A DNA stretch of 64,000 bases from a virus. This document shows, in pieces, positions 1 through 64,000 of the stretch. The notes under the pieces are model-generated. The model was not told the origin of the DNA. It searched no databases and saw nothing but the letters and a program-made list of their open reading frames with translations. The translations under genes were made by a program, and so were the position numbers. The stretch's first letter is position 1. Every line of letters starts with the position of its first letter. The DNA lies in the IMG/VR virus record IMGVR_UViG_3300031857_000010, positions 62,001-126,000 of that record; one strand, 5' to 3'.

Positions 1-2
1 CC

Positions 3-947
3 CTCAAAGAGAAATTGGCAGAGAAAGTTACTGCTACATTTAAAATGGTAGATTATGTGACCACAACTACTGATATTTTTGCAAGTCATATTAAGAGATA
101 TAATCCAAATGTAAAAGTCGTTCCAAATGCTATTGATATGGCACATCCTATGTGGGCTCAAGAGAATACAAAAAAAACAGACAGAGTTAGAATATCTTGG
201 ATTGGTGGTTCCAGTCATGCAAAAGATTTAGAGTTGCTTAAGAACTCTATGAATATATTGCACAATGACTCGAATTTGAGAAACAAATATCAAATTGTAA
301 TGTGTGGTTATGATATTCGTGGCTATATAACAGAAGTCGACCAAGATGGTAATGTAATTAATAACAGAAAAATAACTCCTCAAGAAACAATATGGAACGT
401 ATTTGAAGGAGTTTTTACAGATAATTATAATCCTAATTTTATATCAGAAGATTATAAAAAATATTTATTGAAGTGTGAAAACGCTCAATTTAAAGGATTT
501 GATGTTTATGAAGGACCATATGTTAGAAGGTGGACTCTTCCACTTACTCAGTATGGAAAACACTATAATTATTGTGATGTTTGTTTGGCTCCCTTAGCTG
601 AAAATACATTTAATGAAGTTAAGTCTGAATTGAAAATCATAGAAGCTGGTTTGACTAAGAAAGTTCTTATAGCACAAGAATATGGTATTTATAAAGAATT
701 GATAAAGAATGGTGAAAATGGAATTTTAATTCCTAAATCTAAAAACGTAAGAGGTTGGTATGAGGCAATTAGAAAGGTCGTAAACGATAAAGAATACAGA
801 GAGAAATTAGCGAACAATCTTTATGAATTTGTGAAAGACAAATATACTTTGGAGATAGTAACCGCAAATAGGGTTCAGTGGTATAAAGAAATTGTTGAAA
901 AAGCTCAAAAAAATAAACCAATTCTTCAAGAGTCTTACTCAAACTAA
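3..947 (+). CDS. Glycosyltransferase, GT4-like C-terminal part (5' truncated)
   Basis: The reading frame is open to the left edge of the window (CTC AAA GAG AAA TTG...), so the true start lies upstream and the TTG at 15 is probably not the start. The visible part reads as the C-terminal Rossmann half of a GT-B glycosyltransferase: a nucleotide-binding entry (VRISWIGGSSHAKDL), then a donor-site region near the C-terminus (KSELKIIEAGLTKKVLIAQEYG, followed by NGENGILIP and a helical tail), as in GT4 family enzymes. It would transfer a sugar to an unknown acceptor. Phages use such enzymes to modify their DNA, their virion or host surface glycans; nothing here decides between these. An insertion-like stretch around residues 125-180 is unusual for the family. 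Confidence 0.75.
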   Translation, partial: LKEKLAEKVTATFKMVDYVTTTTDIFASHIKRYNPNVKVVPNAIDMAHPMWAQENTKKTDRVRISWIGGSSHAKDLELLKNSMNILHNDSNLRNKYQIVMCGYDIRGYITEVDQDGNVINNRKITPQETIWNVFEGVFTDNYNPNFISEDYKKYLLKCENAQFKGFDVYEGPYVRRWTLPLTQYGKHYNYCDVCLAPLAENTFNEVKSELKIIEAGLTKKVLIAQEYGIYKELIKNGENGILIPKSKNVRGWYEAIRKVVNDKEYREKLANNLYEFVKDKYTLEIVTANRVQWYKEIVEKAQKNKPILQESYSN

Positions 948-983
948 TTAAATTTCTTAATATTTATAATTAAAAATATAATT

Positions 984-1799
984 ATGAAGAATATTAGTTT
1001 AAATTTTGGTTCTATAAAAGATACTATTTTTAGGTATTCATCGAAAACCATTATAAACGAAGGAAAAACATCCAGTTTTGTCGATTTATTTGTTGAAGAA
1101 TTAAAGAAAAAGCCAATTCTCAAACTTCAGTATTTGATCTATAAAAATATAGAAAATGCTAATTTTAAGAAAGAATACCTTGCTGAAAGATATTTGAATC
1201 AAAATATAAACTTGATAAAAGATTATAATTGGAATGATATTTTGAAGGAAAATAAAGATTTTAGAGTTGATATTCTTAAGAATTTCCATGTAGAATCTTC
1301 TCCGGAAAAAGCAGGTCTCTTTGAATCAATACATATTCTGATCAAATCTAAAACAATGAAAAATTTTAATGATTTAGATGATGAAAACAGGTCATATGAA
1401 ACAGTAATAAATTATTTGACCAGAGATATAGAAGTAGAAAAAAGCTCATTACAAGAAAATAAAACTAACGAAGAAATAGAGTTTCCTAAATTATTATCTT
1501 GGAAGTATGTGACTGAACTTGCAGTGAACAATTTTAACGAAAGATATTCTCACTTAAATGAATCAGAACAAAATTTAGTTAAAATTCTTATGTCTGAAGA
1601 AAATTACAAGGTAAATTATTTAGAGGATTTAAAACAAGAAAATCTTACATTGATAAATACTTTTCTCACTAATGCAGTTGATTCTGAAACAGCAAACAAT
1701 CTCAATAAATTTAAAAATAAAATAGAGAATTTAACGAACTCAAACTTAGATGAATCTATTATAAATCTCTATGAATTGAATTTGAACCTGAAAGATTAA
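984..1799 (+). CDS. Hypothetical protein, 271 aa, probably helical
   Basis: I do not recognise this protein. It is rich in Lys, Glu, Asn and Leu and looks mostly alpha-helical, without membrane segments or cysteine clusters. It starts 36 bases after the glycosyltransferase, with an AT-rich leader containing AATATTTATAATT instead of a Shine-Dalgarno sequence. It is the last rightward gene before a strong bidirectional terminator. The charged, helical composition would fit a phage scaffold, core or assembly protein, but that is only a guess from composition. Confidence 0.6.
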   Translation: MKNISLNFGSIKDTIFRYSSKTIINEGKTSSFVDLFVEELKKKPILKLQYLIYKNIENANFKKEYLAERYLNQNINLIKDYNWNDILKENKDFRVDILKNFHVESSPEKAGLFESIHILIKSKTMKNFNDLDDENRSYETVINYLTRDIEVEKSSLQENKTNEEIEFPKLLSWKYVTELAVNNFNERYSHLNESEQNLVKILMSEENYKVNYLEDLKQENLTLINTFLTNAVDSETANNLNKFKNKIENLTNSNLDESIINLYELNLNLKD

Positions 1800-1817
1800 A
1801 AAGTTTTTTTTAAAAAT

Positions 1818-1843
1818 AAACCCCCTAATTGGGGGTTTTTTTA
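1818..1843. terminator. Bidirectional intrinsic terminator
   Basis: A perfect stem AAACCCCC / GGGGGTTT with loop TAATT is flanked by a T-run on the right and an A-run on the left, so it can terminate both convergent transcription units: the rightward gene ending at 1799 and the leftward exonuclease gene ending at 1841. The stop codon of the exonuclease overlaps its right edge. Confidence 0.85.
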
Positions 1844-2677
1844 TTGTAGGTTATACTTCTTTCTGTGTTCTACCATTAAATCAACTATTATTTTACGAGT
1901 TTGGGTTGTGAACTCACCCTTGGTCATAATCCAATCATAATAAGATTTATCTTTTTCAAGAACTAATGTTACTGATTGACCTTGATATTTGCCAAATCCA
2001 AATACAGGAATATTGTCAGTATTTAATTTAATTGTTCCAGCAAAATCTACACTATCAAAATCTTTTGTAAAATCAGATAAAGCTTGAACATCGTTAATAA
2101 CTGGTTCACTAATGACACTATCATCCTTTTCAACACAATCAATTCCAGAATAATGATCTAACATTGATTCTAATACCTCTACGGTGGCTTTTACGTCATT
2201 TAAAGCATCGTGGGCACCTTCTAGGTTCTTTTTACAATAAAATTGATATGCAGCCTTTAAATCACGTCTTTCCATTCTGTGGTAAATTCTTTTTACATCT
2301 ACACACCTTCTATCAGACATATCCAATTCAAAACCTGCCCTAGCAAATTCCTCCATTAACATAGGAATATCAAATCTATTGCCGTTAAAGGTGCAAAAAT
2401 CAGAATCTCCTATTAGATCAAACAAGGATTTAGCAATTCTATCGAATGTGGGTTGGTCTTTGACCATATCGTCAGTAATGTGATGGACATCACTGGCTTG
2501 TTTTGGAATCGGAATTTCGGGATTCACTAATCTAGATTTGACTAATTTTTCCCTGCCATCAGCAAAAATTTTGATTATTGCCAACTGAACAATTCTGTCG
2601 TTTTTAACACTTAATCCCGTAGATTCAATGTCAAAACAAATAAGGTCTTTTTCTAAATTTAATTTCATATTTGCCAT
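1841..2677 (-). CDS. DnaQ-like 3'-5' exonuclease (DEDDh) with ExoX-like C-terminal domain
   Basis: The N-terminal ~180 residues carry the DEDDh exonuclease motifs: ExoI FDIESTGL (D16, E18), ExoII FNGNRFDIPML, and ExoIII GAHDALNDVKAT, where His and Asp complete the site. The C-terminal ~45 residues (FGFGKYQGQSV...SYYDWIMTKGEF) match the small domain found at the end of ExoX and other DnaQ-like exonucleases. It would remove nucleotides from 3' ends as a proofreading or repair nuclease. It is the last gene of the long leftward block. A TATATTTG element 12 bases upstream of the ATG suggests that it also has its own promoter. Confidence 0.88.
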   Translation of the reverse strand: MANMKLNLEKDLICFDIESTGLSVKNDRIVQLAIIKIFADGREKLVKSRLVNPEIPIPKQASDVHHITDDMVKDQPTFDRIAKSLFDLIGDSDFCTFNGNRFDIPMLMEEFARAGFELDMSDRRCVDVKRIYHRMERRDLKAAYQFYCKKNLEGAHDALNDVKATVEVLESMLDHYSGIDCVEKDDSVISEPVINDVQALSDFTKDFDSVDFAGTIKLNTDNIPVFGFGKYQGQSVTLVLEKDKSYYDWIMTKGEFTTQTRKIIVDLMVEHRKKYNLQ

Positions 2678-2688
2678 TTTTATCCAAG

Positions 2689-2696
2689 CAAATATA
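2689..2696 (-). promoter_or_regulatory. Possible Bacteroidota-type -7 element upstream of the exonuclease gene
   Basis: Read on the minus strand this is TATATTTG, a perfect TAnnTTTG. I see no TTTG at the right -33 distance, and the predicted leader would be only a few bases long, so support is partial. Confidence 0.35.
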
Positions 2697-2707
2697 ATAA
2701 AAAAAAA

Positions 2708-3109
2708 TTAAATCTCAGTTATATCAAATTCATCAAGAAGACAACTTTCTCCATCCTCTCCGAAATTTCCAGTATTTTTGTCGGTAATCCAACCTCTGAA
2801 AAAAGCATAATATCCAGTTTTAATATTTCCGTCAGGATACGATTCTAAATAAGCCTCTGTACCTTGATCAAACCATTCGTTTGGTTTTGTAATAAATCTA
2901 TAGTTTTGTCTGTAGATCTTATAAGGATAATTATCGTCTAGTTTGAAGTAATCTATAAATCTATCCTCAAAAATATTGAACCATTTATTGTTAATAATAA
3001 TAAAATGTTCATAAGAACCCTTTCCATCATACCATAAATAAATGATATCATTATTTTTTAGTTCTTCAATTTTTATCTCTTGCCAAAAAGGTTTATTGAA
3101 TTCAATCAT
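2708..3109 (-). CDS. Hypothetical protein, 133 aa
   Basis: I do not recognise it. It is rich in aromatic residues (many Trp, Tyr and Phe) and acidic near the C-terminus, with no membrane segment, and looks like a small beta-rich globular protein. Its start codon overlaps the end of the topoisomerase gene by four bases (3106-3109), so the two are probably translationally coupled. Confidence 0.6.
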   Translation of the reverse strand: MIEFNKPFWQEIKIEELKNNDIIYLWYDGKGSYEHFIIINNKWFNIFEDRFIDYFKLDDNYPYKIYRQNYRFITKPNEWFDQGTEAYLESYPDGNIKTGYYAFFRGWITDKNTGNFGEDGESCLLDEFDITEI

Positions 3110-5436
3110 TTTTTCTTAGCGTATTTTTTTGATTTTGATGAACTTTTACCCTCTCCGATTATTTCTTCACAATCTTTTTTAGTGATAGTTTCTATATCAT
3201 AAATAGCCGGAATCTTATAATTTTTATTTTTAAATTTAATGTATGGTCCATATTGACCATTCAATACTTTTATATCACCAAATTCTTTTGTAGATCCCGA
3301 TTTTTCATTACTTGAATTTTCCTTTATTAATTCTGAAGCTTCCTTTAGATTTATTTTTTCAGGATCATATTCTGTATTTGACAATCCAATAAACTTACCA
3401 TCATATTTTACATACGGTCCAAATTTACCAATCGCTACTTGAACAGGTTTTGATTTATATTCTCCTAGGTTTCTAGGCCATTTTAAAAGTTCCAATGCTT
3501 CTTCAAGAGTTATACTACCAACTTCTTTGTCTTTTGGTATAGATGCATATTTTAAATCTTCATCTCCTTTTTCTCCAAGTTGTACCATAGGTCCAAATCT
3601 TCCAAATCGAGAATAAACATTTTTCTTTGTAGATTTATCAACACCAATTAATCTTTCATTTGATGTTCCGATTTCACCAAGAGCAGATTTAACCTTTTTA
3701 TCAAAAGGAGAATAAAAATCTTTAAGCATTATTTTCCATTCTTTATTACCATCTGAAATTTCATCTAGTTGATTTTCTATTCCAGCAGTAAATTTATAAT
3801 CCATAATATCTGGAAAATTATCTGTTAGATAATCACAAACTACAATTCCAATTTCAGTAGGAATCATTTTAGCTTTTTCTGCACCAAATTTTTCATCTAA
3901 TTCATTAGTGGATAATTTATCATTTTTTAGACTGATATTTTTTACTTTTCTTGATTTAGCAGGCAGGTCTTTTTTCTCAACATATTCTCTTTTTTGAATA
4001 GTTGATAAAATTGATGCATATGTAGAAGGTCTTCCTATTCCAAGTTCTTCTAATTTTTTTACTAATGAAGCTTCATTGTATCTAGCTGCTGGTTTAGTAT
4101 AAATTTCTAACCCATCAATTTGTTCATAATCAAGAATTTGACCTTTCTCCATCTTCGGTAAAGTTCCATTTTCATCTTGATCATCTTGATTTTCTTCTTC
4201 TTCAGCATCTTCATTACTATATACCTTTAAAAAACCGTCAAATGTTATTACTTCGCCTTTTGCAACAAATAAATCTTTTTTACCACCTTTGGAACTTTCA
4301 ATTTCAATAGTGGTTTTATCCAATAAAGCATCTGACATCTGAGAAGCCACTGCTCTCCTCCAAATTAAACCATAAAGTTTCATTTCATCTTGTCCAGAAA
4401 CTACTTCTTCATGTTCAAAATGAGTTGGCCTTATTGCTTCGTGGGCCTCTTGAGCACTGGCGTTTTTATTCTTAAATTTTTTAGGATTAGAAAATTTATT
4501 ACCATACTTTTCAACTATAAATTGAGTTGCTGCCTGAACAGATTCCTCTGATAAATTTACACTGTCTGTACGATGATAAGATATATGACCTTGCTCATAA
4601 AGATTTTGAGCAGTTCTCATTGTTCTGTCTACACTAAATCCAAATTTTTTTGATGCTTCTTGTTGTAAACTTGAAGTTGTAAATGGTGCTGGAGAACTTC
4701 TTTTTCCGGGTTTAGTTTCAATCGAGCTTACACTGAATTCTGAACCAACTAATTTATTTAAGAATTTTTCAGTCTCTTCAAAATTTTTGAATCTTTTATT
4801 TAGTACAGCTTTTATTTTCTGTTTTTTACCACCTTTGTCAATTGAAAAAATTGCTACAACTTTATAATCAGAAGTAGAATCAAATGATTTATGTTCTTTT
4901 TCTCTTTCTACAAGAATTCTTAATGCAACACTTTGAACCCTTCCTGCAGATAAACCTAATTTTATTTTTTTCCAAAGCAATGGCGATAAATCAAACCCCA
5001 CTAAACGGTCCAACACCCTCCTTGCTTGTTGAGCATTGACCATATTCATATTAAGTGTTGTAGGATTATTTATAGCTTCATTAATAGCTTTTTCGGTGAT
5101 CTCTTTAAAAATAATTCTTTTGGTTTTTTTTACGTTTAAGCCAAGAACCTCTGCAACATGCCAAGAAATTGCTTCTCCTTCTAAATCGTAGTCACCTGCT
5201 AAAATAACTTCATCACATTTTTTTGCTAAATCTTTTAATTCTTTAACAACATCTTTTTTGTCAGTAGAAACCACATATGAAGGTTCAAAATCATTTTTTT
5301 TATCAATTCCTTCTTTACCTTTTTTTAATTCTCTAATGTGACCTATACTAGCTTTGACTATATAATCTTTTCCAAGATAAGATTGAATTTTCTTGATCTT
5401 ACCCGGACTTTCACATATTACTAATTTTTTTCCCAT
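3106..5436 (-). CDS. topA: DNA topoisomerase I (type IA)
   Basis: A 776-residue bacterial-type topoisomerase I. The N-terminal Toprim domain (KLVICESPGKIKKI; GDYDLEGEAISWH near residues 81-93) is followed by the type IA core with SAGRVQSVALR (163-173) and the catalytic tyrosine in GHISYHRTDS (Tyr287). GIGRPSTYAS is also present. The C-terminus has no Cys4 zinc fingers; it carries Topo_C-type repeats (FGPMVQLG, FGPYVKYDG, YGPYIKFKN) and a Lys/Ser-rich tail. The usual DPDREGE Toprim motif reads DYDLEGE here, keeping the metal-binding acids but changing Pro and Arg. It would relax negative supercoils during phage replication and transcription. It is encoded in the same direction as the two sigma genes, 6 bases after the 119-aa gene. 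Confidence 0.95.
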   Translation of the reverse strand: MGKKLVICESPGKIKKIQSYLGKDYIVKASIGHIRELKKGKEGIDKKNDFEPSYVVSTDKKDVVKELKDLAKKCDEVILAGDYDLEGEAISWHVAEVLGLNVKKTKRIIFKEITEKAINEAINNPTTLNMNMVNAQQARRVLDRLVGFDLSPLLWKKIKLGLSAGRVQSVALRILVEREKEHKSFDSTSDYKVVAIFSIDKGGKKQKIKAVLNKRFKNFEETEKFLNKLVGSEFSVSSIETKPGKRSSPAPFTTSSLQQEASKKFGFSVDRTMRTAQNLYEQGHISYHRTDSVNLSEESVQAATQFIVEKYGNKFSNPKKFKNKNASAQEAHEAIRPTHFEHEEVVSGQDEMKLYGLIWRRAVASQMSDALLDKTTIEIESSKGGKKDLFVAKGEVITFDGFLKVYSNEDAEEEENQDDQDENGTLPKMEKGQILDYEQIDGLEIYTKPAARYNEASLVKKLEELGIGRPSTYASILSTIQKREYVEKKDLPAKSRKVKNISLKNDKLSTNELDEKFGAEKAKMIPTEIGIVVCDYLTDNFPDIMDYKFTAGIENQLDEISDGNKEWKIMLKDFYSPFDKKVKSALGEIGTSNERLIGVDKSTKKNVYSRFGRFGPMVQLGEKGDEDLKYASIPKDKEVGSITLEEALELLKWPRNLGEYKSKPVQVAIGKFGPYVKYDGKFIGLSNTEYDPEKINLKEASELIKENSSNEKSGSTKEFGDIKVLNGQYGPYIKFKNKNYKIPAIYDIETITKKDCEEIIGEGKSSSKSKKYAKKK

Positions 5437-5442
5437 AATAAA

Positions 5443-5802
5443 TTATTTTATTTTTTTTGGCCTACCCCTCTTTTTTTTATTTTCAATTTCAACTGTAACA
5501 GTATCAATAATAATTTTTTTATTGTCTTTTAAATCAGATTCAAACCAAGTTTCCTTTAAATCTTTATTATGATCATCAAAATTCTTTTTTGTCCAAACTT
5601 GATTTTTTGTAATAGAATTTTTAGCCTGATCTTGTGTAATCCAAAATATTTTTTTTACATTTTGACCTTCATTAATTTCAACATTTAAATGTGGACCCTC
5701 TTTAAAGTTCATTCTTACAGAACTACCTTTATCTATTACTGTACCATCCATTAATTTAATATTTTCCAGTAACTTCATGTATGTTATTTTATTTTTTGCC
5801 AT
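5443..5802 (-). CDS. Hypothetical small protein with AT-hook-like C-terminus
   Basis: A 119-residue protein with no recognised fold. The last ten residues, KKRGRPKKIK, contain the GRP core of an AT-hook that binds the minor groove of AT-rich DNA, which would suit this AT-rich genome. The body is charged and probably beta-rich. It lies between the first sigma factor gene (3-base gap) and topA (6-base gap), so it is almost certainly cotranscribed with them. A DNA-binding accessory role is an inference from the tail only. Confidence 0.6.
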   Translation of the reverse strand: MAKNKITYMKLLENIKLMDGTVIDKGSSVRMNFKEGPHLNVEINEGQNVKKIFWITQDQAKNSITKNQVWTKKNFDDHNKDLKETWFESDLKDNKKIIIDTVTVEIENKKKRGRPKKIK

Positions 5803-5804
5803 TT

Positions 5805-6668
5805 CTATATGTGTTGACGTAAAACTTTGCTATTCTTGTTACATTTTAATACTCTGATAGTCATATCTTTAATTTGACGAACTCTTTCTCTTGTTAAATC
5901 CAAATAGTCACCTATTTCTTCTAGAGTCATAGTTTGGTAACCCAAAATTCCATAATACATACAAACTATAACTCTTTGACGGGGTTGGAGACTTTTCAAA
6001 ATTTTCTCTAAATCATCGCAAAAAGATTCATTAATTAATTTTTCATCCGGTGATGTTATTTCTTTGTTGATCAAACAATCACTTAAAACCATATCCTCAC
6101 TGTCAGAAACAGGACTATCCAAAGAAGCAACCTTTCCAGTGTTACTTAGCATAGTATCTTTAATTTTAATTTCTGTTTCTTCAAGGACTTGAGCAATTTC
6201 CTGTTCAGTGGGTTCTCTTTCAAGTTTTATTTCTAATTGCTGTGCAGTTCTATTAATTTTATTTATTGCCAAATTTTGATTATTTGGTAGACGAATTAAT
6301 TTGCCGTTATCAGAAATTGATTGCATGATTGATTGACGAATCCACCAAACTGCGTAAGAAATAAATTTAAATCCTCTAGAATTGTCAAATCTCTCGGCTG
6401 CTTTAATTAAACCCAAATTTCCATCAGAAATCAAATCTTCCAAGCTCATACCTTGGTTTTGAAATTGCTTAGCTACAGAAACAACAAAACGGAGATTAGC
6501 TTTCACAATTTCATTTAGTGCAGCTTTATCTCCGTTTGCTATTCTCTCTAATAAATTATATTCTTCTTCTTCTGTTAGTAGTTTGATTTTTGATACTTCT
6601 GAGAAATAATAATCTAATGATTGACTCTCTCTCTTTGTGATTGATTTAGTGATTTTTAGTTGTCTCAT
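5805..6668 (-). CDS. RNA polymerase sigma-70 factor, RpoD-like (Bacteroidota type)
   Basis: A 287-residue sigma factor with regions 1.2, 2, 3 and 4 but no long region 1.1. The N-terminus MRQLKITKSITKRESQSLDYY closely follows Bacteroidota RpoD. Region 2 reads KANLRFVVSVAKQFQNQG, then GFKFISYAVWWIRQSI (2.3/2.4). Region 3 has EREPTEQEIAQVLE. Region 4.2 ends with the helix-turn-helix TLEEIGDYLDLTRERVRQIK. It should direct host core polymerase to phage promoters. The last residues (VLKCNKNSKVLRQHI) depart from the usual C-terminus. A good TTG-N20-TATATTTG promoter sits upstream, so it may be expressed early from the host primary sigma. Confidence 0.95.
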   Translation of the reverse strand: MRQLKITKSITKRESQSLDYYFSEVSKIKLLTEEEEYNLLERIANGDKAALNEIVKANLRFVVSVAKQFQNQGMSLEDLISDGNLGLIKAAERFDNSRGFKFISYAVWWIRQSIMQSISDNGKLIRLPNNQNLAINKINRTAQQLEIKLEREPTEQEIAQVLEETEIKIKDTMLSNTGKVASLDSPVSDSEDMVLSDCLINKEITSPDEKLINESFCDDLEKILKSLQPRQRVIVCMYYGILGYQTMTLEEIGDYLDLTRERVRQIKDMTIRVLKCNKNSKVLRQHI

Positions 6669-6705
6669 TTTGTTTGTGATTTTACTATAGATAAAAGTAA
6701 TCTCA

Positions 6706-6736
6706 CAAATATAAGAAATATGAACTATAAAGACAA
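6706..6736 (-). promoter_or_regulatory. Bacteroidota-type promoter of the first sigma factor gene
   Basis: On the minus strand: TTG at 6736-6734, 20 bases, then TATATTTG at 6713-6706. This fits the Bacteroidota primary-sigma consensus (TTTG, about 19-20 bases, TAnnTTTG). The predicted leader is about 30 bases. Confidence 0.65.
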
Positions 6737-6773
6737 CACTTTTCTAATTTTTTATAATTTTTTATAATTTTTA

Positions 6774-7631
6774 TTAAAAACGAAGTTCTGAACCCAAATT
6801 TCTTTTCATGAAACCTCTCAATTTTCTGATTGCTTTATCTTTAATTTGCCTGATCCTTTCCGAAGAAAATTCAAGTTTGTGTGCAATTTCAGTGTTTGTT
6901 AATTCCAGATTTTTATCATTTAATCCATAACTGAGTTTTATTACCTCCTTTTCCATTTCTGAAAGACAAGAAAAAGCTAATTCAATCTGTTTTTTTCTAT
7001 AATTACCTGCAACGTAATCTTCAATATTCAAAACATCTTGATTGAGTACATCTAATAAAGTGGTTTCGCAATCAGGTGTTAATTTTGTATCTAAAGAAGA
7101 AGTCTTGTTTCCGACGTATAAAATATCGAATGTTTTATGATCAATATTTAATTCTTTACAAACTTCATCTATAGAGAAATAACCATTATTCTCTAATTTC
7201 TTTTTATTTATTAAATCTTTTAAATGATTTTGTTGTTGGATTTTATTTTGAGGTAATCTAACTAATTGTCCATGTTTAGCAATTGCTTCTAGTATTGATT
7301 GTCTTACCCAAGCTACAGCATAAGAAATAAATTTGAAACCTCTAGTTTCATCAAATCTTTGAGCTGCTTTTATTAAACCAACATTTCCTTCTGCTATCAG
7401 TTCCTCTAATGACAAACCACGATTCTGATATTTTTTTGCACATGAAATAACAAATCTTAAATTGGCTTTTACCAATTCATTTTCTGCGTTTTTATCTCCG
7501 GTTCTAATTTTTTGAGCTAATTCAACTTCCTTTTGTTGATCAATCATCGGAATTAAAGAAACATCATTGAAATATTTATCAATTATAAAAGTTCTATCCG
7601 TGATGGTTGCTGTAATCTTTAGGCTTCTCAT
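6774..7631 (-). CDS. Second sigma-70 family factor, RpoD-like paralogue
   Basis: A 285-residue sigma factor, clearly paralogous to the product of 5805-6668 but diverged. The N-terminus is MRSLKITATITDRTFIIDKYF; region 2 reads KANLRFVISCAKKYQNRGLS, then GFKFISYAVAWVRQSILEAI; the HTH of region 4.2 is NTEIAHKLEFSSERIRQIK. Relative to the first factor the promoter-contact helix has AVAWVRQS in place of AVWWIRQS, and the region-4 recognition helix differs (FSSERIRQIK versus LTRERVRQIK). It may therefore read a different promoter class, for example the CTATTTAY elements before virion genes. A 105-base gap separates it from the first sigma gene. Confidence 0.94.
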   Translation of the reverse strand: MRSLKITATITDRTFIIDKYFNDVSLIPMIDQQKEVELAQKIRTGDKNAENELVKANLRFVISCAKKYQNRGLSLEELIAEGNVGLIKAAQRFDETRGFKFISYAVAWVRQSILEAIAKHGQLVRLPQNKIQQQNHLKDLINKKKLENNGYFSIDEVCKELNIDHKTFDILYVGNKTSSLDTKLTPDCETTLLDVLNQDVLNIEDYVAGNYRKKQIELAFSCLSEMEKEVIKLSYGLNDKNLELTNTEIAHKLEFSSERIRQIKDKAIRKLRGFMKRNLGSELRF

Positions 7632-7656
7632 GTTTATAATTTGTTTTTTGTGGTTA

Positions 7657-7668
7657 ATTAAAACGAAA
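7657..7668 (-). promoter_or_regulatory. Shared upstream motif TTTCGTTT(T)AAT before the second sigma gene
   Basis: The minus strand reads TTTCGTTTTAAT 25 bases before the start codon. Near-identical TTTCGTTTAAAT occurs upstream of the genes at 41805 and 60866. It could be a phage promoter or operator element; three sites in an AT-rich genome are suggestive only. Confidence 0.3.
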
Positions 7669-7689
7669 TTATAAAAAAAAAGTTACAAA

Positions 7690-8526
7690 TTACATTTTGC
7701 TTTTAATTTCATTTAAACGGTCACGAATTTTTGCACAGAATTCATATTGCTCCTTTTCTTCAGCATTTATTTTTAAAGCTTCTAAAAATTCTATGTTATT
7801 GATATTCTGTAGATTCTGTTCTGAAAAACCATCATAAAAGGTAAATCCAGAATTTTTAAAATAATCTTTTTCAAGATTTAAATTAAAACCATCTATAATA
7901 ATAAAAGATGGAGAATTAATATTATTTAAAATATTATTTATAAAAATATCTTGCTGTTCGTTATTTAATTGAGAAAATTTCTCAAATTCCTCTTTTTCTT
8001 TTTTTAATTGTTCTTGGGTTTTTTTATAAAAGTCATTACATAATTCTTCTATTTCTTTTGGAAGATTTTTATAATCTAATTTTACTACAATTAAATTATT
8101 CTTACTTTTTAAATCCAAGTCTTTGACGTGATTAACATTTTTTTTATTTGTGCCAATCAAAAAACATCCTGTAACATCATTCAATAAACCAAGTTTAGAA
8201 AAACATTTAGGTTCATTTTCTTTTTTATCTTTAATGTATTTCTCTACTTTATCTTTCTCTTCAATTAGTTTTTCTATATTTATAACATCATTTTTTTTGC
8301 CGGATTTTTTATCCAAAATGTTGTTGAAATTAAATTTTTTTTTTAAAATATTATCATATTCTAAGACGAAAAAATAATTTAATTTAGAAGCATCTTTAGT
8401 TCTTTTTATAGAGTTATGTTTATCAATATTTTGATCTTCTTTGAATTTATCAAAAATCGTAATTACCTTTTTGTGTTGAGGTAATTGCATTACTCTATTA
8501 TAGGTAATTTTCTTTACTAATTTCAT
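7690..8526 (-). CDS. Hypothetical protein with C-terminal UVR-like motif
   Basis: A 278-residue, Lys-rich protein. Its last ~30 residues (ALKINAEEKEQYEFCAKI, then RDRLNEI) resemble the UVR motif, the short helical hairpin found in UvrB, UvrC and ClpC that mediates protein contacts. The rest has no recognised domain, with a long charged coil around residues 165-200. Eleven bases separate it from the next upstream gene. The ClpC-like protein in this window also has a UVR motif, so an adaptor role is possible, but that is conjecture. Confidence 0.6.
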   Translation of the reverse strand: MKLVKKITYNRVMQLPQHKKVITIFDKFKEDQNIDKHNSIKRTKDASKLNYFFVLEYDNILKKKFNFNNILDKKSGKKNDVINIEKLIEEKDKVEKYIKDKKENEPKCFSKLGLLNDVTGCFLIGTNKKNVNHVKDLDLKSKNNLIVVKLDYKNLPKEIEELCNDFYKKTQEQLKKEKEEFEKFSQLNNEQQDIFINNILNNINSPSFIIIDGFNLNLEKDYFKNSGFTFYDGFSEQNLQNINNIEFLEALKINAEEKEQYEFCAKIRDRLNEIKSKM

Positions 8527-8537
8527 AAAAAAAATAA

Positions 8538-8837
8538 TTAACTATTCCAGTCAAGTTGATTAAAAAAATTCTTTATTGTTTCAAAGGCTTCCTCATTATC
8601 TATGTTTATGAATGCACTTTGTATTTGACCGGTTTTATGATTAACACCACTAAATGTTAAAGACAAATATCTCATAGAAACATTTTTTTCCCTGAATTGA
8701 ACAAGATCAATCTCTAGTTGACCATCTTGTTCATTACCTATGCATAAATAGGTTGAAGGTTCATCATTGTTTTCTCTATTGTTATTTTCTTCTTGCGGAA
8801 TAAGATTAGACTTGCTAATAAAATTGTTATCAGACAT
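8538..8837 (-). CDS. Hypothetical protein, 99 aa
   Basis: I do not recognise it. A polar, Asn/Glu-rich N-terminus of about 30 residues is followed by a probable compact alpha/beta domain (LEIDLVQFREKNVSMRYLSL...). It lies between two small unknown genes of the leftward block, downstream of the portal gene. No signal peptide or metal motif is visible. Confidence 0.6.
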   Translation of the reverse strand: MSDNNFISKSNLIPQEENNNRENNDEPSTYLCIGNEQDGQLEIDLVQFREKNVSMRYLSLTFSGVNHKTGQIQSAFINIDNEEAFETIKNFFNQLDWNS

Positions 8838-8888
8838 TTTTTCTATATTTTATAAAATAAAAATATGAAAATAAAATAACAAAGTAAA

Positions 8889-9113
8889 TTAATATTCAGA
8901 ATCAAATTCTTGACCTTGATGCATAATCCCAATACTTACTTTGTGAGCTAATTCTTTTAATCTAATTAGTTTTTTTCTTGCCCTTCTTCCAGCTTTTCTG
9001 TTTCTAGTAGGTCCAATAAATTTATATAAATCTTGTTCAGTTTGTTGAATTAAGAATTTTAATTTTTGAAAATTCTCATCAATATTATTATTATCGTTAA
9101 ATTGTGGTATCAT
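8889..9113 (-). CDS. Hypothetical small basic protein, 74 aa
   Basis: A 74-residue protein with a helical N-terminal half and a basic centre (RNRKAGRRARKKLIRLKEL) suited to binding nucleic acid or an acidic partner. It starts 5 bases after the portal gene stop and is probably cotranscribed with it. In T4-like genomes small head-assembly genes follow the portal; that position is the only hint to its role. Confidence 0.6.
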   Translation of the reverse strand: MIPQFNDNNNIDENFQKLKFLIQQTEQDLYKFIGPTRNRKAGRRARKKLIRLKELAHKVSIGIMHQGQEFDSEY

Positions 9114-9118
9114 ATAAT

Positions 9119-12100
9119 TTATTCAGAATCACTATTCTCATCCTTGATCTTATTCAAATATGAGTCTATGCTTTTCATCATTTTTCTTGTTTGGATATCA
9201 AATTTTCTATTTTCAACAATTAATTTATTTTCAGTTAAAGGGGCACCAGCTTCAGCTTCTGCTCCGCCTGCTGCTGGTTCAGTTCCACCTGCTTCCGGTG
9301 CTGCTTCAGCTCCTCCTAATTCAGGGGTTGCTTCTGGTGTTGCTTCTGCACCACCTCCAAGACCACCTAATACGCTAGAACCTCCAAAACCTCCACTGGA
9401 CTCTTCTCCCCCTGATGATTCAGATCCACCTTCAGGTGTTGAACCACCATCACCAGCATCAAAATCTGGTTTTCTAAATTTTTCATCCAAATCTTTGAAT
9501 ATACCAGTATCCATATATTCATCATTTGCTCTCTCAATCTCAGAAAACATTTTCTTTTCAACTTTCTTTTGTCTAAGAATTTGTTTGATCTCTGACTTTG
9601 AAAAACCTAGAATATATTCCATTGCCCAAGAATAAGAAACAGGAGCAGTGGCATCACTTGAGAATAATTCTTTGAAAACTTCCATTCTTGCTTTCCAAGT
9701 TTCGAGTTTTAATAACTCTAGCTGTGTTGATGGATTTGTCAAAGTCAAAGTAAAATTATCTAAGTCATCTTCAAATCCTAAAAAGTATAAATGTACATTA
9801 GCTATTCTTCTTAATTCAAGAACTATCTGTTCTTGAATTCTGTTTATAGTTCTAGCAAATCTCAAATCAACTTGAGAAAGAGTTGAACCTCCCGGCATAG
9901 ATTCAGCATAGTTCAAATATGTTTTTGGAACTTTGATTGCAGCAAATAATTTGTTTTGTAAATATTCTATATCGGCTATGGCATCTAAATTAGAATTTTG
10001 TGTAAAAATGCCTACGGTTAAAGCAAAATTGTGAAAATTATGATATTGTTCAGGGCCATCAATTGTGATAGTTCCTGTATCTTGTTTATCGGATAAAAAT
10101 TCCACTGAAACAATTTTATGGTTGTAGCAATAAGCACTATTTTTGAATTCTCTCCAATTTTTGTATCCAAAATGTTTTACTAATTTATCTAAATTATTAT
10201 GTGTGATTCCTTTGCTTTTTAAAAATTGTTTATTATTTGAATTTAACTCATTAAAAATTTTATAAAATTCATTGTTTGAATCATTTATAATTGGTAAAAT
10301 ATCCTGAGTTTTATTAAAACCATTTTTTATCAAATCAGATAAAATAGAGATCATTCTTTCATCATATTTAATCCTTTGTGGACCAATAACACTTTCTACA
10401 TAATCTTTATTTTCCCATAATTTTTTTGAGTTTTGACTGTATCGAATTTTATTTTCTAACTTGTTTTTAGTTATTTTTGCTTTATTAGAAGTTCTTTTAA
10501 TTATTTCATCTTTTTTTGGATTACTTTTAAAAGTAGAAGCTGATTTTTTTCTTGATTTTAAACTGTTATCTATCGCTGTCTTTATTTTTTTATCAAGCTC
10601 TTCAGGGCTAAGGTTTTCAAAATATTTTACAAGTCCCTTTTTTCTTTCTTTTTTCCATGATTCAGTTATTTCATTTCCAAAAAATTTATACATTTCATCA
10701 ATTTTATCTTGGTGATAATAAAAATGATCTTTCGGATTCATAAAACATAAATTTTCGGGTGAATTGTTATATCTATTGAAGTCTTTGTGATGAATTGTGT
10801 TTTTTTCACTATCAAAATATTCATTTAGATATGAAAATATTTCATGTTCATTTAAATTTTTAAAATAATTAGCTACTAATCTATGTGTATATATCCATTC
10901 ATTTGAATTATGATCAAACACCATTTCATAAGTGTTTCTTTTTCTTTTTTTACCAGCTCCTTTAATTTTTTGAAATTTTTTATTGAATGACCACATAGAT
11001 TCACCTATTTGCAAATCCTTTGCTTGTTTAATTCCATTAAATTTAGTTGGAAATTTGTGATCAGGTGTTGTGGTAATTGTTTCACCATTATCTAATGTTA
11101 TTTTTACTACATCAGTATTTTTTCTAGTTAATCCAGCCCAAGTTATTTTTCCGGGAACTATTTCTCCTGTTTCTGGATTAATTGAATATGACCAAAGTTG
11201 TTTTCCATTTTCAAATTCAGAAATTATATCTTTTAGTTCTAGGCTTCTTCCATCTAATAATTCAATTTTTGTATCTAAAGCAAGACATGCTCCGGGTAAA
11301 GTTTCAATTTTAGAACTCTTATCCCCTCTTATTGGCAAGAAATAATCCTCTTCGTAAGTTATTGGATTGTATTTTAAATTTACTTGACCACTATTCGGAT
11401 CAACAACAGGAGATTTTTTAACATTCTTTTTTACCTGCTCAATTAATTGATAAACATCATTTGGATCTGTGTTCCCAACTTCAATATAAAATATTCTCCT
11501 CTCAGGTGCTCTGGATAAACGATAAACCAACATAGCGTCTTCTGCTAACTGTAATTGTTTCCAAAGTTTTCTTGCAGGATCTAACAAACTTCTACCATAA
11601 GGCAATCTTGAAGCATCAAATAATAAACAAAAGTGAGCAACTTGCCATTCCTCAAAAAACATATTGTTAATATCCCATTTGTATCTTGTCGATTTTGGAT
11701 TTCCATCATAACCAACTTCTTTATGAATTTCACCAACTGGTAAAATCATACAATCGTATATTCCTTGATCCTGATCAATTTCTAATTTCAAGAAACAATC
11801 TCCGTATTTACATAATTCTCTTGTCCAAAAACTTAAATTAAATTCAGCATTTAATGTATTATAAAATAATTCTTGTAAAATTTTCTTTATTCTTAAATTA
11901 TCAGAATATATTGTTATTACATGACCCCTTTCACTTCTAGTGCAAACTTCATCTGAGATTATATCTAAAGCAGCAGCGATTTCAGGAGACAAATCCATGG
12001 ACCTAAAATCGTTATATGCTGTAATTCTGTCTGAATCATAAAACAACGTTCTTGAATATAAATCTTGAGCAATTTTAACAGATTGTATGTCAAGATATTG

Positions 12101-12262
12101 TTGTTGTTTTTGCTGAATAAAATTAATATCAGAGGATTGTGTCGGAGGAGTACTGGATAATATATCCTTACTTTGTTCCAAAGACTTCATCGGGTCTTTT
12201 CGACCTCTTAAAGCCCTCATAACACCATAAAATACACTTTTTGGGTCTAATTCGTTTGCCAT
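9119..12262 (-). CDS. Portal protein (T4 gp20-like) precursor interrupted by an intein
   Basis: A 1047-residue precursor. The exteins together (residues 1-325 and 757-1047, 616 aa) form a T4 gp20-type portal: IAAALDIISDEVC near 95-107, the long stem region, and the junction region KIETLPGA / SNLDAIADIEYLQNKLF, which corresponds to the TLPG segment of gp20. The portal forms the dodecameric head vertex through which DNA is packaged. The intein sits exactly at this conserved segment. The C-terminus has a Gly/Ala/Glu low-complexity stretch of about 70 residues that T4 gp20 lacks, then a helical end. It lies just downstream of the terminase gene (59-base gap) on the same strand. Confidence 0.92.
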   Translation of the reverse strand: MANELDPKSVFYGVMRALRGRKDPMKSLEQSKDILSSTPPTQSSDINFIQQKQQQYLDIQSVKIAQDLYSRTLFYDSDRITAYNDFRSMDLSPEIAAALDIISDEVCTRSERGHVITIYSDNLRIKKILQELFYNTLNAEFNLSFWTRELCKYGDCFLKLEIDQDQGIYDCMILPVGEIHKEVGYDGNPKSTRYKWDINNMFFEEWQVAHFCLLFDASRLPYGRSLLDPARKLWKQLQLAEDAMLVYRLSRAPERRIFYIEVGNTDPNDVYQLIEQVKKNVKKSPVVDPNSGQVNLKYNPITYEEDYFLPIRGDKSSKIETLPGACLALDTKIELLDGRSLELKDIISEFENGKQLWSYSINPETGEIVPGKITWAGLTRKNTDVVKITLDNGETITTTPDHKFPTKFNGIKQAKDLQIGESMWSFNKKFQKIKGAGKKRKRNTYEMVFDHNSNEWIYTHRLVANYFKNLNEHEIFSYLNEYFDSEKNTIHHKDFNRYNNSPENLCFMNPKDHFYYHQDKIDEMYKFFGNEITESWKKERKKGLVKYFENLSPEELDKKIKTAIDNSLKSRKKSASTFKSNPKKDEIIKRTSNKAKITKNKLENKIRYSQNSKKLWENKDYVESVIGPQRIKYDERMISILSDLIKNGFNKTQDILPIINDSNNEFYKIFNELNSNNKQFLKSKGITHNNLDKLVKHFGYKNWREFKNSAYCYNHKIVSVEFLSDKQDTGTITIDGPEQYHNFHNFALTVGIFTQNSNLDAIADIEYLQNKLFAAIKVPKTYLNYAESMPGGSTLSQVDLRFARTINRIQEQIVLELRRIANVHLYFLGFEDDLDNFTLTLTNPSTQLELLKLETWKARMEVFKELFSSDATAPVSYSWAMEYILGFSKSEIKQILRQKKVEKKMFSEIERANDEYMDTGIFKDLDEKFRKPDFDAGDGGSTPEGGSESSGGEESSGGFGGSSVLGGLGGGAEATPEATPELGGAEAAPEAGGTEPAAGGAEAEAGAPLTENKLIVENRKFDIQTRKMMKSIDSYLNKIKDENSDSE
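9995..11287 (-). mobile_element. Intein with HNH endonuclease in the portal gene
   Basis: A 431-residue intein (precursor residues 326-756). Block A is CLALDTKIELLDG with the nucleophile Cys326; block B is ITTTPDHKF with the TxxH motif (His402). The C-terminal blocks end HNFHNFALTVGIFTQN followed by Ser+1. The residue before the terminal Asn is Gln rather than the usual His. Between the splicing blocks lies an HNH endonuclease (TIHHKDFNRYNNSPENL near 490-505), not the more common LAGLIDADG type. Splicing would join ...TLPGA to SNLDA..., giving a normal portal sequence. Confidence 0.92.
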
Positions 12263-12321
12263 AATAATAAATATCTCTTAAATTAATTAAATTGATTAGC
12301 AAATCATATAATTATAGATTT

Positions 12322-15063
12322 TTATCCAGACATCAACCAGCTCAAATCATTATCATCGTCTGATTTTCTGTTTTGACTCGTCAAAATAATACCCTCTGTT
12401 GGTTTGGAATCAAAATCTATTTTATCTCCGATTTCAGTTTTTTGGTTCGAAATCGCACCAATCATAGCTTTGTATAAATCTCTACTGGCAAAATGTTTGA
12501 AATATTCAGTATCTCTTACAAAAAGTAATACTCCCAAAGCAAAAATTAAATCATCATTAAATCCATCAGCATGTTCTGGTTTATTGCCATTATATATAAA
12601 AGTATCAAATTCCTCCAGTAATCTCACTGAATTTATCTTAATCTTTCCTTCTCTCATATAAGAATTTAAACTGCTTATAATTAAAGGTCTTGTTACCTGA
12701 GTTGTTTGAATACCGGGAATATCATCATTCTCTTTGATTTTAACTTTTGCTACCGGATTTATAATGTCTTTTATTGATTTTGAATGATAAATTCTGTCTT
12801 CTGGATATTTAAGACTATTTTTTATATTCAAAGTTGTTGCTAAACCAAAACTATTACATTCGATTACCAAATAAGCATTATTATAATCACGTCCAACTTT
12901 ATCAATTAAGCTTCCAAATACATCTGGTGGAATTTTACCTTGATACTCTGCTACTTGTTCACATGTATCAGCGTCAAAAACTTGTAATGTTGAAAAGTCT
13001 TTTGAATCGCCTCTTGCAACGTCTCCGCCCACAATGTAGTTTTTTCCATATTCTGGTTTTTTCCAAACCCAAAAATTTGTTTTTGTATTGATAAATCTTT
13101 CTTCAGACCTTGTATAATCATAATAAAATTCTGGTTTTTCGTTTATAATAGATCTTTTGTATTTTTCAATAATAGCACTTTCAATAACCAATTGTCTTGA
13201 ACCCTCAAATGACAAATCTAACTCTTGTGCGATTTTTACCCTATCATACTGTAATCGTTCACATTCTTTTTCATACCATGGACTTGTCCAATATTTTTGA
13301 CCATAATCATTAATTTTTTCCTCCATTTCTTTACAATAAACAGGATGTTGAGTCCAATGTATTTCAAATGGTATAAAATCATTTTCACTCTTTTTTGTTC
13401 CAACCCAAGTTCTATGATATAGGTTCCCCGTGCCTTGTGGAGTGCTTATCATGATACATTTACCTTGTGTTGCAGATAAAGCAAGACCAGCAGCCATCCA
13501 AATATCTTCTGCATTCTCTATAAACGCAGTCTCATCCAATATCAACATTGTTAATGATTCTCCACGACCTGCATTTTTGGAACTTGCAACTGCTTTTACC
13601 CATGATATTTTACCTTCTGGATTTTTCAATGAAAAGAATTTTTCATTGTCTTTTTCAGATTGTGTATCTGGATCAAATAAAAATTTAGGAAGAAATTGAA
13701 AATATTGTTTAACGGTACTTAAAAAACGAATTGCTCCAGCACCATCGTTTGCAACAATTAATATTCTTTGGTCCATTTTGAACAATAACATCCAAACTAC
13801 AAAGCCTGCTGTGATTACAGAAAGTCCTGTATTGTGAACTAAAAGACCATCAATAAAGTAGTTTTCATTTTTAGTTACTGAAATGTCATAACAATTAATT
13901 TTTCCAACTCTCTCTATTTTTCTAACTTTTGATTGATCTTTTACATCATGTTTTCTTGAATTTGAAATTGAAACGTGTTCTGAATTTATTTTTTTATAAA
14001 TTCCTATATCATTAATAAATTTTGATATGCTTTTGGAGTGAGTTATTCTTAATTTAAAAAAAGGATTTTTTTGAAGTTTCATATTTTTAACTTCATAAAT
14101 ATTACATTTAATATCAAATTTTTTTAATAAAAATTTTACTTGTTCTAAAAATTCCTTGCTTGGGGAAGCTATTCCTATTTCTAATCTTTTATTTGTTTTT
14201 TTCTTTAAAATACTTATCCAACCATCTCCTGCAAACATTCTATTTAATAAAATAGATAATGAATTCTTATTCCAATAAAAAACTTCTTGAGGTAATATTT
14301 TATTTTCTGTTTTCTTTCCAGCTATTTTTTTATTTTCACACCATTCCATGATTGGACTTTTGGTATTAACCCCATGCTTTTGATGAGGTAAATAATCGAA
14401 TCCTTTTAGTTTTGGTATTTTTCTTAAACTTAATTCTGGAAAAATATAATTTATTGATTCTTCAAATTCTTTTAGATAATCAATATTGTTGTTTGTAAAT
14501 TTTACTTGTTTGATTGTACTTCCATCCGTTATGAGATAAGCTAACAATTTTATTTCATTTATATCAGCTTCAATTTCCCCAAATTGAAATTTTTGATCTA
14601 AAATTTCATCGTCAATTTCTAAATCTTTTGCTGATACCCATTTGTTTTTATTTTTTATGAAAAAAGGGTGATTTTCACCAACAACAATATTTCTTGAATC
14701 TTTTAATTTTATTTTTACAGATTCTATTTCTCCGCATTCCCAATGATCATAAACCGTATCTAATTCATATTTATTTTTATTTAAATTGAATGAATATACT
14801 ATATCTCCTTTGTTTATTTCACTTATTTTTTTTGGCCCATCTGGTGTACTTATAAAAGTATCTTCTGGTAAACATTGTCTTGATTTTAGAATAATATTAT
14901 TCTGATATTTTATGTAATTTTTCAATACATTCTCTTGATACTCAAAACAAGATAATTTATCTACTTTGCTTTTTCTAATATCATAAACATATCCATAGTT
15001 ATTTAGAAAATAAACTGGATCTTTTGCACATTTAATATATTCTTGTATCTCTTGAGGTGTCAT
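12322..15063 (-). CDS. Terminase large subunit (T4 gp17-like) precursor interrupted by an intein
   Basis: A 913-residue precursor whose exteins (1-63 and 412-913) form a 565-aa TerL. The spliced product restores the Walker A region ILKSRQ-TGLSVITAG, matching the SRQxGKT loop of gp17. Walker B is LTMLILDE (504-511), followed by an ATPase coupling-type motif ISTPQGTG. The RNase H-like nuclease domain has VGGDVARGDSKDFST (Asp681), LVIECNSFG (Glu734) and a late HADGFNDDLIFAL. It packages DNA into the prohead through the portal encoded just downstream. The intein lies within the ATP-binding loop, so the motor cannot work until splicing happens. Confidence 0.95.
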   Translation of the reverse strand: MTPQEIQEYIKCAKDPVYFLNNYGYVYDIRKSKVDKLSCFEYQENVLKNYIKYQNNIILKSRQCLPEDTFISTPDGPKKISEINKGDIVYSFNLNKNKYELDTVYDHWECGEIESVKIKLKDSRNIVVGENHPFFIKNKNKWVSAKDLEIDDEILDQKFQFGEIEADINEIKLLAYLITDGSTIKQVKFTNNNIDYLKEFEESINYIFPELSLRKIPKLKGFDYLPHQKHGVNTKSPIMEWCENKKIAGKKTENKILPQEVFYWNKNSLSILLNRMFAGDGWISILKKKTNKRLEIGIASPSKEFLEQVKFLLKKFDIKCNIYEVKNMKLQKNPFFKLRITHSKSISKFINDIGIYKKINSEHVSISNSRKHDVKDQSKVRKIERVGKINCYDISVTKNENYFIDGLLVHNTGLSVITAGFVVWMLLFKMDQRILIVANDGAGAIRFLSTVKQYFQFLPKFLFDPDTQSEKDNEKFFSLKNPEGKISWVKAVASSKNAGRGESLTMLILDETAFIENAEDIWMAAGLALSATQGKCIMISTPQGTGNLYHRTWVGTKKSENDFIPFEIHWTQHPVYCKEMEEKINDYGQKYWTSPWYEKECERLQYDRVKIAQELDLSFEGSRQLVIESAIIEKYKRSIINEKPEFYYDYTRSEERFINTKTNFWVWKKPEYGKNYIVGGDVARGDSKDFSTLQVFDADTCEQVAEYQGKIPPDVFGSLIDKVGRDYNNAYLVIECNSFGLATTLNIKNSLKYPEDRIYHSKSIKDIINPVAKVKIKENDDIPGIQTTQVTRPLIISSLNSYMREGKIKINSVRLLEEFDTFIYNGNKPEHADGFNDDLIFALGVLLFVRDTEYFKHFASRDLYKAMIGAISNQKTEIGDKIDFDSKPTEGIILTSQNRKSDDDNDLSWLMSG
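13831..14874 (-). mobile_element. Intein with LAGLIDADG endonuclease in the terminase Walker A motif
   Basis: A 348-residue intein (precursor residues 64-411). Block A is CLPEDTFISTPDGPKKI (Cys64); block B is VVGENHPFF; the end is NYFIDGLLVHN with canonical His-Asn followed by Thr+1. Two dodecapeptide endonuclease motifs are visible, LLAYLITDGS (173-182) and LLNRMFAGDGW (272-282), each with the catalytic acid, so the DOD/LAGLIDADG nuclease looks intact. Its insertion between SRQ and TGLS places it in the most conserved loop of the host protein. Confidence 0.95.
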
Positions 15064-15068
15064 CTAAA

Positions 15069-15076
15069 ATAAATAG
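15069..15076 (-). promoter_or_regulatory. CTATTTAT element upstream of the terminase gene
   Basis: The minus strand reads CTATTTATTTTAG just before the terminase ATG. The same core occurs before several other virion genes in this window. It may be part of a late promoter or, this close to the ATG, coincide with the stem-loop that overlaps it. Confidence 0.35.
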
Positions 15077-15101
15077 CTCTATTATTAAAAATAGAGCTAT
15101 T
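15072..15101. terminator. Stem-loop between the 105-aa gene and the terminase gene
   Basis: A perfect 11-bp stem AATAGCTCTAT / ATAGAGCTATT with an 8-base loop. On the minus strand it is followed by TATTTTAG, a poor U-tract, so it is either a weak terminator or an RNA processing or stability element. Confidence 0.5.
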
Positions 15102-15118
15102 ATAGAAAAATTGAATGA

Positions 15119-15436
15119 TTATAAACCTACATATACTATAGGTTGAGAATTTACAGTTGCACCAGAATTAACATTGTATAATTCTGAAACATACATAACA
15201 TTTGTTGTTTGATTTCTCAAATAAAATTGATGATAACCATAAGTGTCAGAAGACCAACTTACCGAAAAAGTAGCAGCACTCTGATTTATTAGATTTATAT
15301 CAGGTATTATTGTGTTTGAGATTTGGCCATTCACATAGAAATTCAAATCAAAAGTTGCAGCAGATACCGGATTATTATTGGTATCAAACGATTGAACTAT
15401 TTCATAAACTGTTTGTCCTGTTGTTGCGTCTATCAT
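15119..15436 (-). CDS. Hypothetical virion protein, 105 aa, beta-sandwich-like
   Basis: A small Thr/Ser/Asn-rich protein with alternating hydrophobic residues (TFDLNFYVNGQISNT, TFSVSWSSDTYGYHQFYLRN) that looks like an immunoglobulin-like or fibre-tip beta domain. It lies between the giant fibre gene (20-base gap) and the terminase gene. Composition and position suggest an accessory virion protein; no family is recognised. Confidence 0.6.
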   Translation of the reverse strand: MIDATTGQTVYEIVQSFDTNNNPVSAATFDLNFYVNGQISNTIIPDINLINQSAATFSVSWSSDTYGYHQFYLRNQTTNVMYVSELYNVNSGATVNSQPIVYVGL

Positions 15437-15456
15437 TTTAGTATTTATTTATTTTT

Positions 15457-18400
15457 TTAAGCAGGTTCATAGCTAATTGTATAAGAAAATTCTAAAGTAT
15501 TTCCCAAGGTATTATCTACTTGAAATCCCACATAAAGAAATGTTTCACATGCTAATAAATCTACCGGAGCATTTGCACTTACTGAAAAACATGCATGTCC
15601 ACTTGTTGAATTAAAACCTACGGGTGTTGCTTCATTGTCTGCTATTGCTTTTGTTGATCTTGCATCTATAGCAAAGTCGGAACATAATAGGTAAGACAAT
15701 TGAACTGTCAAATTTCTCGATACACCTACAGCTCCTCTTGAATAAGCCATTCCACAAACTTTAATTTTATAAGAGGTCCCAATATCTCTTGGTAAAGGAA
15801 CACCACAATTGAAATCTGAATTATCAGTTAAAGTTGCTGGGGCATTAATTCCTGCTTGTAAATCCCAAGGAACAGCATTCCAGCCTCCATCTATTGAATT
15901 ACCTACATAATATCTATTTGCATTAGGGTTGTTTATATAGCCAGAGTTTGCAGCTATTAATCCCTTATCTGTACCACTTGTACCAGAAGTTCCACTTGAT
16001 CCAGAGCTACCAGAAGAACCAGATGTACCACGACTCCCTGAACTACCAGAGGAACCTGATGTACCTGCTGCACCGGAACTACCAGAAGAGCCTGATGTAC
16101 CGCCACCACCTCCACTTGTTGAAGAATAAACATATCCATTAGCATCTATGGTAAGGAATTTTGTTCCACCGTTTGGTGTGTTCCTTATTCTAAGATAATC
16201 TACATATGTATGATTGTTATCATTTCCAGTTGATGATGAAGAAGGATTTGATAATGAAAGACCAGTGCTTCCTAAAATTACTGCGTTTGTTACATTTGAA
16301 TTTATAATATTTGCAGAACCTCCAACTATTGATGAATTAGTTGAACCTGCACTAACAGTATTTCCTGAACCATTTAGAATTGCTGATCTAATTGCATTTG
16401 TAATATTTTCTTGACCATTAACGACCGCTGAATATTGTCCTAGAGTTGTGTTTGAAAGACCATTTCCAATAAAACTTCCTATTCCAGTAGCTTTATTACT
16501 TATACCATTTATGGTTGATGAATATGTATTTATTGCTGTGTTTCCAGAACCATTTCCTATAAAACTACCAATTCCACTTGCTGTATTATTTTTACCGTTT
16601 ATTATAGTTGCATAAGTATTAAAGCCTGCTGTATTTCCAGACCCTTGAGCTATGAAAGTTTTTATTCCATTAGCTAAATTATATTCTCCATTTATAACTG
16701 TAGAATAAAAAGTTGTTGCTGAGTTTTTGAAACCATTTAAGATAGAGCCCCATTTTCTAACAACTTTATTTTGAACGCCATTAACAATTACATTATAGCC
16801 TTGATTTCCTTGATTTGCAAAAATACCAGCATAATTTTCAACTCCAGTACCTATAAATACATGTTTTGTAATAGCTGTATTTGCAACTCCGTTCACAATG
16901 GTTGTATAACCGGTTTTTGGCATATTGCCGTTACCGCCTCTCGATTCAATATAATTATCCTTACCATTTAGTATTGTACTGAATTTTGTTTTGTTTGTAT
17001 TTCCAGTACCATTCAAAATGGTTGCAAATTCAGGTTGGTAAATTGAGAATGGAAAACTATAACCAGCACCTCTTGTTGGTATTATTCTATTCAAAAATCC
17101 TTGGCCTATTAATGCAAATATATTTGTGGTATTCTGCCCACTTATATAATTACTTATACCACCAATTATAGAACTTTGTGTAGTCAATCGATGTGTGGTA
17201 TTTCCAGAACCATTTATAATTGTTGAATAACTAGAGAAAATTTCATTATCTTGTCCATTTCCAATTAAAGATGTTGCACCTGAAATTAAATTGCTTCTAC
17301 CATTACCAATAAAAGATTGACTTCCATAAACTGTATTTCCTGATCCATTGAAAATGCCAGAATAAGTTGAATTGAATGCATTGTTTTTGATAACTCTGTT
17401 AATTTTTCCATTTATTACGGATGAATAATTAGAGTAGACATCATTTGTAAAACCATTTAAAATTGCTGAAGTTGATCCCGATATTAAATTAGATGTACCA
17501 TTTCCAATAAATGATAAATCTCCAAAAACAGTATTTCCTGAACCATTGAAAATGCCAGAATAAGTAGAATTAAATGCGTTATTTTTGATAACTCTGTTAA
17601 TTTTACCATTTACAATTGCTGAATAATTTGAGTAAATATCATTTGTTAATCCATTTAGAATTGCTGAAGTTGATCCGGATATTAAATTAGATTTACCGTT
17701 TCCAATAATAGAAGTGCTTCCATAAACTGTATTTGCGGATCCACTAAAAATTGCAGAATAAGTAGAGTCTATTACACCTCTATCTTTACCTACTAAATTA
17801 ACTCTGCCGTTTATAATTGTAGTGAATTGAGTTCTTGCTGTGTTTATATATCCATTTAATACTTGAGAGAACTTAGTGTCATACCGTGTACCAGATGGTG
17901 TAGGACTAGAAAATCCTACCCTGTTTAACCAACCAGCTAAAACTGTATTAAATCCTAAGCTATTTGTTAATCTAGCATGATAAATAGTATTTTGTTTACC
18001 ACCACCAATTAAATTATATCCACCATTATTTAAAGTTATTAAATTATTAATTCCATTTAATATTGTACTGTGTCTATAATCAGCTATTTGATTGTTTCTG
18101 CCACCCAATATAGTATGACCCAAACTATACACATTTGGAGGTAATCCTGATCTTGTTCCAACGGTGTTTCCAGATCCACCAATAATTGAATTTTCAGATG
18201 AAAAACCAGCATTATTTGGTCTGATGAAATTATCATATCCATTTAAAATTGTTGATACTGATGGGCCTGCACTTATGAAATTTCCACGACCATTACCTAT
18301 TAAATGATATTTTCTACCATAATGTACTGTGTTTCCAGAACCGTTTATTACAGTAGAGAAACGCGAATTAGCTGTATTAAATCTTCCGCTTCCAATTAAA

Positions 18401-21400
18401 CTATAATATTTAGATGCTCTGTTGTGTTTTCCATTTATAATAGTATTAAAATCATAGGCTGATACTCCGTATGCTATATTGTGTTGACCATTTAAAATTA
18501 AACTATATGAAGTACTTGCTGTATTTCCAGAACCATTTACTATTGATGAAAAATTACCATTTATTATAAAGTTATTTCTACCATTATCGATAGTTGAATA
18601 ATCAGTTTTAATTGTGTTGCCAGTTCCATTAAAAATACTTGACTTCGATTTGCTATTTCCAATATAATTATATTCGCCATTAATTATAGTAGTATAGAAA
18701 CCATTTACGGCTGTATTAAATTTACCAGTTCCAAAGAAATTAAATCTACCAAAATTTGAAAAATTATTTTGTCCATTTCCTATAAACGAAAATCCAAAAT
18801 TTACATTAGATGTAAATGCCGTATTATTTTGTCCGTTTGTTATAACATTGAAAGCTCCTTTTGTTGTATTTCCAGAACCATTAAGTATTGTACTAAATGA
18901 AGAATTATTATCATAAGAATTTACATAGTTGTAAGCCCCATTACCTATAAAAGAATAAGCAAAATTTGTTAAATCTTTTGTGGAATTGTTTTTTCCATTT
19001 ACTATTGTTGAAAAACCTCCTTTGGCAGTATTTCCACTTCCATTTCCAATGAATTGATATCCTCTGGTCAGATAGGAACTTGCAAATGTTGAATTTTTAT
19101 ATCCTCCACCAATAATAAAAAATTTAGTTTTTCCTGAATTGTATTTACCGTTTACAATTGTGGCATATTGTGTAATCGCAGTATTTGAATTACCATTTAA
19201 AATTGATGTATAAGAATTATCTACGTAATTGTTATATCCATTTCCTATAAAAGAATGTTTTCCAGATGCTTTATTATCTCTTCCATTAACAATGGTTGGA
19301 AATAAAAATTGCGTAGCAGTATTTCCTGAGCCATTTATTATTGAAGAATATTTAGAATTAGCGTTGTTATATATTCCTTGATTAATTATAGAAAGTTCTC
19401 CATCTGCTACATTGTATTGTCCATTGATAATTGAAGCTCTGAATCCATCAGCAAGATTTGCTCTACCATTAATTATTATTGATGTAACTGTTTTTGCAGA
19501 ATTCTCAATTCCGTTTCCTATGAAAGATCTTAAACCGCTTGCTGTGTTTCCAGATCCATTAATTATCGTTGACCAATTACTAGATCCTGTATTTTTTATA
19601 CCTGAACCTATAAATGAATATTTCGAACCACTTTCAATTAAATTCTGATATCCACCTATGATAGTAGAATATTGTGATAATCCAGAGTTTGATTTTCCTG
19701 CTACAAGTGCAAAATTAGAAGAAGCTTGATTGTCTCCTTTTTGTAATTGTACAGCCATGGTTGCAGCAGCATATGTGCTAGTGCTTGTTCTTCCGCTTTC
19801 CCACAATGTGTGTCTAATACCAAAAGTATCATTAAGTGTAAGTCCTGTTACAATTTCTATTGCAGTTCCAGCTGAGATGTTAGGTGCTGTTTGACCAGTA
19901 ACATTTATTGTAATATAATTATTGTTAAGTGATCTTATTACTTGAACATTGGTACCGGCAGAAATTGTTCTTAAATATACTACCCCTAAGTTTTGATTAC
20001 TGTAAATATTTCCATCAGGAGATCCGGCATTACCTAGATTGTTAAAAGTCAGTCCGTATCCACCGGGTATTGTTATACCTGTTTTAAATACATATCCATT
20101 ATTGTCAATGGTTAAAAATTGAAAAGGTGTAGGTGGACCTTGGTATATATTTGTAATTCTTAAATATGGTACTGCAGTTGTATCTGCTGTTAATGCAATA
20201 GAAATGTTTTTGCCTCCGGTGATAGTAGATCCTGATTTAAATATACTATTGTTTAAACCATTTATTATTGTAGAATAATAAGTATTTCCAGTTGGAATGT
20301 AATTATTCTTACCATTAATAATTGAATTATATCTTGTTTCTAGATTTTTATCATTTGAATAAATTCTGTTGTTTGATCCATTAAAAATTGAATTGAAATA
20401 ACTATTTTTATTACAATTCAAAACTAAAGAACAATTAATACTTGATCCACTTATTAAATTATATACACCATTTTGTATTATTGAATAGAAACTTCCATAT
20501 ATTTTATTTTTATGACCGTTGCCAATTAAAGAATTTACACCTATATTTAAATTATTTGTTCCATTTAATATTGTTGTGAAACTACTAGTTGCAGTATTTT
20601 GAATACCATTTAAAATTGTTGAATTTACATTTGTTGTTAAAAGAAAATTTATACTAGGTGGATATACTAACTCATCTAAAGTTGGAGAAAAACTAAATAT
20701 TTGATTATACAAACCATTTAATATGGATGAATATCTTAATGTTTTATCATGATAAACTTTATCACCAATTTGATTGTAAATACCACTTCCTATTAATGAT
20801 TGCTTAGATTTTACAAAATTATATCTACCGTTTATAACGTTTGAATAACTTGAATAACCAGAATTAAATTTACCTGCTAAAATATTAGAGTGTTCTGGCA
20901 AACCAATACCACTGTATAGATATACTCTGCTTAATTTATTTTTATATCCATTAATTATATCAGCATAGTTAAATATACCTATATAATTCTGATTACCATT
21001 TTTTATTGAAGAATAATAAATTACATAACCTCTATTTTGTTTTCCGTTATCTATGGATGAATAATTAGAATACTTTACATAATTTTCTTTACCATTTAAA
21101 ATTGAAAAGAAATTTGTAGTAAGGGCAGAATTACTAGAACCATTTTTAATTGAGCTTTTTGAAGAATTTTTTATATAATTATCTGTACCCTGAATAATGG
21201 TATTAAAATAACCATCATCAATTGTATTGCCGCTACCATTAATTATTGTACCATAATCACTAGACGCACTTAAAGAATTATAAGCTCCATTTAATATTGA
21301 ACCAAATCTGGTGTTATTTTTTCCATATAAACCATTTCCTATAAAAGAATATGGTTTTGTTGAAATATTATTATAACCATTTGTTATAATTGAAAATCTT

Positions 21401-22485
21401 TCATTGGCTAAATTATTTGATCCATTAACAACAGTTGTGTATGCACTTAAGCCTGAATTAGAAAAACCATTACCTATTAAAGAAAAACCTCCATAAGATC
21501 TATTTCCAGAACCTCCAATTATAGAGGCAAAATTACTATAAGAATAATTTGAATTACCTCCAACTACTAAAGAAGAATTTCCGTTTGTATAGTTATTAAC
21601 TCCACCGCCTATAAAACTGGTAAATCCGGAAGATAAATTAGAATAACCACCAACAACTGTTGAATAGTATCCATATACACTATTTCCAGTTCCGTTTAAT
21701 ATAGAGGAAAATCTAGAGTTATTCGATATAAAATTTAAAGAACCATTTCCTATAAAAGAATATTGTGAAGTATATCCTGAATTATATGTTCCATTACCTA
21801 TAAAAGAATAAGTAGAAGATGATAGAAAGTTTTTTCTACCGCCTAAAATGTTGCCAAATTTGCTATAATTTGTATTTCCACTACCTGCCACTAAAGCCCA
21901 ATCTGCATCAGTAATATGATTGCCTCGTTGGAGTTGTACAGGCATAAAATAACTAGAATAACCACCTGTATTTGTTCTACCAGTTTCCCAAAGAGTATGT
22001 CTTATGGTTACTATGTTTGATCCACTTATTATCTCAATAGCTGTACCAGCAGATAAATTTGTATAAAAAACTGTGGTATTGGCACTAGTTGTAAGATTGC
22101 CAAAACAATCAAGAGTTACAATATCATTACAATTTCCACTTAAAGATGATACTTGAATAGTAGATGCAGTTAATCCGCTTACTGAAATATTTGGTTGTAA
22201 ATAATATGTTATTACATTTCCGGTTGAGATACCTAAATTTGTTCCTGCCGAAAAACTTCTAAAATAATATGTGACACCAGTTCTTCCCGCAAAAACAGGA
22301 AAACCATTACCTAGTGTTGAAATACTTACTGTTCCGGTCTTTCCTCCAGTACTTGCACTAAATTCATCCAAATAATATCTTAAAGAACGTAAATTTACAA
22401 CATCCTTATCGTGTAATGGATCTGCTGCATTTACACCTCTTCTTCCAAAAAAATTTACACCTTCTGGTCCTAAAAGTTCAACCAT
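15457..22485 (-). CDS. Giant repetitive fibre/adhesin protein, 2342 aa
   Basis: A very long protein built of roughly 100 degenerate repeats of about 15-16 residues with the core [ST]-x-[IV]-x-N/G-G-x-x-N-x-[AI] (for example YSTIINGSGNTA, SFIGNGIENSA). This resembles the head repeats of YadA-type trimeric adhesins, so a trimeric beta-roll or beta-solenoid shaft is likely. Two repeat blocks are each preceded by a matching cap module (SAGTAIEI...RHTLWE-GRT...VQLQ+G). Near the C-terminus is a collagen-like run of GTSGSSG units, then a non-repetitive domain of about 160 residues with several cysteines that could form the receptor-binding tip. The N-terminus (MVELLGPEGVNFFGRRGVN) probably attaches to the virion. 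No enzymatic motif is visible. Confidence 0.85.
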   Translation of the reverse strand: MVELLGPEGVNFFGRRGVNAADPLHDKDVVNLRSLRYYLDEFSASTGGKTGTVSISTLGNGFPVFAGRTGVTYYFRSFSAGTNLGISTGNVITYYLQPNISVSGLTASTIQVSSLSGNCNDIVTLDCFGNLTTSANTTVFYTNLSAGTAIEIISGSNIVTIRHTLWETGRTNTGGYSSYFMPVQLQRGNHITDADWALVAGSGNTNYSKFGNILGGRKNFLSSSTYSFIGNGTYNSGYTSQYSFIGNGSLNFISNNSRFSSILNGTGNSVYGYYSTVVGGYSNLSSGFTSFIGGGVNNYTNGNSSLVVGGNSNYSYSNFASIIGGSGNRSYGGFSLIGNGFSNSGLSAYTTVVNGSNNLANERFSIITNGYNNISTKPYSFIGNGLYGKNNTRFGSILNGAYNSLSASSDYGTIINGSGNTIDDGYFNTIIQGTDNYIKNSSKSSIKNGSSNSALTTNFFSILNGKENYVKYSNYSSIDNGKQNRGYVIYYSSIKNGNQNYIGIFNYADIINGYKNKLSRVYLYSGIGLPEHSNILAGKFNSGYSSYSNVINGRYNFVKSKQSLIGSGIYNQIGDKVYHDKTLRYSSILNGLYNQIFSFSPTLDELVYPPSINFLLTTNVNSTILNGIQNTATSSFTTILNGTNNLNIGVNSLIGNGHKNKIYGSFYSIIQNGVYNLISGSSINCSLVLNCNKNSYFNSIFNGSNNRIYSNDKNLETRYNSIINGKNNYIPTGNTYYSTIINGLNNSIFKSGSTITGGKNISIALTADTTAVPYLRITNIYQGPPTPFQFLTIDNNGYVFKTGITIPGGYGLTFNNLGNAGSPDGNIYSNQNLGVVYLRTISAGTNVQVIRSLNNNYITINVTGQTAPNISAGTAIEIVTGLTLNDTFGIRHTLWESGRTSTSTYAAATMAVQLQKGDNQASSNFALVAGKSNSGLSQYSTIIGGYQNLIESGSKYSFIGSGIKNTGSSNWSTIINGSGNTASGLRSFIGNGIENSAKTVTSIIINGRANLADGFRASIINGQYNVADGELSIINQGIYNNANSKYSSIINGSGNTATQFLFPTIVNGRDNKASGKHSFIGNGYNNYVDNSYTSILNGNSNTAITQYATIVNGKYNSGKTKFFIIGGGYKNSTFASSYLTRGYQFIGNGSGNTAKGGFSTIVNGKNNSTKDLTNFAYSFIGNGAYNYVNSYDNNSSFSTILNGSGNTTKGAFNVITNGQNNTAFTSNVNFGFSFIGNGQNNFSNFGRFNFFGTGKFNTAVNGFYTTIINGEYNYIGNSKSKSSIFNGTGNTIKTDYSTIDNGRNNFIINGNFSSIVNGSGNTASTSYSLILNGQHNIAYGVSAYDFNTIINGKHNRASKYYSLIGSGRFNTANSRFSTVINGSGNTVHYGRKYHLIGNGRGNFISAGPSVSTILNGYDNFIRPNNAGFSSENSIIGGSGNTVGTRSGLPPNVYSLGHTILGGRNNQIADYRHSTILNGINNLITLNNGGYNLIGGGKQNTIYHARLTNSLGFNTVLAGWLNRVGFSSPTPSGTRYDTKFSQVLNGYINTARTQFTTIINGRVNLVGKDRGVIDSTYSAIFSGSANTVYGSTSIIGNGKSNLISGSTSAILNGLTNDIYSNYSAIVNGKINRVIKNNAFNSTYSGIFNGSGNTVFGDLSFIGNGTSNLISGSTSAILNGFTNDVYSNYSSVINGKINRVIKNNAFNSTYSGIFNGSGNTVYGSQSFIGNGRSNLISGATSLIGNGQDNEIFSSYSTIINGSGNTTHRLTTQSSIIGGISNYISGQNTTNIFALIGQGFLNRIIPTRGAGYSFPFSIYQPEFATILNGTGNTNKTKFSTILNGKDNYIESRGGNGNMPKTGYTTIVNGVANTAITKHVFIGTGVENYAGIFANQGNQGYNVIVNGVQNKVVRKWGSILNGFKNSATTFYSTVINGEYNLANGIKTFIAQGSGNTAGFNTYATIINGKNNTASGIGSFIGNGSGNTAINTYSSTINGISNKATGIGSFIGNGLSNTTLGQYSAVVNGQENITNAIRSAILNGSGNTVSAGSTNSSIVGGSANIINSNVTNAVILGSTGLSLSNPSSSSTGNDNNHTYVDYLRIRNTPNGGTKFLTIDANGYVYSSTSGGGGGTSGSSGSSGAAGTSGSSGSSGSRGTSGSSGSSGSSGTSGTSGTDKGLIAANSGYINNPNANRYYVGNSIDGGWNAVPWDLQAGINAPATLTDNSDFNCGVPLPRDIGTSYKIKVCGMAYSRGAVGVSRNLTVQLSYLLCSDFAIDARSTKAIADNEATPVGFNSTSGHACFSVSANAPVDLLACETFLYVGFQVDNTLGNTLEFSYTISYEPA
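15970..16112 (-). repeat. Collagen-like GTSGSSG repeat stretch in the giant fibre
   Basis: About 48 codons encode Gly-Ser/Thr triplets (GTSGSSGSSG units) between the solenoid and the C-terminal domain. Such Gly-rich triplets in phage fibres form flexible or triple-helical linkers. Confidence 0.8.
16270..19720 (-). repeat. Second block of about 16-residue fibre repeats
   Basis: The C-terminal solenoid block of the 2342-aa protein. It has the same NGxxN core at about 15-16-residue spacing and contains the nearly exact 198-bp tandem units around 17.3-17.8 kb. Confidence 0.8.
17271..17768 (-). repeat. 198-bp tandem repeat, about 2.5 copies
   Basis: Copies start at offsets of exactly 198 bp (for example the AGTAGA/AGTTGA landmark at 17761, 17563 and 17365), encoding a 66-residue unit that contains NRVIKNNAFNSTYSGIFNG. 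The units are far more alike than the other repeats of the fibre, so this duplication is recent. Confidence 0.85.
20210..21900 (-). repeat. First block of about 16-residue fibre repeats
   Basis: The N-terminal solenoid block of the 2342-aa protein, with cores such as SFIGNGTYNSG and SILNGTGNSV repeated at about 15-16-residue spacing. It is separated from the second block by a cap-like insertion at about 19.7-20.2 kb. Confidence 0.8.
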
Positions 22486-22509
22486 TTTAATTAAATACTA
22501 TATCTCAAG

Positions 22510-22517
22510 ATAAATAG
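22510..22517 (-). promoter_or_regulatory. CTATTTAT element upstream of the giant fibre gene
   Basis: The minus strand reads ACTATTTATCTTGAG about 25 bases before the start codon. It shares the CTATTTAYTT core with sites before other virion genes. Confidence 0.4.
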
Positions 22518-22556
22518 TATTTAAAATAAAACGAACTTAAAAATAATCAATAAAAA

Positions 22557-24098
22557 TTATTTGAAAAATATAAGAACAATACCATAATTACCATCAAAAT
22601 CTTTAAATTTATTTAATACAGGATAAGTTGTTCCGTTTTTGGCCATTCCTGTGTTTGTATCAACATCAACGAAATTCCCAGTTATTTGTTCTGAGGTTCT
22701 GACACGTAATTTTCCTAATAAACCAACAACATCCCACTCTTTTCTCTTGTCTCTTGGAATGTAATTTATTGAATGATTATAATTCGGATTGAAAATTTCT
22801 TGCTCTCTTTCTTTCACAAAAATTCCATTTTTCTTATCTAAACCATCTATAATAATTTTATTTGTATTTTCTGGGCAAGGAATATTTTCATAACAAATTT
22901 CATTTTCATCATAAAAAACAGTTTTTGTTTCGCCGTTTATTTCAAAATTATATTCATAATACTTTTCTATAAGTACATTACCCCATTCATCTTTCAAATG
23001 CATTTCATTCCAATAATCTTGATTAGAATCTCCTATGAATGCAGTAGTTGTAGAAATAATACCTATGGTATTTAAATTGTCAGATATTTTTATTTTTCCA
23101 TTAGATAAACCAACAAAATACCCAACTCTTTTTTCATCATTTTGATTTCCATCTTCCCATTCAAAAAATTCTCCGTAGTCAGCACCTGATTGGTTAAAAC
23201 TTCCCGGGCCTATTAAATTTATACTTGATGGAGATGTTCCAAATTCAATTCTTATCCTTCTTGTTGCACTAGTTCCCATTATCATGGAGTAACTATTAAC
23301 AGGTCTTAGGGGAGTTGAAGAATTTGAACCTCTTCCAAACATGTGAATATCATTTTTAGGTGTCGAAGAATTATATAAATTCGTCAAAAAAATACCATGA
23401 AATGTTGATGCTCCTCCTCTATAAATCCTATTATCTCCACCAACCACTGAATTATAATTAGAGAAACTTGCTGTAGCAGTACCTCCGGGTAAAGTATTTA
23501 CAACTACATTATTTATACCTATAACAAGATTATCTCTTACAGTACTACTTCCAGAAACTACGTTTCCATCTCCGACTATAAAGTTTCTTGATGGATTGCT
23601 TGCAGATTTTTTTATTTTATTATTAGCTCCAAAAACTAAATTACTTGTTCCGTATATTGTATTGCCATTTCCATTAGCAATGTTATAGTTTCCTCCGTAT
23701 ATTTTATTTGTTTTTCCGTTTATTACTGTACTATACTTACTTAATGTTGTTATTCCTATTTGATTAGCTGAACCATTTAAAATAGAACTGTAAGTAGAAG
23801 AAGCATTTCTTATTTGATTGTTTACTCCATTTCCTATTAAATTAAATGAGGCTCTTGTATAATTTGTTTTACCACCTATTAAACAACTATAATCTCCTGT
23901 AACAGCAGAATTATTTACACCTACAACTAAACCATAATTGCCAAAGGCAAAATTATAATTACTACCACCTATTCTACTAAAAATAGAATAATTTATAGTA
24001 TCAGAAGACCAAACACCAGTAGTGGAGTTAACAAAACTATTAACTTTTATTCTTCCTTGATCTAGGGTATCTGTGGATAATATTAATTCGTATGGCAT
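22557..24098 (-). CDS. Fibre/tailspike with YadA-head-like repeats and Peptidase_G2-type autocleavage domain
   Basis: A 513-residue protein. Residues ~40-260 carry the same NGxxN-type repeats as the giant fibre (SSILNGSANQIG, STVINGKTNKIYGG). From about residue 300 it has a different domain: GADYGEFFEWEDGN, KRVGYFVGL, ...IGIISTTTAFIGDS, HLKDEWGNVL. This matches the Peptidase_G2 / IMC domain, an intramolecular chaperone at the C-terminus of phage tailspikes and fibres that guides trimer folding and then cuts itself off. The mature fibre would thus lack the last ~210 residues. It is a shorter paralogue of the downstream 2342-aa protein. Confidence 0.85.
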   Translation of the reverse strand: MPYELILSTDTLDQGRIKVNSFVNSTTGVWSSDTINYSIFSRIGGSNYNFAFGNYGLVVGVNNSAVTGDYSCLIGGKTNYTRASFNLIGNGVNNQIRNASSTYSSILNGSANQIGITTLSKYSTVINGKTNKIYGGNYNIANGNGNTIYGTSNLVFGANNKIKKSASNPSRNFIVGDGNVVSGSSTVRDNLVIGINNVVVNTLPGGTATASFSNYNSVVGGDNRIYRGGASTFHGIFLTNLYNSSTPKNDIHMFGRGSNSSTPLRPVNSYSMIMGTSATRRIRIEFGTSPSSINLIGPGSFNQSGADYGEFFEWEDGNQNDEKRVGYFVGLSNGKIKISDNLNTIGIISTTTAFIGDSNQDYWNEMHLKDEWGNVLIEKYYEYNFEINGETKTVFYDENEICYENIPCPENTNKIIIDGLDKKNGIFVKEREQEIFNPNYNHSINYIPRDKRKEWDVVGLLGKLRVRTSEQITGNFVDVDTNTGMAKNGTTYPVLNKFKDFDGNYGIVLIFFK

Positions 24099-24109
24099 TT
24101 TTTTTTTAA

Positions 24110-24117
24110 ATAAATAG
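24110..24117 (-). promoter_or_regulatory. CTATTTAT element upstream of the Peptidase_G2 fibre gene
   Basis: The minus strand reads AAACTATTTATTTAAA 11 bases before the ATG, with the same core as other virion-gene upstream elements. Confidence 0.4.
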
Positions 24118-24131
24118 TTTACTAAAGTTTT

Positions 24132-25928
24132 TTACAAAAATGTTTCATTAGATAAATTATCAAATGTAAATGTTTGATTTCCCCAAATTATATAAAAAAT
24201 TAAATTTAAACCAAGGTCCGAATCAATAGTTATATAAGTGTCTATAGGTTCGTAAGCAGCATAAGCAGGTGAAGGTTGTGCTACCAATCTATAATAGCCA
24301 CCATTTAAAAATCCAAAATCAAAATATCCATCTGAGCCAGAGGTTCTATTAAATATTTGTCCACTTGAAGTTCCTACATAATCTTCAGTAACAGTTTCAG
24401 CAACAAGAGATGACGATATTCTATCAATTCTTAAATCTAAATTTGTATTATTATATATGTTCGTCAAAGTCAAAGTCACATCTGGCATAGCTTGAGTTAC
24501 AGTGCTAAATGAAAATGATGAATCAGTAATACCTGTATTTGGACTACCATCAACTACATAAAGTCCAAGATTCGACCAATTTGTTGCACTATAAACAGCA
24601 TTAACCCAATCTTGAGTATATAGTGTTCCAGTATAATCGATTGTCACAGTATTTATACCATCAGTAGCAGCTGAAATTGTATTAGGTAGCATAGTCACAC
24701 CCACATCTGTTGTTGTAAATGTAAATGTTGATGCATCTGGAGTGCTTCCCCCGATGGTCATACCAGAAATTTGATAAGAACCATTAAAAGTATTGCTAAC
24801 ATAATTTCTCCACGTATATCCAGAAAAATAATATTGTCCAGAAGATTCAATTCTTGTATAAATTTCGTCAGACCAACTTGTAATACTTTGTTTATTTCCA
24901 AAAATATTTATTATTTCTTTAGTATTTCCTATTCTATAATTAAAGTCATCATTAGCTCTTAGCGGAGTTGAAAAAACTCTCACAAATTCAGCATCTCCAA
25001 CTTGTTTATTAATAGTATAAGTATAAATTTCAGTACCCGAAAAAGGTGTATCTAAAATATCATAATTTACTTGCAATTGATAATAATCACCATCATCAAC
25101 ATTTGAAAAATTGAAGGTCGGGCTTAAGTTGTTTTGAACACCTTGAACTGCTATTAATTGTCTTCCACCAGATACATTTAAATTTGGCTTTTTAGGAGGA
25201 ACAAAATAAGTGAAAAATGCACCATTGATTGTAATTCCTGTAAATGGAGTATCTCCTGTTATTTCAAATGGACCTATATTTGAACTATAAATGGTTGTTG
25301 CACTAGGTTCCATATATAAAAATACAGGAGTATTGTTAAGAGAATCATAATAATATGCATCTCCTAAAGTTAAGTCGTTACTGCTCTCAAAAGTAAAAAC
25401 AGTATCTAATAAAAACTGATCTTTATCATTGAATATAGGTTGAGTATATTGTCCTACATCTTTGTAAAGTGTCGGAAAGCTATATGTATAAGCACTATTA
25501 AAAATTGTTAATGCAGAAACACTTTCAACAACTGACACTAATTTATTTTCGAAGAAACTTTCTATGTCACCAACTTCTTCAGTTTGAGGATTATTATAAT
25601 ATATTGTATACGCTGTAAATGGTAATCTATATAAATCATGAGAAATAGTTGTATTTCCCGTATAATCAATTACAGATGTTGTTGATTCACCTGAAAAAAA
25701 TAAAGTATATATTTTTCCGTTTGTTATATCGTAACTAATTGAATTATAATCTTCTCCATAATAATCTAAAGTAGCTCCCTCTATTTTATAAACAGGATAT
25801 AAATATGTAAAACAACTACCCAAAGAAATCTGATTAAAATAACCTGATGCATTAGATGTTAAGACTTGAGAAGATGTGTCTTGATTACCTGTTGTTTGTG
25901 ATAAATTTGTAAATATTCCTGATGGCAT
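24132..25928 (-). CDS. Hypothetical virion structural protein, 598 aa
   Basis: A Thr/Ser/Tyr/Asn-rich, beta-dominated protein without enzymatic motifs. Near residues 490-580 it has a segment resembling carboxypeptidase regulatory-like or transthyretin-like beta domains (TSGSDGYFDFGFLNGGYYRL). It lies between the baseplate-like 854-aa gene (13-base gap) and the fibre genes on the same strand. A baseplate, fibre-connector or decoration role is likely from context, but the family is not recognised. Confidence 0.65.
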   Translation of the reverse strand: MPSGIFTNLSQTTGNQDTSSQVLTSNASGYFNQISLGSCFTYLYPVYKIEGATLDYYGEDYNSISYDITNGKIYTLFFSGESTTSVIDYTGNTTISHDLYRLPFTAYTIYYNNPQTEEVGDIESFFENKLVSVVESVSALTIFNSAYTYSFPTLYKDVGQYTQPIFNDKDQFLLDTVFTFESSNDLTLGDAYYYDSLNNTPVFLYMEPSATTIYSSNIGPFEITGDTPFTGITINGAFFTYFVPPKKPNLNVSGGRQLIAVQGVQNNLSPTFNFSNVDDGDYYQLQVNYDILDTPFSGTEIYTYTINKQVGDAEFVRVFSTPLRANDDFNYRIGNTKEIINIFGNKQSITSWSDEIYTRIESSGQYYFSGYTWRNYVSNTFNGSYQISGMTIGGSTPDASTFTFTTTDVGVTMLPNTISAATDGINTVTIDYTGTLYTQDWVNAVYSATNWSNLGLYVVDGSPNTGITDSSFSFSTVTQAMPDVTLTLTNIYNNTNLDLRIDRISSSLVAETVTEDYVGTSSGQIFNRTSGSDGYFDFGFLNGGYYRLVAQPSPAYAAYEPIDTYITIDSDLGLNLIFYIIWGNQTFTFDNLSNETFL

Positions 25929-25941
25929 TTATTTATTTTTT

Positions 25942-28506
25942 TTATTCTGAAGGTGGAACTACTGGAGAAGGTCCTACTGATCCACCGGAACCTGTGTTAC
26001 CTGTATATAATTGAGGTATCGGAGGAGGAGTTCCAAACGGAATTCCAGATAGTGGGAATATTATGGGTGTTCCAAAAAAACCAACTTTTTGTGTGTTTAG
26101 TGTGACAGCACTTAATATATTTGATGTCACTGATACAGCATTTACTGTCATTTGCAATGGTGTTGAAACAGTTCCTATTGCTTGAACAACATTCATATTT
26201 AAGTTAATGCTATTTTTTAAATTAGACGATACGAAAGCACCAACAATATTTGCTTTGAAAATATTGTTAACGCTAGAAGTTACTACTGCACCATTTATTT
26301 GATTGTAAAATTGTGCTGGTAGTTTTGTTTGAAATTCTGAACCATCATTTATTCCTTTTGGATATACAAATTTTTGTCTATTAAATACTGTATTTCTATA
26401 AATTGTTGAAACACCTTCAAAAATGGTTGTTGCAGGTATTATTTGTTCAAAATAAACAAATATCTTAGATTCAACAAATCTTATAAATTGCTCTAATTTT
26501 CTAAAAGTTACTTGACTAGAAATTTCATAAGATGGTGCTGTCACATTCCAATAATAATAAGTCAAATATATTTTTCGCAAATTTGGATAAAAGAAATTAT
26601 GATGAGGATCAAAATAAGTTTTTCTATTTTTTACGTCTATACTATTATTATATACAAAATTCAACCATTCACTTATAGTATATCCAGAAATTTCTGGAGG
26701 TGCTACCAAATCTTCATTTGTTAATTTATAATCTGAAGGTAAATTTACACTTGTATTTCCGGTATAAAAGAAACCTAATTTGTACCAATCAAATACATCG
26801 CACTCTATAGCTGAAGCAGGATCTAATCCAATACTAACTTCTTTACTATTGACTAAATTTTCCGTTCCATAATAATTTGGATCTCCAGTATAAACTTTAA
26901 CATTGTCAACTGTTTTTATAGGATCGAATTCAGGTTGCCATTGATTTATATAATCTTGTCCATTTCCTCTACCCGGTCCACCTTCTTGAAAAGCTAAAAA
27001 ACTTTCATCGAAATTGATGTATCCGTTTTCATTAACTTTTCCAATTGGTACTGGTATAAAAGCTGTTGTTCCATCCCACCCACTTGTCGTTTGATCAGTA
27101 AGGCTTATGTTTGCATTTCTTTGAATTTTATAAACAAATTCATCAAAATTAACCATACAATCAGGTGCTCCAATAACTTTAAAAATAAACATTATTGCTT
27201 CTCTAGTACCTTTTCTTTTGTATAACCAATTTATATTGGTCAAGATTCTTCTCCAGAGATCTAAATTATAGTCTTCTAATGTTTTATTACTATCATCTTC
27301 TTGTCCTAAGTATTCAAAAAAATCAGTATCAGTGAAATTAATCGGTTGTTTCCATCCTAATAATTCTGTTAATCTACCAATGAATTTATTTGATACTGTT
27401 TCAGACTCAGTATAATTAATTGAGTGTGAAAAAGCTAAGTTATCTATATATCCTTTAATTTTATCGAATTCCTCAGCATAAGTTTGGATGAATTTATTAT
27501 ATATTTGACCATCAGAATCTAATTCTAAATAATTTTCCGGTATAATTGTTCTAACCATCCAATTTGTTTTTAATTGGTCGGTTAAAGTAGCATATTTTAG
27601 AATTTCATCTAAATAATTATCGAAATTTGTTCCATAACTGTCAGGTGCAAAACCATCAATAGTTCTTGGCCACTCTATCAATTTATCAAAAAATTTATCG
27701 TTTTCTGGATTTGGAACGCTAAATTTTCCAACTTCTAATAACTGGTATTGTAAATTATCAAGACTTCTTTTATATTGAAAATACCTTTTTTTTGATGGTC
27801 TAATATAAATTGCATCAGTTGTGTTCGCAGTAAAAATACCTGAAACCTTAAAATTAAGATGATAATAATTTGAGAATGCACTAAAATTATATGATAAAAT
27901 TGGATAAGAAGGGGAAGTATTTAAAGTTGTTGAACTTAATTGTATCTCAAATTTATCATAATTATCATATAAAGTTAGGGTATTAGAACTCAATGCATTG
28001 TAACTATTTCCTGAAGTAAAAATTATATTTCCTTGATTAGTAAGTGCAGAACTGATAATTGTTATTTCTGTATAACTTAATTGTGTACTTGATAATGTTA
28101 TAAAATTAGTTTCACCAACATTTCCATCATAAGCTAATAGGGCGTATGGAAAATTGTCTATGATTTTATTTATAGTATTTGCTAGTTTTGAATAATATGA
28201 ACCAAAGTATGAATAAGAATTGGGATCTGAAAGATCCAAATTCAAATCATTTATAGTTAAACCAATTGCTTCTCCAGCATTAAAATTTGAAGAAGTTAAT
28301 GAGGTTAAACTTTGTAACCTATCAAAACTTAGTGATCTAGGATCACCATCAACAATATTTGGATTAAGATCTCTACTTATTCTGAAATCTCCAAATGTAA
28401 AAATAGATTCAGTGTTCGTGTTCTGGTACAGCTTATCCTGTCCGGGAACACTTCGAACTGATAAAGTGTTCCTCACAAAAATATCTTCCGGTTCAAGCAA
28501 TACCAT
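25942..28506 (-). CDS. Probable baseplate / tail protein I-like structural protein
   Basis: An 854-residue protein, the first gene of the leftward virion block. The central part (LTELLGWKQPINFTDTDF, then LDLWRRILTNINWLYKRKGT, REAIMFIFKVIGAP, residues ~380-460) resembles the gpI-like tail proteins of contractile tails, where a helical segment precedes a 'xxKGTxxAIxxxL' signature. The C-terminus is a Gly/Pro/Ser-rich tail after a beta-rich region. It probably attaches fibres to the baseplate. The fold assignment rests on this motif and on context only. Confidence 0.6.
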   Translation of the reverse strand: MVLLEPEDIFVRNTLSVRSVPGQDKLYQNTNTESIFTFGDFRISRDLNPNIVDGDPRSLSFDRLQSLTSLTSSNFNAGEAIGLTINDLNLDLSDPNSYSYFGSYYSKLANTINKIIDNFPYALLAYDGNVGETNFITLSSTQLSYTEITIISSALTNQGNIIFTSGNSYNALSSNTLTLYDNYDKFEIQLSSTTLNTSPSYPILSYNFSAFSNYYHLNFKVSGIFTANTTDAIYIRPSKKRYFQYKRSLDNLQYQLLEVGKFSVPNPENDKFFDKLIEWPRTIDGFAPDSYGTNFDNYLDEILKYATLTDQLKTNWMVRTIIPENYLELDSDGQIYNKFIQTYAEEFDKIKGYIDNLAFSHSINYTESETVSNKFIGRLTELLGWKQPINFTDTDFFEYLGQEDDSNKTLEDYNLDLWRRILTNINWLYKRKGTREAIMFIFKVIGAPDCMVNFDEFVYKIQRNANISLTDQTTSGWDGTTAFIPVPIGKVNENGYINFDESFLAFQEGGPGRGNGQDYINQWQPEFDPIKTVDNVKVYTGDPNYYGTENLVNSKEVSIGLDPASAIECDVFDWYKLGFFYTGNTSVNLPSDYKLTNEDLVAPPEISGYTISEWLNFVYNNSIDVKNRKTYFDPHHNFFYPNLRKIYLTYYYWNVTAPSYEISSQVTFRKLEQFIRFVESKIFVYFEQIIPATTIFEGVSTIYRNTVFNRQKFVYPKGINDGSEFQTKLPAQFYNQINGAVVTSSVNNIFKANIVGAFVSSNLKNSINLNMNVVQAIGTVSTPLQMTVNAVSVTSNILSAVTLNTQKVGFFGTPIIFPLSGIPFGTPPPIPQLYTGNTGSGGSVGPSPVVPPSE

Positions 28507-28549
28507 ATTTTACTAATTTAATGTCTTTGTTTTTAAATTAAATTTTAAA

Positions 28550-28557
28550 ATAAATAG
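28550..28557 (-). promoter_or_regulatory. CTATTTAT element, leftward, in the divergent virion promoter region
   Basis: The minus strand reads AGTCTATTTATTTTAAAA about 45 bases before the ATG of the baseplate-like gene. The 150-base gap 28507-28656 contains this site and an oppositely oriented one at 28614, as expected for divergent promoters. Confidence 0.45.
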
Positions 28558-28613
28558 ACTTTCAAATTTTTTACAATAAAACTTTTATAATATTTTATTT
28601 TTTTTTTCTAAAT

Positions 28614-28621
28614 CTATTTAC
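28614..28621 (+). promoter_or_regulatory. CTATTTAC element, rightward, in the divergent virion promoter region
   Basis: AATCTATTTACTTTAAG lies 36 bases before the ATG at 28657. It is the same motif as the leftward site, in the orientation of the rightward genes. Confidence 0.45.
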
Positions 28622-28656
28622 TTTAAGTATTAAAAAAATATCTTTAAAAACAAAAA

Positions 28657-30696
28657 ATGCCATTTTTACCACCAGAATCAACGACATATATTAATGTTAA
28701 GCTAACTGATGCTGGCCGAAGATTACTTTCTTTGGGGCAATTACAGTTTTCTAAAGCTGTAGTTTCTGATAGAGAGATAGATTATAATATAGATAGGGAT
28801 AGAGTTAACGGATTATCTACTTACGATATTTTAAATAATAGAGTGTTAGCCCCAGTTGGAGATTATCCGAATATAGATCCCGTCAATTTAGATGGTACAA
28901 ATCCAATTGAATTAACAAACCAAACAATTCAATCTGTAAAACAGTTCGCGACTGCACAAACTGCAACTTATGGTATGTTTTCAGGATACTCTAATAACTG
29001 GTATTTCTTGGATGATAATCAACATATTTTGGCAAGAAGTATTGGTGTTGAAGGGGCTACAACAACTTTTGGTACAAATAATATTCAAATTACAGCACCT
29101 GTTGGTTACACAATTAAAGAAGGTGATAATATATACATATTATGGGTTCCGGATGCATATCCAACAGCTTCTGCTTTGAATCCAAATACCTCAGCTGATT
29201 TAATTTATTCTGGAACTCCTTTTAATGGTCTTTGGTATAAAGTTTATTCGGCTATTACAAACACAAATATTGATTTAGATAGAGCAATACCAAATATAGG
29301 TGGTGCTAAAACTAGATATCCACTATTCATTTATCCAGATAATGCCGTTGAATCATATTTTGGTTCAGGATATACTCAGCAAACAAAATTTTGGAACATG
29401 AATATTGTAAGACCATACGATGTTGCTGGTACGGATGTTACAATTGATGGAGTTTCCGGTTATTCATCATATGGTTCAATAGAATATGCTGGAACTAAGA
29501 CTTATTTGGGTTTTGATGAAAGTTATCCTGCTTTAGGATTGATTCACTATACCAATAAATTTAGTGGATTAACTTATGGAGAACAGTTGATAGAGAAATC
29601 AGTAATAATGAATATGCCAACATTGATGTGGCATGGATTCCCTGCAAATAATGGACAAGGTACAGAATATGGATTAACATTATATGATTCATATGGGAAT
29701 TCTTTTTATGATTCTGCAGCAAAAACAACATATAGAGAATTAAGAGACGGTATTCAATCAACAAATAAAGTTGTTGGTAGAGTATATCATAAATTACAAT
29801 TATTTGTAATTACTGATCAGGATTTATTAATGGCTATGTCTTACAAAGGAAATAGATCTTATACTTTACCAGAACCTATTGTAAATCTTGTTACTAATCC
29901 AGCTCCACCATTAACTACAAATGATGTGAATGGTTTGTGTGAATCTGGAAAAACATACTTTGTTACATATTTGATGGAAGTTGATCCTGCAAGTGTAGCG
30001 GGTTATGGTTATGATTATCCGATTCATTGTGGAAGTATAAAGCAAATAGATGGAGCTGTTGATATTAATGGTAACCCTCAATATTTATCTGTTCAATTTC
30101 CGACTAATAGTTTTCCATACATGAGGAATTCAACAGAATTAGCAAATGGTACAGGTTGGAATGCTCAGAGAGTTAAAATTTTAGTAAACGAACAAGATAA
30201 ATCATTTGATTATAAACCGGGTAATGTACCAGCAACTGACTGGGTTGTTTTATCTGGTCAGGGGATTTATGATTGCACAACTTTAGTTGTGCCAGATACT
30301 ACAATTGACCCAGTAGCTTTAAATTCTCATCAATTTATTGTTTCTAGAGAAGATTATAATTCTGGTGCTACAAGTGGAAATTATGTAATGTGGTCTGGAC
30401 ATACTTCTAATGGAGATATTTGTAATTTTGGAGGCGAATCTTTCTTTTTTGGTACTATAGATGCCCAAGTATTGACAACAACTTATAAAACAATCATAAC
30501 AGTTATAGCAGCTAATTATCAATATAATGATTCAAATAATGAAACTTTTGATTCACTAGTTGATGAAAATACATATATAACTGAAGTAGCAATTCTAGAT
30601 AATCAAAACAATACAGTGGCTGTTGGTAAACCTACATACCCACTGAAAAAAGCTAATTCTAGATATTTAGCTTTTCAATTAATAATAGATTTTTAA
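28657..30696 (+). CDS. Probable baseplate/fibre-attachment protein, 679 aa
   Basis: The first gene of the rightward virion block. The N-terminus (TTYINVKLTDAGRRLLSLG, then FSKAVVSDREIDY) aligns by eye with that of the next gene product (TTVYARAYLTELGRQYLF, then ITRFSLGDPDVNY). The C-terminus (ITEVAILDNQNNTVAVGK) aligns with the C-termini of the proteins at 32315 and 33539 (TEVGLYNxxNELxAVAK). This 'TEVGL(Y/F)' ending resembles phage tail-fibre N-terminal and baseplate proteins of contractile tails. It is beta-rich and has no enzymatic motif. Confidence 0.65.
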   Translation: MPFLPPESTTYINVKLTDAGRRLLSLGQLQFSKAVVSDREIDYNIDRDRVNGLSTYDILNNRVLAPVGDYPNIDPVNLDGTNPIELTNQTIQSVKQFATAQTATYGMFSGYSNNWYFLDDNQHILARSIGVEGATTTFGTNNIQITAPVGYTIKEGDNIYILWVPDAYPTASALNPNTSADLIYSGTPFNGLWYKVYSAITNTNIDLDRAIPNIGGAKTRYPLFIYPDNAVESYFGSGYTQQTKFWNMNIVRPYDVAGTDVTIDGVSGYSSYGSIEYAGTKTYLGFDESYPALGLIHYTNKFSGLTYGEQLIEKSVIMNMPTLMWHGFPANNGQGTEYGLTLYDSYGNSFYDSAAKTTYRELRDGIQSTNKVVGRVYHKLQLFVITDQDLLMAMSYKGNRSYTLPEPIVNLVTNPAPPLTTNDVNGLCESGKTYFVTYLMEVDPASVAGYGYDYPIHCGSIKQIDGAVDINGNPQYLSVQFPTNSFPYMRNSTELANGTGWNAQRVKILVNEQDKSFDYKPGNVPATDWVVLSGQGIYDCTTLVVPDTTIDPVALNSHQFIVSREDYNSGATSGNYVMWSGHTSNGDICNFGGESFFFGTIDAQVLTTTYKTIITVIAANYQYNDSNNETFDSLVDENTYITEVAILDNQNNTVAVGKPTYPLKKANSRYLAFQLIIDF

Positions 30697-30708
30697 AAAA
30701 GTAAAAAA

Positions 30709-31431
30709 ATGGGATTAATACCAAGTGCAACAACTGTTTATGCAAGAGCCTATCTTACTGAATTAGGAAGACAATATCTATTTGACAGTTTGTCAAAACC
30801 CAGATATATTCAACTTCCTAATGGAGTTACTGTAGATAGATTAAAAATTACACGTTTCTCATTGGGTGATCCAGATGTAAATTATACTCTTCCACTTCCT
30901 TTATTATCTGGAGAAATACCAGATTTATCAGGCGAAAATGAAAATGCAGTAACTGGTGCAAAGGGAAGAACATTGGATAATTTGATTAGTCCTACTACAT
31001 CAACAATTCCGGCAGAATCAATTGAAACAGTTGAGTATAAAACAACATATCAAAGTATTAATTTTAATTCAAATGTTGCTCCAACAACTTTTCCAGTTGT
31101 AACTACTCAACAATTACAAACATTTGTTGATGGTGCTTTGGTTAATGATGGAGTTTATGTAGTGTCTCCAACTAGTTATGGTCCAAATGTCATCAATAAT
31201 AATGAATTAATTATTCCTTTAAAACAACCTACAGCAACAGCTCCCGGTTATAGATTAAGAATATTCTTCCCTTCAACTGGAAGTAATTATAATAAAATTA
31301 CTTTTCAATTTGAAAAAGCAAATCAAATTCAGGGAACACCAACGACACAAGTATCTACAGGTTTAAATCCCTTGGTTAATCCTACTTTAAACGTAGCACA
31401 AACAAATATAGGTGCAACAGCTGCAGAATAA
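30709..31431 (+). CDS. Virion protein, 240 aa, related to the N-terminus of its neighbour
   Basis: The N-terminal ~65 residues (ARAYLTELGRQYLF ... LKITRFSLGDPDVNY) resemble the 679-aa upstream protein, while the TEVGLY C-terminal module of that family is absent. The rest is Thr/Pro-rich and beta-like. It starts 12 bases after the upstream gene. It is probably a baseplate or tail-fibre accessory protein; the exact role is unknown. Confidence 0.6.
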   Translation: MGLIPSATTVYARAYLTELGRQYLFDSLSKPRYIQLPNGVTVDRLKITRFSLGDPDVNYTLPLPLLSGEIPDLSGENENAVTGAKGRTLDNLISPTTSTIPAESIETVEYKTTYQSINFNSNVAPTTFPVVTTQQLQTFVDGALVNDGVYVVSPTSYGPNVINNNELIIPLKQPTATAPGYRLRIFFPSTGSNYNKITFQFEKANQIQGTPTTQVSTGLNPLVNPTLNVAQTNIGATAAE

Positions 31432-31455
31432 TAATAAAATATAAATCAATAAATA

Positions 31456-31860
31456 ATGGCAAGAGCATTAGTAAACAAAGATTTATCAGCAAGATTGACT
31501 GAAAATAATTTTTCAGAATTACAATCTCAAGTGACACTAGGACCAAGTTTAAGTACAGCGACCGTACAAGGAGAAGCTATTGCTGCCAATGTAAATGATG
31601 CAGTATCGGTAAATCAATGGGTTGCTATGACTCAAGCAGATCAAGGTTTATTGAATGCAATATATGACTTTGTTAATACCACGAAAGAAGGTGCAAGTGT
31701 CATACCTGATAATAGATTTGGCAGAACAAAAAAACTATTCTTTAATTTTTATGGTACTATGGGTAAGTCCATAAAACCCGGAGAAATAGGTCAATTTGAA
31801 GTTAATTTTAGTTATCCACCAAGATCTTTAACAGATACTGGTTCATCCGCAGCACTTTAA
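31456..31860 (+). CDS. Small virion-like protein, copy 1 of a tandem duplication
   Basis: A 134-residue protein with no recognised family, nearly identical to the next gene product: I see only a handful of differences (MARALV/MGRAIV, SQVT/SEVT, AIAAN/AVAAN). The C-terminal half (TKKLFFNFYGTMGKSIKPGE, then a beta segment) suggests a compact domain. Embedded among baseplate/fibre genes, it is probably a virion component made in quantity. Confidence 0.65.
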   Translation: MARALVNKDLSARLTENNFSELQSQVTLGPSLSTATVQGEAIAANVNDAVSVNQWVAMTQADQGLLNAIYDFVNTTKEGASVIPDNRFGRTKKLFFNFYGTMGKSIKPGEIGQFEVNFSYPPRSLTDTGSSAAL

Positions 31861-31890
31861 ATTCAAAAAACAACTATAAGTAAATAAAAA

Positions 31891-32295
31891 ATGGGAAGAG
31901 CAATAGTCAACAAAGATTTATCAGCAAGATTGACTGAAAATAATTTTTCAGAATTACAATCTGAAGTTACTTTGGGTCCAAGTTTAAGTACAGCGACCGT
32001 ACAAGGAGAAGCTGTTGCTGCCAATGTAAATGATGCAGTATCGGTAAATCAATGGGTCGCAATGACTCAAGCAGATCAAGGTTTATTGAATGCAATATAT
32101 GACTTTGTTAATACCACAAAAGAGGGTGCCAGTGTAATACCTGATAATAGATTTGGAAGAACGAAAAAATTATTCTTTAATTTCTACGGGACTATGGGAA
32201 AATCTATAAAGCCCGGAGAAATAGGTCAATTTGAAGTTAATTTTAGTTATCCACCAAGATCTTTAACAGATACTGGTTCATCCGCAGCACTTTAA
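31891..32295 (+). CDS. Small virion-like protein, copy 2 of a tandem duplication
   Basis: A 134-residue near-identical paralogue of the product of 31456-31860. Both reading frames are intact and the start context is alike (AT-rich, no Shine-Dalgarno). Both copies appear functional, as nearly all differences are synonymous. Confidence 0.65.
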   Translation: MGRAIVNKDLSARLTENNFSELQSEVTLGPSLSTATVQGEAVAANVNDAVSVNQWVAMTQADQGLLNAIYDFVNTTKEGASVIPDNRFGRTKKLFFNFYGTMGKSIKPGEIGQFEVNFSYPPRSLTDTGSSAAL

Positions 32296-32314
32296 AAAAT
32301 AATAAAAAAAAGAA

Positions 32315-33502
32315 ATGAGTACAATTGATCCACGTTTTACAAAATTAGTAAGTTCATCGCTTACAGTTCAAGCTGAAACATTAGATAATAAAATAGTTTC
32401 AAATGAAGAATTATTTTTCACTGAATGTGACAGAAATTCAGTTGCAGATAATAAGGGAAATTATTTTGTTTCTTTTAATCTCCCAACTTCTGATGATGAT
32501 TTAAGTACAAGTTCAACTATAGCAAAATATTTTCCAGAGCTTTATCAGTTAAATAATGAAAAGATTGTTTTTTGTTCTATACCCCCAACTGAATATTCAG
32601 AATTTATAGACGGAAGATCTATAACTCTTTTTGTACCAACAAGTGGTACAGCACCCGGACCTTTTGATGGAGTAAAGATTTATTCTTCAACATATTCATC
32701 TGATAAACCATTGAAATATGGCGAAACAAATCAACTGTTAGGTGATAATATTTGTTTTTTATTTTGTGATGATATAAATATTCCTTATACTGGATTTACT
32801 GCAAATGAAATTGGAGTAAGAACTAATATGTCAGCTAATACAACTTGGGAACCAGATCCAACTGATTATACGAAGAGACCATCTGCTGTTTCATACAGAG
32901 AGGTTTTAGGTGGAGGAATTTCTTCTGTATTGAATCCTAATAATAGGCCAAACGGATTAAATACTGATACAAGATCAGGAAGTTATTCTATAACACCTCC
33001 TACTAATTTTCCAGACGGAGTTGCAGGTTATAATTACGATGTTCCAGTAGGTTTTTGTTATTTAGATATGGGTATTTGTGTTTTAACTCATACTGCCATA
33101 ACACAAAATATTGTATGGACAGAGGGTACTGGTGGCCCCGGATCAGGTGACTTAAACTATACTTCTGGAAGAACAAATGTTTATTTTTCTGGATTAAATA
33201 TTGATGATGATCCAGCAGCTTATTTGGAATACACCGATATTAACACATCTTTCAAAATTTCCGCAGTTTGTTTGGCAATGCCTACTGAGTTCTGGATCTC
33301 TAATAATTCTACTTGGGATAGAACTAGTGCTCTCAACAATATTAATTCTCAAACAGGTATAATTACATTAGATCCAGTTTATGTAACTGAAGTTGGATTA
33401 TACAATAGAATGAATGAATTAATAGCTGTTGCTAAACTTTCGGAATACGTTGAAAAAAACTATATAAATTTAGTTACTTTCAATATTGATATAGATATGT
33501 AA
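32315..33502 (+). CDS. Baseplate/fibre-attachment paralogue, 395 aa
   Basis: Clearly paralogous to the next gene product: both share DPxFTxxVSxxL at the N-terminus, a central YGE-x-LLGDNI-LF-D--N-PYTG segment, a NYDVPVGFCYLDMG / YDIPVGFVVLDKG block, and the TEVGLYNxxNELIAVAKLSE ending. The conserved C-terminal module is also found in the 679-aa protein. It probably forms part of the baseplate rim or a fibre base. No catalytic motif is visible. Confidence 0.65.
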   Translation: MSTIDPRFTKLVSSSLTVQAETLDNKIVSNEELFFTECDRNSVADNKGNYFVSFNLPTSDDDLSTSSTIAKYFPELYQLNNEKIVFCSIPPTEYSEFIDGRSITLFVPTSGTAPGPFDGVKIYSSTYSSDKPLKYGETNQLLGDNICFLFCDDINIPYTGFTANEIGVRTNMSANTTWEPDPTDYTKRPSAVSYREVLGGGISSVLNPNNRPNGLNTDTRSGSYSITPPTNFPDGVAGYNYDVPVGFCYLDMGICVLTHTAITQNIVWTEGTGGPGSGDLNYTSGRTNVYFSGLNIDDDPAAYLEYTDINTSFKISAVCLAMPTEFWISNNSTWDRTSALNNINSQTGIITLDPVYVTEVGLYNRMNELIAVAKLSEYVEKNYINLVTFNIDIDM

Positions 33503-33538
33503 TTCTATTTGATATTGAAAGTCATTTAGAATTACATT

Positions 33539-34969
33539 ATGATTGATCCTAAATTCACAAGTCCTGTTAGTGGTTTTCTCTATATAAATGAAGAGAACGA
33601 AATTCCAATTTCGTTGTCAGGAGATAGTGTTTCTTTAAGTTTGTGTGATAGAACTGGTATAACAAATAATTTAGGTAATTATTTTGTTTCTTTAAATTTA
33701 CCAACTGATAAAGATAAATTTCCAACAAATTCATCTTTATCTTTTTTTTATCCCGAATTACAACAATTAAATGTTGATAAAATATTATTAATAAAAATAC
33801 CAAATACTGCTTATACTGAATTTATAGATGCTAGATCTATAAAATTAAATGTACCCGGTACTGGTAGTTCAGCTAATTTCTATACTTTATTTTCTTCGAC
33901 TTATTCTGATAGTACACCCGACAAATATGGCGAAAGAAGTCCTTTGCTAGGAGATAATATTACTTATTTATTTAGTGATAGTGTTAATTTGCCATATACA
34001 GGATTAAGTGTAAATCAGATTGGACAAATTATATCAAATTCCGCTGTAACATCTTGGAATCCCATAGATAGAAGATATCAAGATAGACCTTCAGCAACTT
34101 CATATGCAGAAACAAAATTAAGTAATGATTCAATAAATACTGATAGAAGATATAGAATAAATAAATCTGTTTTTGTTGATGGGTTATATAATGATTATAG
34201 GGGTCAAGCAATAGGATATTATGATTCATATTTTGACGCAGGTGATGTTGGTTTTGTAGTTTTACCAGATCGTAATTACTTTTCTGTAGGAGATTCAATA
34301 ACAATTGATGAATTTGACCATACTTTAAACCCTACTTATTCTGGAAATGTTCAAGTTACTAGTATTATAAAAAATTATTATCAATCTGGATTAATATATG
34401 CCCCAGATGGTTATGATGGACCATTTGATGTAATAGTAACAAATAAAGCTTTTGCAGCAACTACTAGTAATGAAGCTGGAATTTTATATATTAGTGGAGG
34501 AACATATTATAATTATGATATTCCTGTTGGTTTTGTTGTTCTTGATAAAGGTTTAATTGCAATTACTCATACAGATATAGTAAATTCAATAGATTGGGTA
34601 TCTGGTTTTCTACCTGATGGCAGTCCAAATTCAGGTGGCGAAACAACCAATATTTATTTTGATACTACTGATACTTCAATATATGGAGATGAAGAACCTA
34701 TATGTTCACTAGATTTCACATCTTTAGATACAGTTTTTAAATTAAGAACAACTTGTAATAGTTTATTGGGTCAATTTTATATTTCAAATAACGCTACTTG
34801 GGATAATGCATTAGCAAGCAATCCTTATGCAGCTAATCAACAAGTTTCAATTACTGAGGTTGGTTTATATAATGAATTAAATGAATTAGTTGCGGTTGCA
34901 AAATTTTCAGAACCAATTTATAAAGGTGCTTTAGATTTATTCACTTTTGAAATAGATATAAATCTTTAA
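33539..34969 (+). CDS. Baseplate/fibre-attachment paralogue, 476 aa
   Basis: A longer paralogue of the 395-aa upstream protein, with an inserted ~80-residue domain around residues 210-300 (YFSVGDSITIDEFDHTLNPT..., an SH3-like or small beta domain by appearance). The ends match the family: the C-terminus has ITEVGLYNELNELVAVAKFSEP. The leader contains TTCTATTTGATATTG, a weak version of the CTATTTAY element. It is the last structural gene before the replication genes. Confidence 0.65.
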   Translation: MIDPKFTSPVSGFLYINEENEIPISLSGDSVSLSLCDRTGITNNLGNYFVSLNLPTDKDKFPTNSSLSFFYPELQQLNVDKILLIKIPNTAYTEFIDARSIKLNVPGTGSSANFYTLFSSTYSDSTPDKYGERSPLLGDNITYLFSDSVNLPYTGLSVNQIGQIISNSAVTSWNPIDRRYQDRPSATSYAETKLSNDSINTDRRYRINKSVFVDGLYNDYRGQAIGYYDSYFDAGDVGFVVLPDRNYFSVGDSITIDEFDHTLNPTYSGNVQVTSIIKNYYQSGLIYAPDGYDGPFDVIVTNKAFAATTSNEAGILYISGGTYYNYDIPVGFVVLDKGLIAITHTDIVNSIDWVSGFLPDGSPNSGGETTNIYFDTTDTSIYGDEEPICSLDFTSLDTVFKLRTTCNSLLGQFYISNNATWDNALASNPYAANQQVSITEVGLYNELNELVAVAKFSEPIYKGALDLFTFEIDINL

Positions 34970-34998
34970 TTTTTTTATTTAATTTTTATTTTAATTTT

Positions 34999-35547
34999 AT
35001 GATTTTAGCATTAGATATTTCTACCTCTGTAATAGGTGTTGCACTTTTTGGTTTAGAAAATGATAATTACAAACTTCATGAATTATCATATAAAAAATTT
35101 AAACCTAAACATAATCTTTTTGAAAAATACGATGATTTTGTAGAATTTTTCAAGGATTACCAAGATATAAAATTTACTGATATAAGCATTGAAGAACCTT
35201 TGAAAAAATTTAAGGGTAAATTTTCAAATGCAGATACAATTCAAAAATTAACTCAGATGAATTCAATGATAAGTTTATTTTTGTATCAGAAAACCGGTAT
35301 TCAACCTACTTATTATAACGTTTCTGCTGCTAGGGGAATTGTTTTTCCGGACTTAAAAATTCCTAAATCACATCCAAATAAAAAATATTTAATTTGGGAG
35401 GCAGTAGACAGAGCTGAGCCAAAAGTTATATGGAAATATAGCAAAACAACTCATAAGTTAATTGATGAAAATTTTGATATGGCGGATGCTTGGGTGGTTG
35501 GAATGGCACATGTTTGTTCTAAAATAAACTCAAAACAATTAGTATAA
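34999..35547 (+). CDS. RuvC-like Holliday junction resolvase / RNase H-fold nuclease
   Basis: A 182-residue protein with the RuvC signature: ALDISTSVIGVAL (Asp6) on the first strand, DISIEEPLKK (Glu65/Glu66) and FDMADAWVVG (Asp160, Asp163) near the end, a D-E-D/D acid set typical of RuvC-type resolvases. It would resolve branched DNA made during recombination-dependent replication before packaging. It opens the rightward replication cluster, directly before primase and the Mre11-Rad50 fusion. Its length is close to RuvC (about 170 aa). Confidence 0.8.
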   Translation: MILALDISTSVIGVALFGLENDNYKLHELSYKKFKPKHNLFEKYDDFVEFFKDYQDIKFTDISIEEPLKKFKGKFSNADTIQKLTQMNSMISLFLYQKTGIQPTYYNVSAARGIVFPDLKIPKSHPNKKYLIWEAVDRAEPKVIWKYSKTTHKLIDENFDMADAWVVGMAHVCSKINSKQLV

Positions 35548-35575
35548 TTTATAATTTTTTATTATTTTTGCTCAA

Positions 35576-36637
35576 ATGGTCTCTGGCGAAAATAATATTG
35601 TCATTAATTCTATTCTGAAAAGGATCCTTGGTGATCCAAAAGATGAATACGATAATATCATACAATTCGAATATAATTGTCCAAGTTCATATTGTAGAAG
35701 TGATATAGATAAATTTAATTTAGGCTACAATTCAGAATTAAATATTTTTCATTGCTGGAAGTGTAAATATAAGGGTTTTGTTAAGAGAGTTATAGAAGAT
35801 TTTGGAACAGAAGATGAGAATGAAAAAATAAAATTAATTTTTCCTAAATCCTCTAAAAATTATTTACAAAACAACAACAACATTACTAATAATAAAATTG
35901 TTGTAGACCAAAATTTAATCTGTGAACTTCCGGAGGGTTTTAAGCCACTTTCTCAAACTTATAGTAGTTTGAATTATAGAAAAGCAATAAAATATTTACA
36001 ATCTAGAAAAGTTGATTTTGAAACAATAAAAAAATACAATATAGGTTATACCGAAGACGGTCCAAGAAAATTTAGAATTATAATTCCATCTTATAATGTC
36101 GATGGTAAAATAAATTATTATGAAGCAAGGAGTTATTTACCTAATATAAAACCCACATATTTAAAACCTGATTTTCCTGATAAACAAGATATAATTTTTA
36201 ATGTTAAAAACATAAATTTTAATTTGCCAGTTTATCTTGTTGAAGGTGTATTTGATATGTTTCCAATATTGAATGCTATTCCTTTATTGGGTAAGACTAT
36301 TTCTGATCTTTTGCTGACCAAGCTTTTAGAATTTAAATCTAAAATTGTCATTTGTTTAGATGAAGACGCAAAAAAAGATGCATATAATCTATATTTTAAA
36401 TTAGAAAGTTTGGGTTTAGACGTTTATTATGTTGATATTAAAGGAGATATAGCAAAATATTATGAGCAAAATGGAAGAGAAGAATTGATTAAAATTCTAA
36501 GAAATCATAAAAAAATAGATTTTAATCATATTTTTGTTGATAAATTGAAAGGTAGAAAAAAAGGTTATTTAAAAAATATAAATCCTGATTTTGCAAAGAG
36601 GGAATTTGAGAGGTTAAAAAATAAAATAAATGAATAA
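35576..36637 (+). CDS. DNA primase (zinc-binding + Toprim)
   Basis: A 353-residue primase. The N-terminus has a zinc ribbon (Cys35, Cys40, then HCWKC with Cys60 and Cys63). A Toprim domain follows: YLVEGVFDMFPI (Glu about 223) and KIVICLDEDAKKDA (Asp about 262/264). It would make the RNA primers for lagging-strand synthesis. It is shorter than DnaG, nearer in size to T4 gp61. Its end overlaps the start of the nuclease-ATPase fusion by 8 bases. No DnaB/gp41-type helicase is visible in this window. Confidence 0.88.
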   Translation: MVSGENNIVINSILKRILGDPKDEYDNIIQFEYNCPSSYCRSDIDKFNLGYNSELNIFHCWKCKYKGFVKRVIEDFGTEDENEKIKLIFPKSSKNYLQNNNNITNNKIVVDQNLICELPEGFKPLSQTYSSLNYRKAIKYLQSRKVDFETIKKYNIGYTEDGPRKFRIIIPSYNVDGKINYYEARSYLPNIKPTYLKPDFPDKQDIIFNVKNINFNLPVYLVEGVFDMFPILNAIPLLGKTISDLLLTKLLEFKSKIVICLDEDAKKDAYNLYFKLESLGLDVYYVDIKGDIAKYYEQNGREELIKILRNHKKIDFNHIFVDKLKGRKKGYLKNINPDFAKREFERLKNKINE

Positions 36638-39600
36638 TAAAATTGCACACATAGCTGATCTACATATTAGATTCGGTTCAAGACATCAAGAATATAAAAC
36701 TGTATTTAACAGACTTATAAAAGATTTAAAAAATGAACAACCAAGAAGAATAGTTGTTGCTGGAGATATTTTTCACCTGAAAATAAATATGTCTCCAACG
36801 TCTATTGATATTGCCGGTAATTTATTGAGGGCCTTATCCAAAATAGCACCAGTTGATTTGATTATTGGAAATCACGATTTTAATCAACAAGATTTAACTC
36901 AGGGCGATGCAATTTCTCCATTAATTGATTTATTAGAGAATGGTTTTATTGTCACAAAAGAAAATCCAGAATTGATAATTCCCAAGGATGGCAATGGTGT
37001 ATACTTTTTCAAGGATTCTGGTTTATATGAAATTGAAGAAGATATTATTTATGGTGTTTATTCTTTATTAGATAACGAGATATTAACTTTAACTGAAAAA
37101 GAAAAAAACAAAAAATATATAGCTCTTTACCACGGTCCTGTTTATGGATGCGTAAATGACAATGGATATCAACTGAAGGGTGATGAATTAATGAAAATTA
37201 CAGCCTTTAACAATTTTGACATTGTTATACTCGGTGATATACACGAACACCAATCATTTGAAAGAAAAAATGGAGATACTGCAGCTTATTCCGGCAGTTT
37301 AATTCAACAAAATTTCGGTGAGTCAATTGAAAAAGGATATTTGATTTGGGACTTAAATTCAAATGAATTTGAGAGAAAACATATCCCAAATGATTATGGG
37401 TATTGTAAGTTAAATATCACTAAAGGTGAAATTGTTGAAGAAAGATTACAGGATTTAAAGTTTTCTTTAGATAAGAAAAAAACTAGAGTTTATATCGAGA
37501 TTGAGGATGATGCTGAAAACGAAAATGTTGAAAAGAAGTCACAAGTAAGAAAATGGATTAAAGACATTCATGGCTGCGAAAATGTAACCGTTGAATTTAA
37601 ACCCATTATCAAGGATAAGGTTTTAGAATCAGATGAGGATGATTTTTCTTATGAAAATTCCGAAAGCTTTGAGAAGCTTTTGATTGATTATTTAAATCAA
37701 AATTCTTACGAAAATATTCAGGATGTTATTGAATTGAGCAAGGAAATTGATTCTAAAATAAATTTAGAATCGAATGATAAGAAGGGTATTGAATGGGATT
37801 TGAATAAAATGGAAACCTTTAATATTTTTTCTCATCCAGCACAAACAAATGAATTTGATTTTGACAAATTAAATGGAATCACCGGTATATTTGGAAAAAA
37901 CTACTCAGGAAAATCCAATTTAATAAAAGCTTTAGTGTGGGGATTATATGAAAAGATTTTGGGAGGAGGAGATAATCACAAGGTTGTTAATCTTTACACA
38001 GGTGTTAACAAGTCTTGGGTGAGAATTTACATTACAATAGCAGGTATTAAATATAGAATTGAAAGAGGTATAACTGTTTCATCCAAAAGAGATGGAACAA
38101 CCAAAGCTGCATATTCTGTCAAATATGAATATTTATCTCACGATGAAGATGGTGAAGAAATTTGGATCAATGAAGATTCTGATCGTGCTGCTAAAGAGAA
38201 AAAAGAGTTTAAAAAACTAATAATTGATAGTATAGGAACTTTCGATGATTTTACAAAAATATCACTTCAGACACAAGGTGGAAAAGATGATTATTTAAGT
38301 TTACAACAACAACCAAAGAATGATTTGATAAGAAAGTTTTTTGGTTTGGAGGTTTTTGACATCAAATATGAATTCGCTAATAAAATTTTTAATCAAATAA
38401 AGTCTGTACAAAAACAACTTGGAGACCCATCTGAAATCGAAAAACAGATTGAAGAATTGAAGGATAAAAATTCTAATGATAAAATACATCTTGACTCTCT
38501 ACAAAAGGATAAAGATGAAAATGATGAACAGATAGAAATTCACAATTCTGAAATTTTAGAACTCACAAAAAAAATATTGCAATTAGAAGAAACTACTGAA
38601 AAAAATATAACTGAAGTAGAACAAAAAATAGAGAAAAATAATTCAGAAATTAATAAATTTTCTGAAAATATAAATTCATTATCTGATTGGACATCTAAAA
38701 ACTTTCTTAAGGAAACACCTCAAGAAATTGCTGGATTAAAATCAAATGACCTAGAAAATAAAATAGAGTCTATAAAAACACGATTCCAAAAAAATAAAAA
38801 TTTATATCTTGAATTTGAGAAATGGATTAAGGAAAATCCTAAACTTACTGTTGAGGAATCAAAACCATATGAAGATGAATTAGATTCTAAACGAAAAGAT
38901 AAATTAAATTTAGATAATGATCTAAAGGTTTCTAGAGGAGAAAAGTGCCCAACTTGTAAACAAACCACTAAACAAGCTAATCCAGAAGTTGAGCAAGAAT
39001 GTATTGTGAAGATTTCTTCAATCACATCAGAAATAAACGGATTACAAGAAAAAATAAATTCGATAAAAAGTGCTTCTACTCATAATATAAATTTTGATGG
39101 TCAAAAAAATAAGTTAGACTCTCTTAAAATATCATTACAATCTGATAAAAATGAAATGGATTCATTGAAAGTCAATTTAGAAAAATTGAAACAAGCCGAA
39201 ACTGACATCTTGCATAATGAGGAGGTAAAAAATAAAAACAGAGATTTGGAGGATCAAAAAAATAAATTGAAGAGTTTTGAAGATAAAAATAAAGACCTCA
39301 AAGAACAAATTTCTAAAATAAAATCAAACGAAACCAAGATATCATCTAATAGTAAAATTGATAACAAAATTGAAGCTTTAAAACAAAGTATAAAAGAATA
39401 CAAGATTGTTATTCATCAACTTGATAATAAAATAAAAGATTTTTCCGGTACAATAAAAGTTAATCAAAACAATATCGAAAACTTGATTGATAAATTAAAT
39501 CAGATAAAAGAATCAGTTAGAATATATGCTAAATATTCTGTTTATTTACAGGCTGTTTCAAGAGATGGAATACCAGCTCAGATAATTAAAAAGAAACTTC

Positions 39601-40061
39601 CAATTGTTAATTATAGAATCAACTCAATTCTATCAAATATTGTTAACTTCAGAATTGATATGTTCATTAAAAACAATGGAGATGTTCAAGAAATATTTTA
39701 TTTCAGTCCAGACAAAATAGATTCGCTTCCTTTATCTATGGGTTCTGGATCTCAGAAATTTGTTGGTAGTATAGCAATTACCGATGCATTACACTCTGTA
39801 AGCTGTTTGATGAAACCAAGTCTAAGGATTATAGATGAAGGTTTTGGTACGCTTGATGAAGATAAGACAGCAGACATTGGAAAGGTCTTTTCTTATTTAA
39901 GTAACAGATATAAAAATATTCTTATAATAACTCATAGAACAGAAATAAAAGATTTTGTAAATAACATTATACAAGTTACCAAATCTAATTCCGGGTTGAT
40001 TAAAGAACAGGTTGAGGCCAATCCTGATGCAGGAATTTCACAGTTTTCTATAACTTCATAA
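36630..40061 (+). CDS. Single-chain Mre11-Rad50 (gp47-gp46 / SbcD-SbcC) fusion
   Basis: A 1143-residue protein joining both subunits of the recombination nuclease. Residues 1-~260 are an Mre11/SbcD phosphoesterase: IADLHIRFG (Asp10, His12), VAGDIFH (Asp46), IGNHDF (Asn81, His82), HGP (His168) and GDIHEH (Asp203, His205, His207). From ~390 it is Rad50/SbcC: Walker A GIFGKNYSGKSN (419-430), long coiled coils, a CPTC zinc hook (773-776), ABC signature LSMGSGSQKF, and Walker B LRIIDEGFGTLDED near 1065-1078. In T4 these are two genes, 47 and 46. It would resect DNA ends to start recombination and DNA-dependent replication. Confidence 0.93.
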   Translation: MNNKIAHIADLHIRFGSRHQEYKTVFNRLIKDLKNEQPRRIVVAGDIFHLKINMSPTSIDIAGNLLRALSKIAPVDLIIGNHDFNQQDLTQGDAISPLIDLLENGFIVTKENPELIIPKDGNGVYFFKDSGLYEIEEDIIYGVYSLLDNEILTLTEKEKNKKYIALYHGPVYGCVNDNGYQLKGDELMKITAFNNFDIVILGDIHEHQSFERKNGDTAAYSGSLIQQNFGESIEKGYLIWDLNSNEFERKHIPNDYGYCKLNITKGEIVEERLQDLKFSLDKKKTRVYIEIEDDAENENVEKKSQVRKWIKDIHGCENVTVEFKPIIKDKVLESDEDDFSYENSESFEKLLIDYLNQNSYENIQDVIELSKEIDSKINLESNDKKGIEWDLNKMETFNIFSHPAQTNEFDFDKLNGITGIFGKNYSGKSNLIKALVWGLYEKILGGGDNHKVVNLYTGVNKSWVRIYITIAGIKYRIERGITVSSKRDGTTKAAYSVKYEYLSHDEDGEEIWINEDSDRAAKEKKEFKKLIIDSIGTFDDFTKISLQTQGGKDDYLSLQQQPKNDLIRKFFGLEVFDIKYEFANKIFNQIKSVQKQLGDPSEIEKQIEELKDKNSNDKIHLDSLQKDKDENDEQIEIHNSEILELTKKILQLEETTEKNITEVEQKIEKNNSEINKFSENINSLSDWTSKNFLKETPQEIAGLKSNDLENKIESIKTRFQKNKNLYLEFEKWIKENPKLTVEESKPYEDELDSKRKDKLNLDNDLKVSRGEKCPTCKQTTKQANPEVEQECIVKISSITSEINGLQEKINSIKSASTHNINFDGQKNKLDSLKISLQSDKNEMDSLKVNLEKLKQAETDILHNEEVKNKNRDLEDQKNKLKSFEDKNKDLKEQISKIKSNETKISSNSKIDNKIEALKQSIKEYKIVIHQLDNKIKDFSGTIKVNQNNIENLIDKLNQIKESVRIYAKYSVYLQAVSRDGIPAQIIKKKLPIVNYRINSILSNIVNFRIDMFIKNNGDVQEIFYFSPDKIDSLPLSMGSGSQKFVGSIAITDALHSVSCLMKPSLRIIDEGFGTLDEDKTADIGKVFSYLSNRYKNILIITHRTEIKDFVNNIIQVTKSNSGLIKEQVEANPDAGISQFSITS

Positions 40062-40063
40062 TA

Positions 40064-41479
40064 ATGGAAAAAACTAAAAACAAATATACAGAGGAACAAT
40101 TATCATTTATCAATGCTAATATAAAATCAAATATTATTTTAAGAGCAACCGCAGGTTCGGGAAAAACCTTTTCAGCAGTCGAAAGAGTAAGGTATTTAAT
40201 TTCACAAGGTGTAGATCCTTCAAAAATTTTATTTTTCTCTTACACTAAATCTGCTGTAGAAGAATTCAGATCAAGGCTTCAGAATGATGAAATTAAAATA
40301 ACTACAATCCATGCTTTTTGCCAAGGAATGTTGTCAAAAATGAAAAAGTTTAAAAAGGTAGTAGAGATATATGAATTTATTTCTTGGTATAAAGAAAAAA
40401 ATAGACCTAAGCCGAGTGCATCTAATGAGCTTAAAATTAAATTCTATGAATTATTAAACGATATGTATGAGAATGCACAATACATAAGTGCTGAAATAAC
40501 TTCATTCAAATTACAATCTGCAGAGGGCATTAAGTGTAAAAAACCAAATTTTATAGATGAATATAATAAATTCAAAAAGGAAACTAAAACCAGAGATTTT
40601 TCAGATATGTTGATTGAGATAAGGGATCTGTTAAAGGAAAATAAATGGCTCGTGATGTTTAGGAATAAATATGATTATATTCTCATAGATGAATTTCAAG
40701 ATACCTCTGCAATTCAAATGGATATATTACTAAAATTGAATGCAAAATACTATACACTCATAGGAGATATAGGTCAATCTATTTTTGGTTATAGTGGTGC
40801 TAATGCTTTCAGGGTAATGGATATGTTGAAAAAAAGAAGACAGGTTGATGAAATGACACTTAGTATAAATTTCAGAAGTTCAATTTCAATTGTAGAAAAT
40901 TCAAATAATTATTCGACATTAAAAGCTATACCATCTAAAACAGAACAAGGTGTTGTTAATAAAAAAATTATGAAATTTGAAAATTTCATGAAAATGATAG
41001 ATAATTACAGTGAGATTGTAATTTTGTGTAGAACTAATAATGTAATCAAAGAAATAGAAAGGGAGTTTTTAGTTAAGAAATATCCCATGAATTATAAAAA
41101 TTATTTTTCTGAATCTGAGATAGAGGGGATAAAAAAAGGTAATATAAGTGTAACTACACAAAATAAAATAACTTATGTTTTGCCGGTTTTTGGAAATGTA
41201 GAAAATATTATTAATTTTATAGAATCTAATAGAGAAAGTAGGAAATTTTTATTGACTATACACAAATCTAAAGGGTTGGAATTTGATAATTGTGTAGTCG
41301 TCAATTGTTTTGCTCCAGATCTATTGGAATTTAACAACGTAAAAAACCTAACAGACGAACAAAAGAAAAAATATTCTTTTGATCCTGATGATGAAGAAGA
41401 TTTTGAATCAAAAAATGTTTTTTACGTTGCCATAACCAGACCAAAAAATTCTTTACACTTCATGGCATATAAAATCTAA
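40064..41479 (+). CDS. UvrD/Rep-like superfamily 1 DNA helicase
   Basis: A 471-residue SF1A helicase with motif I RATAGSGKTFSA (28-37), Ia FFSYTKSAVEEF, a TIHAFCQGM motif, II YILIDEFQDTS, III IGDIGQSIFGYSGA, IV SINFRSS, V LLTIHKSKGLEF and VI VFYVAITRPK. It unwinds DNA 3'-5' at the expense of ATP and could act in repair, recombination or replication restart. It is shorter than UvrD (720 aa), consistent with a reduced 2B domain. It starts 2 bases after the Mre11-Rad50 fusion, so it is cotranscribed with it. Confidence 0.93.
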   Translation: MEKTKNKYTEEQLSFINANIKSNIILRATAGSGKTFSAVERVRYLISQGVDPSKILFFSYTKSAVEEFRSRLQNDEIKITTIHAFCQGMLSKMKKFKKVVEIYEFISWYKEKNRPKPSASNELKIKFYELLNDMYENAQYISAEITSFKLQSAEGIKCKKPNFIDEYNKFKKETKTRDFSDMLIEIRDLLKENKWLVMFRNKYDYILIDEFQDTSAIQMDILLKLNAKYYTLIGDIGQSIFGYSGANAFRVMDMLKKRRQVDEMTLSINFRSSISIVENSNNYSTLKAIPSKTEQGVVNKKIMKFENFMKMIDNYSEIVILCRTNNVIKEIEREFLVKKYPMNYKNYFSESEIEGIKKGNISVTTQNKITYVLPVFGNVENIINFIESNRESRKFLLTIHKSKGLEFDNCVVVNCFAPDLLEFNNVKNLTDEQKKKYSFDPDDEEDFESKNVFYVAITRPKNSLHFMAYKI

Positions 41480-41483
41480 TAAA

Positions 41484-41717
41484 ATGGAACACAAAGTCGA
41501 ATTTAAAAATCTTATAGATAATTTTTTAGAGAAACATTCTCCATTCAAGATAAATGATTTGGTGTTTGTAAAATCTTTTGGACCTAGTAAAAGACCATAT
41601 CAAGTTACTAAAGTTTCCGTTAGCGAAGATGGAGAAATTTACTATCAATTAACTTCTCCAAGAAGCCATTCTTCATTACCTAATAGATTCAAAATCAGTG
41701 ATTTAGAAAGATTTTGA
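41484..41717 (+). CDS. Hypothetical small protein, 77 aa
   Basis: A 77-residue protein, 4 bases after the helicase gene. The middle (INDLVFVKSFGPSKRPYQVTKVSVSEDGEIYYQL) looks like a small SH3-like beta barrel, and the C-terminus is SSLPNRFKISDLERF. The function is unknown; the operon suggests DNA metabolism. Confidence 0.55.
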   Translation: MEHKVEFKNLIDNFLEKHSPFKINDLVFVKSFGPSKRPYQVTKVSVSEDGEIYYQLTSPRSHSSLPNRFKISDLERF

Positions 41718-41767
41718 TTATAGGAAAATCCTATTAAATATATTAGTTGTAACTTTGGAAACGAGTA

Positions 41768-41779
41768 TTTCGTTTAAAT
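41768..41779 (+). promoter_or_regulatory. Shared upstream motif TTTCGTTTAAAT
   Basis: It lies 25 bases before the ATG at 41805, overlapping an inverted repeat GTATTT-N5-AAATAC. The identical 12-mer lies upstream of the RadA-like gene (60839-60850), and a near match upstream of the second sigma gene. Confidence 0.3.
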
Positions 41780-41804
41780 ACAAAAAACTCCAAAAAACAC
41801 CATC

Positions 41805-42653
41805 ATGTCTAAGAAATTGGATAAAAATGTTGATTCTGTTCCTGACACCATCTTTCAAGTTAAAGAAATGGGCAAGAGAATCAAATTTATATTAAAACAG
41901 GAAAATCTTTATCAGAACCGTGAAGATGTAAATGGTTATTTATGTGGAAAAATATCTGAGGACAATCCTGTTTTCAGTATTAAATTGAATGACCCATCTA
42001 AAATAAAATTTATTATAGATTTACTTACTAAAAAATACAATTACATAACTGAGGTTGGTGGTGAAAATGATGAATTAATAATTAAAAACAAATCTATTTT
42101 AGATCCCTCTGACATTGAAATAGATGGTGAGATACAAAAAGAGATAAAAGAAAGTTTCGATCATTTTGATGAAGAGCAAGATGATGATCCAAAATTAAAT
42201 TTGTTGAGGTCTCGATATAAGAGAATAATTGGAGCTATACGCAGTAATTTTCCTATGAGTTACGGCTTCAATCAAAACAGTCCTAATGGATACAAGGCCA
42301 GTAGGATTAAAAATGCTGATCAGAAATCATTTATGATGCAATTTCCCACATCAGAATTTACTGATTCGGTTAGTCATTTTCTATACAAGAATGGTCACAA
42401 GGCAATTAAAACAGATTCCAACACTTTAGAAATATTTGTTGTTGATGTGCCGGAGGAAAGTCCAATATTGAAAAATTTAGTAGATCAAGATTTCTCTCCT
42501 GAACAACTTGTTAAAATTTGGGATTTGTTAAACACAAATGGATTGGTATTGGTCGATGTAAATAATCAATTTTCTACCTTGGATCTTTTTAATGGTAAGG
42601 GTCTTCCACAAATCAATAAAGAAGAATTTATAAAAATAATTAAAAACCAATAA
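41805..42653 (+). CDS. Hypothetical protein, 282 aa
   Basis: I do not recognise it. It is a soluble acidic protein with two apparent alpha/beta halves (...KLNDPSKIKFIIDLLTK... and ...FPTSEFTDSVSHFLYKNG...) separated by an acidic stretch (DHFDEEQDDDPK). It has its own upstream region with the TTTCGTTTAAAT motif after an 87-base gap, so it may start a separate transcript. Confidence 0.6.
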   Translation: MSKKLDKNVDSVPDTIFQVKEMGKRIKFILKQENLYQNREDVNGYLCGKISEDNPVFSIKLNDPSKIKFIIDLLTKKYNYITEVGGENDELIIKNKSILDPSDIEIDGEIQKEIKESFDHFDEEQDDDPKLNLLRSRYKRIIGAIRSNFPMSYGFNQNSPNGYKASRIKNADQKSFMMQFPTSEFTDSVSHFLYKNGHKAIKTDSNTLEIFVVDVPEESPILKNLVDQDFSPEQLVKIWDLLNTNGLVLVDVNNQFSTLDLFNGKGLPQINKEEFIKIIKNQ

Positions 42654-42658
42654 GACAC

Positions 42659-43153
42659 ATGAAAGAATTACCATTATCAAATGGGCAGGTAGCTTTAGTA
42701 GATGAGAATGACTATTACAAGTTGTTAAAATACAAATGGGTGGCAACATCATTTTATACTGGAAGGTATTATGCCAGAAATCAAAAGTATGGACTTTTGC
42801 ATAAGTTTATTATGAAAGATGATCCTAACGAAGTTTTCAACATAACATTTAAAAATGGCAATACCTTAGATTGTCGTAGAGAAAACATGGTTAAAACAAA
42901 CGTTAAAATAGTGTCTCCTGAAATGCAGATTATCAAAAAAGACGCACAGCTTGGACTTTTTAATCCTGAAAAAACATCTGATGATAAGGTAAAAAACATC
43001 ATTTCAGATAATTCTAGTGGTGTCAAAGAAAAAATTGTTTTTGAAGCTAAGTACATCAGTCCTGAGGGTCGTGTTTTTAATTTTGGAACATATGAAACCA
43101 AAGAAGAGGCTCAAGAGAACTATGACAGGATGATAAAAATGATCCCTAGGTAA
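42659..43153 (+). CDS. AP2/HNH-like protein with degenerate HNH centre
   Basis: A 164-residue protein that follows the layout of phage AP2-HNH proteins: LPLSNGQVALVDENDYYKL, a YYARN beta hairpin, LHKFIM, then NGNTLDCRRENM where the family usually has VDHINGNGLDNRRENL. The DH catalytic pair is replaced (NITFKNGN), so cutting activity is doubtful. The C-terminal part (FEAKYISPEGRVFNFGTYET, then KEEAQENYDRM) resembles an AP2 DNA-binding domain. It may have become a DNA-binding regulator. It is the last gene before a bidirectional terminator. Confidence 0.65.
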   Translation: MKELPLSNGQVALVDENDYYKLLKYKWVATSFYTGRYYARNQKYGLLHKFIMKDDPNEVFNITFKNGNTLDCRRENMVKTNVKIVSPEMQIIKKDAQLGLFNPEKTSDDKVKNIISDNSSGVKEKIVFEAKYISPEGRVFNFGTYETKEEAQENYDRMIKMIPR

Positions 43154-43176
43154 TAAAACATTATTTTTAAAATAAT

Positions 43177-43207
43177 AAAGGTGAACTTTGATAGTTCACC
43201 TTTTTTT
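43177..43207. terminator. Bidirectional intrinsic terminator
   Basis: A perfect 11-bp stem AAAGGTGAACT / AGTTCACCTTT with loop TTGAT, followed by a T-run on the right and preceded by A-rich sequence on the left. It serves the convergent units ending at 43153 and 43206. Confidence 0.88.
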
Positions 43208-43634
43208 ATTTCATTTTATTTATAATCTTTTTAAGGTCATCGCCTCTTGTTTCAAACATCAATTTACATGCTGGTAACAAATCTTCCGGTAATTCATCTA
43301 AGGAAAACCACCCATAATCAGTATTTTCTTCATTAAGGATGGGTACAAACTTGTTATCAAAAAACCCTATGTAAGTGTAAAATTTAAGGTATTTATTTTC
43401 GTTTATAAAGAATGGGAGTTTGCTGAGTTGATAAGAGGTGTCTGGTTGAACTTCTTCCTTAAATTCTCTTATCGCTGCCACTCTAGTATTTTCATCTTCT
43501 GGATCTTTTTTACCTCCTACAACTGCCCATTTATTGGGGTTGGGTACTAAATTGCTTCTTTTAATAAGTAAAATTTCACCTGTATTCTTATCTACGGCTA
43601 ATATTCCGGCAGCTATTAACTTTTTGTTGTTCAT
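43206..43634 (-). CDS. Nudix hydrolase
   Basis: A 142-residue protein with a Nudix box, GGKKDPEDENTRVAAIREFKEE, where REFKEE supplies the catalytic glutamates; spacing from the first Gly is slightly longer than the usual GX5EX7REUXEE. It would hydrolyse a nucleoside diphosphate linked to another moiety, for example oxidised dNTPs, NADH or capped RNA ends. It is a single leftward gene between rightward blocks, converging on a shared terminator. Confidence 0.85.
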   Translation of the reverse strand: MNNKKLIAAGILAVDKNTGEILLIKRSNLVPNPNKWAVVGGKKDPEDENTRVAAIREFKEEVQPDTSYQLSKLPFFINENKYLKFYTYIGFFDNKFVPILNEENTDYGWFSLDELPEDLLPACKLMFETRGDDLKKIINKMK

Positions 43635-43678
43635 AACAATAAATATATCGTATTTATGTAAATTTTATAATTTTTAAA

Positions 43679-43686
43679 TATGTTTG
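43679..43686 (+). promoter_or_regulatory. Possible Bacteroidota-type -7 element
   Basis: TATGTTTG, a TAnnTTTG match, lies 17 bases before the ATG at 43703. No good TTTG is seen at -33. Confidence 0.35.
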
Positions 43687-43702
43687 TCAAAAATATTTAT
43701 TA

Positions 43703-44125
43703 ATGGAAAAAACTAAAGAGATTTTAATCAAATTATATTTGAATTTTTCAGAAAATGAATTTTCGAATTTTGGTGATGATTTATTTAATCAATCAGATTT
43801 AAGATCCGCTATTTGTGAAGTTCTGGATAATCAGGAAATTTTTATTATTGATTTAGCTGTTTACATAAATCAAATAAAGAAGAAAATTGATTATGAAGAG
43901 GATGATAAAGCGTATATGAAAAAATTACGTTCACTATGGGATAGTTTTTCTGTAAATGATTTATATGATTTAAAAGATAAGTGTGATAATAATTCCATAA
44001 AAAATATCATACAAAAAATGATAATTCTTAAAAATGCTTTCAAAAAATTTAATCAAGAAGTTGTAGATATAGATTATGAAGATTACTTTTATGAACAAAA
44101 TAAATTAATCAATTTAATTCTATGA
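43703..44125 (+). CDS. Hypothetical protein, 140 aa
   Basis: I do not recognise it. It is acidic and probably all-helical (ENEFSNFGDDLFNQSDLRSA...). It overlaps the following gene by four bases (ATGA), indicating coupled translation, and is the first gene of the block with dUTPase and the ClpC-like system. Confidence 0.55.
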   Translation: MEKTKEILIKLYLNFSENEFSNFGDDLFNQSDLRSAICEVLDNQEIFIIDLAVYINQIKKKIDYEEDDKAYMKKLRSLWDSFSVNDLYDLKDKCDNNSIKNIIQKMIILKNAFKKFNQEVVDIDYEDYFYEQNKLINLIL

Positions 44126-44418
44126 ACGAAAAAACTTATCCGAAAATTTATAGAGATAAGCTAAATAGAATTAATTACATACTACAAAACGAGTTTCAAA
44201 AAATTATCTATACATTTTATGGAGAAACAAAAAACATAAAAATTAAATATGTTTATTTCAGGAAAAATGTATATTTTGATGCTTTCTCAAAATCTGGACA
44301 CTTGATATTTTCTACATTCGAAGATAATTACAGTTCCACAGTTGAAAAAAAATATGATGGAACAATAAGTTTTATCATTCATCCAGAAAAAATTAAAATC
44401 ATAAACCAAATAAAATAA
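44122..44418 (+). CDS. Hypothetical protein, 98 aa
   Basis: I do not recognise it. It is a small basic, beta-rich protein (KNIKIKYVYFRKNVYFDAF...). It sits in an operon-like string: a 4-base overlap with the gene before and one base before dUTPase. Confidence 0.55.
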   Translation: MNEKTYPKIYRDKLNRINYILQNEFQKIIYTFYGETKNIKIKYVYFRKNVYFDAFSKSGHLIFSTFEDNYSSTVEKKYDGTISFIIHPEKIKIINQIK

Positions 44419-44419
44419 T

Positions 44420-44845
44420 ATGTTAATCAAAATTAAAAAATTAGACCCCAACGCAATTATTCCAAGTTATGCTAAAATGGGTGATGCAGGAATGGATTTG
44501 ACTGCATTATCTTTAACTGTAGATCCCAATGGATTCTATACTGAGTATGGAACTGGATTAGCGATTGAAATTCCTGATGGTTATGCTGGATTTATTTTTC
44601 CTCGAAGCTCTGCAAGTAAAACTTCTCAAATTCAAGCTAATTGTGTTGGTGTAATAGATTCGGGTTATCGTGGTGAGATTAAAGTAAGATTGAAAGAACT
44701 TGGTAATCCTCGGAAATTATATCAAATAGGTGATAGAATTGCTCAAATAATTATTATGCCTGTTCCAAATGTAATTTTTGAAGAGGTTGATGAATTGAAT
44801 ACTACTGATAGAGGAGAAGGTGGTTTTGGTAGCACAGGCAACTAA
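44420..44845 (+). CDS. dut: dUTP diphosphatase (dUTPase)
   Basis: A 141-residue trimeric-type dUTPase with all five motifs: GDAGMDLTA (I), PRSSASKT (II), GVIDSGYRGEIKVRL (III, catalytic Asp), RIAQIIIMPV (IV) and RGEGGFGSTG (V, nucleotide-closing loop). It converts dUTP to dUMP and PPi, keeping uracil out of phage DNA and supplying dTMP synthesis. It is located just before the ClpC-like gene. Confidence 0.96.
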   Translation: MLIKIKKLDPNAIIPSYAKMGDAGMDLTALSLTVDPNGFYTEYGTGLAIEIPDGYAGFIFPRSSASKTSQIQANCVGVIDSGYRGEIKVRLKELGNPRKLYQIGDRIAQIIIMPVPNVIFEEVDELNTTDRGEGGFGSTGN

Positions 44846-44889
44846 ACTACAAATTTCAAAATATTAATTTAAATTTAAAAATAAAAAAT

Positions 44890-46230
44890 ATGGCTATAGA
44901 AGATTTGGATGACTCTAAATTATTATTTCCTTCTGATGGGAATAACAATAAAAAAAATAGATCAAACACTCCGCTGTTAGATAATTTTGGAAAAGATATT
45001 ACAAAATTAGCTGCTTCTGGAAAAATTGAACCTGCAGTAGGAAGAGAAAATGAAGTAGATAGAATTATTCAAATTTTAAGTAGAAAGAAAAAGAATAATC
45101 CTGTATTAGTTGGTCAACCCGGTGTAGGTAAAACTGCGATTGTAGAATCTCTTGCAAATAAAATAGTTGATAAAAAGGTTAGTGTTGTTCTTCATGATAA
45201 AAGAATAGTAAGCTTAGATATTTCACTCATAGTTGCCGGAACAAAATACAGAGGTCAGTTTGAGGAAAGGATGAAAGCAATTATGGATGAAATTGAAAAT
45301 AATCCTAACATTATTTTATTTATTGATGAATTACACACCATAATTGGTGCTGGTAATTCTGCTGGATCTTTAGATGTTTCTAATATTATAAAACCTGCTC
45401 TTGCAAGAGGTACAATGCAAATTATAGGTGCTACAACAATTGAAGAATATAAAAAATCGATTGAAAAAGATGGGGCTATGGAAAGAAGGTTTCAAAAAGT
45501 AATGATTGAGGAACCCTCTATTGAAGAAACTAAAACTATTCTTAATAACATTAAAGGAATTTATGAGGATTTTCATAATGTTACTTTTGATGCCGAAGCA
45601 ATAACATCTGCAGTAGATTATTCTGTTAGATATATTACCAATAGATTTTTACCAGATAAAGCGATCGATATTATTGATGAAGCAGGTGCTAGATTACATT
45701 TGGATAATCTCCACTTACCAGTAGAATTAGAAGTTCTTGAAAATAAATTGAATGATCTTAAGAACGAAAAAAACGAAGTAATAAAATCTCAAAAATATGA
45801 GCAAGCTGCTAAGATCAGAGACAAGGAGAGAGATTTAATAAAAGAAATAGAGATTTTTAAATACAACTGGCAAAATCAACAAAAAACCAAAAGGGTTCCT
45901 GTCACAGAACATGATATTGCGAGAGTCGTTTCAAAAATGATTGGAATTCCGGTAACTCAAATCACAGAAAGTGAAGGTGTTCGTCTAATGAAAATGGGTG
46001 AAGAGTTGAAAAAAAGGGTTATTGGACAGGATGAAGCAATTGAAAAAATATCCGAATCTATTCAGCGATCAAGATCTGGATTGAGTAATCCAAAAAAACC
46101 TATTGCAAGTTTTTTGTTTCTTGGTTCAACTGGTATTGGTAAGTGTTTAGGAAAAAATACAGAAATAACAATAATGGCTGATGATATTTTAATAAATAAA
46201 ATATTAGAAAACAGAAAAAACAAAAATTAA
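44890..46230 (+). CDS. ClpC-like AAA+ unfoldase, N-terminal part, ending in a split-intein N-fragment
   Basis: A 446-residue protein. Residues ~35-330 are the first AAA+ domain of a Hsp100 unfoldase: GQPGVGKTAIVESLA (75-89), ILFIDELHTIIGAG, GATTIEEYKK, RRFQKVMIEEPS. A ClpC-type UVR middle segment follows (SQKYEQAAKIRDKE), then the start of the second AAA+ domain. Its Walker A motif FLGSTGIGK stops at Lys418. The next residue, Cys419, begins a 28-residue intein N-fragment (CLGKNTEITIMADD...) ending at a stop codon. The C-terminal half is encoded at 47384. There is no ClpN domain, only ~30 residues before AAA1. Confidence 0.92.
   Translation: MAIEDLDDSKLLFPSDGNNNKKNRSNTPLLDNFGKDITKLAASGKIEPAVGRENEVDRIIQILSRKKKNNPVLVGQPGVGKTAIVESLANKIVDKKVSVVLHDKRIVSLDISLIVAGTKYRGQFEERMKAIMDEIENNPNIILFIDELHTIIGAGNSAGSLDVSNIIKPALARGTMQIIGATTIEEYKKSIEKDGAMERRFQKVMIEEPSIEETKTILNNIKGIYEDFHNVTFDAEAITSAVDYSVRYITNRFLPDKAIDIIDEAGARLHLDNLHLPVELEVLENKLNDLKNEKNEVIKSQKYEQAAKIRDKERDLIKEIEIFKYNWQNQQKTKRVPVTEHDIARVVSKMIGIPVTQITESEGVRLMKMGEELKKRVIGQDEAIEKISESIQRSRSGLSNPKKPIASFLFLGSTGIGKCLGKNTEITIMADDILINKILENRKNKN
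46144..46227 (+). mobile_element. Split intein N-fragment (28 aa)
   Basis: It starts at Cys419 directly after the Walker A lysine (GSTGIGK|CLGKNTEITIM), as expected for intein block A, and ends at TAA 46228. At 28 residues it is much shorter than the ~100-aa N-fragments of common split inteins, and similar to the atypical class with very short N-fragments. Confidence 0.88.
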
Positions 46231-46234
46231 CACT

Positions 46235-46283
46235 ATTTAGGTTTAACAGGGATAGGAAAATTAGTATCCCTGTATTCCTAAAT
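46235..46283 (+). promoter_or_regulatory. Long stem-loop over the endonuclease gene start
   Basis: An inner perfect 9-bp stem (ACAGGGATA / TATCCCTGT, 10-base loop) and an outer 7-bp stem (ATTTAGG / CCTAAAT), separated by a small internal loop. The outer right arm runs into the ATG at 46282, so the folded RNA would hide the endonuclease start codon. This fits the translational control known for phage homing endonuclease genes, or a remnant of the mobile unit's boundary. Confidence 0.65.
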
Positions 46284-47379
46284 GATAATTAAAAGTAGAA
46301 AAAAAGTATTGTTCAATATCGAATCAATAGAAGAGTTTGAAAAATATTTAAGTAAAGAGATTAAGAATTTCAAAAATTTAAATAATTTAGAAAAAGGACA
46401 AAGAGAAAATCTTATAGTTGCTCTTTCAGAAAAAAATGAAATAGGTATAAAAAAATTCAGAAATATATTTGTAAAAAATTATATTAATTGTAAAACACTT
46501 TTTAATAAAAAATATTGGTTAGAAAGGGGTTATTCTCACGAAGAGGCAGTTAGTGAAATTTTTAAAATTCAAAAAATTAACAACATAAAAGCGGTTGAAG
46601 TAATGCAAGATTTAAAAAAATATGATCTTAATAATTACAAAAAAAAAAGAAATATCTATGTTGAGTATTGGATAGAAAAAGGATTCACTATTGAAGAAGC
46701 AAAAATAAAATTAAAAGAAAGACAATCAACTTTTTCACTTGAAAAACTTAAATTAAAATATGGCGAGAAAGAAGGTTTAATCAAATTCAATCAACGTAAT
46801 GATAAGTGGCAAAATAGTCTTTATAGTAAAATGACTTTTGAACAAAAAAATGAATTTGAAAAAAGCAAGTGTATAACCAAAGATAAAATGGTTTCTAAGT
46901 ACGGTGAAAAATTGGCTACAGAAAAATGGGAAAATTATATTAAGACTCACTCAAATATGTGGAATGCGTCTGGTATATCAAAAAAATACATTGATGAAAT
47001 TCTATCTATTATTGGACCTGATGAAATTGAAACTGAAACCATATTTTACGGTTCAGATATAAAAAGTGAATTTTACCTATATGACAAAGAAACGATGTCT
47101 TTGTATTGGTATGATCTCACTTTTTTTGATAGAAAAAAAATAATAGAATTTGACGGTATTCACGTACATCCGGATCCAAATGCTCTTGAAAATGAACGTT
47201 TAAATTGGAAACAAGCGTACACAAATAAAAGTTATGAAGAAGCTTTGTCAAAAGATATAGCTAAAGAACAATTTGCAATAAAAAATGGTTTTGAAGTACT
47301 TAGAATTAGATTACCAAAACATTCAACAAATACAATAAAAGAGTCTATTGATAAATGCATAAAATTTATAAAAAAATAA
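46282..47379 (+). CDS. Free-standing EDxHD (Vsr-like) homing endonuclease between split intein halves
   Basis: A 365-residue protein. The C-terminal ~110 residues form a Vsr/EDxHD-type nuclease core: a SEFYLYD...YWYDLTFFDRKKIIEFDGIHVHPDP stretch (split as YWYDLTFF and IIEFDGIHVHPDP; Glu289, Asp291, His294, His296, Asp298), then LSKDIAKEQFAIKNGFEVLRI. This order matches the family of free-standing homing endonucleases found within fractured, split-intein phage genes. The N-terminal ~220 residues hold two EEAxxEI/KLKER-type helical repeats (YWLERGYSHEEAVSE, YWIEKGFTIEEAKIK) that probably recognise DNA. It starts 51 bases after the N-part stop, and its own stop is 4 bases before the C-part ORF. 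Confidence 0.85.
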   Translation: MIIKSRKKVLFNIESIEEFEKYLSKEIKNFKNLNNLEKGQRENLIVALSEKNEIGIKKFRNIFVKNYINCKTLFNKKYWLERGYSHEEAVSEIFKIQKINNIKAVEVMQDLKKYDLNNYKKKRNIYVEYWIEKGFTIEEAKIKLKERQSTFSLEKLKLKYGEKEGLIKFNQRNDKWQNSLYSKMTFEQKNEFEKSKCITKDKMVSKYGEKLATEKWENYIKTHSNMWNASGISKKYIDEILSIIGPDEIETETIFYGSDIKSEFYLYDKETMSLYWYDLTFFDRKKIIEFDGIHVHPDPNALENERLNWKQAYTNKSYEEALSKDIAKEQFAIKNGFEVLRIRLPKHSTNTIKESIDKCIKFIKK

Positions 47380-47383
47380 TAAA

Positions 47384-47800
47384 ATGATTGAATTAAAAGT
47401 AAAAATAGAAGAGATATTCGAAGCAGTTTCTCAATTAGAAGCTCAAGAATTTATTCCAGAAAAAGAGATTTTTCAAAAATCTAAAATAATGGTCAAAAAC
47501 GAATTTGGTAAATGGATAAATGTTTTAGGTATGATCACAAAAAAAGATCAAGTTCGTGAAATTAAATTTTCTGATGGAAGCTTCTGTGTAGTTGCAGATA
47601 ATCACAAAATACGTAAAGAAAAGAATGAATGTTGTTTAGTTTCTAATTTGTTGATCGGAGATTTTGTTGAAAAGGCAGATGAAAGTAAAATTTCTGTAAT
47701 TAGCAACAATTTAACAGGTGAAATTGAAACTGTTTTTGATATGCACGTTGATTCTGAAACTCATTTATATCAAACAGAAAATGGAATTGTACATCACAAC
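47384..47800 (+). mobile_element. Split intein C-fragment (139 aa)
   Basis: The first 139 residues of the downstream ORF form an intein lacking block A. It has a block-B-like CVVADNHKIR (His74), DQVREIKFSDGSF, and C-terminal blocks TVFDMHVDSETHLY and ENGIVHHN, with canonical His-Asn followed by Thr+1. It complements the 28-aa N-fragment. Confidence 0.9.
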
Positions 47801-48643
47801 ACAGAATTATCTAAAGCACTATCTGAATATTTATTTAATGATGAAGATTCGCTAATTAGAATTGACATGAGTGAATATATGGAACCACATAGTGTATCAA
47901 AATTAATAGGTGCTCCTCCGGGATATGTTGGTCATGGTGATGGCGGTCAATTGACTGAAAAAGTTAGAAATAAACCTTATAGTATTGTTTTATTTGATGA
48001 AATAGAAAAGGGTCATAAAGATGTGATAAATATTTTATTACAGCTTTTGGATGAAGGAAAATTGACTGATGGAGACGGTGTTGAAATTAATTTTAAAAAT
48101 ACTGTGGTTATTATGACATCAAATATTGGAACGCAAGAAATTACTGAAAACAAACCAGTAGGATTCAATTCAGATCTTTTGAAAAATAATCTTGAAAACC
48201 AAAGGATAATTGAAAAGGCATTAAAAAAACATTTCAGACCGGAGTTGCTTAATAGAATTGATGATGTTGTTATATTCCAAAAATTGACCCAAGATAATGT
48301 ATTAGATATCGTAAAAATTCATTTAAGAAACTTTGAAAAAAATGTTATTTCTCAAGGAATAAATGTTGAATTTACAGATAAAATGATTGATTTTATTGGT
48401 GAAGAAGGTTATTCTGACGAATATGGAGCAAGGCCTATTCTTAGAGTTATAACAAAATTTGTTGAAACTCCTTTGTCTAAAGAATTACTTCTCAAAAAAA
48501 TTATAAAAGGTGATGATATTATCATTGATTTTGACAAAGAAAAAGGAACTTTAATTTCTAAAAGAGAAGAAAAAAAAGAAACCAAAGTTAAAAATGTTGT
48601 CAAAAAAAAGGTTACGAGAAAAAAGAAAGAGGATAATATTTAA
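47384..48643 (+). CDS. ClpC-like AAA+ unfoldase, C-terminal part, preceded by split-intein C-fragment
   Basis: A 419-residue protein. Residues 1-139 are the intein C-fragment. The extein (280 aa) starts TELSKALSEYLF, exactly what should follow the Walker A lysine of the second AAA+ domain. Then come RIDMSEYMEPHSVSKLIGAPPGYVGH, Walker B SIVLFDEIEKGH, sensor 1 TSNIGT, RPELLNRID and the C-terminal small domain. KPVGFN near 256-261 lies where ClpC and ClpA have their ClpP-binding loop (VGF/IGL). Trans-splicing would give a 698-aa unfoldase. A basic tail (KKKVTRKKKEDNI) ends the protein. Confidence 0.92.
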   Translation: MIELKVKIEEIFEAVSQLEAQEFIPEKEIFQKSKIMVKNEFGKWINVLGMITKKDQVREIKFSDGSFCVVADNHKIRKEKNECCLVSNLLIGDFVEKADESKISVISNNLTGEIETVFDMHVDSETHLYQTENGIVHHNTELSKALSEYLFNDEDSLIRIDMSEYMEPHSVSKLIGAPPGYVGHGDGGQLTEKVRNKPYSIVLFDEIEKGHKDVINILLQLLDEGKLTDGDGVEINFKNTVVIMTSNIGTQEITENKPVGFNSDLLKNNLENQRIIEKALKKHFRPELLNRIDDVVIFQKLTQDNVLDIVKIHLRNFEKNVISQGINVEFTDKMIDFIGEEGYSDEYGARPILRVITKFVETPLSKELLLKKIIKGDDIIIDFDKEKGTLISKREEKKETKVKNVVKKKVTRKKKEDNI

Positions 48644-48683
48644 TATTTTATTTCTCGGTTCATTCTATTATTTTTATTAAATA

Positions 48684-49802
48684 ATGAATGATGATTTTTA
48701 CACATTATTGGGTTTAACTAAGGATGCCAGTCAGGATGATATAAAAAAAGCTTATAGATCTTTAAGTAAAAAATATCATCCTGATTTAAACCCTAACAAT
48801 AAAGAAGCCGAAGAAAAATTTAAAAAAATTAACGAGGCTTATTCTGTTTTAAGCGAACCAGAAAAAAGAAAACAATACGATAATAGAGGTTCTGGTTTTG
48901 GGAATTTTTCAAATTTCAACCAAGGTTTTTCAAACTTCGATTTTTTCTCTGATTTCTTTAATTTTAGAAATAATAATCAGAGACCTCAACAACAAAACCA
49001 AAAAGGTTCTGACTTAAGAATCAAATTGTCTTTTTCTTTAGAGGAAGTTGTACATGGTTCTAGAAAAACAATTAAATATAATAGAAATGTTTGTTGTTCA
49101 TCTTGCAAAGGAAATGGTTCTAAAGAAGGTATTTCTTTGAAAACATGTAATAATTGTAACGGACAAGGAAGTGTTATTAATGTTGTACAAACTCCTTTTG
49201 GTAGAATTCAAACTTCGAACCATTGCAATATTTGTAATGGTGCAGGAAAAATAATAAATGAAATTTGTAATAGTTGTGGAGCTAGAGGAATAAAAGAAAA
49301 CTTTGAAAATATTGAAATAAACGTACCTCCCGGAATTACTGAAGGATTTGTTTATAAGATCGAGAATGGTGGAAACTTTAATAATTCTCCTAACTCAATT
49401 CCCGGTGATTTGATAATACTTTGCACAATATCAGAACACATTATTTATAAAAAATTCAATAATGATATTCATAGAGATGTATTTATAAATTTTATTGATG
49501 CTATAACGGGAACTGATAATTTTATTATAAATGTTTTTGGTGAGGACATAAGAATTAAGATTGATCCAAATACTGACAATGGTAAAATATTAAGACTAAA
49601 AGGAAAAGGATTGCCCAATAACGGAAGTTATGGAGATTTATACGTTCATATAAATGTTTTTGTTCCAAAAAATTTAGATGTGAATACCTTAAATGTACTT
49701 TCACAAATAAAAGAAAAAATAGAACCTACCATTGAAAATATTAATCCAGAAATTGGCTTTTTAAACAAATCATTGAAAATCAATTCACTGTATAATAATT
49801 AA
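48684..49802 (+). CDS. dnaJ: DnaJ co-chaperone (type I Hsp40)
   Basis: A 372-residue full-length DnaJ. The J domain has the HPD triad (32-34) in KKYHPDLNP, followed by a Gly/Phe-rich linker (70-95). The four zinc-binding CxxC repeats are at Cys138/141, 155/158, 181/184 and 195/198, and the C-terminal substrate domains follow (INVPPGITEGFVYKIENGG, LRLKGKGLPNNGSYGDLYVHI). It delivers unfolded proteins to DnaK and stimulates its ATPase. No DnaK is present in the window, so it would work with the host DnaK. It follows the ClpC-like gene after 40 bases, forming a phage protein-quality-control pair. Confidence 0.95.
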   Translation: MNDDFYTLLGLTKDASQDDIKKAYRSLSKKYHPDLNPNNKEAEEKFKKINEAYSVLSEPEKRKQYDNRGSGFGNFSNFNQGFSNFDFFSDFFNFRNNNQRPQQQNQKGSDLRIKLSFSLEEVVHGSRKTIKYNRNVCCSSCKGNGSKEGISLKTCNNCNGQGSVINVVQTPFGRIQTSNHCNICNGAGKIINEICNSCGARGIKENFENIEINVPPGITEGFVYKIENGGNFNNSPNSIPGDLIILCTISEHIIYKKFNNDIHRDVFINFIDAITGTDNFIINVFGEDIRIKIDPNTDNGKILRLKGKGLPNNGSYGDLYVHINVFVPKNLDVNTLNVLSQIKEKIEPTIENINPEIGFLNKSLKINSLYNN

Positions 49803-49842
49803 AAAAAAATAAAATAATATTTATTATAAAACACTTAAAAAA

Positions 49843-50166
49843 ATGGAAAAAATAAACAAAATTTTAGGTAAGTATGGAATAATCATGCTTCTTGTGTTCA
49901 GTATTTTGACATTCTTTAACACTTGTGGAACAAAAAGTTCAATAAAGCAAACAAATAAAAGAATTGATGAATTAGAGAAAAGAGATTCTTTGAATATGGA
50001 AATTCTCTCAATTGAAAGAGAAATAAGTATTTTGAAAACATCAAGAGAAATTGTCTATACTAATAATGCAATTGTTAGAACAACAGCTAGGCCGGATGAT
50101 GTAATGAATGACTATTCTAGAAAAATAGATGAGTTACAGAAAAAATTAGATAAGTTGAAGAAATGA
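49843..50166 (+). CDS. Small membrane-anchored coiled-coil protein, 107 aa
   Basis: Residues ~10-26 (YGIIMLLVFSILTFFN) form one membrane segment, followed by TCGTKSS and then a long coiled coil (RIDELEKRDSLNMEILSIER...). It has the layout of a bitopic inner-membrane protein. The Cys after the hydrophobic stretch is not a convincing lipobox. Its stop overlaps the start of the GIY-YIG gene (ATGA). A lysis (spanin-like) or superinfection role is conceivable but unsupported. Confidence 0.6.
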   Translation: MEKINKILGKYGIIMLLVFSILTFFNTCGTKSSIKQTNKRIDELEKRDSLNMEILSIEREISILKTSREIVYTNNAIVRTTARPDDVMNDYSRKIDELQKKLDKLKK

Positions 50167-50969
50167 TAATTTACAAAACTACAAATCTTTTAAATGGTAA
50201 GATATATATAGGTAAGGATAAGAAAAATAATAAAAATTATTTGGGTAGTGGAGTTGCCTTAAAAGAGAGTATAAAAAAATACGGAAAAAATAATTTTAAA
50301 AAAGAAATTATTTGTTTTTGTAATAATTTAGAAGAGTTGAATGAAAAAGAAAAATATTATATTAAATTTTACAATTCTCAAGATAAAAATATTGGATATA
50401 ATATAACTGAAGGGGGCGATGGTAATAGTTTGAGTTGGAATGGTCCAAAATTGACTGATTCTCATAAACAAAATATATCAGATGGTTTAAAAAAATCAGA
50501 TAAATTTAAGAAAATGTGGGAAGGCGATGAACACAAGAAAAAATTAAAGGAATCTAGGGCAAAATCAGAAAAAGTTAAGAAAATTATAGAATCTCAAGAT
50601 TGGAAAAATAAAATTAGTGAATCAGTGAAAAATTCAGAAAAATTTAAGGAGGCTATTAAAAACCCAGAAAGATCTCAAAAAATTAGTAAATCAATGTTGG
50701 AATCAGAAATTTTAAAAAAATCTAGATCGTCTAATGAATTTAAGGAAAAATGTAGTGTATGGCAAAAAGGCAAGAAAAGATCACCGGAATTTTTAAAAAA
50801 ATTTAATGAATCAAGAGCTAAAACATTCGAAGCAAAAAATAAAGAAAAAAAAGATAATTTGTTAAAAATATTACAAGAAAATGATTTTGATATTTTAGAT
50901 ACTTCAAAAAAACTAAATATAACAACCTTTTCTGTATATAGATTAATTAAAAAATTTAATTTAAGATGA
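50163..50969 (+). CDS. GIY-YIG homing endonuclease
   Basis: A 268-residue free-standing endonuclease. The GIY-YIG domain is IIYKTTNLLNGKIYIG (residues 2-17), then NYLGSGVALKESIKKYGKNN and a catalytic Glu in EKEKYYIKFYNS. It is followed by repeated NUMOD3-like basic helices (LTDSHKQNISDGLKK, ESRAKSEKV, KGKKRSPEFL) and a C-terminal HTH-like segment (LDTSKKLNITTFSVYRLI). It overlaps both neighbours by exactly four bases (ATGA at both ends), so it is nested tightly in the operon. Confidence 0.9.
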   Translation: MIIYKTTNLLNGKIYIGKDKKNNKNYLGSGVALKESIKKYGKNNFKKEIICFCNNLEELNEKEKYYIKFYNSQDKNIGYNITEGGDGNSLSWNGPKLTDSHKQNISDGLKKSDKFKKMWEGDEHKKKLKESRAKSEKVKKIIESQDWKNKISESVKNSEKFKEAIKNPERSQKISKSMLESEILKKSRSSNEFKEKCSVWQKGKKRSPEFLKKFNESRAKTFEAKNKEKKDNLLKILQENDFDILDTSKKLNITTFSVYRLIKKFNLR

Positions 50970-51934
50970 ATAAAAATTCTATTTCAAAAATGACTTGGCT
51001 AATAATAATATCTTTCTTATTAGTTCCAATTTGTGTAAGTGTAATTAGTACGATTCACGTTATTAATTTCTTTTCACTGTCAAACGGTTTTGGTCTTGCA
51101 TTAACTTTAGCTATTGCTTTTGAAATTGGTGCATTATCTGCATTGGCTGGTTTGGTTGCTTTGGGTAAAATAAATAAAAATGTTGTTTGGTTTATATTTA
51201 TTTTGTTAACTATTTTTCAAGTTAATGGAAATACATATTACGCTTATGATGTTTTGACACAGAAAATGGTTATTGAACCAAATTTGATTAAAAATTGGGC
51301 TGAATTATTTGGTTTGGCAGATGAAGATCCAATTTTTATAAAAAGAATAATAGCATTGATATCTGGTGGTATTTTACCAATAGTTTCTCTTGCTTTTTTA
51401 GATTTATTAGTTGATTACATCAGAAAAACATTTGGTATTGAAGAAAACAAATTACCTGAAAATATAGATTTGAAAAAAAATACTGAAGTTAATTTAGAAG
51501 ATACTCCATCAAGTCAAATAGTAGTAGAAAGTAAAGAAGAGAAAAGTGTAATTGAAGAAGAAAATATTGACTTGGATGAAAAGTTAGATTCGATAATTTC
51601 AGATGGTAAAGTCGAAACTCATGAAGAAGAAAATTTTCAAAAAATTCTAGATGAAAAAAAGAAAAGATTAGATGATATGAGACAACCAAATATGGATATG
51701 TTGAGTGTTCTTTATGATGATGGTAAAATACAATCTGGAATGGAGTTGGCAAGTTATAATGATTTCATTAATAAGTTAGAGAAAAACAGGTACTCTCAAA
51801 AAGAAATAAATTTATTTTTGACATTGTGTAATTATTTAGAGATTTTTAAAGTTTCTTACACACAAAAAATTGCTTTAAAAAGTTATGATGAAGCAAAAGA
51901 AATATTATCTAACTACTTAACACTGGGTGAATAA
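50966..51934 (+). CDS. Polytopic membrane protein with acidic cytoplasmic domain
   Basis: A 322-residue protein. Four hydrophobic segments are apparent in the first ~170 residues (WLIIISFLLVPICVSVIS; ALTLAIAFEIGALSALAGLV; VVWFIFILLTIFQV; IALISGGILPIVSLAFL), then a long, highly acidic soluble part (KNTEVNLEDTPSS, EEENIDLDEKLDSI) and a helical end. I do not recognise the family. It is the last gene of its operon before a strong terminator. Confidence 0.65.
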   Translation: MNKNSISKMTWLIIISFLLVPICVSVISTIHVINFFSLSNGFGLALTLAIAFEIGALSALAGLVALGKINKNVVWFIFILLTIFQVNGNTYYAYDVLTQKMVIEPNLIKNWAELFGLADEDPIFIKRIIALISGGILPIVSLAFLDLLVDYIRKTFGIEENKLPENIDLKKNTEVNLEDTPSSQIVVESKEEKSVIEEENIDLDEKLDSIISDGKVETHEEENFQKILDEKKKRLDDMRQPNMDMLSVLYDDGKIQSGMELASYNDFINKLEKNRYSQKEINLFLTLCNYLEIFKVSYTQKIALKSYDEAKEILSNYLTLGE

Positions 51935-51954
51935 ATAACGTATATTGCAAAAAG

Positions 51955-51983
51955 AAAGGCGATCATTTTTGATCGCCTTTTTT
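51955..51983. terminator. Bidirectional intrinsic terminator
   Basis: A perfect 11-bp stem AAAGGCGATCA / TGATCGCCTTT with a TTTT loop and flanking A/T runs, between convergent genes ending at 51934 and 52001. Confidence 0.9.
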
Positions 51984-52000
51984 AATTTAAAAAATTAAAG

Positions 52001-54064
52001 TTAATTTTTTTCACCCGGTTCAACATCGGTGTGAACGTTATCACCCAAACCATGTTTGTTCTTAAATTTATTAATCATTGTATTTAAAGCAAAGGTTGAT
52101 AATCCATGAGTGTCTTGAGCGGGTCTCATATCTTTTTTATGTTGGTTTGTTGGTTCATTAATTGTTCCATCATCTAATACATAATTACTAGTGTTGTGAT
52201 ACCATTTATCATCAAACCATACATAAGCTGGAAACTGTTCACCGTAAGAATAAGCAACATACATTTTTCCTAGACCCCCTAAATCTTCACCATAAATGTG
52301 AGATCCAATAAAGTTTTCTCTTTTTTTAACAAAATCTTTTGAATCAGGATTAGTTATTCTTTCTTCTTCTAAATCATCCTCTTCTAAATTAAATTTTTTT
52401 TTTGACTCAGAGAGAAAAGGTCTTATAGAATTTTTAATATTCTTTACTTTAAAAATCAATTTCTCAAGCTCTTCAATAAGAGGTTCAATCGATTCTTGTA
52501 ATTTTTCTGAAACTTCAGGATATTCAAATTTTATATCATTACTAACAATTTCCAATTCATTCAACATGTAATTGGCTTTATTCAAACCATCTACTGTATT
52601 GTTTATATAATTATAAATATCTTGATCAAGATCCTTCACAGCAACATCATATCCCTCATTAATATAGTTATTGATCTTGCTTATTTTGTCTAAAGTATTA
52701 TTTATTTTATTGAATCTAAAATTGAAATTATCATTTATATCTTGAATGTTTTCTAGCATAACTTCAGATAAATTTCTTTTACTTTTTCGAATAACTTTTC
52801 CTTTATCGTCTAAAGGTAGAGGTTTGCCAAATTCATCATAAGCTGTTCCAGAGGTTGGTTTTAAACTTTTATCTAATTCTTCATAATCCTTGGAGGAAAT
52901 TTTTTTCCATTCACGACCTTTAGTTCCTGTACCTTTCAAAATATCTAAGTTTTTTTCTGACCAATCTTCTATACCCATAATTTCTTTAAATCTAGGATCT
53001 CTAAACAATGCTATTAATTTAGGTCTTAATTGAGAAACTTTAGACTTTAAATTACTTTCTGTAGCTTCTGAATATTCAATACCTAATTCTTTTCCTATGT
53101 AATCATACATACTTTCTTTTCCTTTGGAAGAAATATCTTCAACGTCTATTTCGCTTATATCACCGTCAACATCATATACAGCATCTATAAGTTTTGAAGC
53201 TGCTGCTTCTTCATTTTTTGTTTCAGAAAAAATAAAGTTGAAGAATCCTTGTAATACTTTTCTTTCAGTTTCATTTAATTGGTCTAATATTAATTGAAAT
53301 TTATCTTTATCTTTCTTTAATGAATATTCAACATCTGATGCACCATATGTAGATGCAACGTCTAATTCCTCATCTTCATCTCCAGAGACAGTTGAACTTT
53401 TAACAATAGGATCTATATTAATATCTTTTCTTCTTTGTTTTTTTGAAAATATATCCATTATATCTTGAGGCCAAGCTACTTTTACAAAAGAATAATCAAA
53501 AGGGGAAGAATTTGGATTGTATTTTTTGTTTACTAACTGTTCTTGTATTGCTTTGGTAAAACCATCTAAAACTAGATCAATGTCTATTTTTAAAGGATCT
53601 ATACCGGGAACTCCACTAGCAGCTCTATATCCTACATTGCTAAGTCTGCCTTGACTGCCATAAGGATTGTAAAAACTCAATAAAAATTCAAATATTTTTT
53701 GCTGATTAACAGTGTCTGGTTTCCAGTCATCTACTATTTCGTCTTGTTTAACATATTCAGTGGCTAGTATTGTAGTTATAGCATCTTGGGTTTTGTTTGG
53801 AAAACCCTCAGTTGGATGTTTCATTTGTTTTGAAGATCCATTAACAACTTTGTCAACGTAGTTTATAACAAAAATTTTTTCAAGATCGCTCAAAATTTCG
53901 AAACGAGATTTTGGTGCAGCATATCTTGTGTAATAATTCACCATTCTTTTATATTCAGGGTCATCTACTGAATTTATATCTTCTTTAATTAGGAAAAGTT
54001 CATTGTCTGTAGAAGCTCCTAAAATATCTTCTAAAAGAAATTTTATTATTTGATCTTTTGTCAT
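52001..54064 (-). CDS. Large protein with sigma-70 region 2- and 4-like segments
   Basis: A 687-residue protein. Residues ~155-215 (LDGFTKAIQEQLVNKKYNPN, then FDYSFVKVAWPQDIMDIFSKKQRR) follow the pattern of sigma region 2.1-2.4. Residues ~265-345 (LILDQLNETERKVLQGFFNF ... DYIGKELGIEYSEATESN, then LKSKVSQLRPKLIALF) follow the region 4 pattern 'LxxxERxVLxxxF...IAxxLGIS...KLR'. The remaining half is coiled coil and an unknown C-terminal domain. The match is by eye and weak in absolute terms. It could be a divergent transcription factor, or a virion protein that merely retains the fold. It starts 4 bases after the 749-aa gene. Confidence 0.5.
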   Translation of the reverse strand: MTKDQIIKFLLEDILGASTDNELFLIKEDINSVDDPEYKRMVNYYTRYAAPKSRFEILSDLEKIFVINYVDKVVNGSSKQMKHPTEGFPNKTQDAITTILATEYVKQDEIVDDWKPDTVNQQKIFEFLLSFYNPYGSQGRLSNVGYRAASGVPGIDPLKIDIDLVLDGFTKAIQEQLVNKKYNPNSSPFDYSFVKVAWPQDIMDIFSKKQRRKDINIDPIVKSSTVSGDEDEELDVASTYGASDVEYSLKKDKDKFQLILDQLNETERKVLQGFFNFIFSETKNEEAAASKLIDAVYDVDGDISEIDVEDISSKGKESMYDYIGKELGIEYSEATESNLKSKVSQLRPKLIALFRDPRFKEIMGIEDWSEKNLDILKGTGTKGREWKKISSKDYEELDKSLKPTSGTAYDEFGKPLPLDDKGKVIRKSKRNLSEVMLENIQDINDNFNFRFNKINNTLDKISKINNYINEGYDVAVKDLDQDIYNYINNTVDGLNKANYMLNELEIVSNDIKFEYPEVSEKLQESIEPLIEELEKLIFKVKNIKNSIRPFLSESKKKFNLEEDDLEEERITNPDSKDFVKKRENFIGSHIYGEDLGGLGKMYVAYSYGEQFPAYVWFDDKWYHNTSNYVLDDGTINEPTNQHKKDMRPAQDTHGLSTFALNTMINKFKNKHGLGDNVHTDVEPGEKN

Positions 54065-54068
54065 TTTT

Positions 54069-56318
54069 TTAAATATTAAAACTTTTTAATAATTTGTTGT
54101 TATAATTATCGAATTCATTTTTTAATTCGTTAATTAATTTCTGTATTTTATTCATACTCTCATCTAATCTTGCTTGTGGTGAATTTCCCAATTCTGTTCC
54201 CGAAGGTAATTGCTTGAGTAATGAATATACATTTCTAAGATAGGAAGGATTCTGCAATAAGAATCCTTTGGATGATAATAGTTTTTTAAATTCTTCAGAT
54301 TCTTCTTCTCCTGCTTTGAAATATTTTTCTAGCTCTCTGCCCTCTGCACCAGAACCCAAAGTTACTTTTTTAAGCAATTGTATGAATTCTCTTATTGGTA
54401 TATTTTTCTTACCTAATTTATTTGTTACTTCAGAAGGTAAGCCTTGTCCAAGATAGTTATTATCTTGTAATGATAATATAAAATCATCTAGATATAATTC
54501 TGGTTTTGTCATCCAATCATAAGTTCCTTTCGGGCTTGATGGTTTTAAACCAGCTTTAATTTCTTTATCTCTTTGTCTTTTTTCCTTAATAGACTCTTTT
54601 TCAACAAATTTATAAATACCATAACCAAACATTCTTAATAAAATAGATGTGGCTAAATCTTTATTGAAAGATATGAAAGATTTTATTTTATTTTGACCAT
54701 ACTTTTCAGAATCAGGTTCATTTATTATTTTTTCAATGATGTCTTTTGCAACATTTGATAAATTACCTTTTATTTTATCTACTATACTGGCTGCTAATAA
54801 TTCTGCTTCCTTTTTTTCAATATTTGTCGGCATTTCAACGGCTTCCTCTTCTGATGGTAAATATTTTTTAACAGAAGTCATAAAGTTGCCCCTGAATGTA
54901 TCAGAAACATTTTTATAAAAAAGTGGGTTGTTGGGTTGGTATATGGCTTTTCTACCTCTGGTCTCTTCTCCTTTTTCTTTAGGAGATCTAACATCATATT
55001 CAAATCCATTAGCTTTTTGCAAATCTTCAAGAAAAGATTGTTTATCATCATATGTATAAACAAAATAAGCTTTACCAGTTCTCTTGTCTTGCTTTTCTTC
55101 TGATTTAGTAAAATTACCTATTGCTTTATCTGTAGGTACTTTTGAAATAAAAGAGAATGGAAATGAAAGTCCAGATGCTAAATCAGCAGCCTTTGAATTA
55201 TCAAATAATAAATCTGTAAATCCTTTTAATTGATCTATTGCATAATTCCTTACAACAGTATAAGTCCAAGCACCAATGTTAGCATAATTAAAATCATATT
55301 TTCCTTCTGAAATTTCATCTGATACCTCATCAATACCTATTAATTTTCTTAATGCTTTTTGTACTCCTTCGTATGCATATTCTTGAACATTCTCAAATTT
55401 TAATAATGGTTGTAAAACCTTTTCTACAACTAGAATCATATATACCTCTAGAATAGATTTACATCTATCTGCTATTTTGCCTTTTAATCTACCATCACCT
55501 AAATTTAACAAAAACGTTTCTTGTTCTTCAGCTAATCCTCTACTGATACCACTATCCATTTGAATATTAGATGGTATTTCCAAAGTGGTATTCATATTTT
55601 TTTCAGCAGCATAATACATTCTTGCTAAAAATTCTAATTCTCCGGCACCCTGTGGTGTTATAGTTCCCTTTAAGTTACTTGAGCTAATTGCATTTGCCAT
55701 TTTAGCTCTATTAAATGGAATCCAAGTTCTACTTATTTCTTTCTTAATTCCATCTTTTTCTTCTGTACTCAAAGTATAAGTTACTGGAATCTTTTTTTGA
55801 CCTGAAAATTGTTTACTAGTTGCTAATGATAAATCTTTCAATGCACCAGAATATTTCAGACGCATTTGACCAATTTTTTCATCCGATCCCGGTTGCCCTG
55901 TGTCTATTTGCCCTTTTTCTCTTTCATAAGGCATAACATTTTTTTCAAAATTTAATATTTTTTTAGTTTCATCACTCAAACCCTCATTTTCTATTAAATC
56001 CAAAACTTCTAATTGAAATTCTTCTAGTTCTCCAAAACACAAAGCTGCTTTCATTCCAAAAGGAGGATCAACAACACTTTTTTGAGTGACAGTGCTGGTT
56101 GATAAGTCTTTTTGTAATTTTTCTTTTCCAGATATTTGACTAGTAGGTTGGAATCCAAAAAGGTCAAATTTATTTTCTTCTTCTTTAATTAATTCGGTAA
56201 CAAATGCTTGAATAAATAATTTTTTAGCTTTTTCATTGGATGGATTTCTTAAAAATACATCCTGAGCCTTTAATCTTATTTCATTCAAAGATAAATTACT
56301 ATTGTTTAATAGTGCCAT
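54069..56318 (-). CDS. Large protein with sigma-70 region 2-like segment
   Basis: A 749-residue protein. Residues ~300-375 (EYAYEGVQKALRKLIG, then FNYANIGAWTYTVVRNYAIDQLKG) resemble sigma region 2 ('QEGxxGLxxA...F..W.Y.iaRn.aID.LR'). I see no clear region 4. The N-terminal 280 residues and the C-terminal half are unknown, and the last 40 residues form a coiled coil (MNKIQKLINELKNEFDNY). It is the first gene of a two-gene leftward unit with its own CTATTTAT element. Size and composition would also fit a phage structural or virion-packaged protein. Confidence 0.5.
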   Translation of the reverse strand: MALLNNSNLSLNEIRLKAQDVFLRNPSNEKAKKLFIQAFVTELIKEEENKFDLFGFQPTSQISGKEKLQKDLSTSTVTQKSVVDPPFGMKAALCFGELEEFQLEVLDLIENEGLSDETKKILNFEKNVMPYEREKGQIDTGQPGSDEKIGQMRLKYSGALKDLSLATSKQFSGQKKIPVTYTLSTEEKDGIKKEISRTWIPFNRAKMANAISSSNLKGTITPQGAGELEFLARMYYAAEKNMNTTLEIPSNIQMDSGISRGLAEEQETFLLNLGDGRLKGKIADRCKSILEVYMILVVEKVLQPLLKFENVQEYAYEGVQKALRKLIGIDEVSDEISEGKYDFNYANIGAWTYTVVRNYAIDQLKGFTDLLFDNSKAADLASGLSFPFSFISKVPTDKAIGNFTKSEEKQDKRTGKAYFVYTYDDKQSFLEDLQKANGFEYDVRSPKEKGEETRGRKAIYQPNNPLFYKNVSDTFRGNFMTSVKKYLPSEEEAVEMPTNIEKKEAELLAASIVDKIKGNLSNVAKDIIEKIINEPDSEKYGQNKIKSFISFNKDLATSILLRMFGYGIYKFVEKESIKEKRQRDKEIKAGLKPSSPKGTYDWMTKPELYLDDFILSLQDNNYLGQGLPSEVTNKLGKKNIPIREFIQLLKKVTLGSGAEGRELEKYFKAGEEESEEFKKLLSSKGFLLQNPSYLRNVYSLLKQLPSGTELGNSPQARLDESMNKIQKLINELKNEFDNYNNKLLKSFNI

Positions 56319-56338
56319 TATTGATTTTCTTTTATTTA

Positions 56339-56346
56339 ATAAATAG
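56339..56346 (-). promoter_or_regulatory. CTATTTAT element upstream of the two-gene sigma-like unit
   Basis: The minus strand reads GGCTATTTATTAAAT about 20 bases before the ATG at 56318, the same core as that preceding virion genes. Confidence 0.4.
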
Positions 56347-56353
56347 CCAATAA

Positions 56354-56385
56354 TTTGAAAAAATCATTCAAATTTCTTATATTTA
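56354..56385 (+). promoter_or_regulatory. Bacteroidota-type promoter of the PcfJ-like gene
   Basis: TTTG (56354-56357), 20 bases, then TATATTTA (56378-56385), one mismatch from TAnnTTTG. It lies 23 bases before the ATG and is divergent to the CTATTTAT element at 56339. Confidence 0.55.
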
Positions 56386-56407
56386 CTAAGTCAAAAAACA
56401 GATAAAA

Positions 56408-58393
56408 ATGAATAATTATTCTTTTATTGTAGATTTGGGTAAAAATCAAAAATCCGATCGTCTCTATAGTCAAATATTGTTTTGCTCGTGCGGGAATAAA
56501 CAAAAAAGCAAAATAACGGTAAAAAGAACAATCTTAAAAAATACAGAAACCCTTTATGAGGATAAATATAGCATTGAGCAAATAAAATGTTCTAACTGTA
56601 ATTTGGTTTTTGACATAATGAATAATTTGTATGGAATCAAAATAAATCAAAAATTATTAGTGGAAGTTTCTTTTATAAAAGAAGATTTATTAATAAATGA
56701 TAAAACCATCAAAATTCTTAAAAAAAATAAACTTTTTTACTATTATGATCTAAAAAATGATGAGTTAAAGAATTTTGTTTTGACTGATTATATAATTTAT
56801 GACGATAAAACCAAAGAAATAAATTTTTTTCTTGATGAGTCTGTTTTAGATTTCAATTTGTTCGGCAAAATTGATGAAAAAAGTGATATTGATTATTTGA
56901 ATGTAAATTCAAAACAGAACAAAATGAGAACATTTAATCTAGATGAAAGTGATTTTGCAGATTATTTTTTTGATTTCGAGGAAACAATAAACTATAAAAA
57001 TTTAGAAATATGTTTTAATTATTATGATGAAATTCTGAAACAGACCTACGATTATGAGGGTTTGAATAATGAAAAGTTCTTGATAAACTTTAAAGTTTCA
57101 AGTAAAATTTTCGAAATTAAAGAAAAAGGAAAAGTATCATTTTTTGTTAATCAAAGAGATCCTTTTGGTTCAGATAAATTAATAAAAAAGAAATTAAATG
57201 TTGGAGATTATTTGAATAAATTAATAAAATTCTCAAATATCACCTCTATATTTATAACTTTTCCACCTATCTCAACTTTATATAAAACAAAAGGTCTTGA
57301 TTTTATTCTAAATGCTTTTGATAATGATTTTTTCTGTCCACAAATAGTTTTAGAACATAATGGTGCCACTAATACTTCCAAAATACTGGAATTTTGTTCA
57401 AAATATTACTACTGTAAAAATAATTTTAAGCCATACCAAAATAATTTAAAAAATGATGTTGATAGTTTAGAATTCAAATTAAGTCCAATAATAATTAAAA
57501 GTATAACAGATTCTGATGATGTTTTAGTTATATATCAATTTTTTAGCAAACAGAATTTATCAAAATCAGAAGTTGAACTTTTATTCTCTAAATTTTCAAG
57601 TGAAGATGTAATAAAAGTCATGTCCAAAATTGTATCTGGAGCCAATATAAGGAATGTTAAATTAGATCTTAAACACCTCCAACACATTCTTAAAAATAAA
57701 TTGTTTGAAGGTAGTGATGAGTGGTTAACAATGTATTATGACACAATTAACACCTTAAATTTGATTGTAGAAATACTTGAAAACAAAAAAAATAGAAATC
57801 TAACTAACAATAAATATAATAATCTGACAAGAATTTCTGAGGCTAAATTATTCGAATCAAAAAATTATGACAAATTAAAGGAACTTCATGATGAAATGTT
57901 TGCCATATATAGGGCGATGGAAGATGAAAATAAGGATTTAATTTTTAGAGATATAGTTAAAAAATATAGAAATTTAAACAACTCAATGAATTTATTTGAG
58001 TTCAAAGTAATACCAAATCTAAAAGAATTGAGTCAAGAAGGCCTTATAATGAAACACTGCATTTATACATATCTTAATGATATAATTAAGGGTTCATATT
58101 TGGCTATCAGGATTAAGGACACAATTTCAAAAGAAAAAGCTACTATGGGTTTAAAAATTGAGGATGGTAAATTGTTTCTACAACAATTGAAAGGATATGA
58201 AAACAGTCGCCCTACTGCTTTGTTGATTGGAACAGTCCTTGGATTTTGTAAAGAAAATGAGATATCCACCGATAGTAATCATTTACATAAGATTGATATT
58301 CAATCAAATGAATCACTTGAAAAAAGAATGAAAAATTATGTTCCTAAATTAAAAGCCCATGAAATAAGAAAAAAAATATTGAGTGAAAAATAA
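56408..58393 (+). CDS. PcfJ-like protein, 661 aa
   Basis: The C-terminal part (GLIMKHCIYTYLNDIIKGSY, then ATMGLKIEDGKLFLQQLKGY and ENSRPTALLIG, residues ~540-625) carries the PcfJ signature: an 'EG..M.HCV..Y' motif followed by a beta hairpin and 'Q..G..N'. PcfJ is known from conjugative plasmids and is widespread in phages; its molecular role is not established. The N-terminus has Cys pairs (FCSCGNK at 28-34 and IKCSNCNLVF) that could bind zinc. It is the first gene after a divergent promoter region, with a host-type promoter, which suggests early expression. Confidence 0.7.
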   Translation: MNNYSFIVDLGKNQKSDRLYSQILFCSCGNKQKSKITVKRTILKNTETLYEDKYSIEQIKCSNCNLVFDIMNNLYGIKINQKLLVEVSFIKEDLLINDKTIKILKKNKLFYYYDLKNDELKNFVLTDYIIYDDKTKEINFFLDESVLDFNLFGKIDEKSDIDYLNVNSKQNKMRTFNLDESDFADYFFDFEETINYKNLEICFNYYDEILKQTYDYEGLNNEKFLINFKVSSKIFEIKEKGKVSFFVNQRDPFGSDKLIKKKLNVGDYLNKLIKFSNITSIFITFPPISTLYKTKGLDFILNAFDNDFFCPQIVLEHNGATNTSKILEFCSKYYYCKNNFKPYQNNLKNDVDSLEFKLSPIIIKSITDSDDVLVIYQFFSKQNLSKSEVELLFSKFSSEDVIKVMSKIVSGANIRNVKLDLKHLQHILKNKLFEGSDEWLTMYYDTINTLNLIVEILENKKNRNLTNNKYNNLTRISEAKLFESKNYDKLKELHDEMFAIYRAMEDENKDLIFRDIVKKYRNLNNSMNLFEFKVIPNLKELSQEGLIMKHCIYTYLNDIIKGSYLAIRIKDTISKEKATMGLKIEDGKLFLQQLKGYENSRPTALLIGTVLGFCKENEISTDSNHLHKIDIQSNESLEKRMKNYVPKLKAHEIRKKILSEK

Positions 58394-58424
58394 TTTGTTT
58401 TTCATAAAATAATTAGTATATTTG
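58394..58424 (+). promoter_or_regulatory. Bacteroidota-type promoter of ssb
   Basis: TTTG (58394-58397), 19 bases, then TATATTTG (58417-58424), a full match to the Bacteroidota consensus, 34 bases upstream of the ATG. It is the best host-type promoter in the window. Confidence 0.75.
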
Positions 58425-58458
58425 AATAAATTAATTAAACAATTAAAATTATAAAATC

Positions 58459-58929
58459 ATGTCGTTAAACAAAGTTATGCTCATAGGAAATGTGGGCAAG
58501 GATCCGGAAGTAACCACACTTGATAAGGGTGGTAAAGTAGCAAAGTTCACTTTAGCAACAAGTGAAAAATACACTGATAAGTCAGGTAACAAGACAGAAA
58601 GAACTGATTGGCACAATATTGTGGCTTGGGGTCCTCTTGCTGATCTGGTTGAAAAATATGTAACAAAAGGAAAACAATTATATCTTGAAGGTCAAATCAG
58701 AAATCGTTCTTGGGAGCAAGACGGTGTCAAGAAGTTTGCAACCGACATAAATATTACTCAACTTGTATTCTTGTCTAACGGTGGAAATGGCGGTAACAAG
58801 GAACAATCTTCTTCTGCTTCTTCTGAAGCACCAAAATCATCAACTGCAAAAAAATCTACTAGTTCAAAATCTCCAGAACCAGTAGTAGCACCAGCAATGG
58901 ATGATACTGATGAAGATCTTCCTTTCTAA
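58459..58929 (+). CDS. ssb: Single-stranded DNA-binding protein, bacterial type
   Basis: A 156-residue SSB. The OB fold covers residues 1-~108 (LNKVMLIGNVGKDPEV, TDWHNIVAWGPLADLVEKYVTKGKQLYLEGQ split as TDWHNIVAWG and KGKQLYLEGQ), followed by a flexible Gly/Ser/Ala/Lys linker. The C-terminus DDTDEDLPF is the acidic interaction tip of bacterial SSBs. It resembles bacterial SSB rather than T4 gp32, so it may recruit host repair and replication proteins through the tip. It has its own promoter and terminator, so it is probably a monocistronic, highly expressed gene. Confidence 0.96.
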   Translation: MSLNKVMLIGNVGKDPEVTTLDKGGKVAKFTLATSEKYTDKSGNKTERTDWHNIVAWGPLADLVEKYVTKGKQLYLEGQIRNRSWEQDGVKKFATDINITQLVFLSNGGNGGNKEQSSSASSEAPKSSTAKKSTSSKSPEPVVAPAMDDTDEDLPF

Positions 58930-58947
58930 TATAAATTAAATTGAAAG

Positions 58948-58985
58948 AAACACCTTAAAGTTCACTTTAGGGTGTTTTTTTTTAT
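58948..58985 (+). terminator. Intrinsic terminator of ssb
   Basis: Stem AAACACCTTAAAG / CTTTAGGGTGTTT (one G-T pair) with TTCA loop and a long T-run, just after the ssb stop. Confidence 0.88.
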
Positions 58986-58995
58986 ATTTAATAGT

Positions 58996-59724
58996 ATGAC
59001 TAGAGATTCCTTTGAAATATTATTAAATGATTTATATGATATTTATAATTCATCAAAAAAATCAGATATACCAAGCATATTAGATAAATATAATGGACAA
59101 GAATATGATGCCATTTATCAGCTTCTTTTTAAATATAATTATCCTAGAAATCCGATTTATAACCCTGATGTAACTTCTCCAAAATTCATAAAACTACTAA
59201 TAGATACATATTCTGGTGGTAGAAGAATTCTGAAAGATGAAGATTTTTTAATTAAGAATTATAATCAGAATTTAAAATTCGAAGGTCTAGTTGAGGCAAA
59301 AGTTAGTGATGTAAAAGATCAAATAACCAAGGATTTCGATGTTAAATTAGATGATAAATTAAATGCTACTATTGAGAAGTATAATTTCAAGATCAATGAA
59401 ATACAAAATGAATTTGACAAAAAAATAGAACAAATTGGAAAATTTTTAGAGGACTATAAAAATAAAATTCCAGAGCTTTTAAAAAGCTCATCTAAAGATG
59501 ATAACGATAATATTGAAATTAAATTGAACATTCTTTGGACTGAGCACGAAATAAACATTCCATCCAATCTGAAATACTGTACTGCTGGAGACAGAATTAT
59601 TACTACTGATAACAATGGAAATGTTATCGGATTAGAGATAAAAGATATCTATTGGGATTGTGTTTCAATTCCAAATAAAATAATTAAAGAAATTACAATA
59701 GATAAATTAACAAGTAATTTTTAA
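58996..59724 (+). CDS. Hypothetical protein with coiled coil, about 242 aa
   Basis: An upstream in-frame ATG at 58972 lies inside the ssb terminator, so the ATG at 58996 (MTRDSFEILLNDLYDI) is the better start. The middle (~100-160) is a coiled coil (LDDKLNATIEKYNFKINEIQ...), and the C-terminal part is a small beta-rich domain (ILWTEHEINIPSNLKYCTAG). It is not recognised. Its stop overlaps that of the convergent 80-aa gene by four bases. Confidence 0.6.
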   Translation: MTRDSFEILLNDLYDIYNSSKKSDIPSILDKYNGQEYDAIYQLLFKYNYPRNPIYNPDVTSPKFIKLLIDTYSGGRRILKDEDFLIKNYNQNLKFEGLVEAKVSDVKDQITKDFDVKLDDKLNATIEKYNFKINEIQNEFDKKIEQIGKFLEDYKNKIPELLKSSSKDDNDNIEIKLNILWTEHEINIPSNLKYCTAGDRIITTDNNGNVIGLEIKDIYWDCVSIPNKIIKEITIDKLTSNF

Positions 59725-59963
59725 ATTTCATCATCTTTAATATTCTTATTCAATCTCAAGATTGAATTATAGAAATCTAGATCTATTAAATTAATTATTA
59801 TTATTTTTCCATTGTGATTTTCATCAACATGTTCAACTTCAAATTTTGAAGCTGGATAAATCAATCTGATATCATCCCAGATTTTATCAAACCCTAATCT
59901 TCCAATTTCTTCAGAAGTTAGTTCTATGATAACTTTATCCATTTTTTTCTCTAGCACTTTCAT
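59721..59963 (-). CDS. Hypothetical protein, 80 aa
   Basis: A small alpha/beta protein (VIIELTSEEIGRLGFDKIWD ... GKIIIINLIDLDF), not recognised. It is encoded one base after the PrsW-like gene and so probably cotranscribed with it. Confidence 0.55.
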   Translation of the reverse strand: MKVLEKKMDKVIIELTSEEIGRLGFDKIWDDIRLIYPASKFEVEHVDENHNGKIIIINLIDLDFYNSILRLNKNIKDDEI

Positions 59964-59964
59964 T

Positions 59965-60777
59965 TTAATTCATTTTACAGAATCTTTTTACTCTACTTTC
60001 CTTTATTAGGTTGTTGATCATAAAGTGTCCTATGATCAAGCCAAATGATATAATGAAAACTGTAAAAAGAGTCTTGTAGTTATTGTCTGGTAACATTAAA
60101 TTTAAATCATATACTCCATGATATATGGAAGCGAACATTATTCCAATAAAAATGTATATTTTATTAGAAAAATTAAAATCATGTTCGAATAGTTTTGTTG
60201 ATGTTTTAACCTTGTTGCTCATTTCTATTGATTTAGAAATGAAATAACCAATAATCACACCACATATCATATGCATTATCACTGCAGTCAATGATCTACT
60301 TAAAGATAATTTTAGCATAGATAAATTTAATTGCGTGTTTGATATAAAAGGATCAAACGAATTATTTTGATATAAAGCAATTAAATAACTTATATTCTCC
60401 GTCAAAGCAAATCCCAGTGAAGTCATAAGACTATAATAAAGCGTTGCAATTGGTAAATCATGTTTCCTACTAATCCTTTCACTTGAAACCCATTGAAATA
60501 TTGAATACTTACTGAATTCTTCCAATAATCCTATTTGTATGACCGTAAAAAATACGTAATCAAAAAGGAAGTTTACATTTAATTGTTTCCCCCAATTTGG
60601 AAAAATGAAATAAACCAAAAAAATCAAAAAAGGGGACATTAGTCCAGAAATCAAGTATCTTCTGCCCCTGTCCAAACTTACGAAGGACTTTGGTATCATA
60701 TAATATACGAGGAAAACGTATAAAATAATAGGGATTAAGGCAAAAATTACAATAAAAAAGTTATTTGTAATATTCAT
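59965..60777 (-). CDS. PrsW-family intramembrane protease
   Basis: A 270-residue polytopic membrane protein with about seven hydrophobic segments and all PrsW motifs: GLLEEFSKY (Glu86, Glu87, Lys90: the EExxK motif), GFALTENISY (Phe123, Glu127, Asn128), His169 in IMHMICG, and His220 in SIYHGVYD. In Bacillus PrsW makes the first cut in an anti-sigma factor and frees an ECF sigma; the substrate here is unknown. No anti-sigma gene lies next to it. Its presence beside sigma genes elsewhere in the same phage invites a regulatory or anti-host role. No promoter element is clear upstream apart from an AATATTTATAG stretch. Confidence 0.85.
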   Translation of the reverse strand: MNITNNFFIVIFALIPIILYVFLVYYMIPKSFVSLDRGRRYLISGLMSPFLIFLVYFIFPNWGKQLNVNFLFDYVFFTVIQIGLLEEFSKYSIFQWVSSERISRKHDLPIATLYYSLMTSLGFALTENISYLIALYQNNSFDPFISNTQLNLSMLKLSLSRSLTAVIMHMICGVIIGYFISKSIEMSNKVKTSTKLFEHDFNFSNKIYIFIGIMFASIYHGVYDLNLMLPDNNYKTLFTVFIISFGLIIGHFMINNLIKESRVKRFCKMN

Positions 60778-60838
60778 AGTGTTCTTTTACTATAAATATT
60801 AAGAAATAAGGTTAAAATATGTAACTTTTTTGCCCTTT

Positions 60839-60850
60839 TTTCGTTTAAAT
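60839..60850 (+). promoter_or_regulatory. Shared upstream motif TTTCGTTTAAAT before the RadA-like gene
   Basis: The same 12 bases lie before the 41805 gene, and a near match before the second sigma gene. Here it is 15 bases before the ATG at 60866. Confidence 0.3.
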
Positions 60851-60865
60851 TAGAAAATTAGAGCT

Positions 60866-61777
60866 ATGAAAAGCAAGTTATTCGGTGATATCAAGGTTGT
60901 AAATGAAAAAACAATTATGACCGGCAATCAAATGTTCGATAAGTGGTTTTCAAAAGACGGAGGTATTGTTCCCGGTTCTATCATTTTTGTTACTGGTACT
61001 TCTGGTGCTGGCAAGACCACCCTTATGATCAATTTGATGAATTGGCTTAAGAATAATAAGAGTTCATTCTATTCAAGGGAAATGAGCATAAGCTCTTTGA
61101 AGCAACAAGTAAAGGATTATAATTTTAAAAATAATAATGCTTATTTTGTTGATGATGAAGATTGCCCCCACATAAACGATTATTTCAAAGAACTTGACGT
61201 TATTAAGCCAGAAGTTGTCATCGTGGATTCTCTACAAGCTATAGCAAGTGCTGATTTTCCTGAAATGAGCGAAGAAAAAGCCTCGGTTATAGTTCGTCAA
61301 AAACTTGAGCAATGGTGTAAAGCAAATGGATCGACCTTATTTTTGATTGGACATAATACAAAGGATAATGAGTTTGCTGGGAAAAACACTAACATGCAAA
61401 TGGTCGATGCTCATATGGTTTTAGAGTATGATAAAAAAACAGAAACTCGTAGAATTTTTTGGGGTAAGAAAAATAGAAAAGGTCCTATGGGAGAACTTTT
61501 CTATAAAATTGTAAATGGATCTATAGAATTCATGGAAAATAAAGAAGACACATCAAATTCAAAAAAAGAAGTCAAATTTACTGAAGAATTTTTTCAGTTC
61601 ATATTAGGTTATCTTGATAAAGTAAAAACATCTGATAAAAATGATGAAATAATCAAGGATGAAATTAATTCTATTTCAGATAAATTATATGATAGGTTTA
61701 ACAGTGATGGATATACCTATATGGTCAATCTTTTGCCAGCCATCTACCATATATTAAATAAATATAAAAAGCTTTAA
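60866..61777 (+). CDS. RadA/Sms-like recombination ATPase
   Basis: A 303-residue RecA-fold ATPase. GGIVPGSIIFVTGTSGAGKTT (Walker A, 44-51; split as GGIVPGS and TGTSGAGKTT) matches RadA's GG(L/I)VPGS motif. Walker B is VVIVDSLQAI, and the KNRxG motif is present (KKNRKGPMGELF), with MVDAHMVLEYD before it. RadA's zinc finger and Lon-like domain are missing; instead there is a unique C-terminal ~80 residues. RadA acts in branch migration of recombination intermediates, and this may be a phage version or a replicative helper. It is preceded by its own regulatory region. Confidence 0.85.
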   Translation: MKSKLFGDIKVVNEKTIMTGNQMFDKWFSKDGGIVPGSIIFVTGTSGAGKTTLMINLMNWLKNNKSSFYSREMSISSLKQQVKDYNFKNNNAYFVDDEDCPHINDYFKELDVIKPEVVIVDSLQAIASADFPEMSEEKASVIVRQKLEQWCKANGSTLFLIGHNTKDNEFAGKNTNMQMVDAHMVLEYDKKTETRRIFWGKKNRKGPMGELFYKIVNGSIEFMENKEDTSNSKKEVKFTEEFFQFILGYLDKVKTSDKNDEIIKDEINSISDKLYDRFNSDGYTYMVNLLPAIYHILNKYKKL

Positions 61778-62481
61778 ATAAAATCTAATCCTGAATTTTC
61801 GTTATCTAGGTCTTTGAAAGCATTTAAGAGGTTTCTCTTATGTTTTCTCACTAATGATAAAAGTTCCTTATATTCTTTGTCTGATATATATTTTTTCTGC
61901 TCTTTAATATCGTTTTCAAATAGTCCACAAATGAAATATCCTATAGAAGATAATATTTTTTTATGATAAATAAAGAAACTTACTAAATTTAAATTAGAGT
62001 AAGCACACAATGGATGTAATTGAATATAATCGTCTAAATCAAAATTCCCTACTCCAATGAATGGGTAGTTGAATTCCGGACGCACAAAATTTCCAGAATA
62101 AGATTGAGCAAGCATTACATTGGAACAAAATTGTTCAAAATTTAATAGCTCAGTGTTTACAAATAAAAGTTCAACAGTCTTAGTTATTTCGATTTTATTA
62201 TTTTGTTTATCATCCTCATAAATAAAATATGAATCATAAACATAGCAATTCAATGTATCACTTAATTTATGATTTATTTTAAGATCGTTGTAGCAAACAA
62301 ATTGATCATTGTCTAATAGTGCTGTAATTTCTTTGAGAAGCTTTTTGTCTTTTCTGTCTTTTGAATTATAAAATTGTTTAGCAAGTATGTTTCCATCTGG
62401 TGCTACATTAACATTAAATATGTCAGCAACCGGAACCTCCAATTCAAGACCACTTCTTATATTAATACCTGTTAATATCAT
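61774..62481 (-). CDS. Hypothetical protein, 235 aa
   Basis: I do not recognise it. It is a soluble protein with mixed alpha/beta features. The C-terminal part (EQKKYISDKEYKELLSLVRKHKRNLL) is helical and basic. It converges with the RadA-like gene (stops overlap) and overlaps the preceding 115-aa gene by 20 bases, suggesting an operon with IF-3 upstream. Confidence 0.55.
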   Translation of the reverse strand: MILTGINIRSGLELEVPVADIFNVNVAPDGNILAKQFYNSKDRKDKKLLKEITALLDNDQFVCYNDLKINHKLSDTLNCYVYDSYFIYEDDKQNNKIEITKTVELLFVNTELLNFEQFCSNVMLAQSYSGNFVRPEFNYPFIGVGNFDLDDYIQLHPLCAYSNLNLVSFFIYHKKILSSIGYFICGLFENDIKEQKKYISDKEYKELLSLVRKHKRNLLNAFKDLDNENSGLDFI

Positions 62482-62809
62482 TTTTATTTAAGTTATTATA
62501 AAGTTCTTTTTTGAAATTCTTAATTAAGAATTTCTTTTTCCCACCTTCAAATCTCAGGCAATTATCAGAATTGTCAGGATGAAAAACTATTTTGTATTTG
62601 GTTCCAATCATTCCAGTGTTCTTATCAAAATAAACTATACTGTTGAAAATATCAAAATATTTTTTTGGAGACTCAATCAGTATTGGACTTTCTTTGATAT
62701 TAAACCTTTCTACGAACTCATTTAATTTATAGATTAATGTTTTGTTCCAATCTGTCTGAGTGCTATACAAACAGTTTTCTTTTTTAAAACTAAAATCCCA
62801 GTTATACAT
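62462..62809 (-). CDS. Hypothetical protein, 115 aa
   Basis: A basic 115-residue protein, not recognised, with beta-rich middle part (IVYFDKNTGMIGTKYKIVFHP). It lies between the 93-aa gene (5-base gap) and the 235-aa gene in a leftward string. Confidence 0.55.
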   Translation of the reverse strand: MYNWDFSFKKENCLYSTQTDWNKTLIYKLNEFVERFNIKESPILIESPKKYFDIFNSIVYFDKNTGMIGTKYKIVFHPDNSDNCLRFEGGKKKFLIKNFKKELYNNLNKNDINRY

Positions 62810-62814
62810 GTGTC

Positions 62815-63096
62815 TTAGAAAATATCGTCGACAAATATAGGAGTTTTTTCTCCCATATAAGCACCTTTTATATTATAGTAAAAATGTTCCAAAGCATCTT
62901 CATATTCCATTTCATCATCTTCCATTAAAATGGATAAAACCTTTTTTGTAGAATATATTATAATCATTTTATCATCATCAACACCTAGTATCGCTCTCTC
63001 AAAACCATCTGCAGAAAGAAATTCTTCGTCTGGATATTTATCATAAATAGCTTGTAAATTGATGCTATCGGATAAAAGTTCATTTAAAAATGGCAT
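62815..63096 (-). CDS. Hypothetical acidic protein, 93 aa
   Basis: A very acidic small protein (MEDDEMEYEDALEHFYYNIKG) with an alpha/beta layout, not recognised. The acidic profile could indicate DNA mimicry or an inhibitor, but nothing specific supports this. It follows the IF-3 terminator. Confidence 0.55.
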   Translation of the reverse strand: MPFLNELLSDSINLQAIYDKYPDEEFLSADGFERAILGVDDDKMIIIYSTKKVLSILMEDDEMEYEDALEHFYYNIKGAYMGEKTPIFVDDIF

Positions 63097-63134
63097 AAAT
63101 AAATTTTTGAAAAATAAAGATAAGTAAAAATGTT

Positions 63135-63167
63135 TTGAAAAACAAAACCCCCAATTATTTGGGGGTT
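63135..63167 (-). terminator. Intrinsic terminator overlapping the IF-3 stop codon
   Basis: On the minus strand: AACCCCC, 8-base loop containing the stop TAA, GGGGGTT, then TTGTTTTT. The IF-3 stop codon itself lies in the loop, so the terminator is inside the end of the gene. Confidence 0.8.
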
Positions 63168-63694
63168 ATAATTACAAACATATTTTTACCTTCTAATTTA
63201 GGTAAGCTTTCTGGTTTACCTATATCGCTTAACGATTCTATGAATTTAAGTAGAATAAGTTCTCCTTGTTCTTTATAAACTATTTCCCTTCCTTTAAATT
63301 GTATATAAGCTTTAACTTTATCACCGTGTTCTAGAAATTTTCTTGTATTTTTTAATTTAAAATCAACATCATGTTGTTGAATGTGGGCACCAAGCTTTAC
63401 TTCTTTTAAAGTATGTTTGTTAGAGTTTTTCTTTTCTTTATCTTTTTTCTTTTTTTCATAAAGAAATTTAGAATAGTCACATACTTTACAAATTACTGGA
63501 TTAGAAGTGCTGTTGATTTCAACTAGATCAAGACCAAGTTGTTCTGATATGTTTAAAGCTTCTTGTAATGACACTATTTTACTTTCAATGTCATCACCTA
63601 TTATTCTTACTGTTTGTGAGGTAATAGCCCGGTTTATTTTAAAAAGAGGCTCTTTTGTAAATCTTTTTCTTTGAAAATTGGGATTTTGACTCAT
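63155..63694 (-). CDS. infC: Translation initiation factor IF-3
   Basis: A 179-residue full-length IF-3. The N-domain has INRAITSQTVRIIG and LQEALNISEQLGLDLVEIN, PVICKVCDYSKFLYEKKKK; the C-domain has KEVKLGAHIQQHDVDFKLKN, ARKFLEHGDKVK-type TRKFLEHGDKVKAYIQFKGRE. It binds the 30S subunit, blocks 50S joining and selects start codons. Cellular infC usually starts with the rare AUU codon for autoregulation, while this gene starts with ATG (63694), so that control appears absent. Its start overlaps the stop of the upstream truncated gene (ATGA). The product may favour phage mRNAs. Confidence 0.95.
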   Translation of the reverse strand: MSQNPNFQRKRFTKEPLFKINRAITSQTVRIIGDDIESKIVSLQEALNISEQLGLDLVEINSTSNPVICKVCDYSKFLYEKKKKDKEKKNSNKHTLKEVKLGAHIQQHDVDFKLKNTRKFLEHGDKVKAYIQFKGREIVYKEQGELILLKFIESLSDIGKPESLPKLEGKNMFVIITPK

Positions 63695-63999
63695 CGATTA
63701 TATTTATTTTCTTTCAATATTTCTTCATGCATAATTTCTGCAACCTCTTCGTTTATCTGCCCAATCAATGATTCAATATTAGTAGAAAATTTGTAAAATA
63801 AAAAAAGATCATCATAATCGGTTTTATAGTCATAATCGATTTCATTGTGATTAAAATCATGAAACCTTGCTTTATAAACCTTACAGATAAATACGTTTGG
63901 ATAGTTTTTGATAAAATATTCAACCTGAGTACCATTTTGGTACTGTTCCAGAACATCTTGGAGAATATTTTCATCATTGTCTTCAAAAAGACATTCCCA
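63691..63999 (-). CDS. Hypothetical acidic protein, 3' part only (truncated by the window end)
   Basis: The minus strand is open from the window edge through 102 residues (WECLFEDNDENILQDVLEQY ... EIMHEEILKENKYNR) to a TGA overlapping the IF-3 ATG. It is acidic and aromatic-rich, not recognised. It precedes IF-3 and is probably translationally coupled to it. Confidence 0.6.
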   Translation of the reverse strand, partial: WECLFEDNDENILQDVLEQYQNGTQVEYFIKNYPNVFICKVYKARFHDFNHNEIDYDYKTDYDDLFLFYKFSTNIESLIGQINEEVAEIMHEEILKENKYNR

Positions 64000-64000
64000 G

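Follow-up and report, generated by a model that had tools for sequence, protein, structure and literature searches.

PrsW gene and active site of its product

The window (the whole stretch of DNA analysed, 64,000 nucleotides) corresponds to positions 62001-126000 in a virus record of 216,699 bp (28.6% GC), which may itself be a fragment. The PrsW ORF lies exactly at positions 59965-60777 of the window, on the minus strand, and its 270-aa product matches the PrsW-protease family (PF13367) with E = 1.8e-19 and 70.5 bits against a Pfam gathering score of 23.5, therefore far beyond chance. The active-site motifs were read directly in the sequence: EExxK (L85-E86-E87-F-S-K90); FxxxEN (F123-A-L-T-E127-N128); and the two histidine motifs, H169 and HxxxD (H220-G-V-Y-D224). 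Conservation was examined in 93 homologues (16 from phages, 77 cellular): E86, E87, K90, F123, E127, N128, R161 and H169 are invariant, and the one row without H220 has a gap there. At the HxxxD aspartate, 12 of 16 phage copies have asparagine instead; most cellular PrsW proteins and the window copy (D224) have aspartate; the full EExxK/FxxxEN/His/His set is kept in 16/16 phage copies. These copies represent about a dozen phages and share 25-51% identity, so that the invariance of the catalytic residues in phage and cellular homologues (bar the one gap) argues for retained catalysis.

The B. subtilis PrsW equivalog model (NCBIfam NF033739) gave 38.8 bits against a cut-off of 225; therefore the phage protein should not be named after the Bacillus enzyme, and on this score it is not its functional equivalog. 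PHROGs contained no family for the 270-aa protein, and no solved structure matched it by sequence. The PADLOC defence profiles showed no match for four phage PrsW proteins, and a known anti-phage defence gene was rejected as an identity on this basis.

Structure and topology

PrsW proteins are defined by EExxK in helix 3, a histidine in helix 5 and HxxxD in helix 6 (PMC4602095). The AlphaFold2 model of the phage protein (built from 57 sequences; pLDDT 88.4, pTM 0.88) has seven membrane helices and places EExxK in helix 3 (residues 71-99), FxxxEN in helix 4, H169 in helix 5 (149-193) and the HxxxD motif in helix 6 (201-228). Loop charges fit an N-terminus outside and a C-terminus inside. The top three PDB neighbours are APH-1 chains of gamma-secretase (probability 0.85-0.96, TM 0.43-0.58), matches which agree with an Rce1/APH-1-related fold, though their E-values are 0.6-0.7. 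APH-1 is a remote relative of PrsW and Rce1 (PMC6588880), and such neighbours are expected for the PrsW/CAAX/APH-1 superfamily. None of the BFVD viral proteins had the PrsW fold at a useful score.

The preliminary description of this DNA, made from the letters alone, had proposed, at the same coordinates and with no strand given, a phage-encoded PrsW-like intramembrane protease of seven segments with EExxK, FxxxEN and both His motifs intact; all of this agrees with the profile, the motifs, the model and the phylogeny given below, by which membership of the PrsW family (PF13367) is well supported. The gene very likely encodes a phage-borne PrsW-family intramembrane protease, predicted to be active.

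Phage relatives and age of the gene

The record encodes a phage terminase and portal protein, and the same PrsW gene is present in two further IMG/VR contigs; a misread bacterial contig was rejected on these grounds. Among named phage records, only LR756502 (642 kb) and LR745206 (635 kb) carry a PrsW relative; further relatives come from IMG/VR, including contigs of 160, 242 and 380 kb. In a published set of complete huge-phage genomes, the largest (634 kb and more) are placed in the Mahaphage clade and assigned Bacteroidetes hosts (PMC7162821). Scanning with the LR745206 protein added nothing.

All phage PrsW proteins form one clade (support 100/99 with 10 rows; SH-aLRT 99 with 16 rows), reached by a long branch, which makes a long history of the gene in phages probable. 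The nearest cellular group in the tree is Bacteroidota, weakly supported (81/58). Among 28 records of relatives found through the terminase, a set too fragmentary in nearly every member to gauge prevalence, PrsW is present in two: a record of the window phage itself, and G005, a distant relative (portal 50% and terminase 42% identical; GC 40% at its PrsW locus versus 28% in the window phage). Recent capture from a host is disfavoured by the phage-only clade and by the gene block common to G005. PrsW looks like an old phage gene rather than a recent pick-up, because it lies in the replication/transcription block of G005 too.

Gene neighbourhood

A gene for an 80-aa soluble alpha/beta protein (59721..59963, minus strand) lies one base downstream of PrsW on the same strand and is likely cotranscribed with it. 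It has no Pfam or PHROG match, and its AlphaFold2 model (pLDDT 83.6, from 2 sequences) is a plausible alpha/beta model only; in G005 its homologue (L021:13417-13632) is some 2.6 kb away from PrsW. The divergent neighbour of PrsW (60866..61777, plus strand) encodes a RecA/KaiC/DnaB-like P-loop ATPase of 303 aa, whose homologue in G005 lies about 4.5 kb from PrsW. A single-stranded-DNA-binding protein (SSB), identified by sequence reading at 58459..58929 (plus strand), belongs to the conserved replication block holding PrsW and has a homologue in G005 at 67706-68428. The whole block occupies a single 22-kb stretch in G005 (PrsW, 80-aa protein, P-loop ATPase, Clp unfoldase, SSB, helicase, exonuclease and a sigma-70 gene), and homologues of all these genes are found at 64-124 kb of the window's record; thus both phages have PrsW in linkage with replication and transcription genes. 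Promoter and repeat scans at the PrsW locus gave nothing useful.

Elsewhere in the window the phage encodes a complete IF-3 with both domains (63155-63694), and intein-like insertions interrupt two proteins encoded at 9119-15063, the terminase (913 aa) and the portal (1047 aa), the portal insertion matching HNH endonucleases.

Sigma factors and Clp machinery

The preliminary description had noted several sigma-like proteins, and three Sigma70_r2 matches over the Pfam cut-off were indeed found in the record: a group-2-type, RpoS/RpoD-like sigma-70 factor of 287 aa (5805..6668, minus strand; PF04542, 71.8 bits); a second, tandem sigma-70 factor of 285 aa (6774..7631, minus strand; PF04542, 65.8 bits); and a third factor of the ECF type (record position 199979-200656). 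All three lie tens of kb from PrsW. A 749-aa protein (54069-56318) also contains a short sigma-70-like stretch (WTYTVVRNYAIDQLK), with a weak PF04542 match of 13.2 bits. Of the 16 PrsW records, 12 have a sigma region-2 match with E<=0.01 (9 over the cut-off, 3 below), a count that covers PrsW-bearing phages only and is therefore weak. In the 242-kb phage contig L018, an ECF-like sigma factor, a CheY-type receiver, an HD hydrolase and PrsW lie within 2.5 kb (L018:8248-10744), the sigma gene about 1.1 kb from PrsW.

The preliminary description had advised looking for anti-sigma-like membrane proteins in the rest of the genome, and none were recognised: neither zf-HC2 nor FecR anti-sigma domains occur in the 216.7-kb record, none of the ten PrsW records searched has zf-HC2, and the only membrane protein beside the three sigma genes is one lipoprotein-like ORF. 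A phage-encoded anti-sigma substrate was rejected accordingly; a host-encoded anti-sigma factor, or one of another type, is possible. The window's record, which may be incomplete, contains neither a site-2 protease (M50) nor a rhomboid. Among the relatives, a rhomboid in LR756502 and an M50 protein in G002 are encoded besides PrsW, and LR745206 encodes two short M50 site-2-type proteases and a GASG-motif rhomboid (L111:6265-6924, L112:5910-6551, L112:767-1327).

Besides ClpP (PF00574, 97.7 bits), the phage has a Clp-type unfoldase divided between two genes (44890-46230 and 47384-48643, plus strand), whose G005 homologue is unsplit and lies 0.4 kb from PrsW; the unfoldase is a possible downstream partner in a proteolytic cascade. 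The split falls exactly inside the second Walker A motif (GSTGIGK | T): the first half ends in a 28-residue tail starting CLGKNTEI, the second opens with about 139 residues ending VHHN before the T, and a 365-aa ORF (46282-47379) lies between the halves, as in 'fractured genes'. This arrangement resembles an atypical split intein whose N part is short.

Possible targets of the phage protease

The neighbours of PrsW vary between phage lineages. An Acb1-like gene (PF23474, over cut-off) immediately precedes PrsW on its strand in two contigs, at 10 bp in L020 (9391-10750) and at 49 bp in L218 (5364-6735), two cases that may represent one related lineage. In L016 and L020, genes for NAMPT and nucleotidyltransferase/NUDIX proteins lie 2-6 kb away from PrsW, and L015 has NadR and PnuC near PrsW, all of them genes involved in rebuilding NAD+; in L018 the HD-domain hydrolase is 20 bp upstream of PrsW. 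Acb1 is an anti-CBASS phosphodiesterase, and some CBASS receptors act via a transmembrane segment (PMC9117128); a membrane protease would therefore suit such a setting. These neighbours in relatives favour host membrane targets, perhaps defence or stress proteins. The evidence for such a target, which the preliminary description had also put forward, is indirect: the window's own PrsW neighbours are replication genes, and Acb1, NAMPT, NadM and NadR homologues are absent from its record.

The reading ranked first, to which we assign a probability of about 0.42, is that the phage PrsW would be a catalytically competent glutamic intramembrane protease, inserted during infection in the host inner membrane, where it would cut one or more membrane-anchored proteins, mainly the host's. 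The most likely targets would be membrane-anchored effectors of defence or regulators of envelope stress, and their loss would allow the phage cycle to be completed. The parts of this reading that the sequence itself supports are the family, the intact active site, the seven-helix fold, the deep phage-only clade and the old gene block.

Next in rank, and already unlikely, PrsW might instead act on membrane proteins encoded by the phage itself or on leftover signal peptides, for instance to time lysis, exclude superinfecting phages or turn over membrane proteins. Membrane segments are predicted in many ORFs of the record, a conserved membrane protein of 113-115 aa has its gene just upstream of PrsW in L022, L212, L214 and L019/L023, and the huge relatives carry the rhomboid and M50 proteases described above; however, no membrane-protein gene adjoins PrsW in the window, and none was seen to accompany it across all phages. 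Slightly less probable still is the release of a sigma factor suggested in the preliminary description, in which PrsW would make the first cut in a membrane-bound host or phage anti-sigma factor, followed by a host site-2 protease and phage or host Clp, redirecting transcription. Its model is B. subtilis RsiW, cut by PrsW at site 1, then by RasP, and finally degraded by ClpXP (PMC4598750), and it draws on the three sigma factors, ClpP and unfoldase of this phage, on the sigma matches in 12 of the 16 PrsW records, on the sigma gene close to PrsW in L018 and on the M50 proteases of two relatives. Against it stand the missing zf-HC2 and FecR domains, the lack of a site-2 protease in the record, the distance between PrsW and the sigma genes in the window phage, the equivalog score far below its cut-off and, for the 12 matches, the three that fall below the region-2 cut-off and the restriction of the count to PrsW-bearing phages; sigma release is thus possible but unsupported.

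A non-proteolytic use of the PrsW fold, as a scaffold or binding protein like APH-1 in gamma-secretase, appears quite improbable: the nearest solved folds are those of APH-1, but APH-1 carries QExxR (PMC6588880), against the complete active-site set of every phage copy.

Host membrane proteins are the first-ranked targets, followed by phage membrane proteins and by anti-sigma factors. A wider and speculative proposal is that huge phages of Bacteroidota-type hosts might run an intramembrane proteolysis toolkit (PrsW, in some of them site-2 or rhomboid proteases, and ClpP with the Clp unfoldase) against host membrane defence and stress proteins, as a form of viral counter-defence.

The conserved and apparently catalytic phage branch of PrsW points to cleavage of the infected cell's membrane proteins by some huge phages. 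With defence effectors as targets, phages would have a new means of disarming the host; with anti-sigma factors, a new means of taking over transcription. PrsW is known for the release of a stress sigma factor in Bacillus, and our literature search found no paper on PrsW in phages, in line with the preliminary description, which knew of no such role.

Comparison with known systems

Bacillus subtilis PrsW, the site-1 protease of RsiW, resembles the phage protein in family (PF13367), EExxK, the histidine of TM5, HxxxD and similar size; the phage copy differs in belonging to a phage-only clade and in being without a recognisable anti-sigma factor or site-2 protease encoded alongside. The PrsW domains of Bacteroidota (e.g. 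L034, L035, L041) share the domain and the catalytic residues with the phage copies, whereas the sampled cellular proteins have long extra regions (406-718 aa in all) and the phage copies consist of the domain only (241-286 aa).

Type II CAAX proteases/CPBP (Rce1, PF02517) have in common with phage PrsW the superfamily and a membrane-helix Glu-Glu motif, which is EExxK in phage PrsW and EExxxR in CPBP/Rce1. The preliminary description had considered that a non-protease CAAX/PrsW-like family might be the better match; this motif, together with the PF13367 match and the lack of any PF02517 match for the phage in the profile search, led us to reject a CAAX/CPBP or non-protease branch. APH-1 of gamma-secretase, the best fold neighbour in the PDB, is set apart by its QExxR from the intact catalytic residues of phage PrsW. 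Among viruses, a PrsW-like protease domain has been reported in RNA viruses of an aquatic virome (PMC7508674), where it is linked to RdRP proteins; those viruses are not DNA phages.
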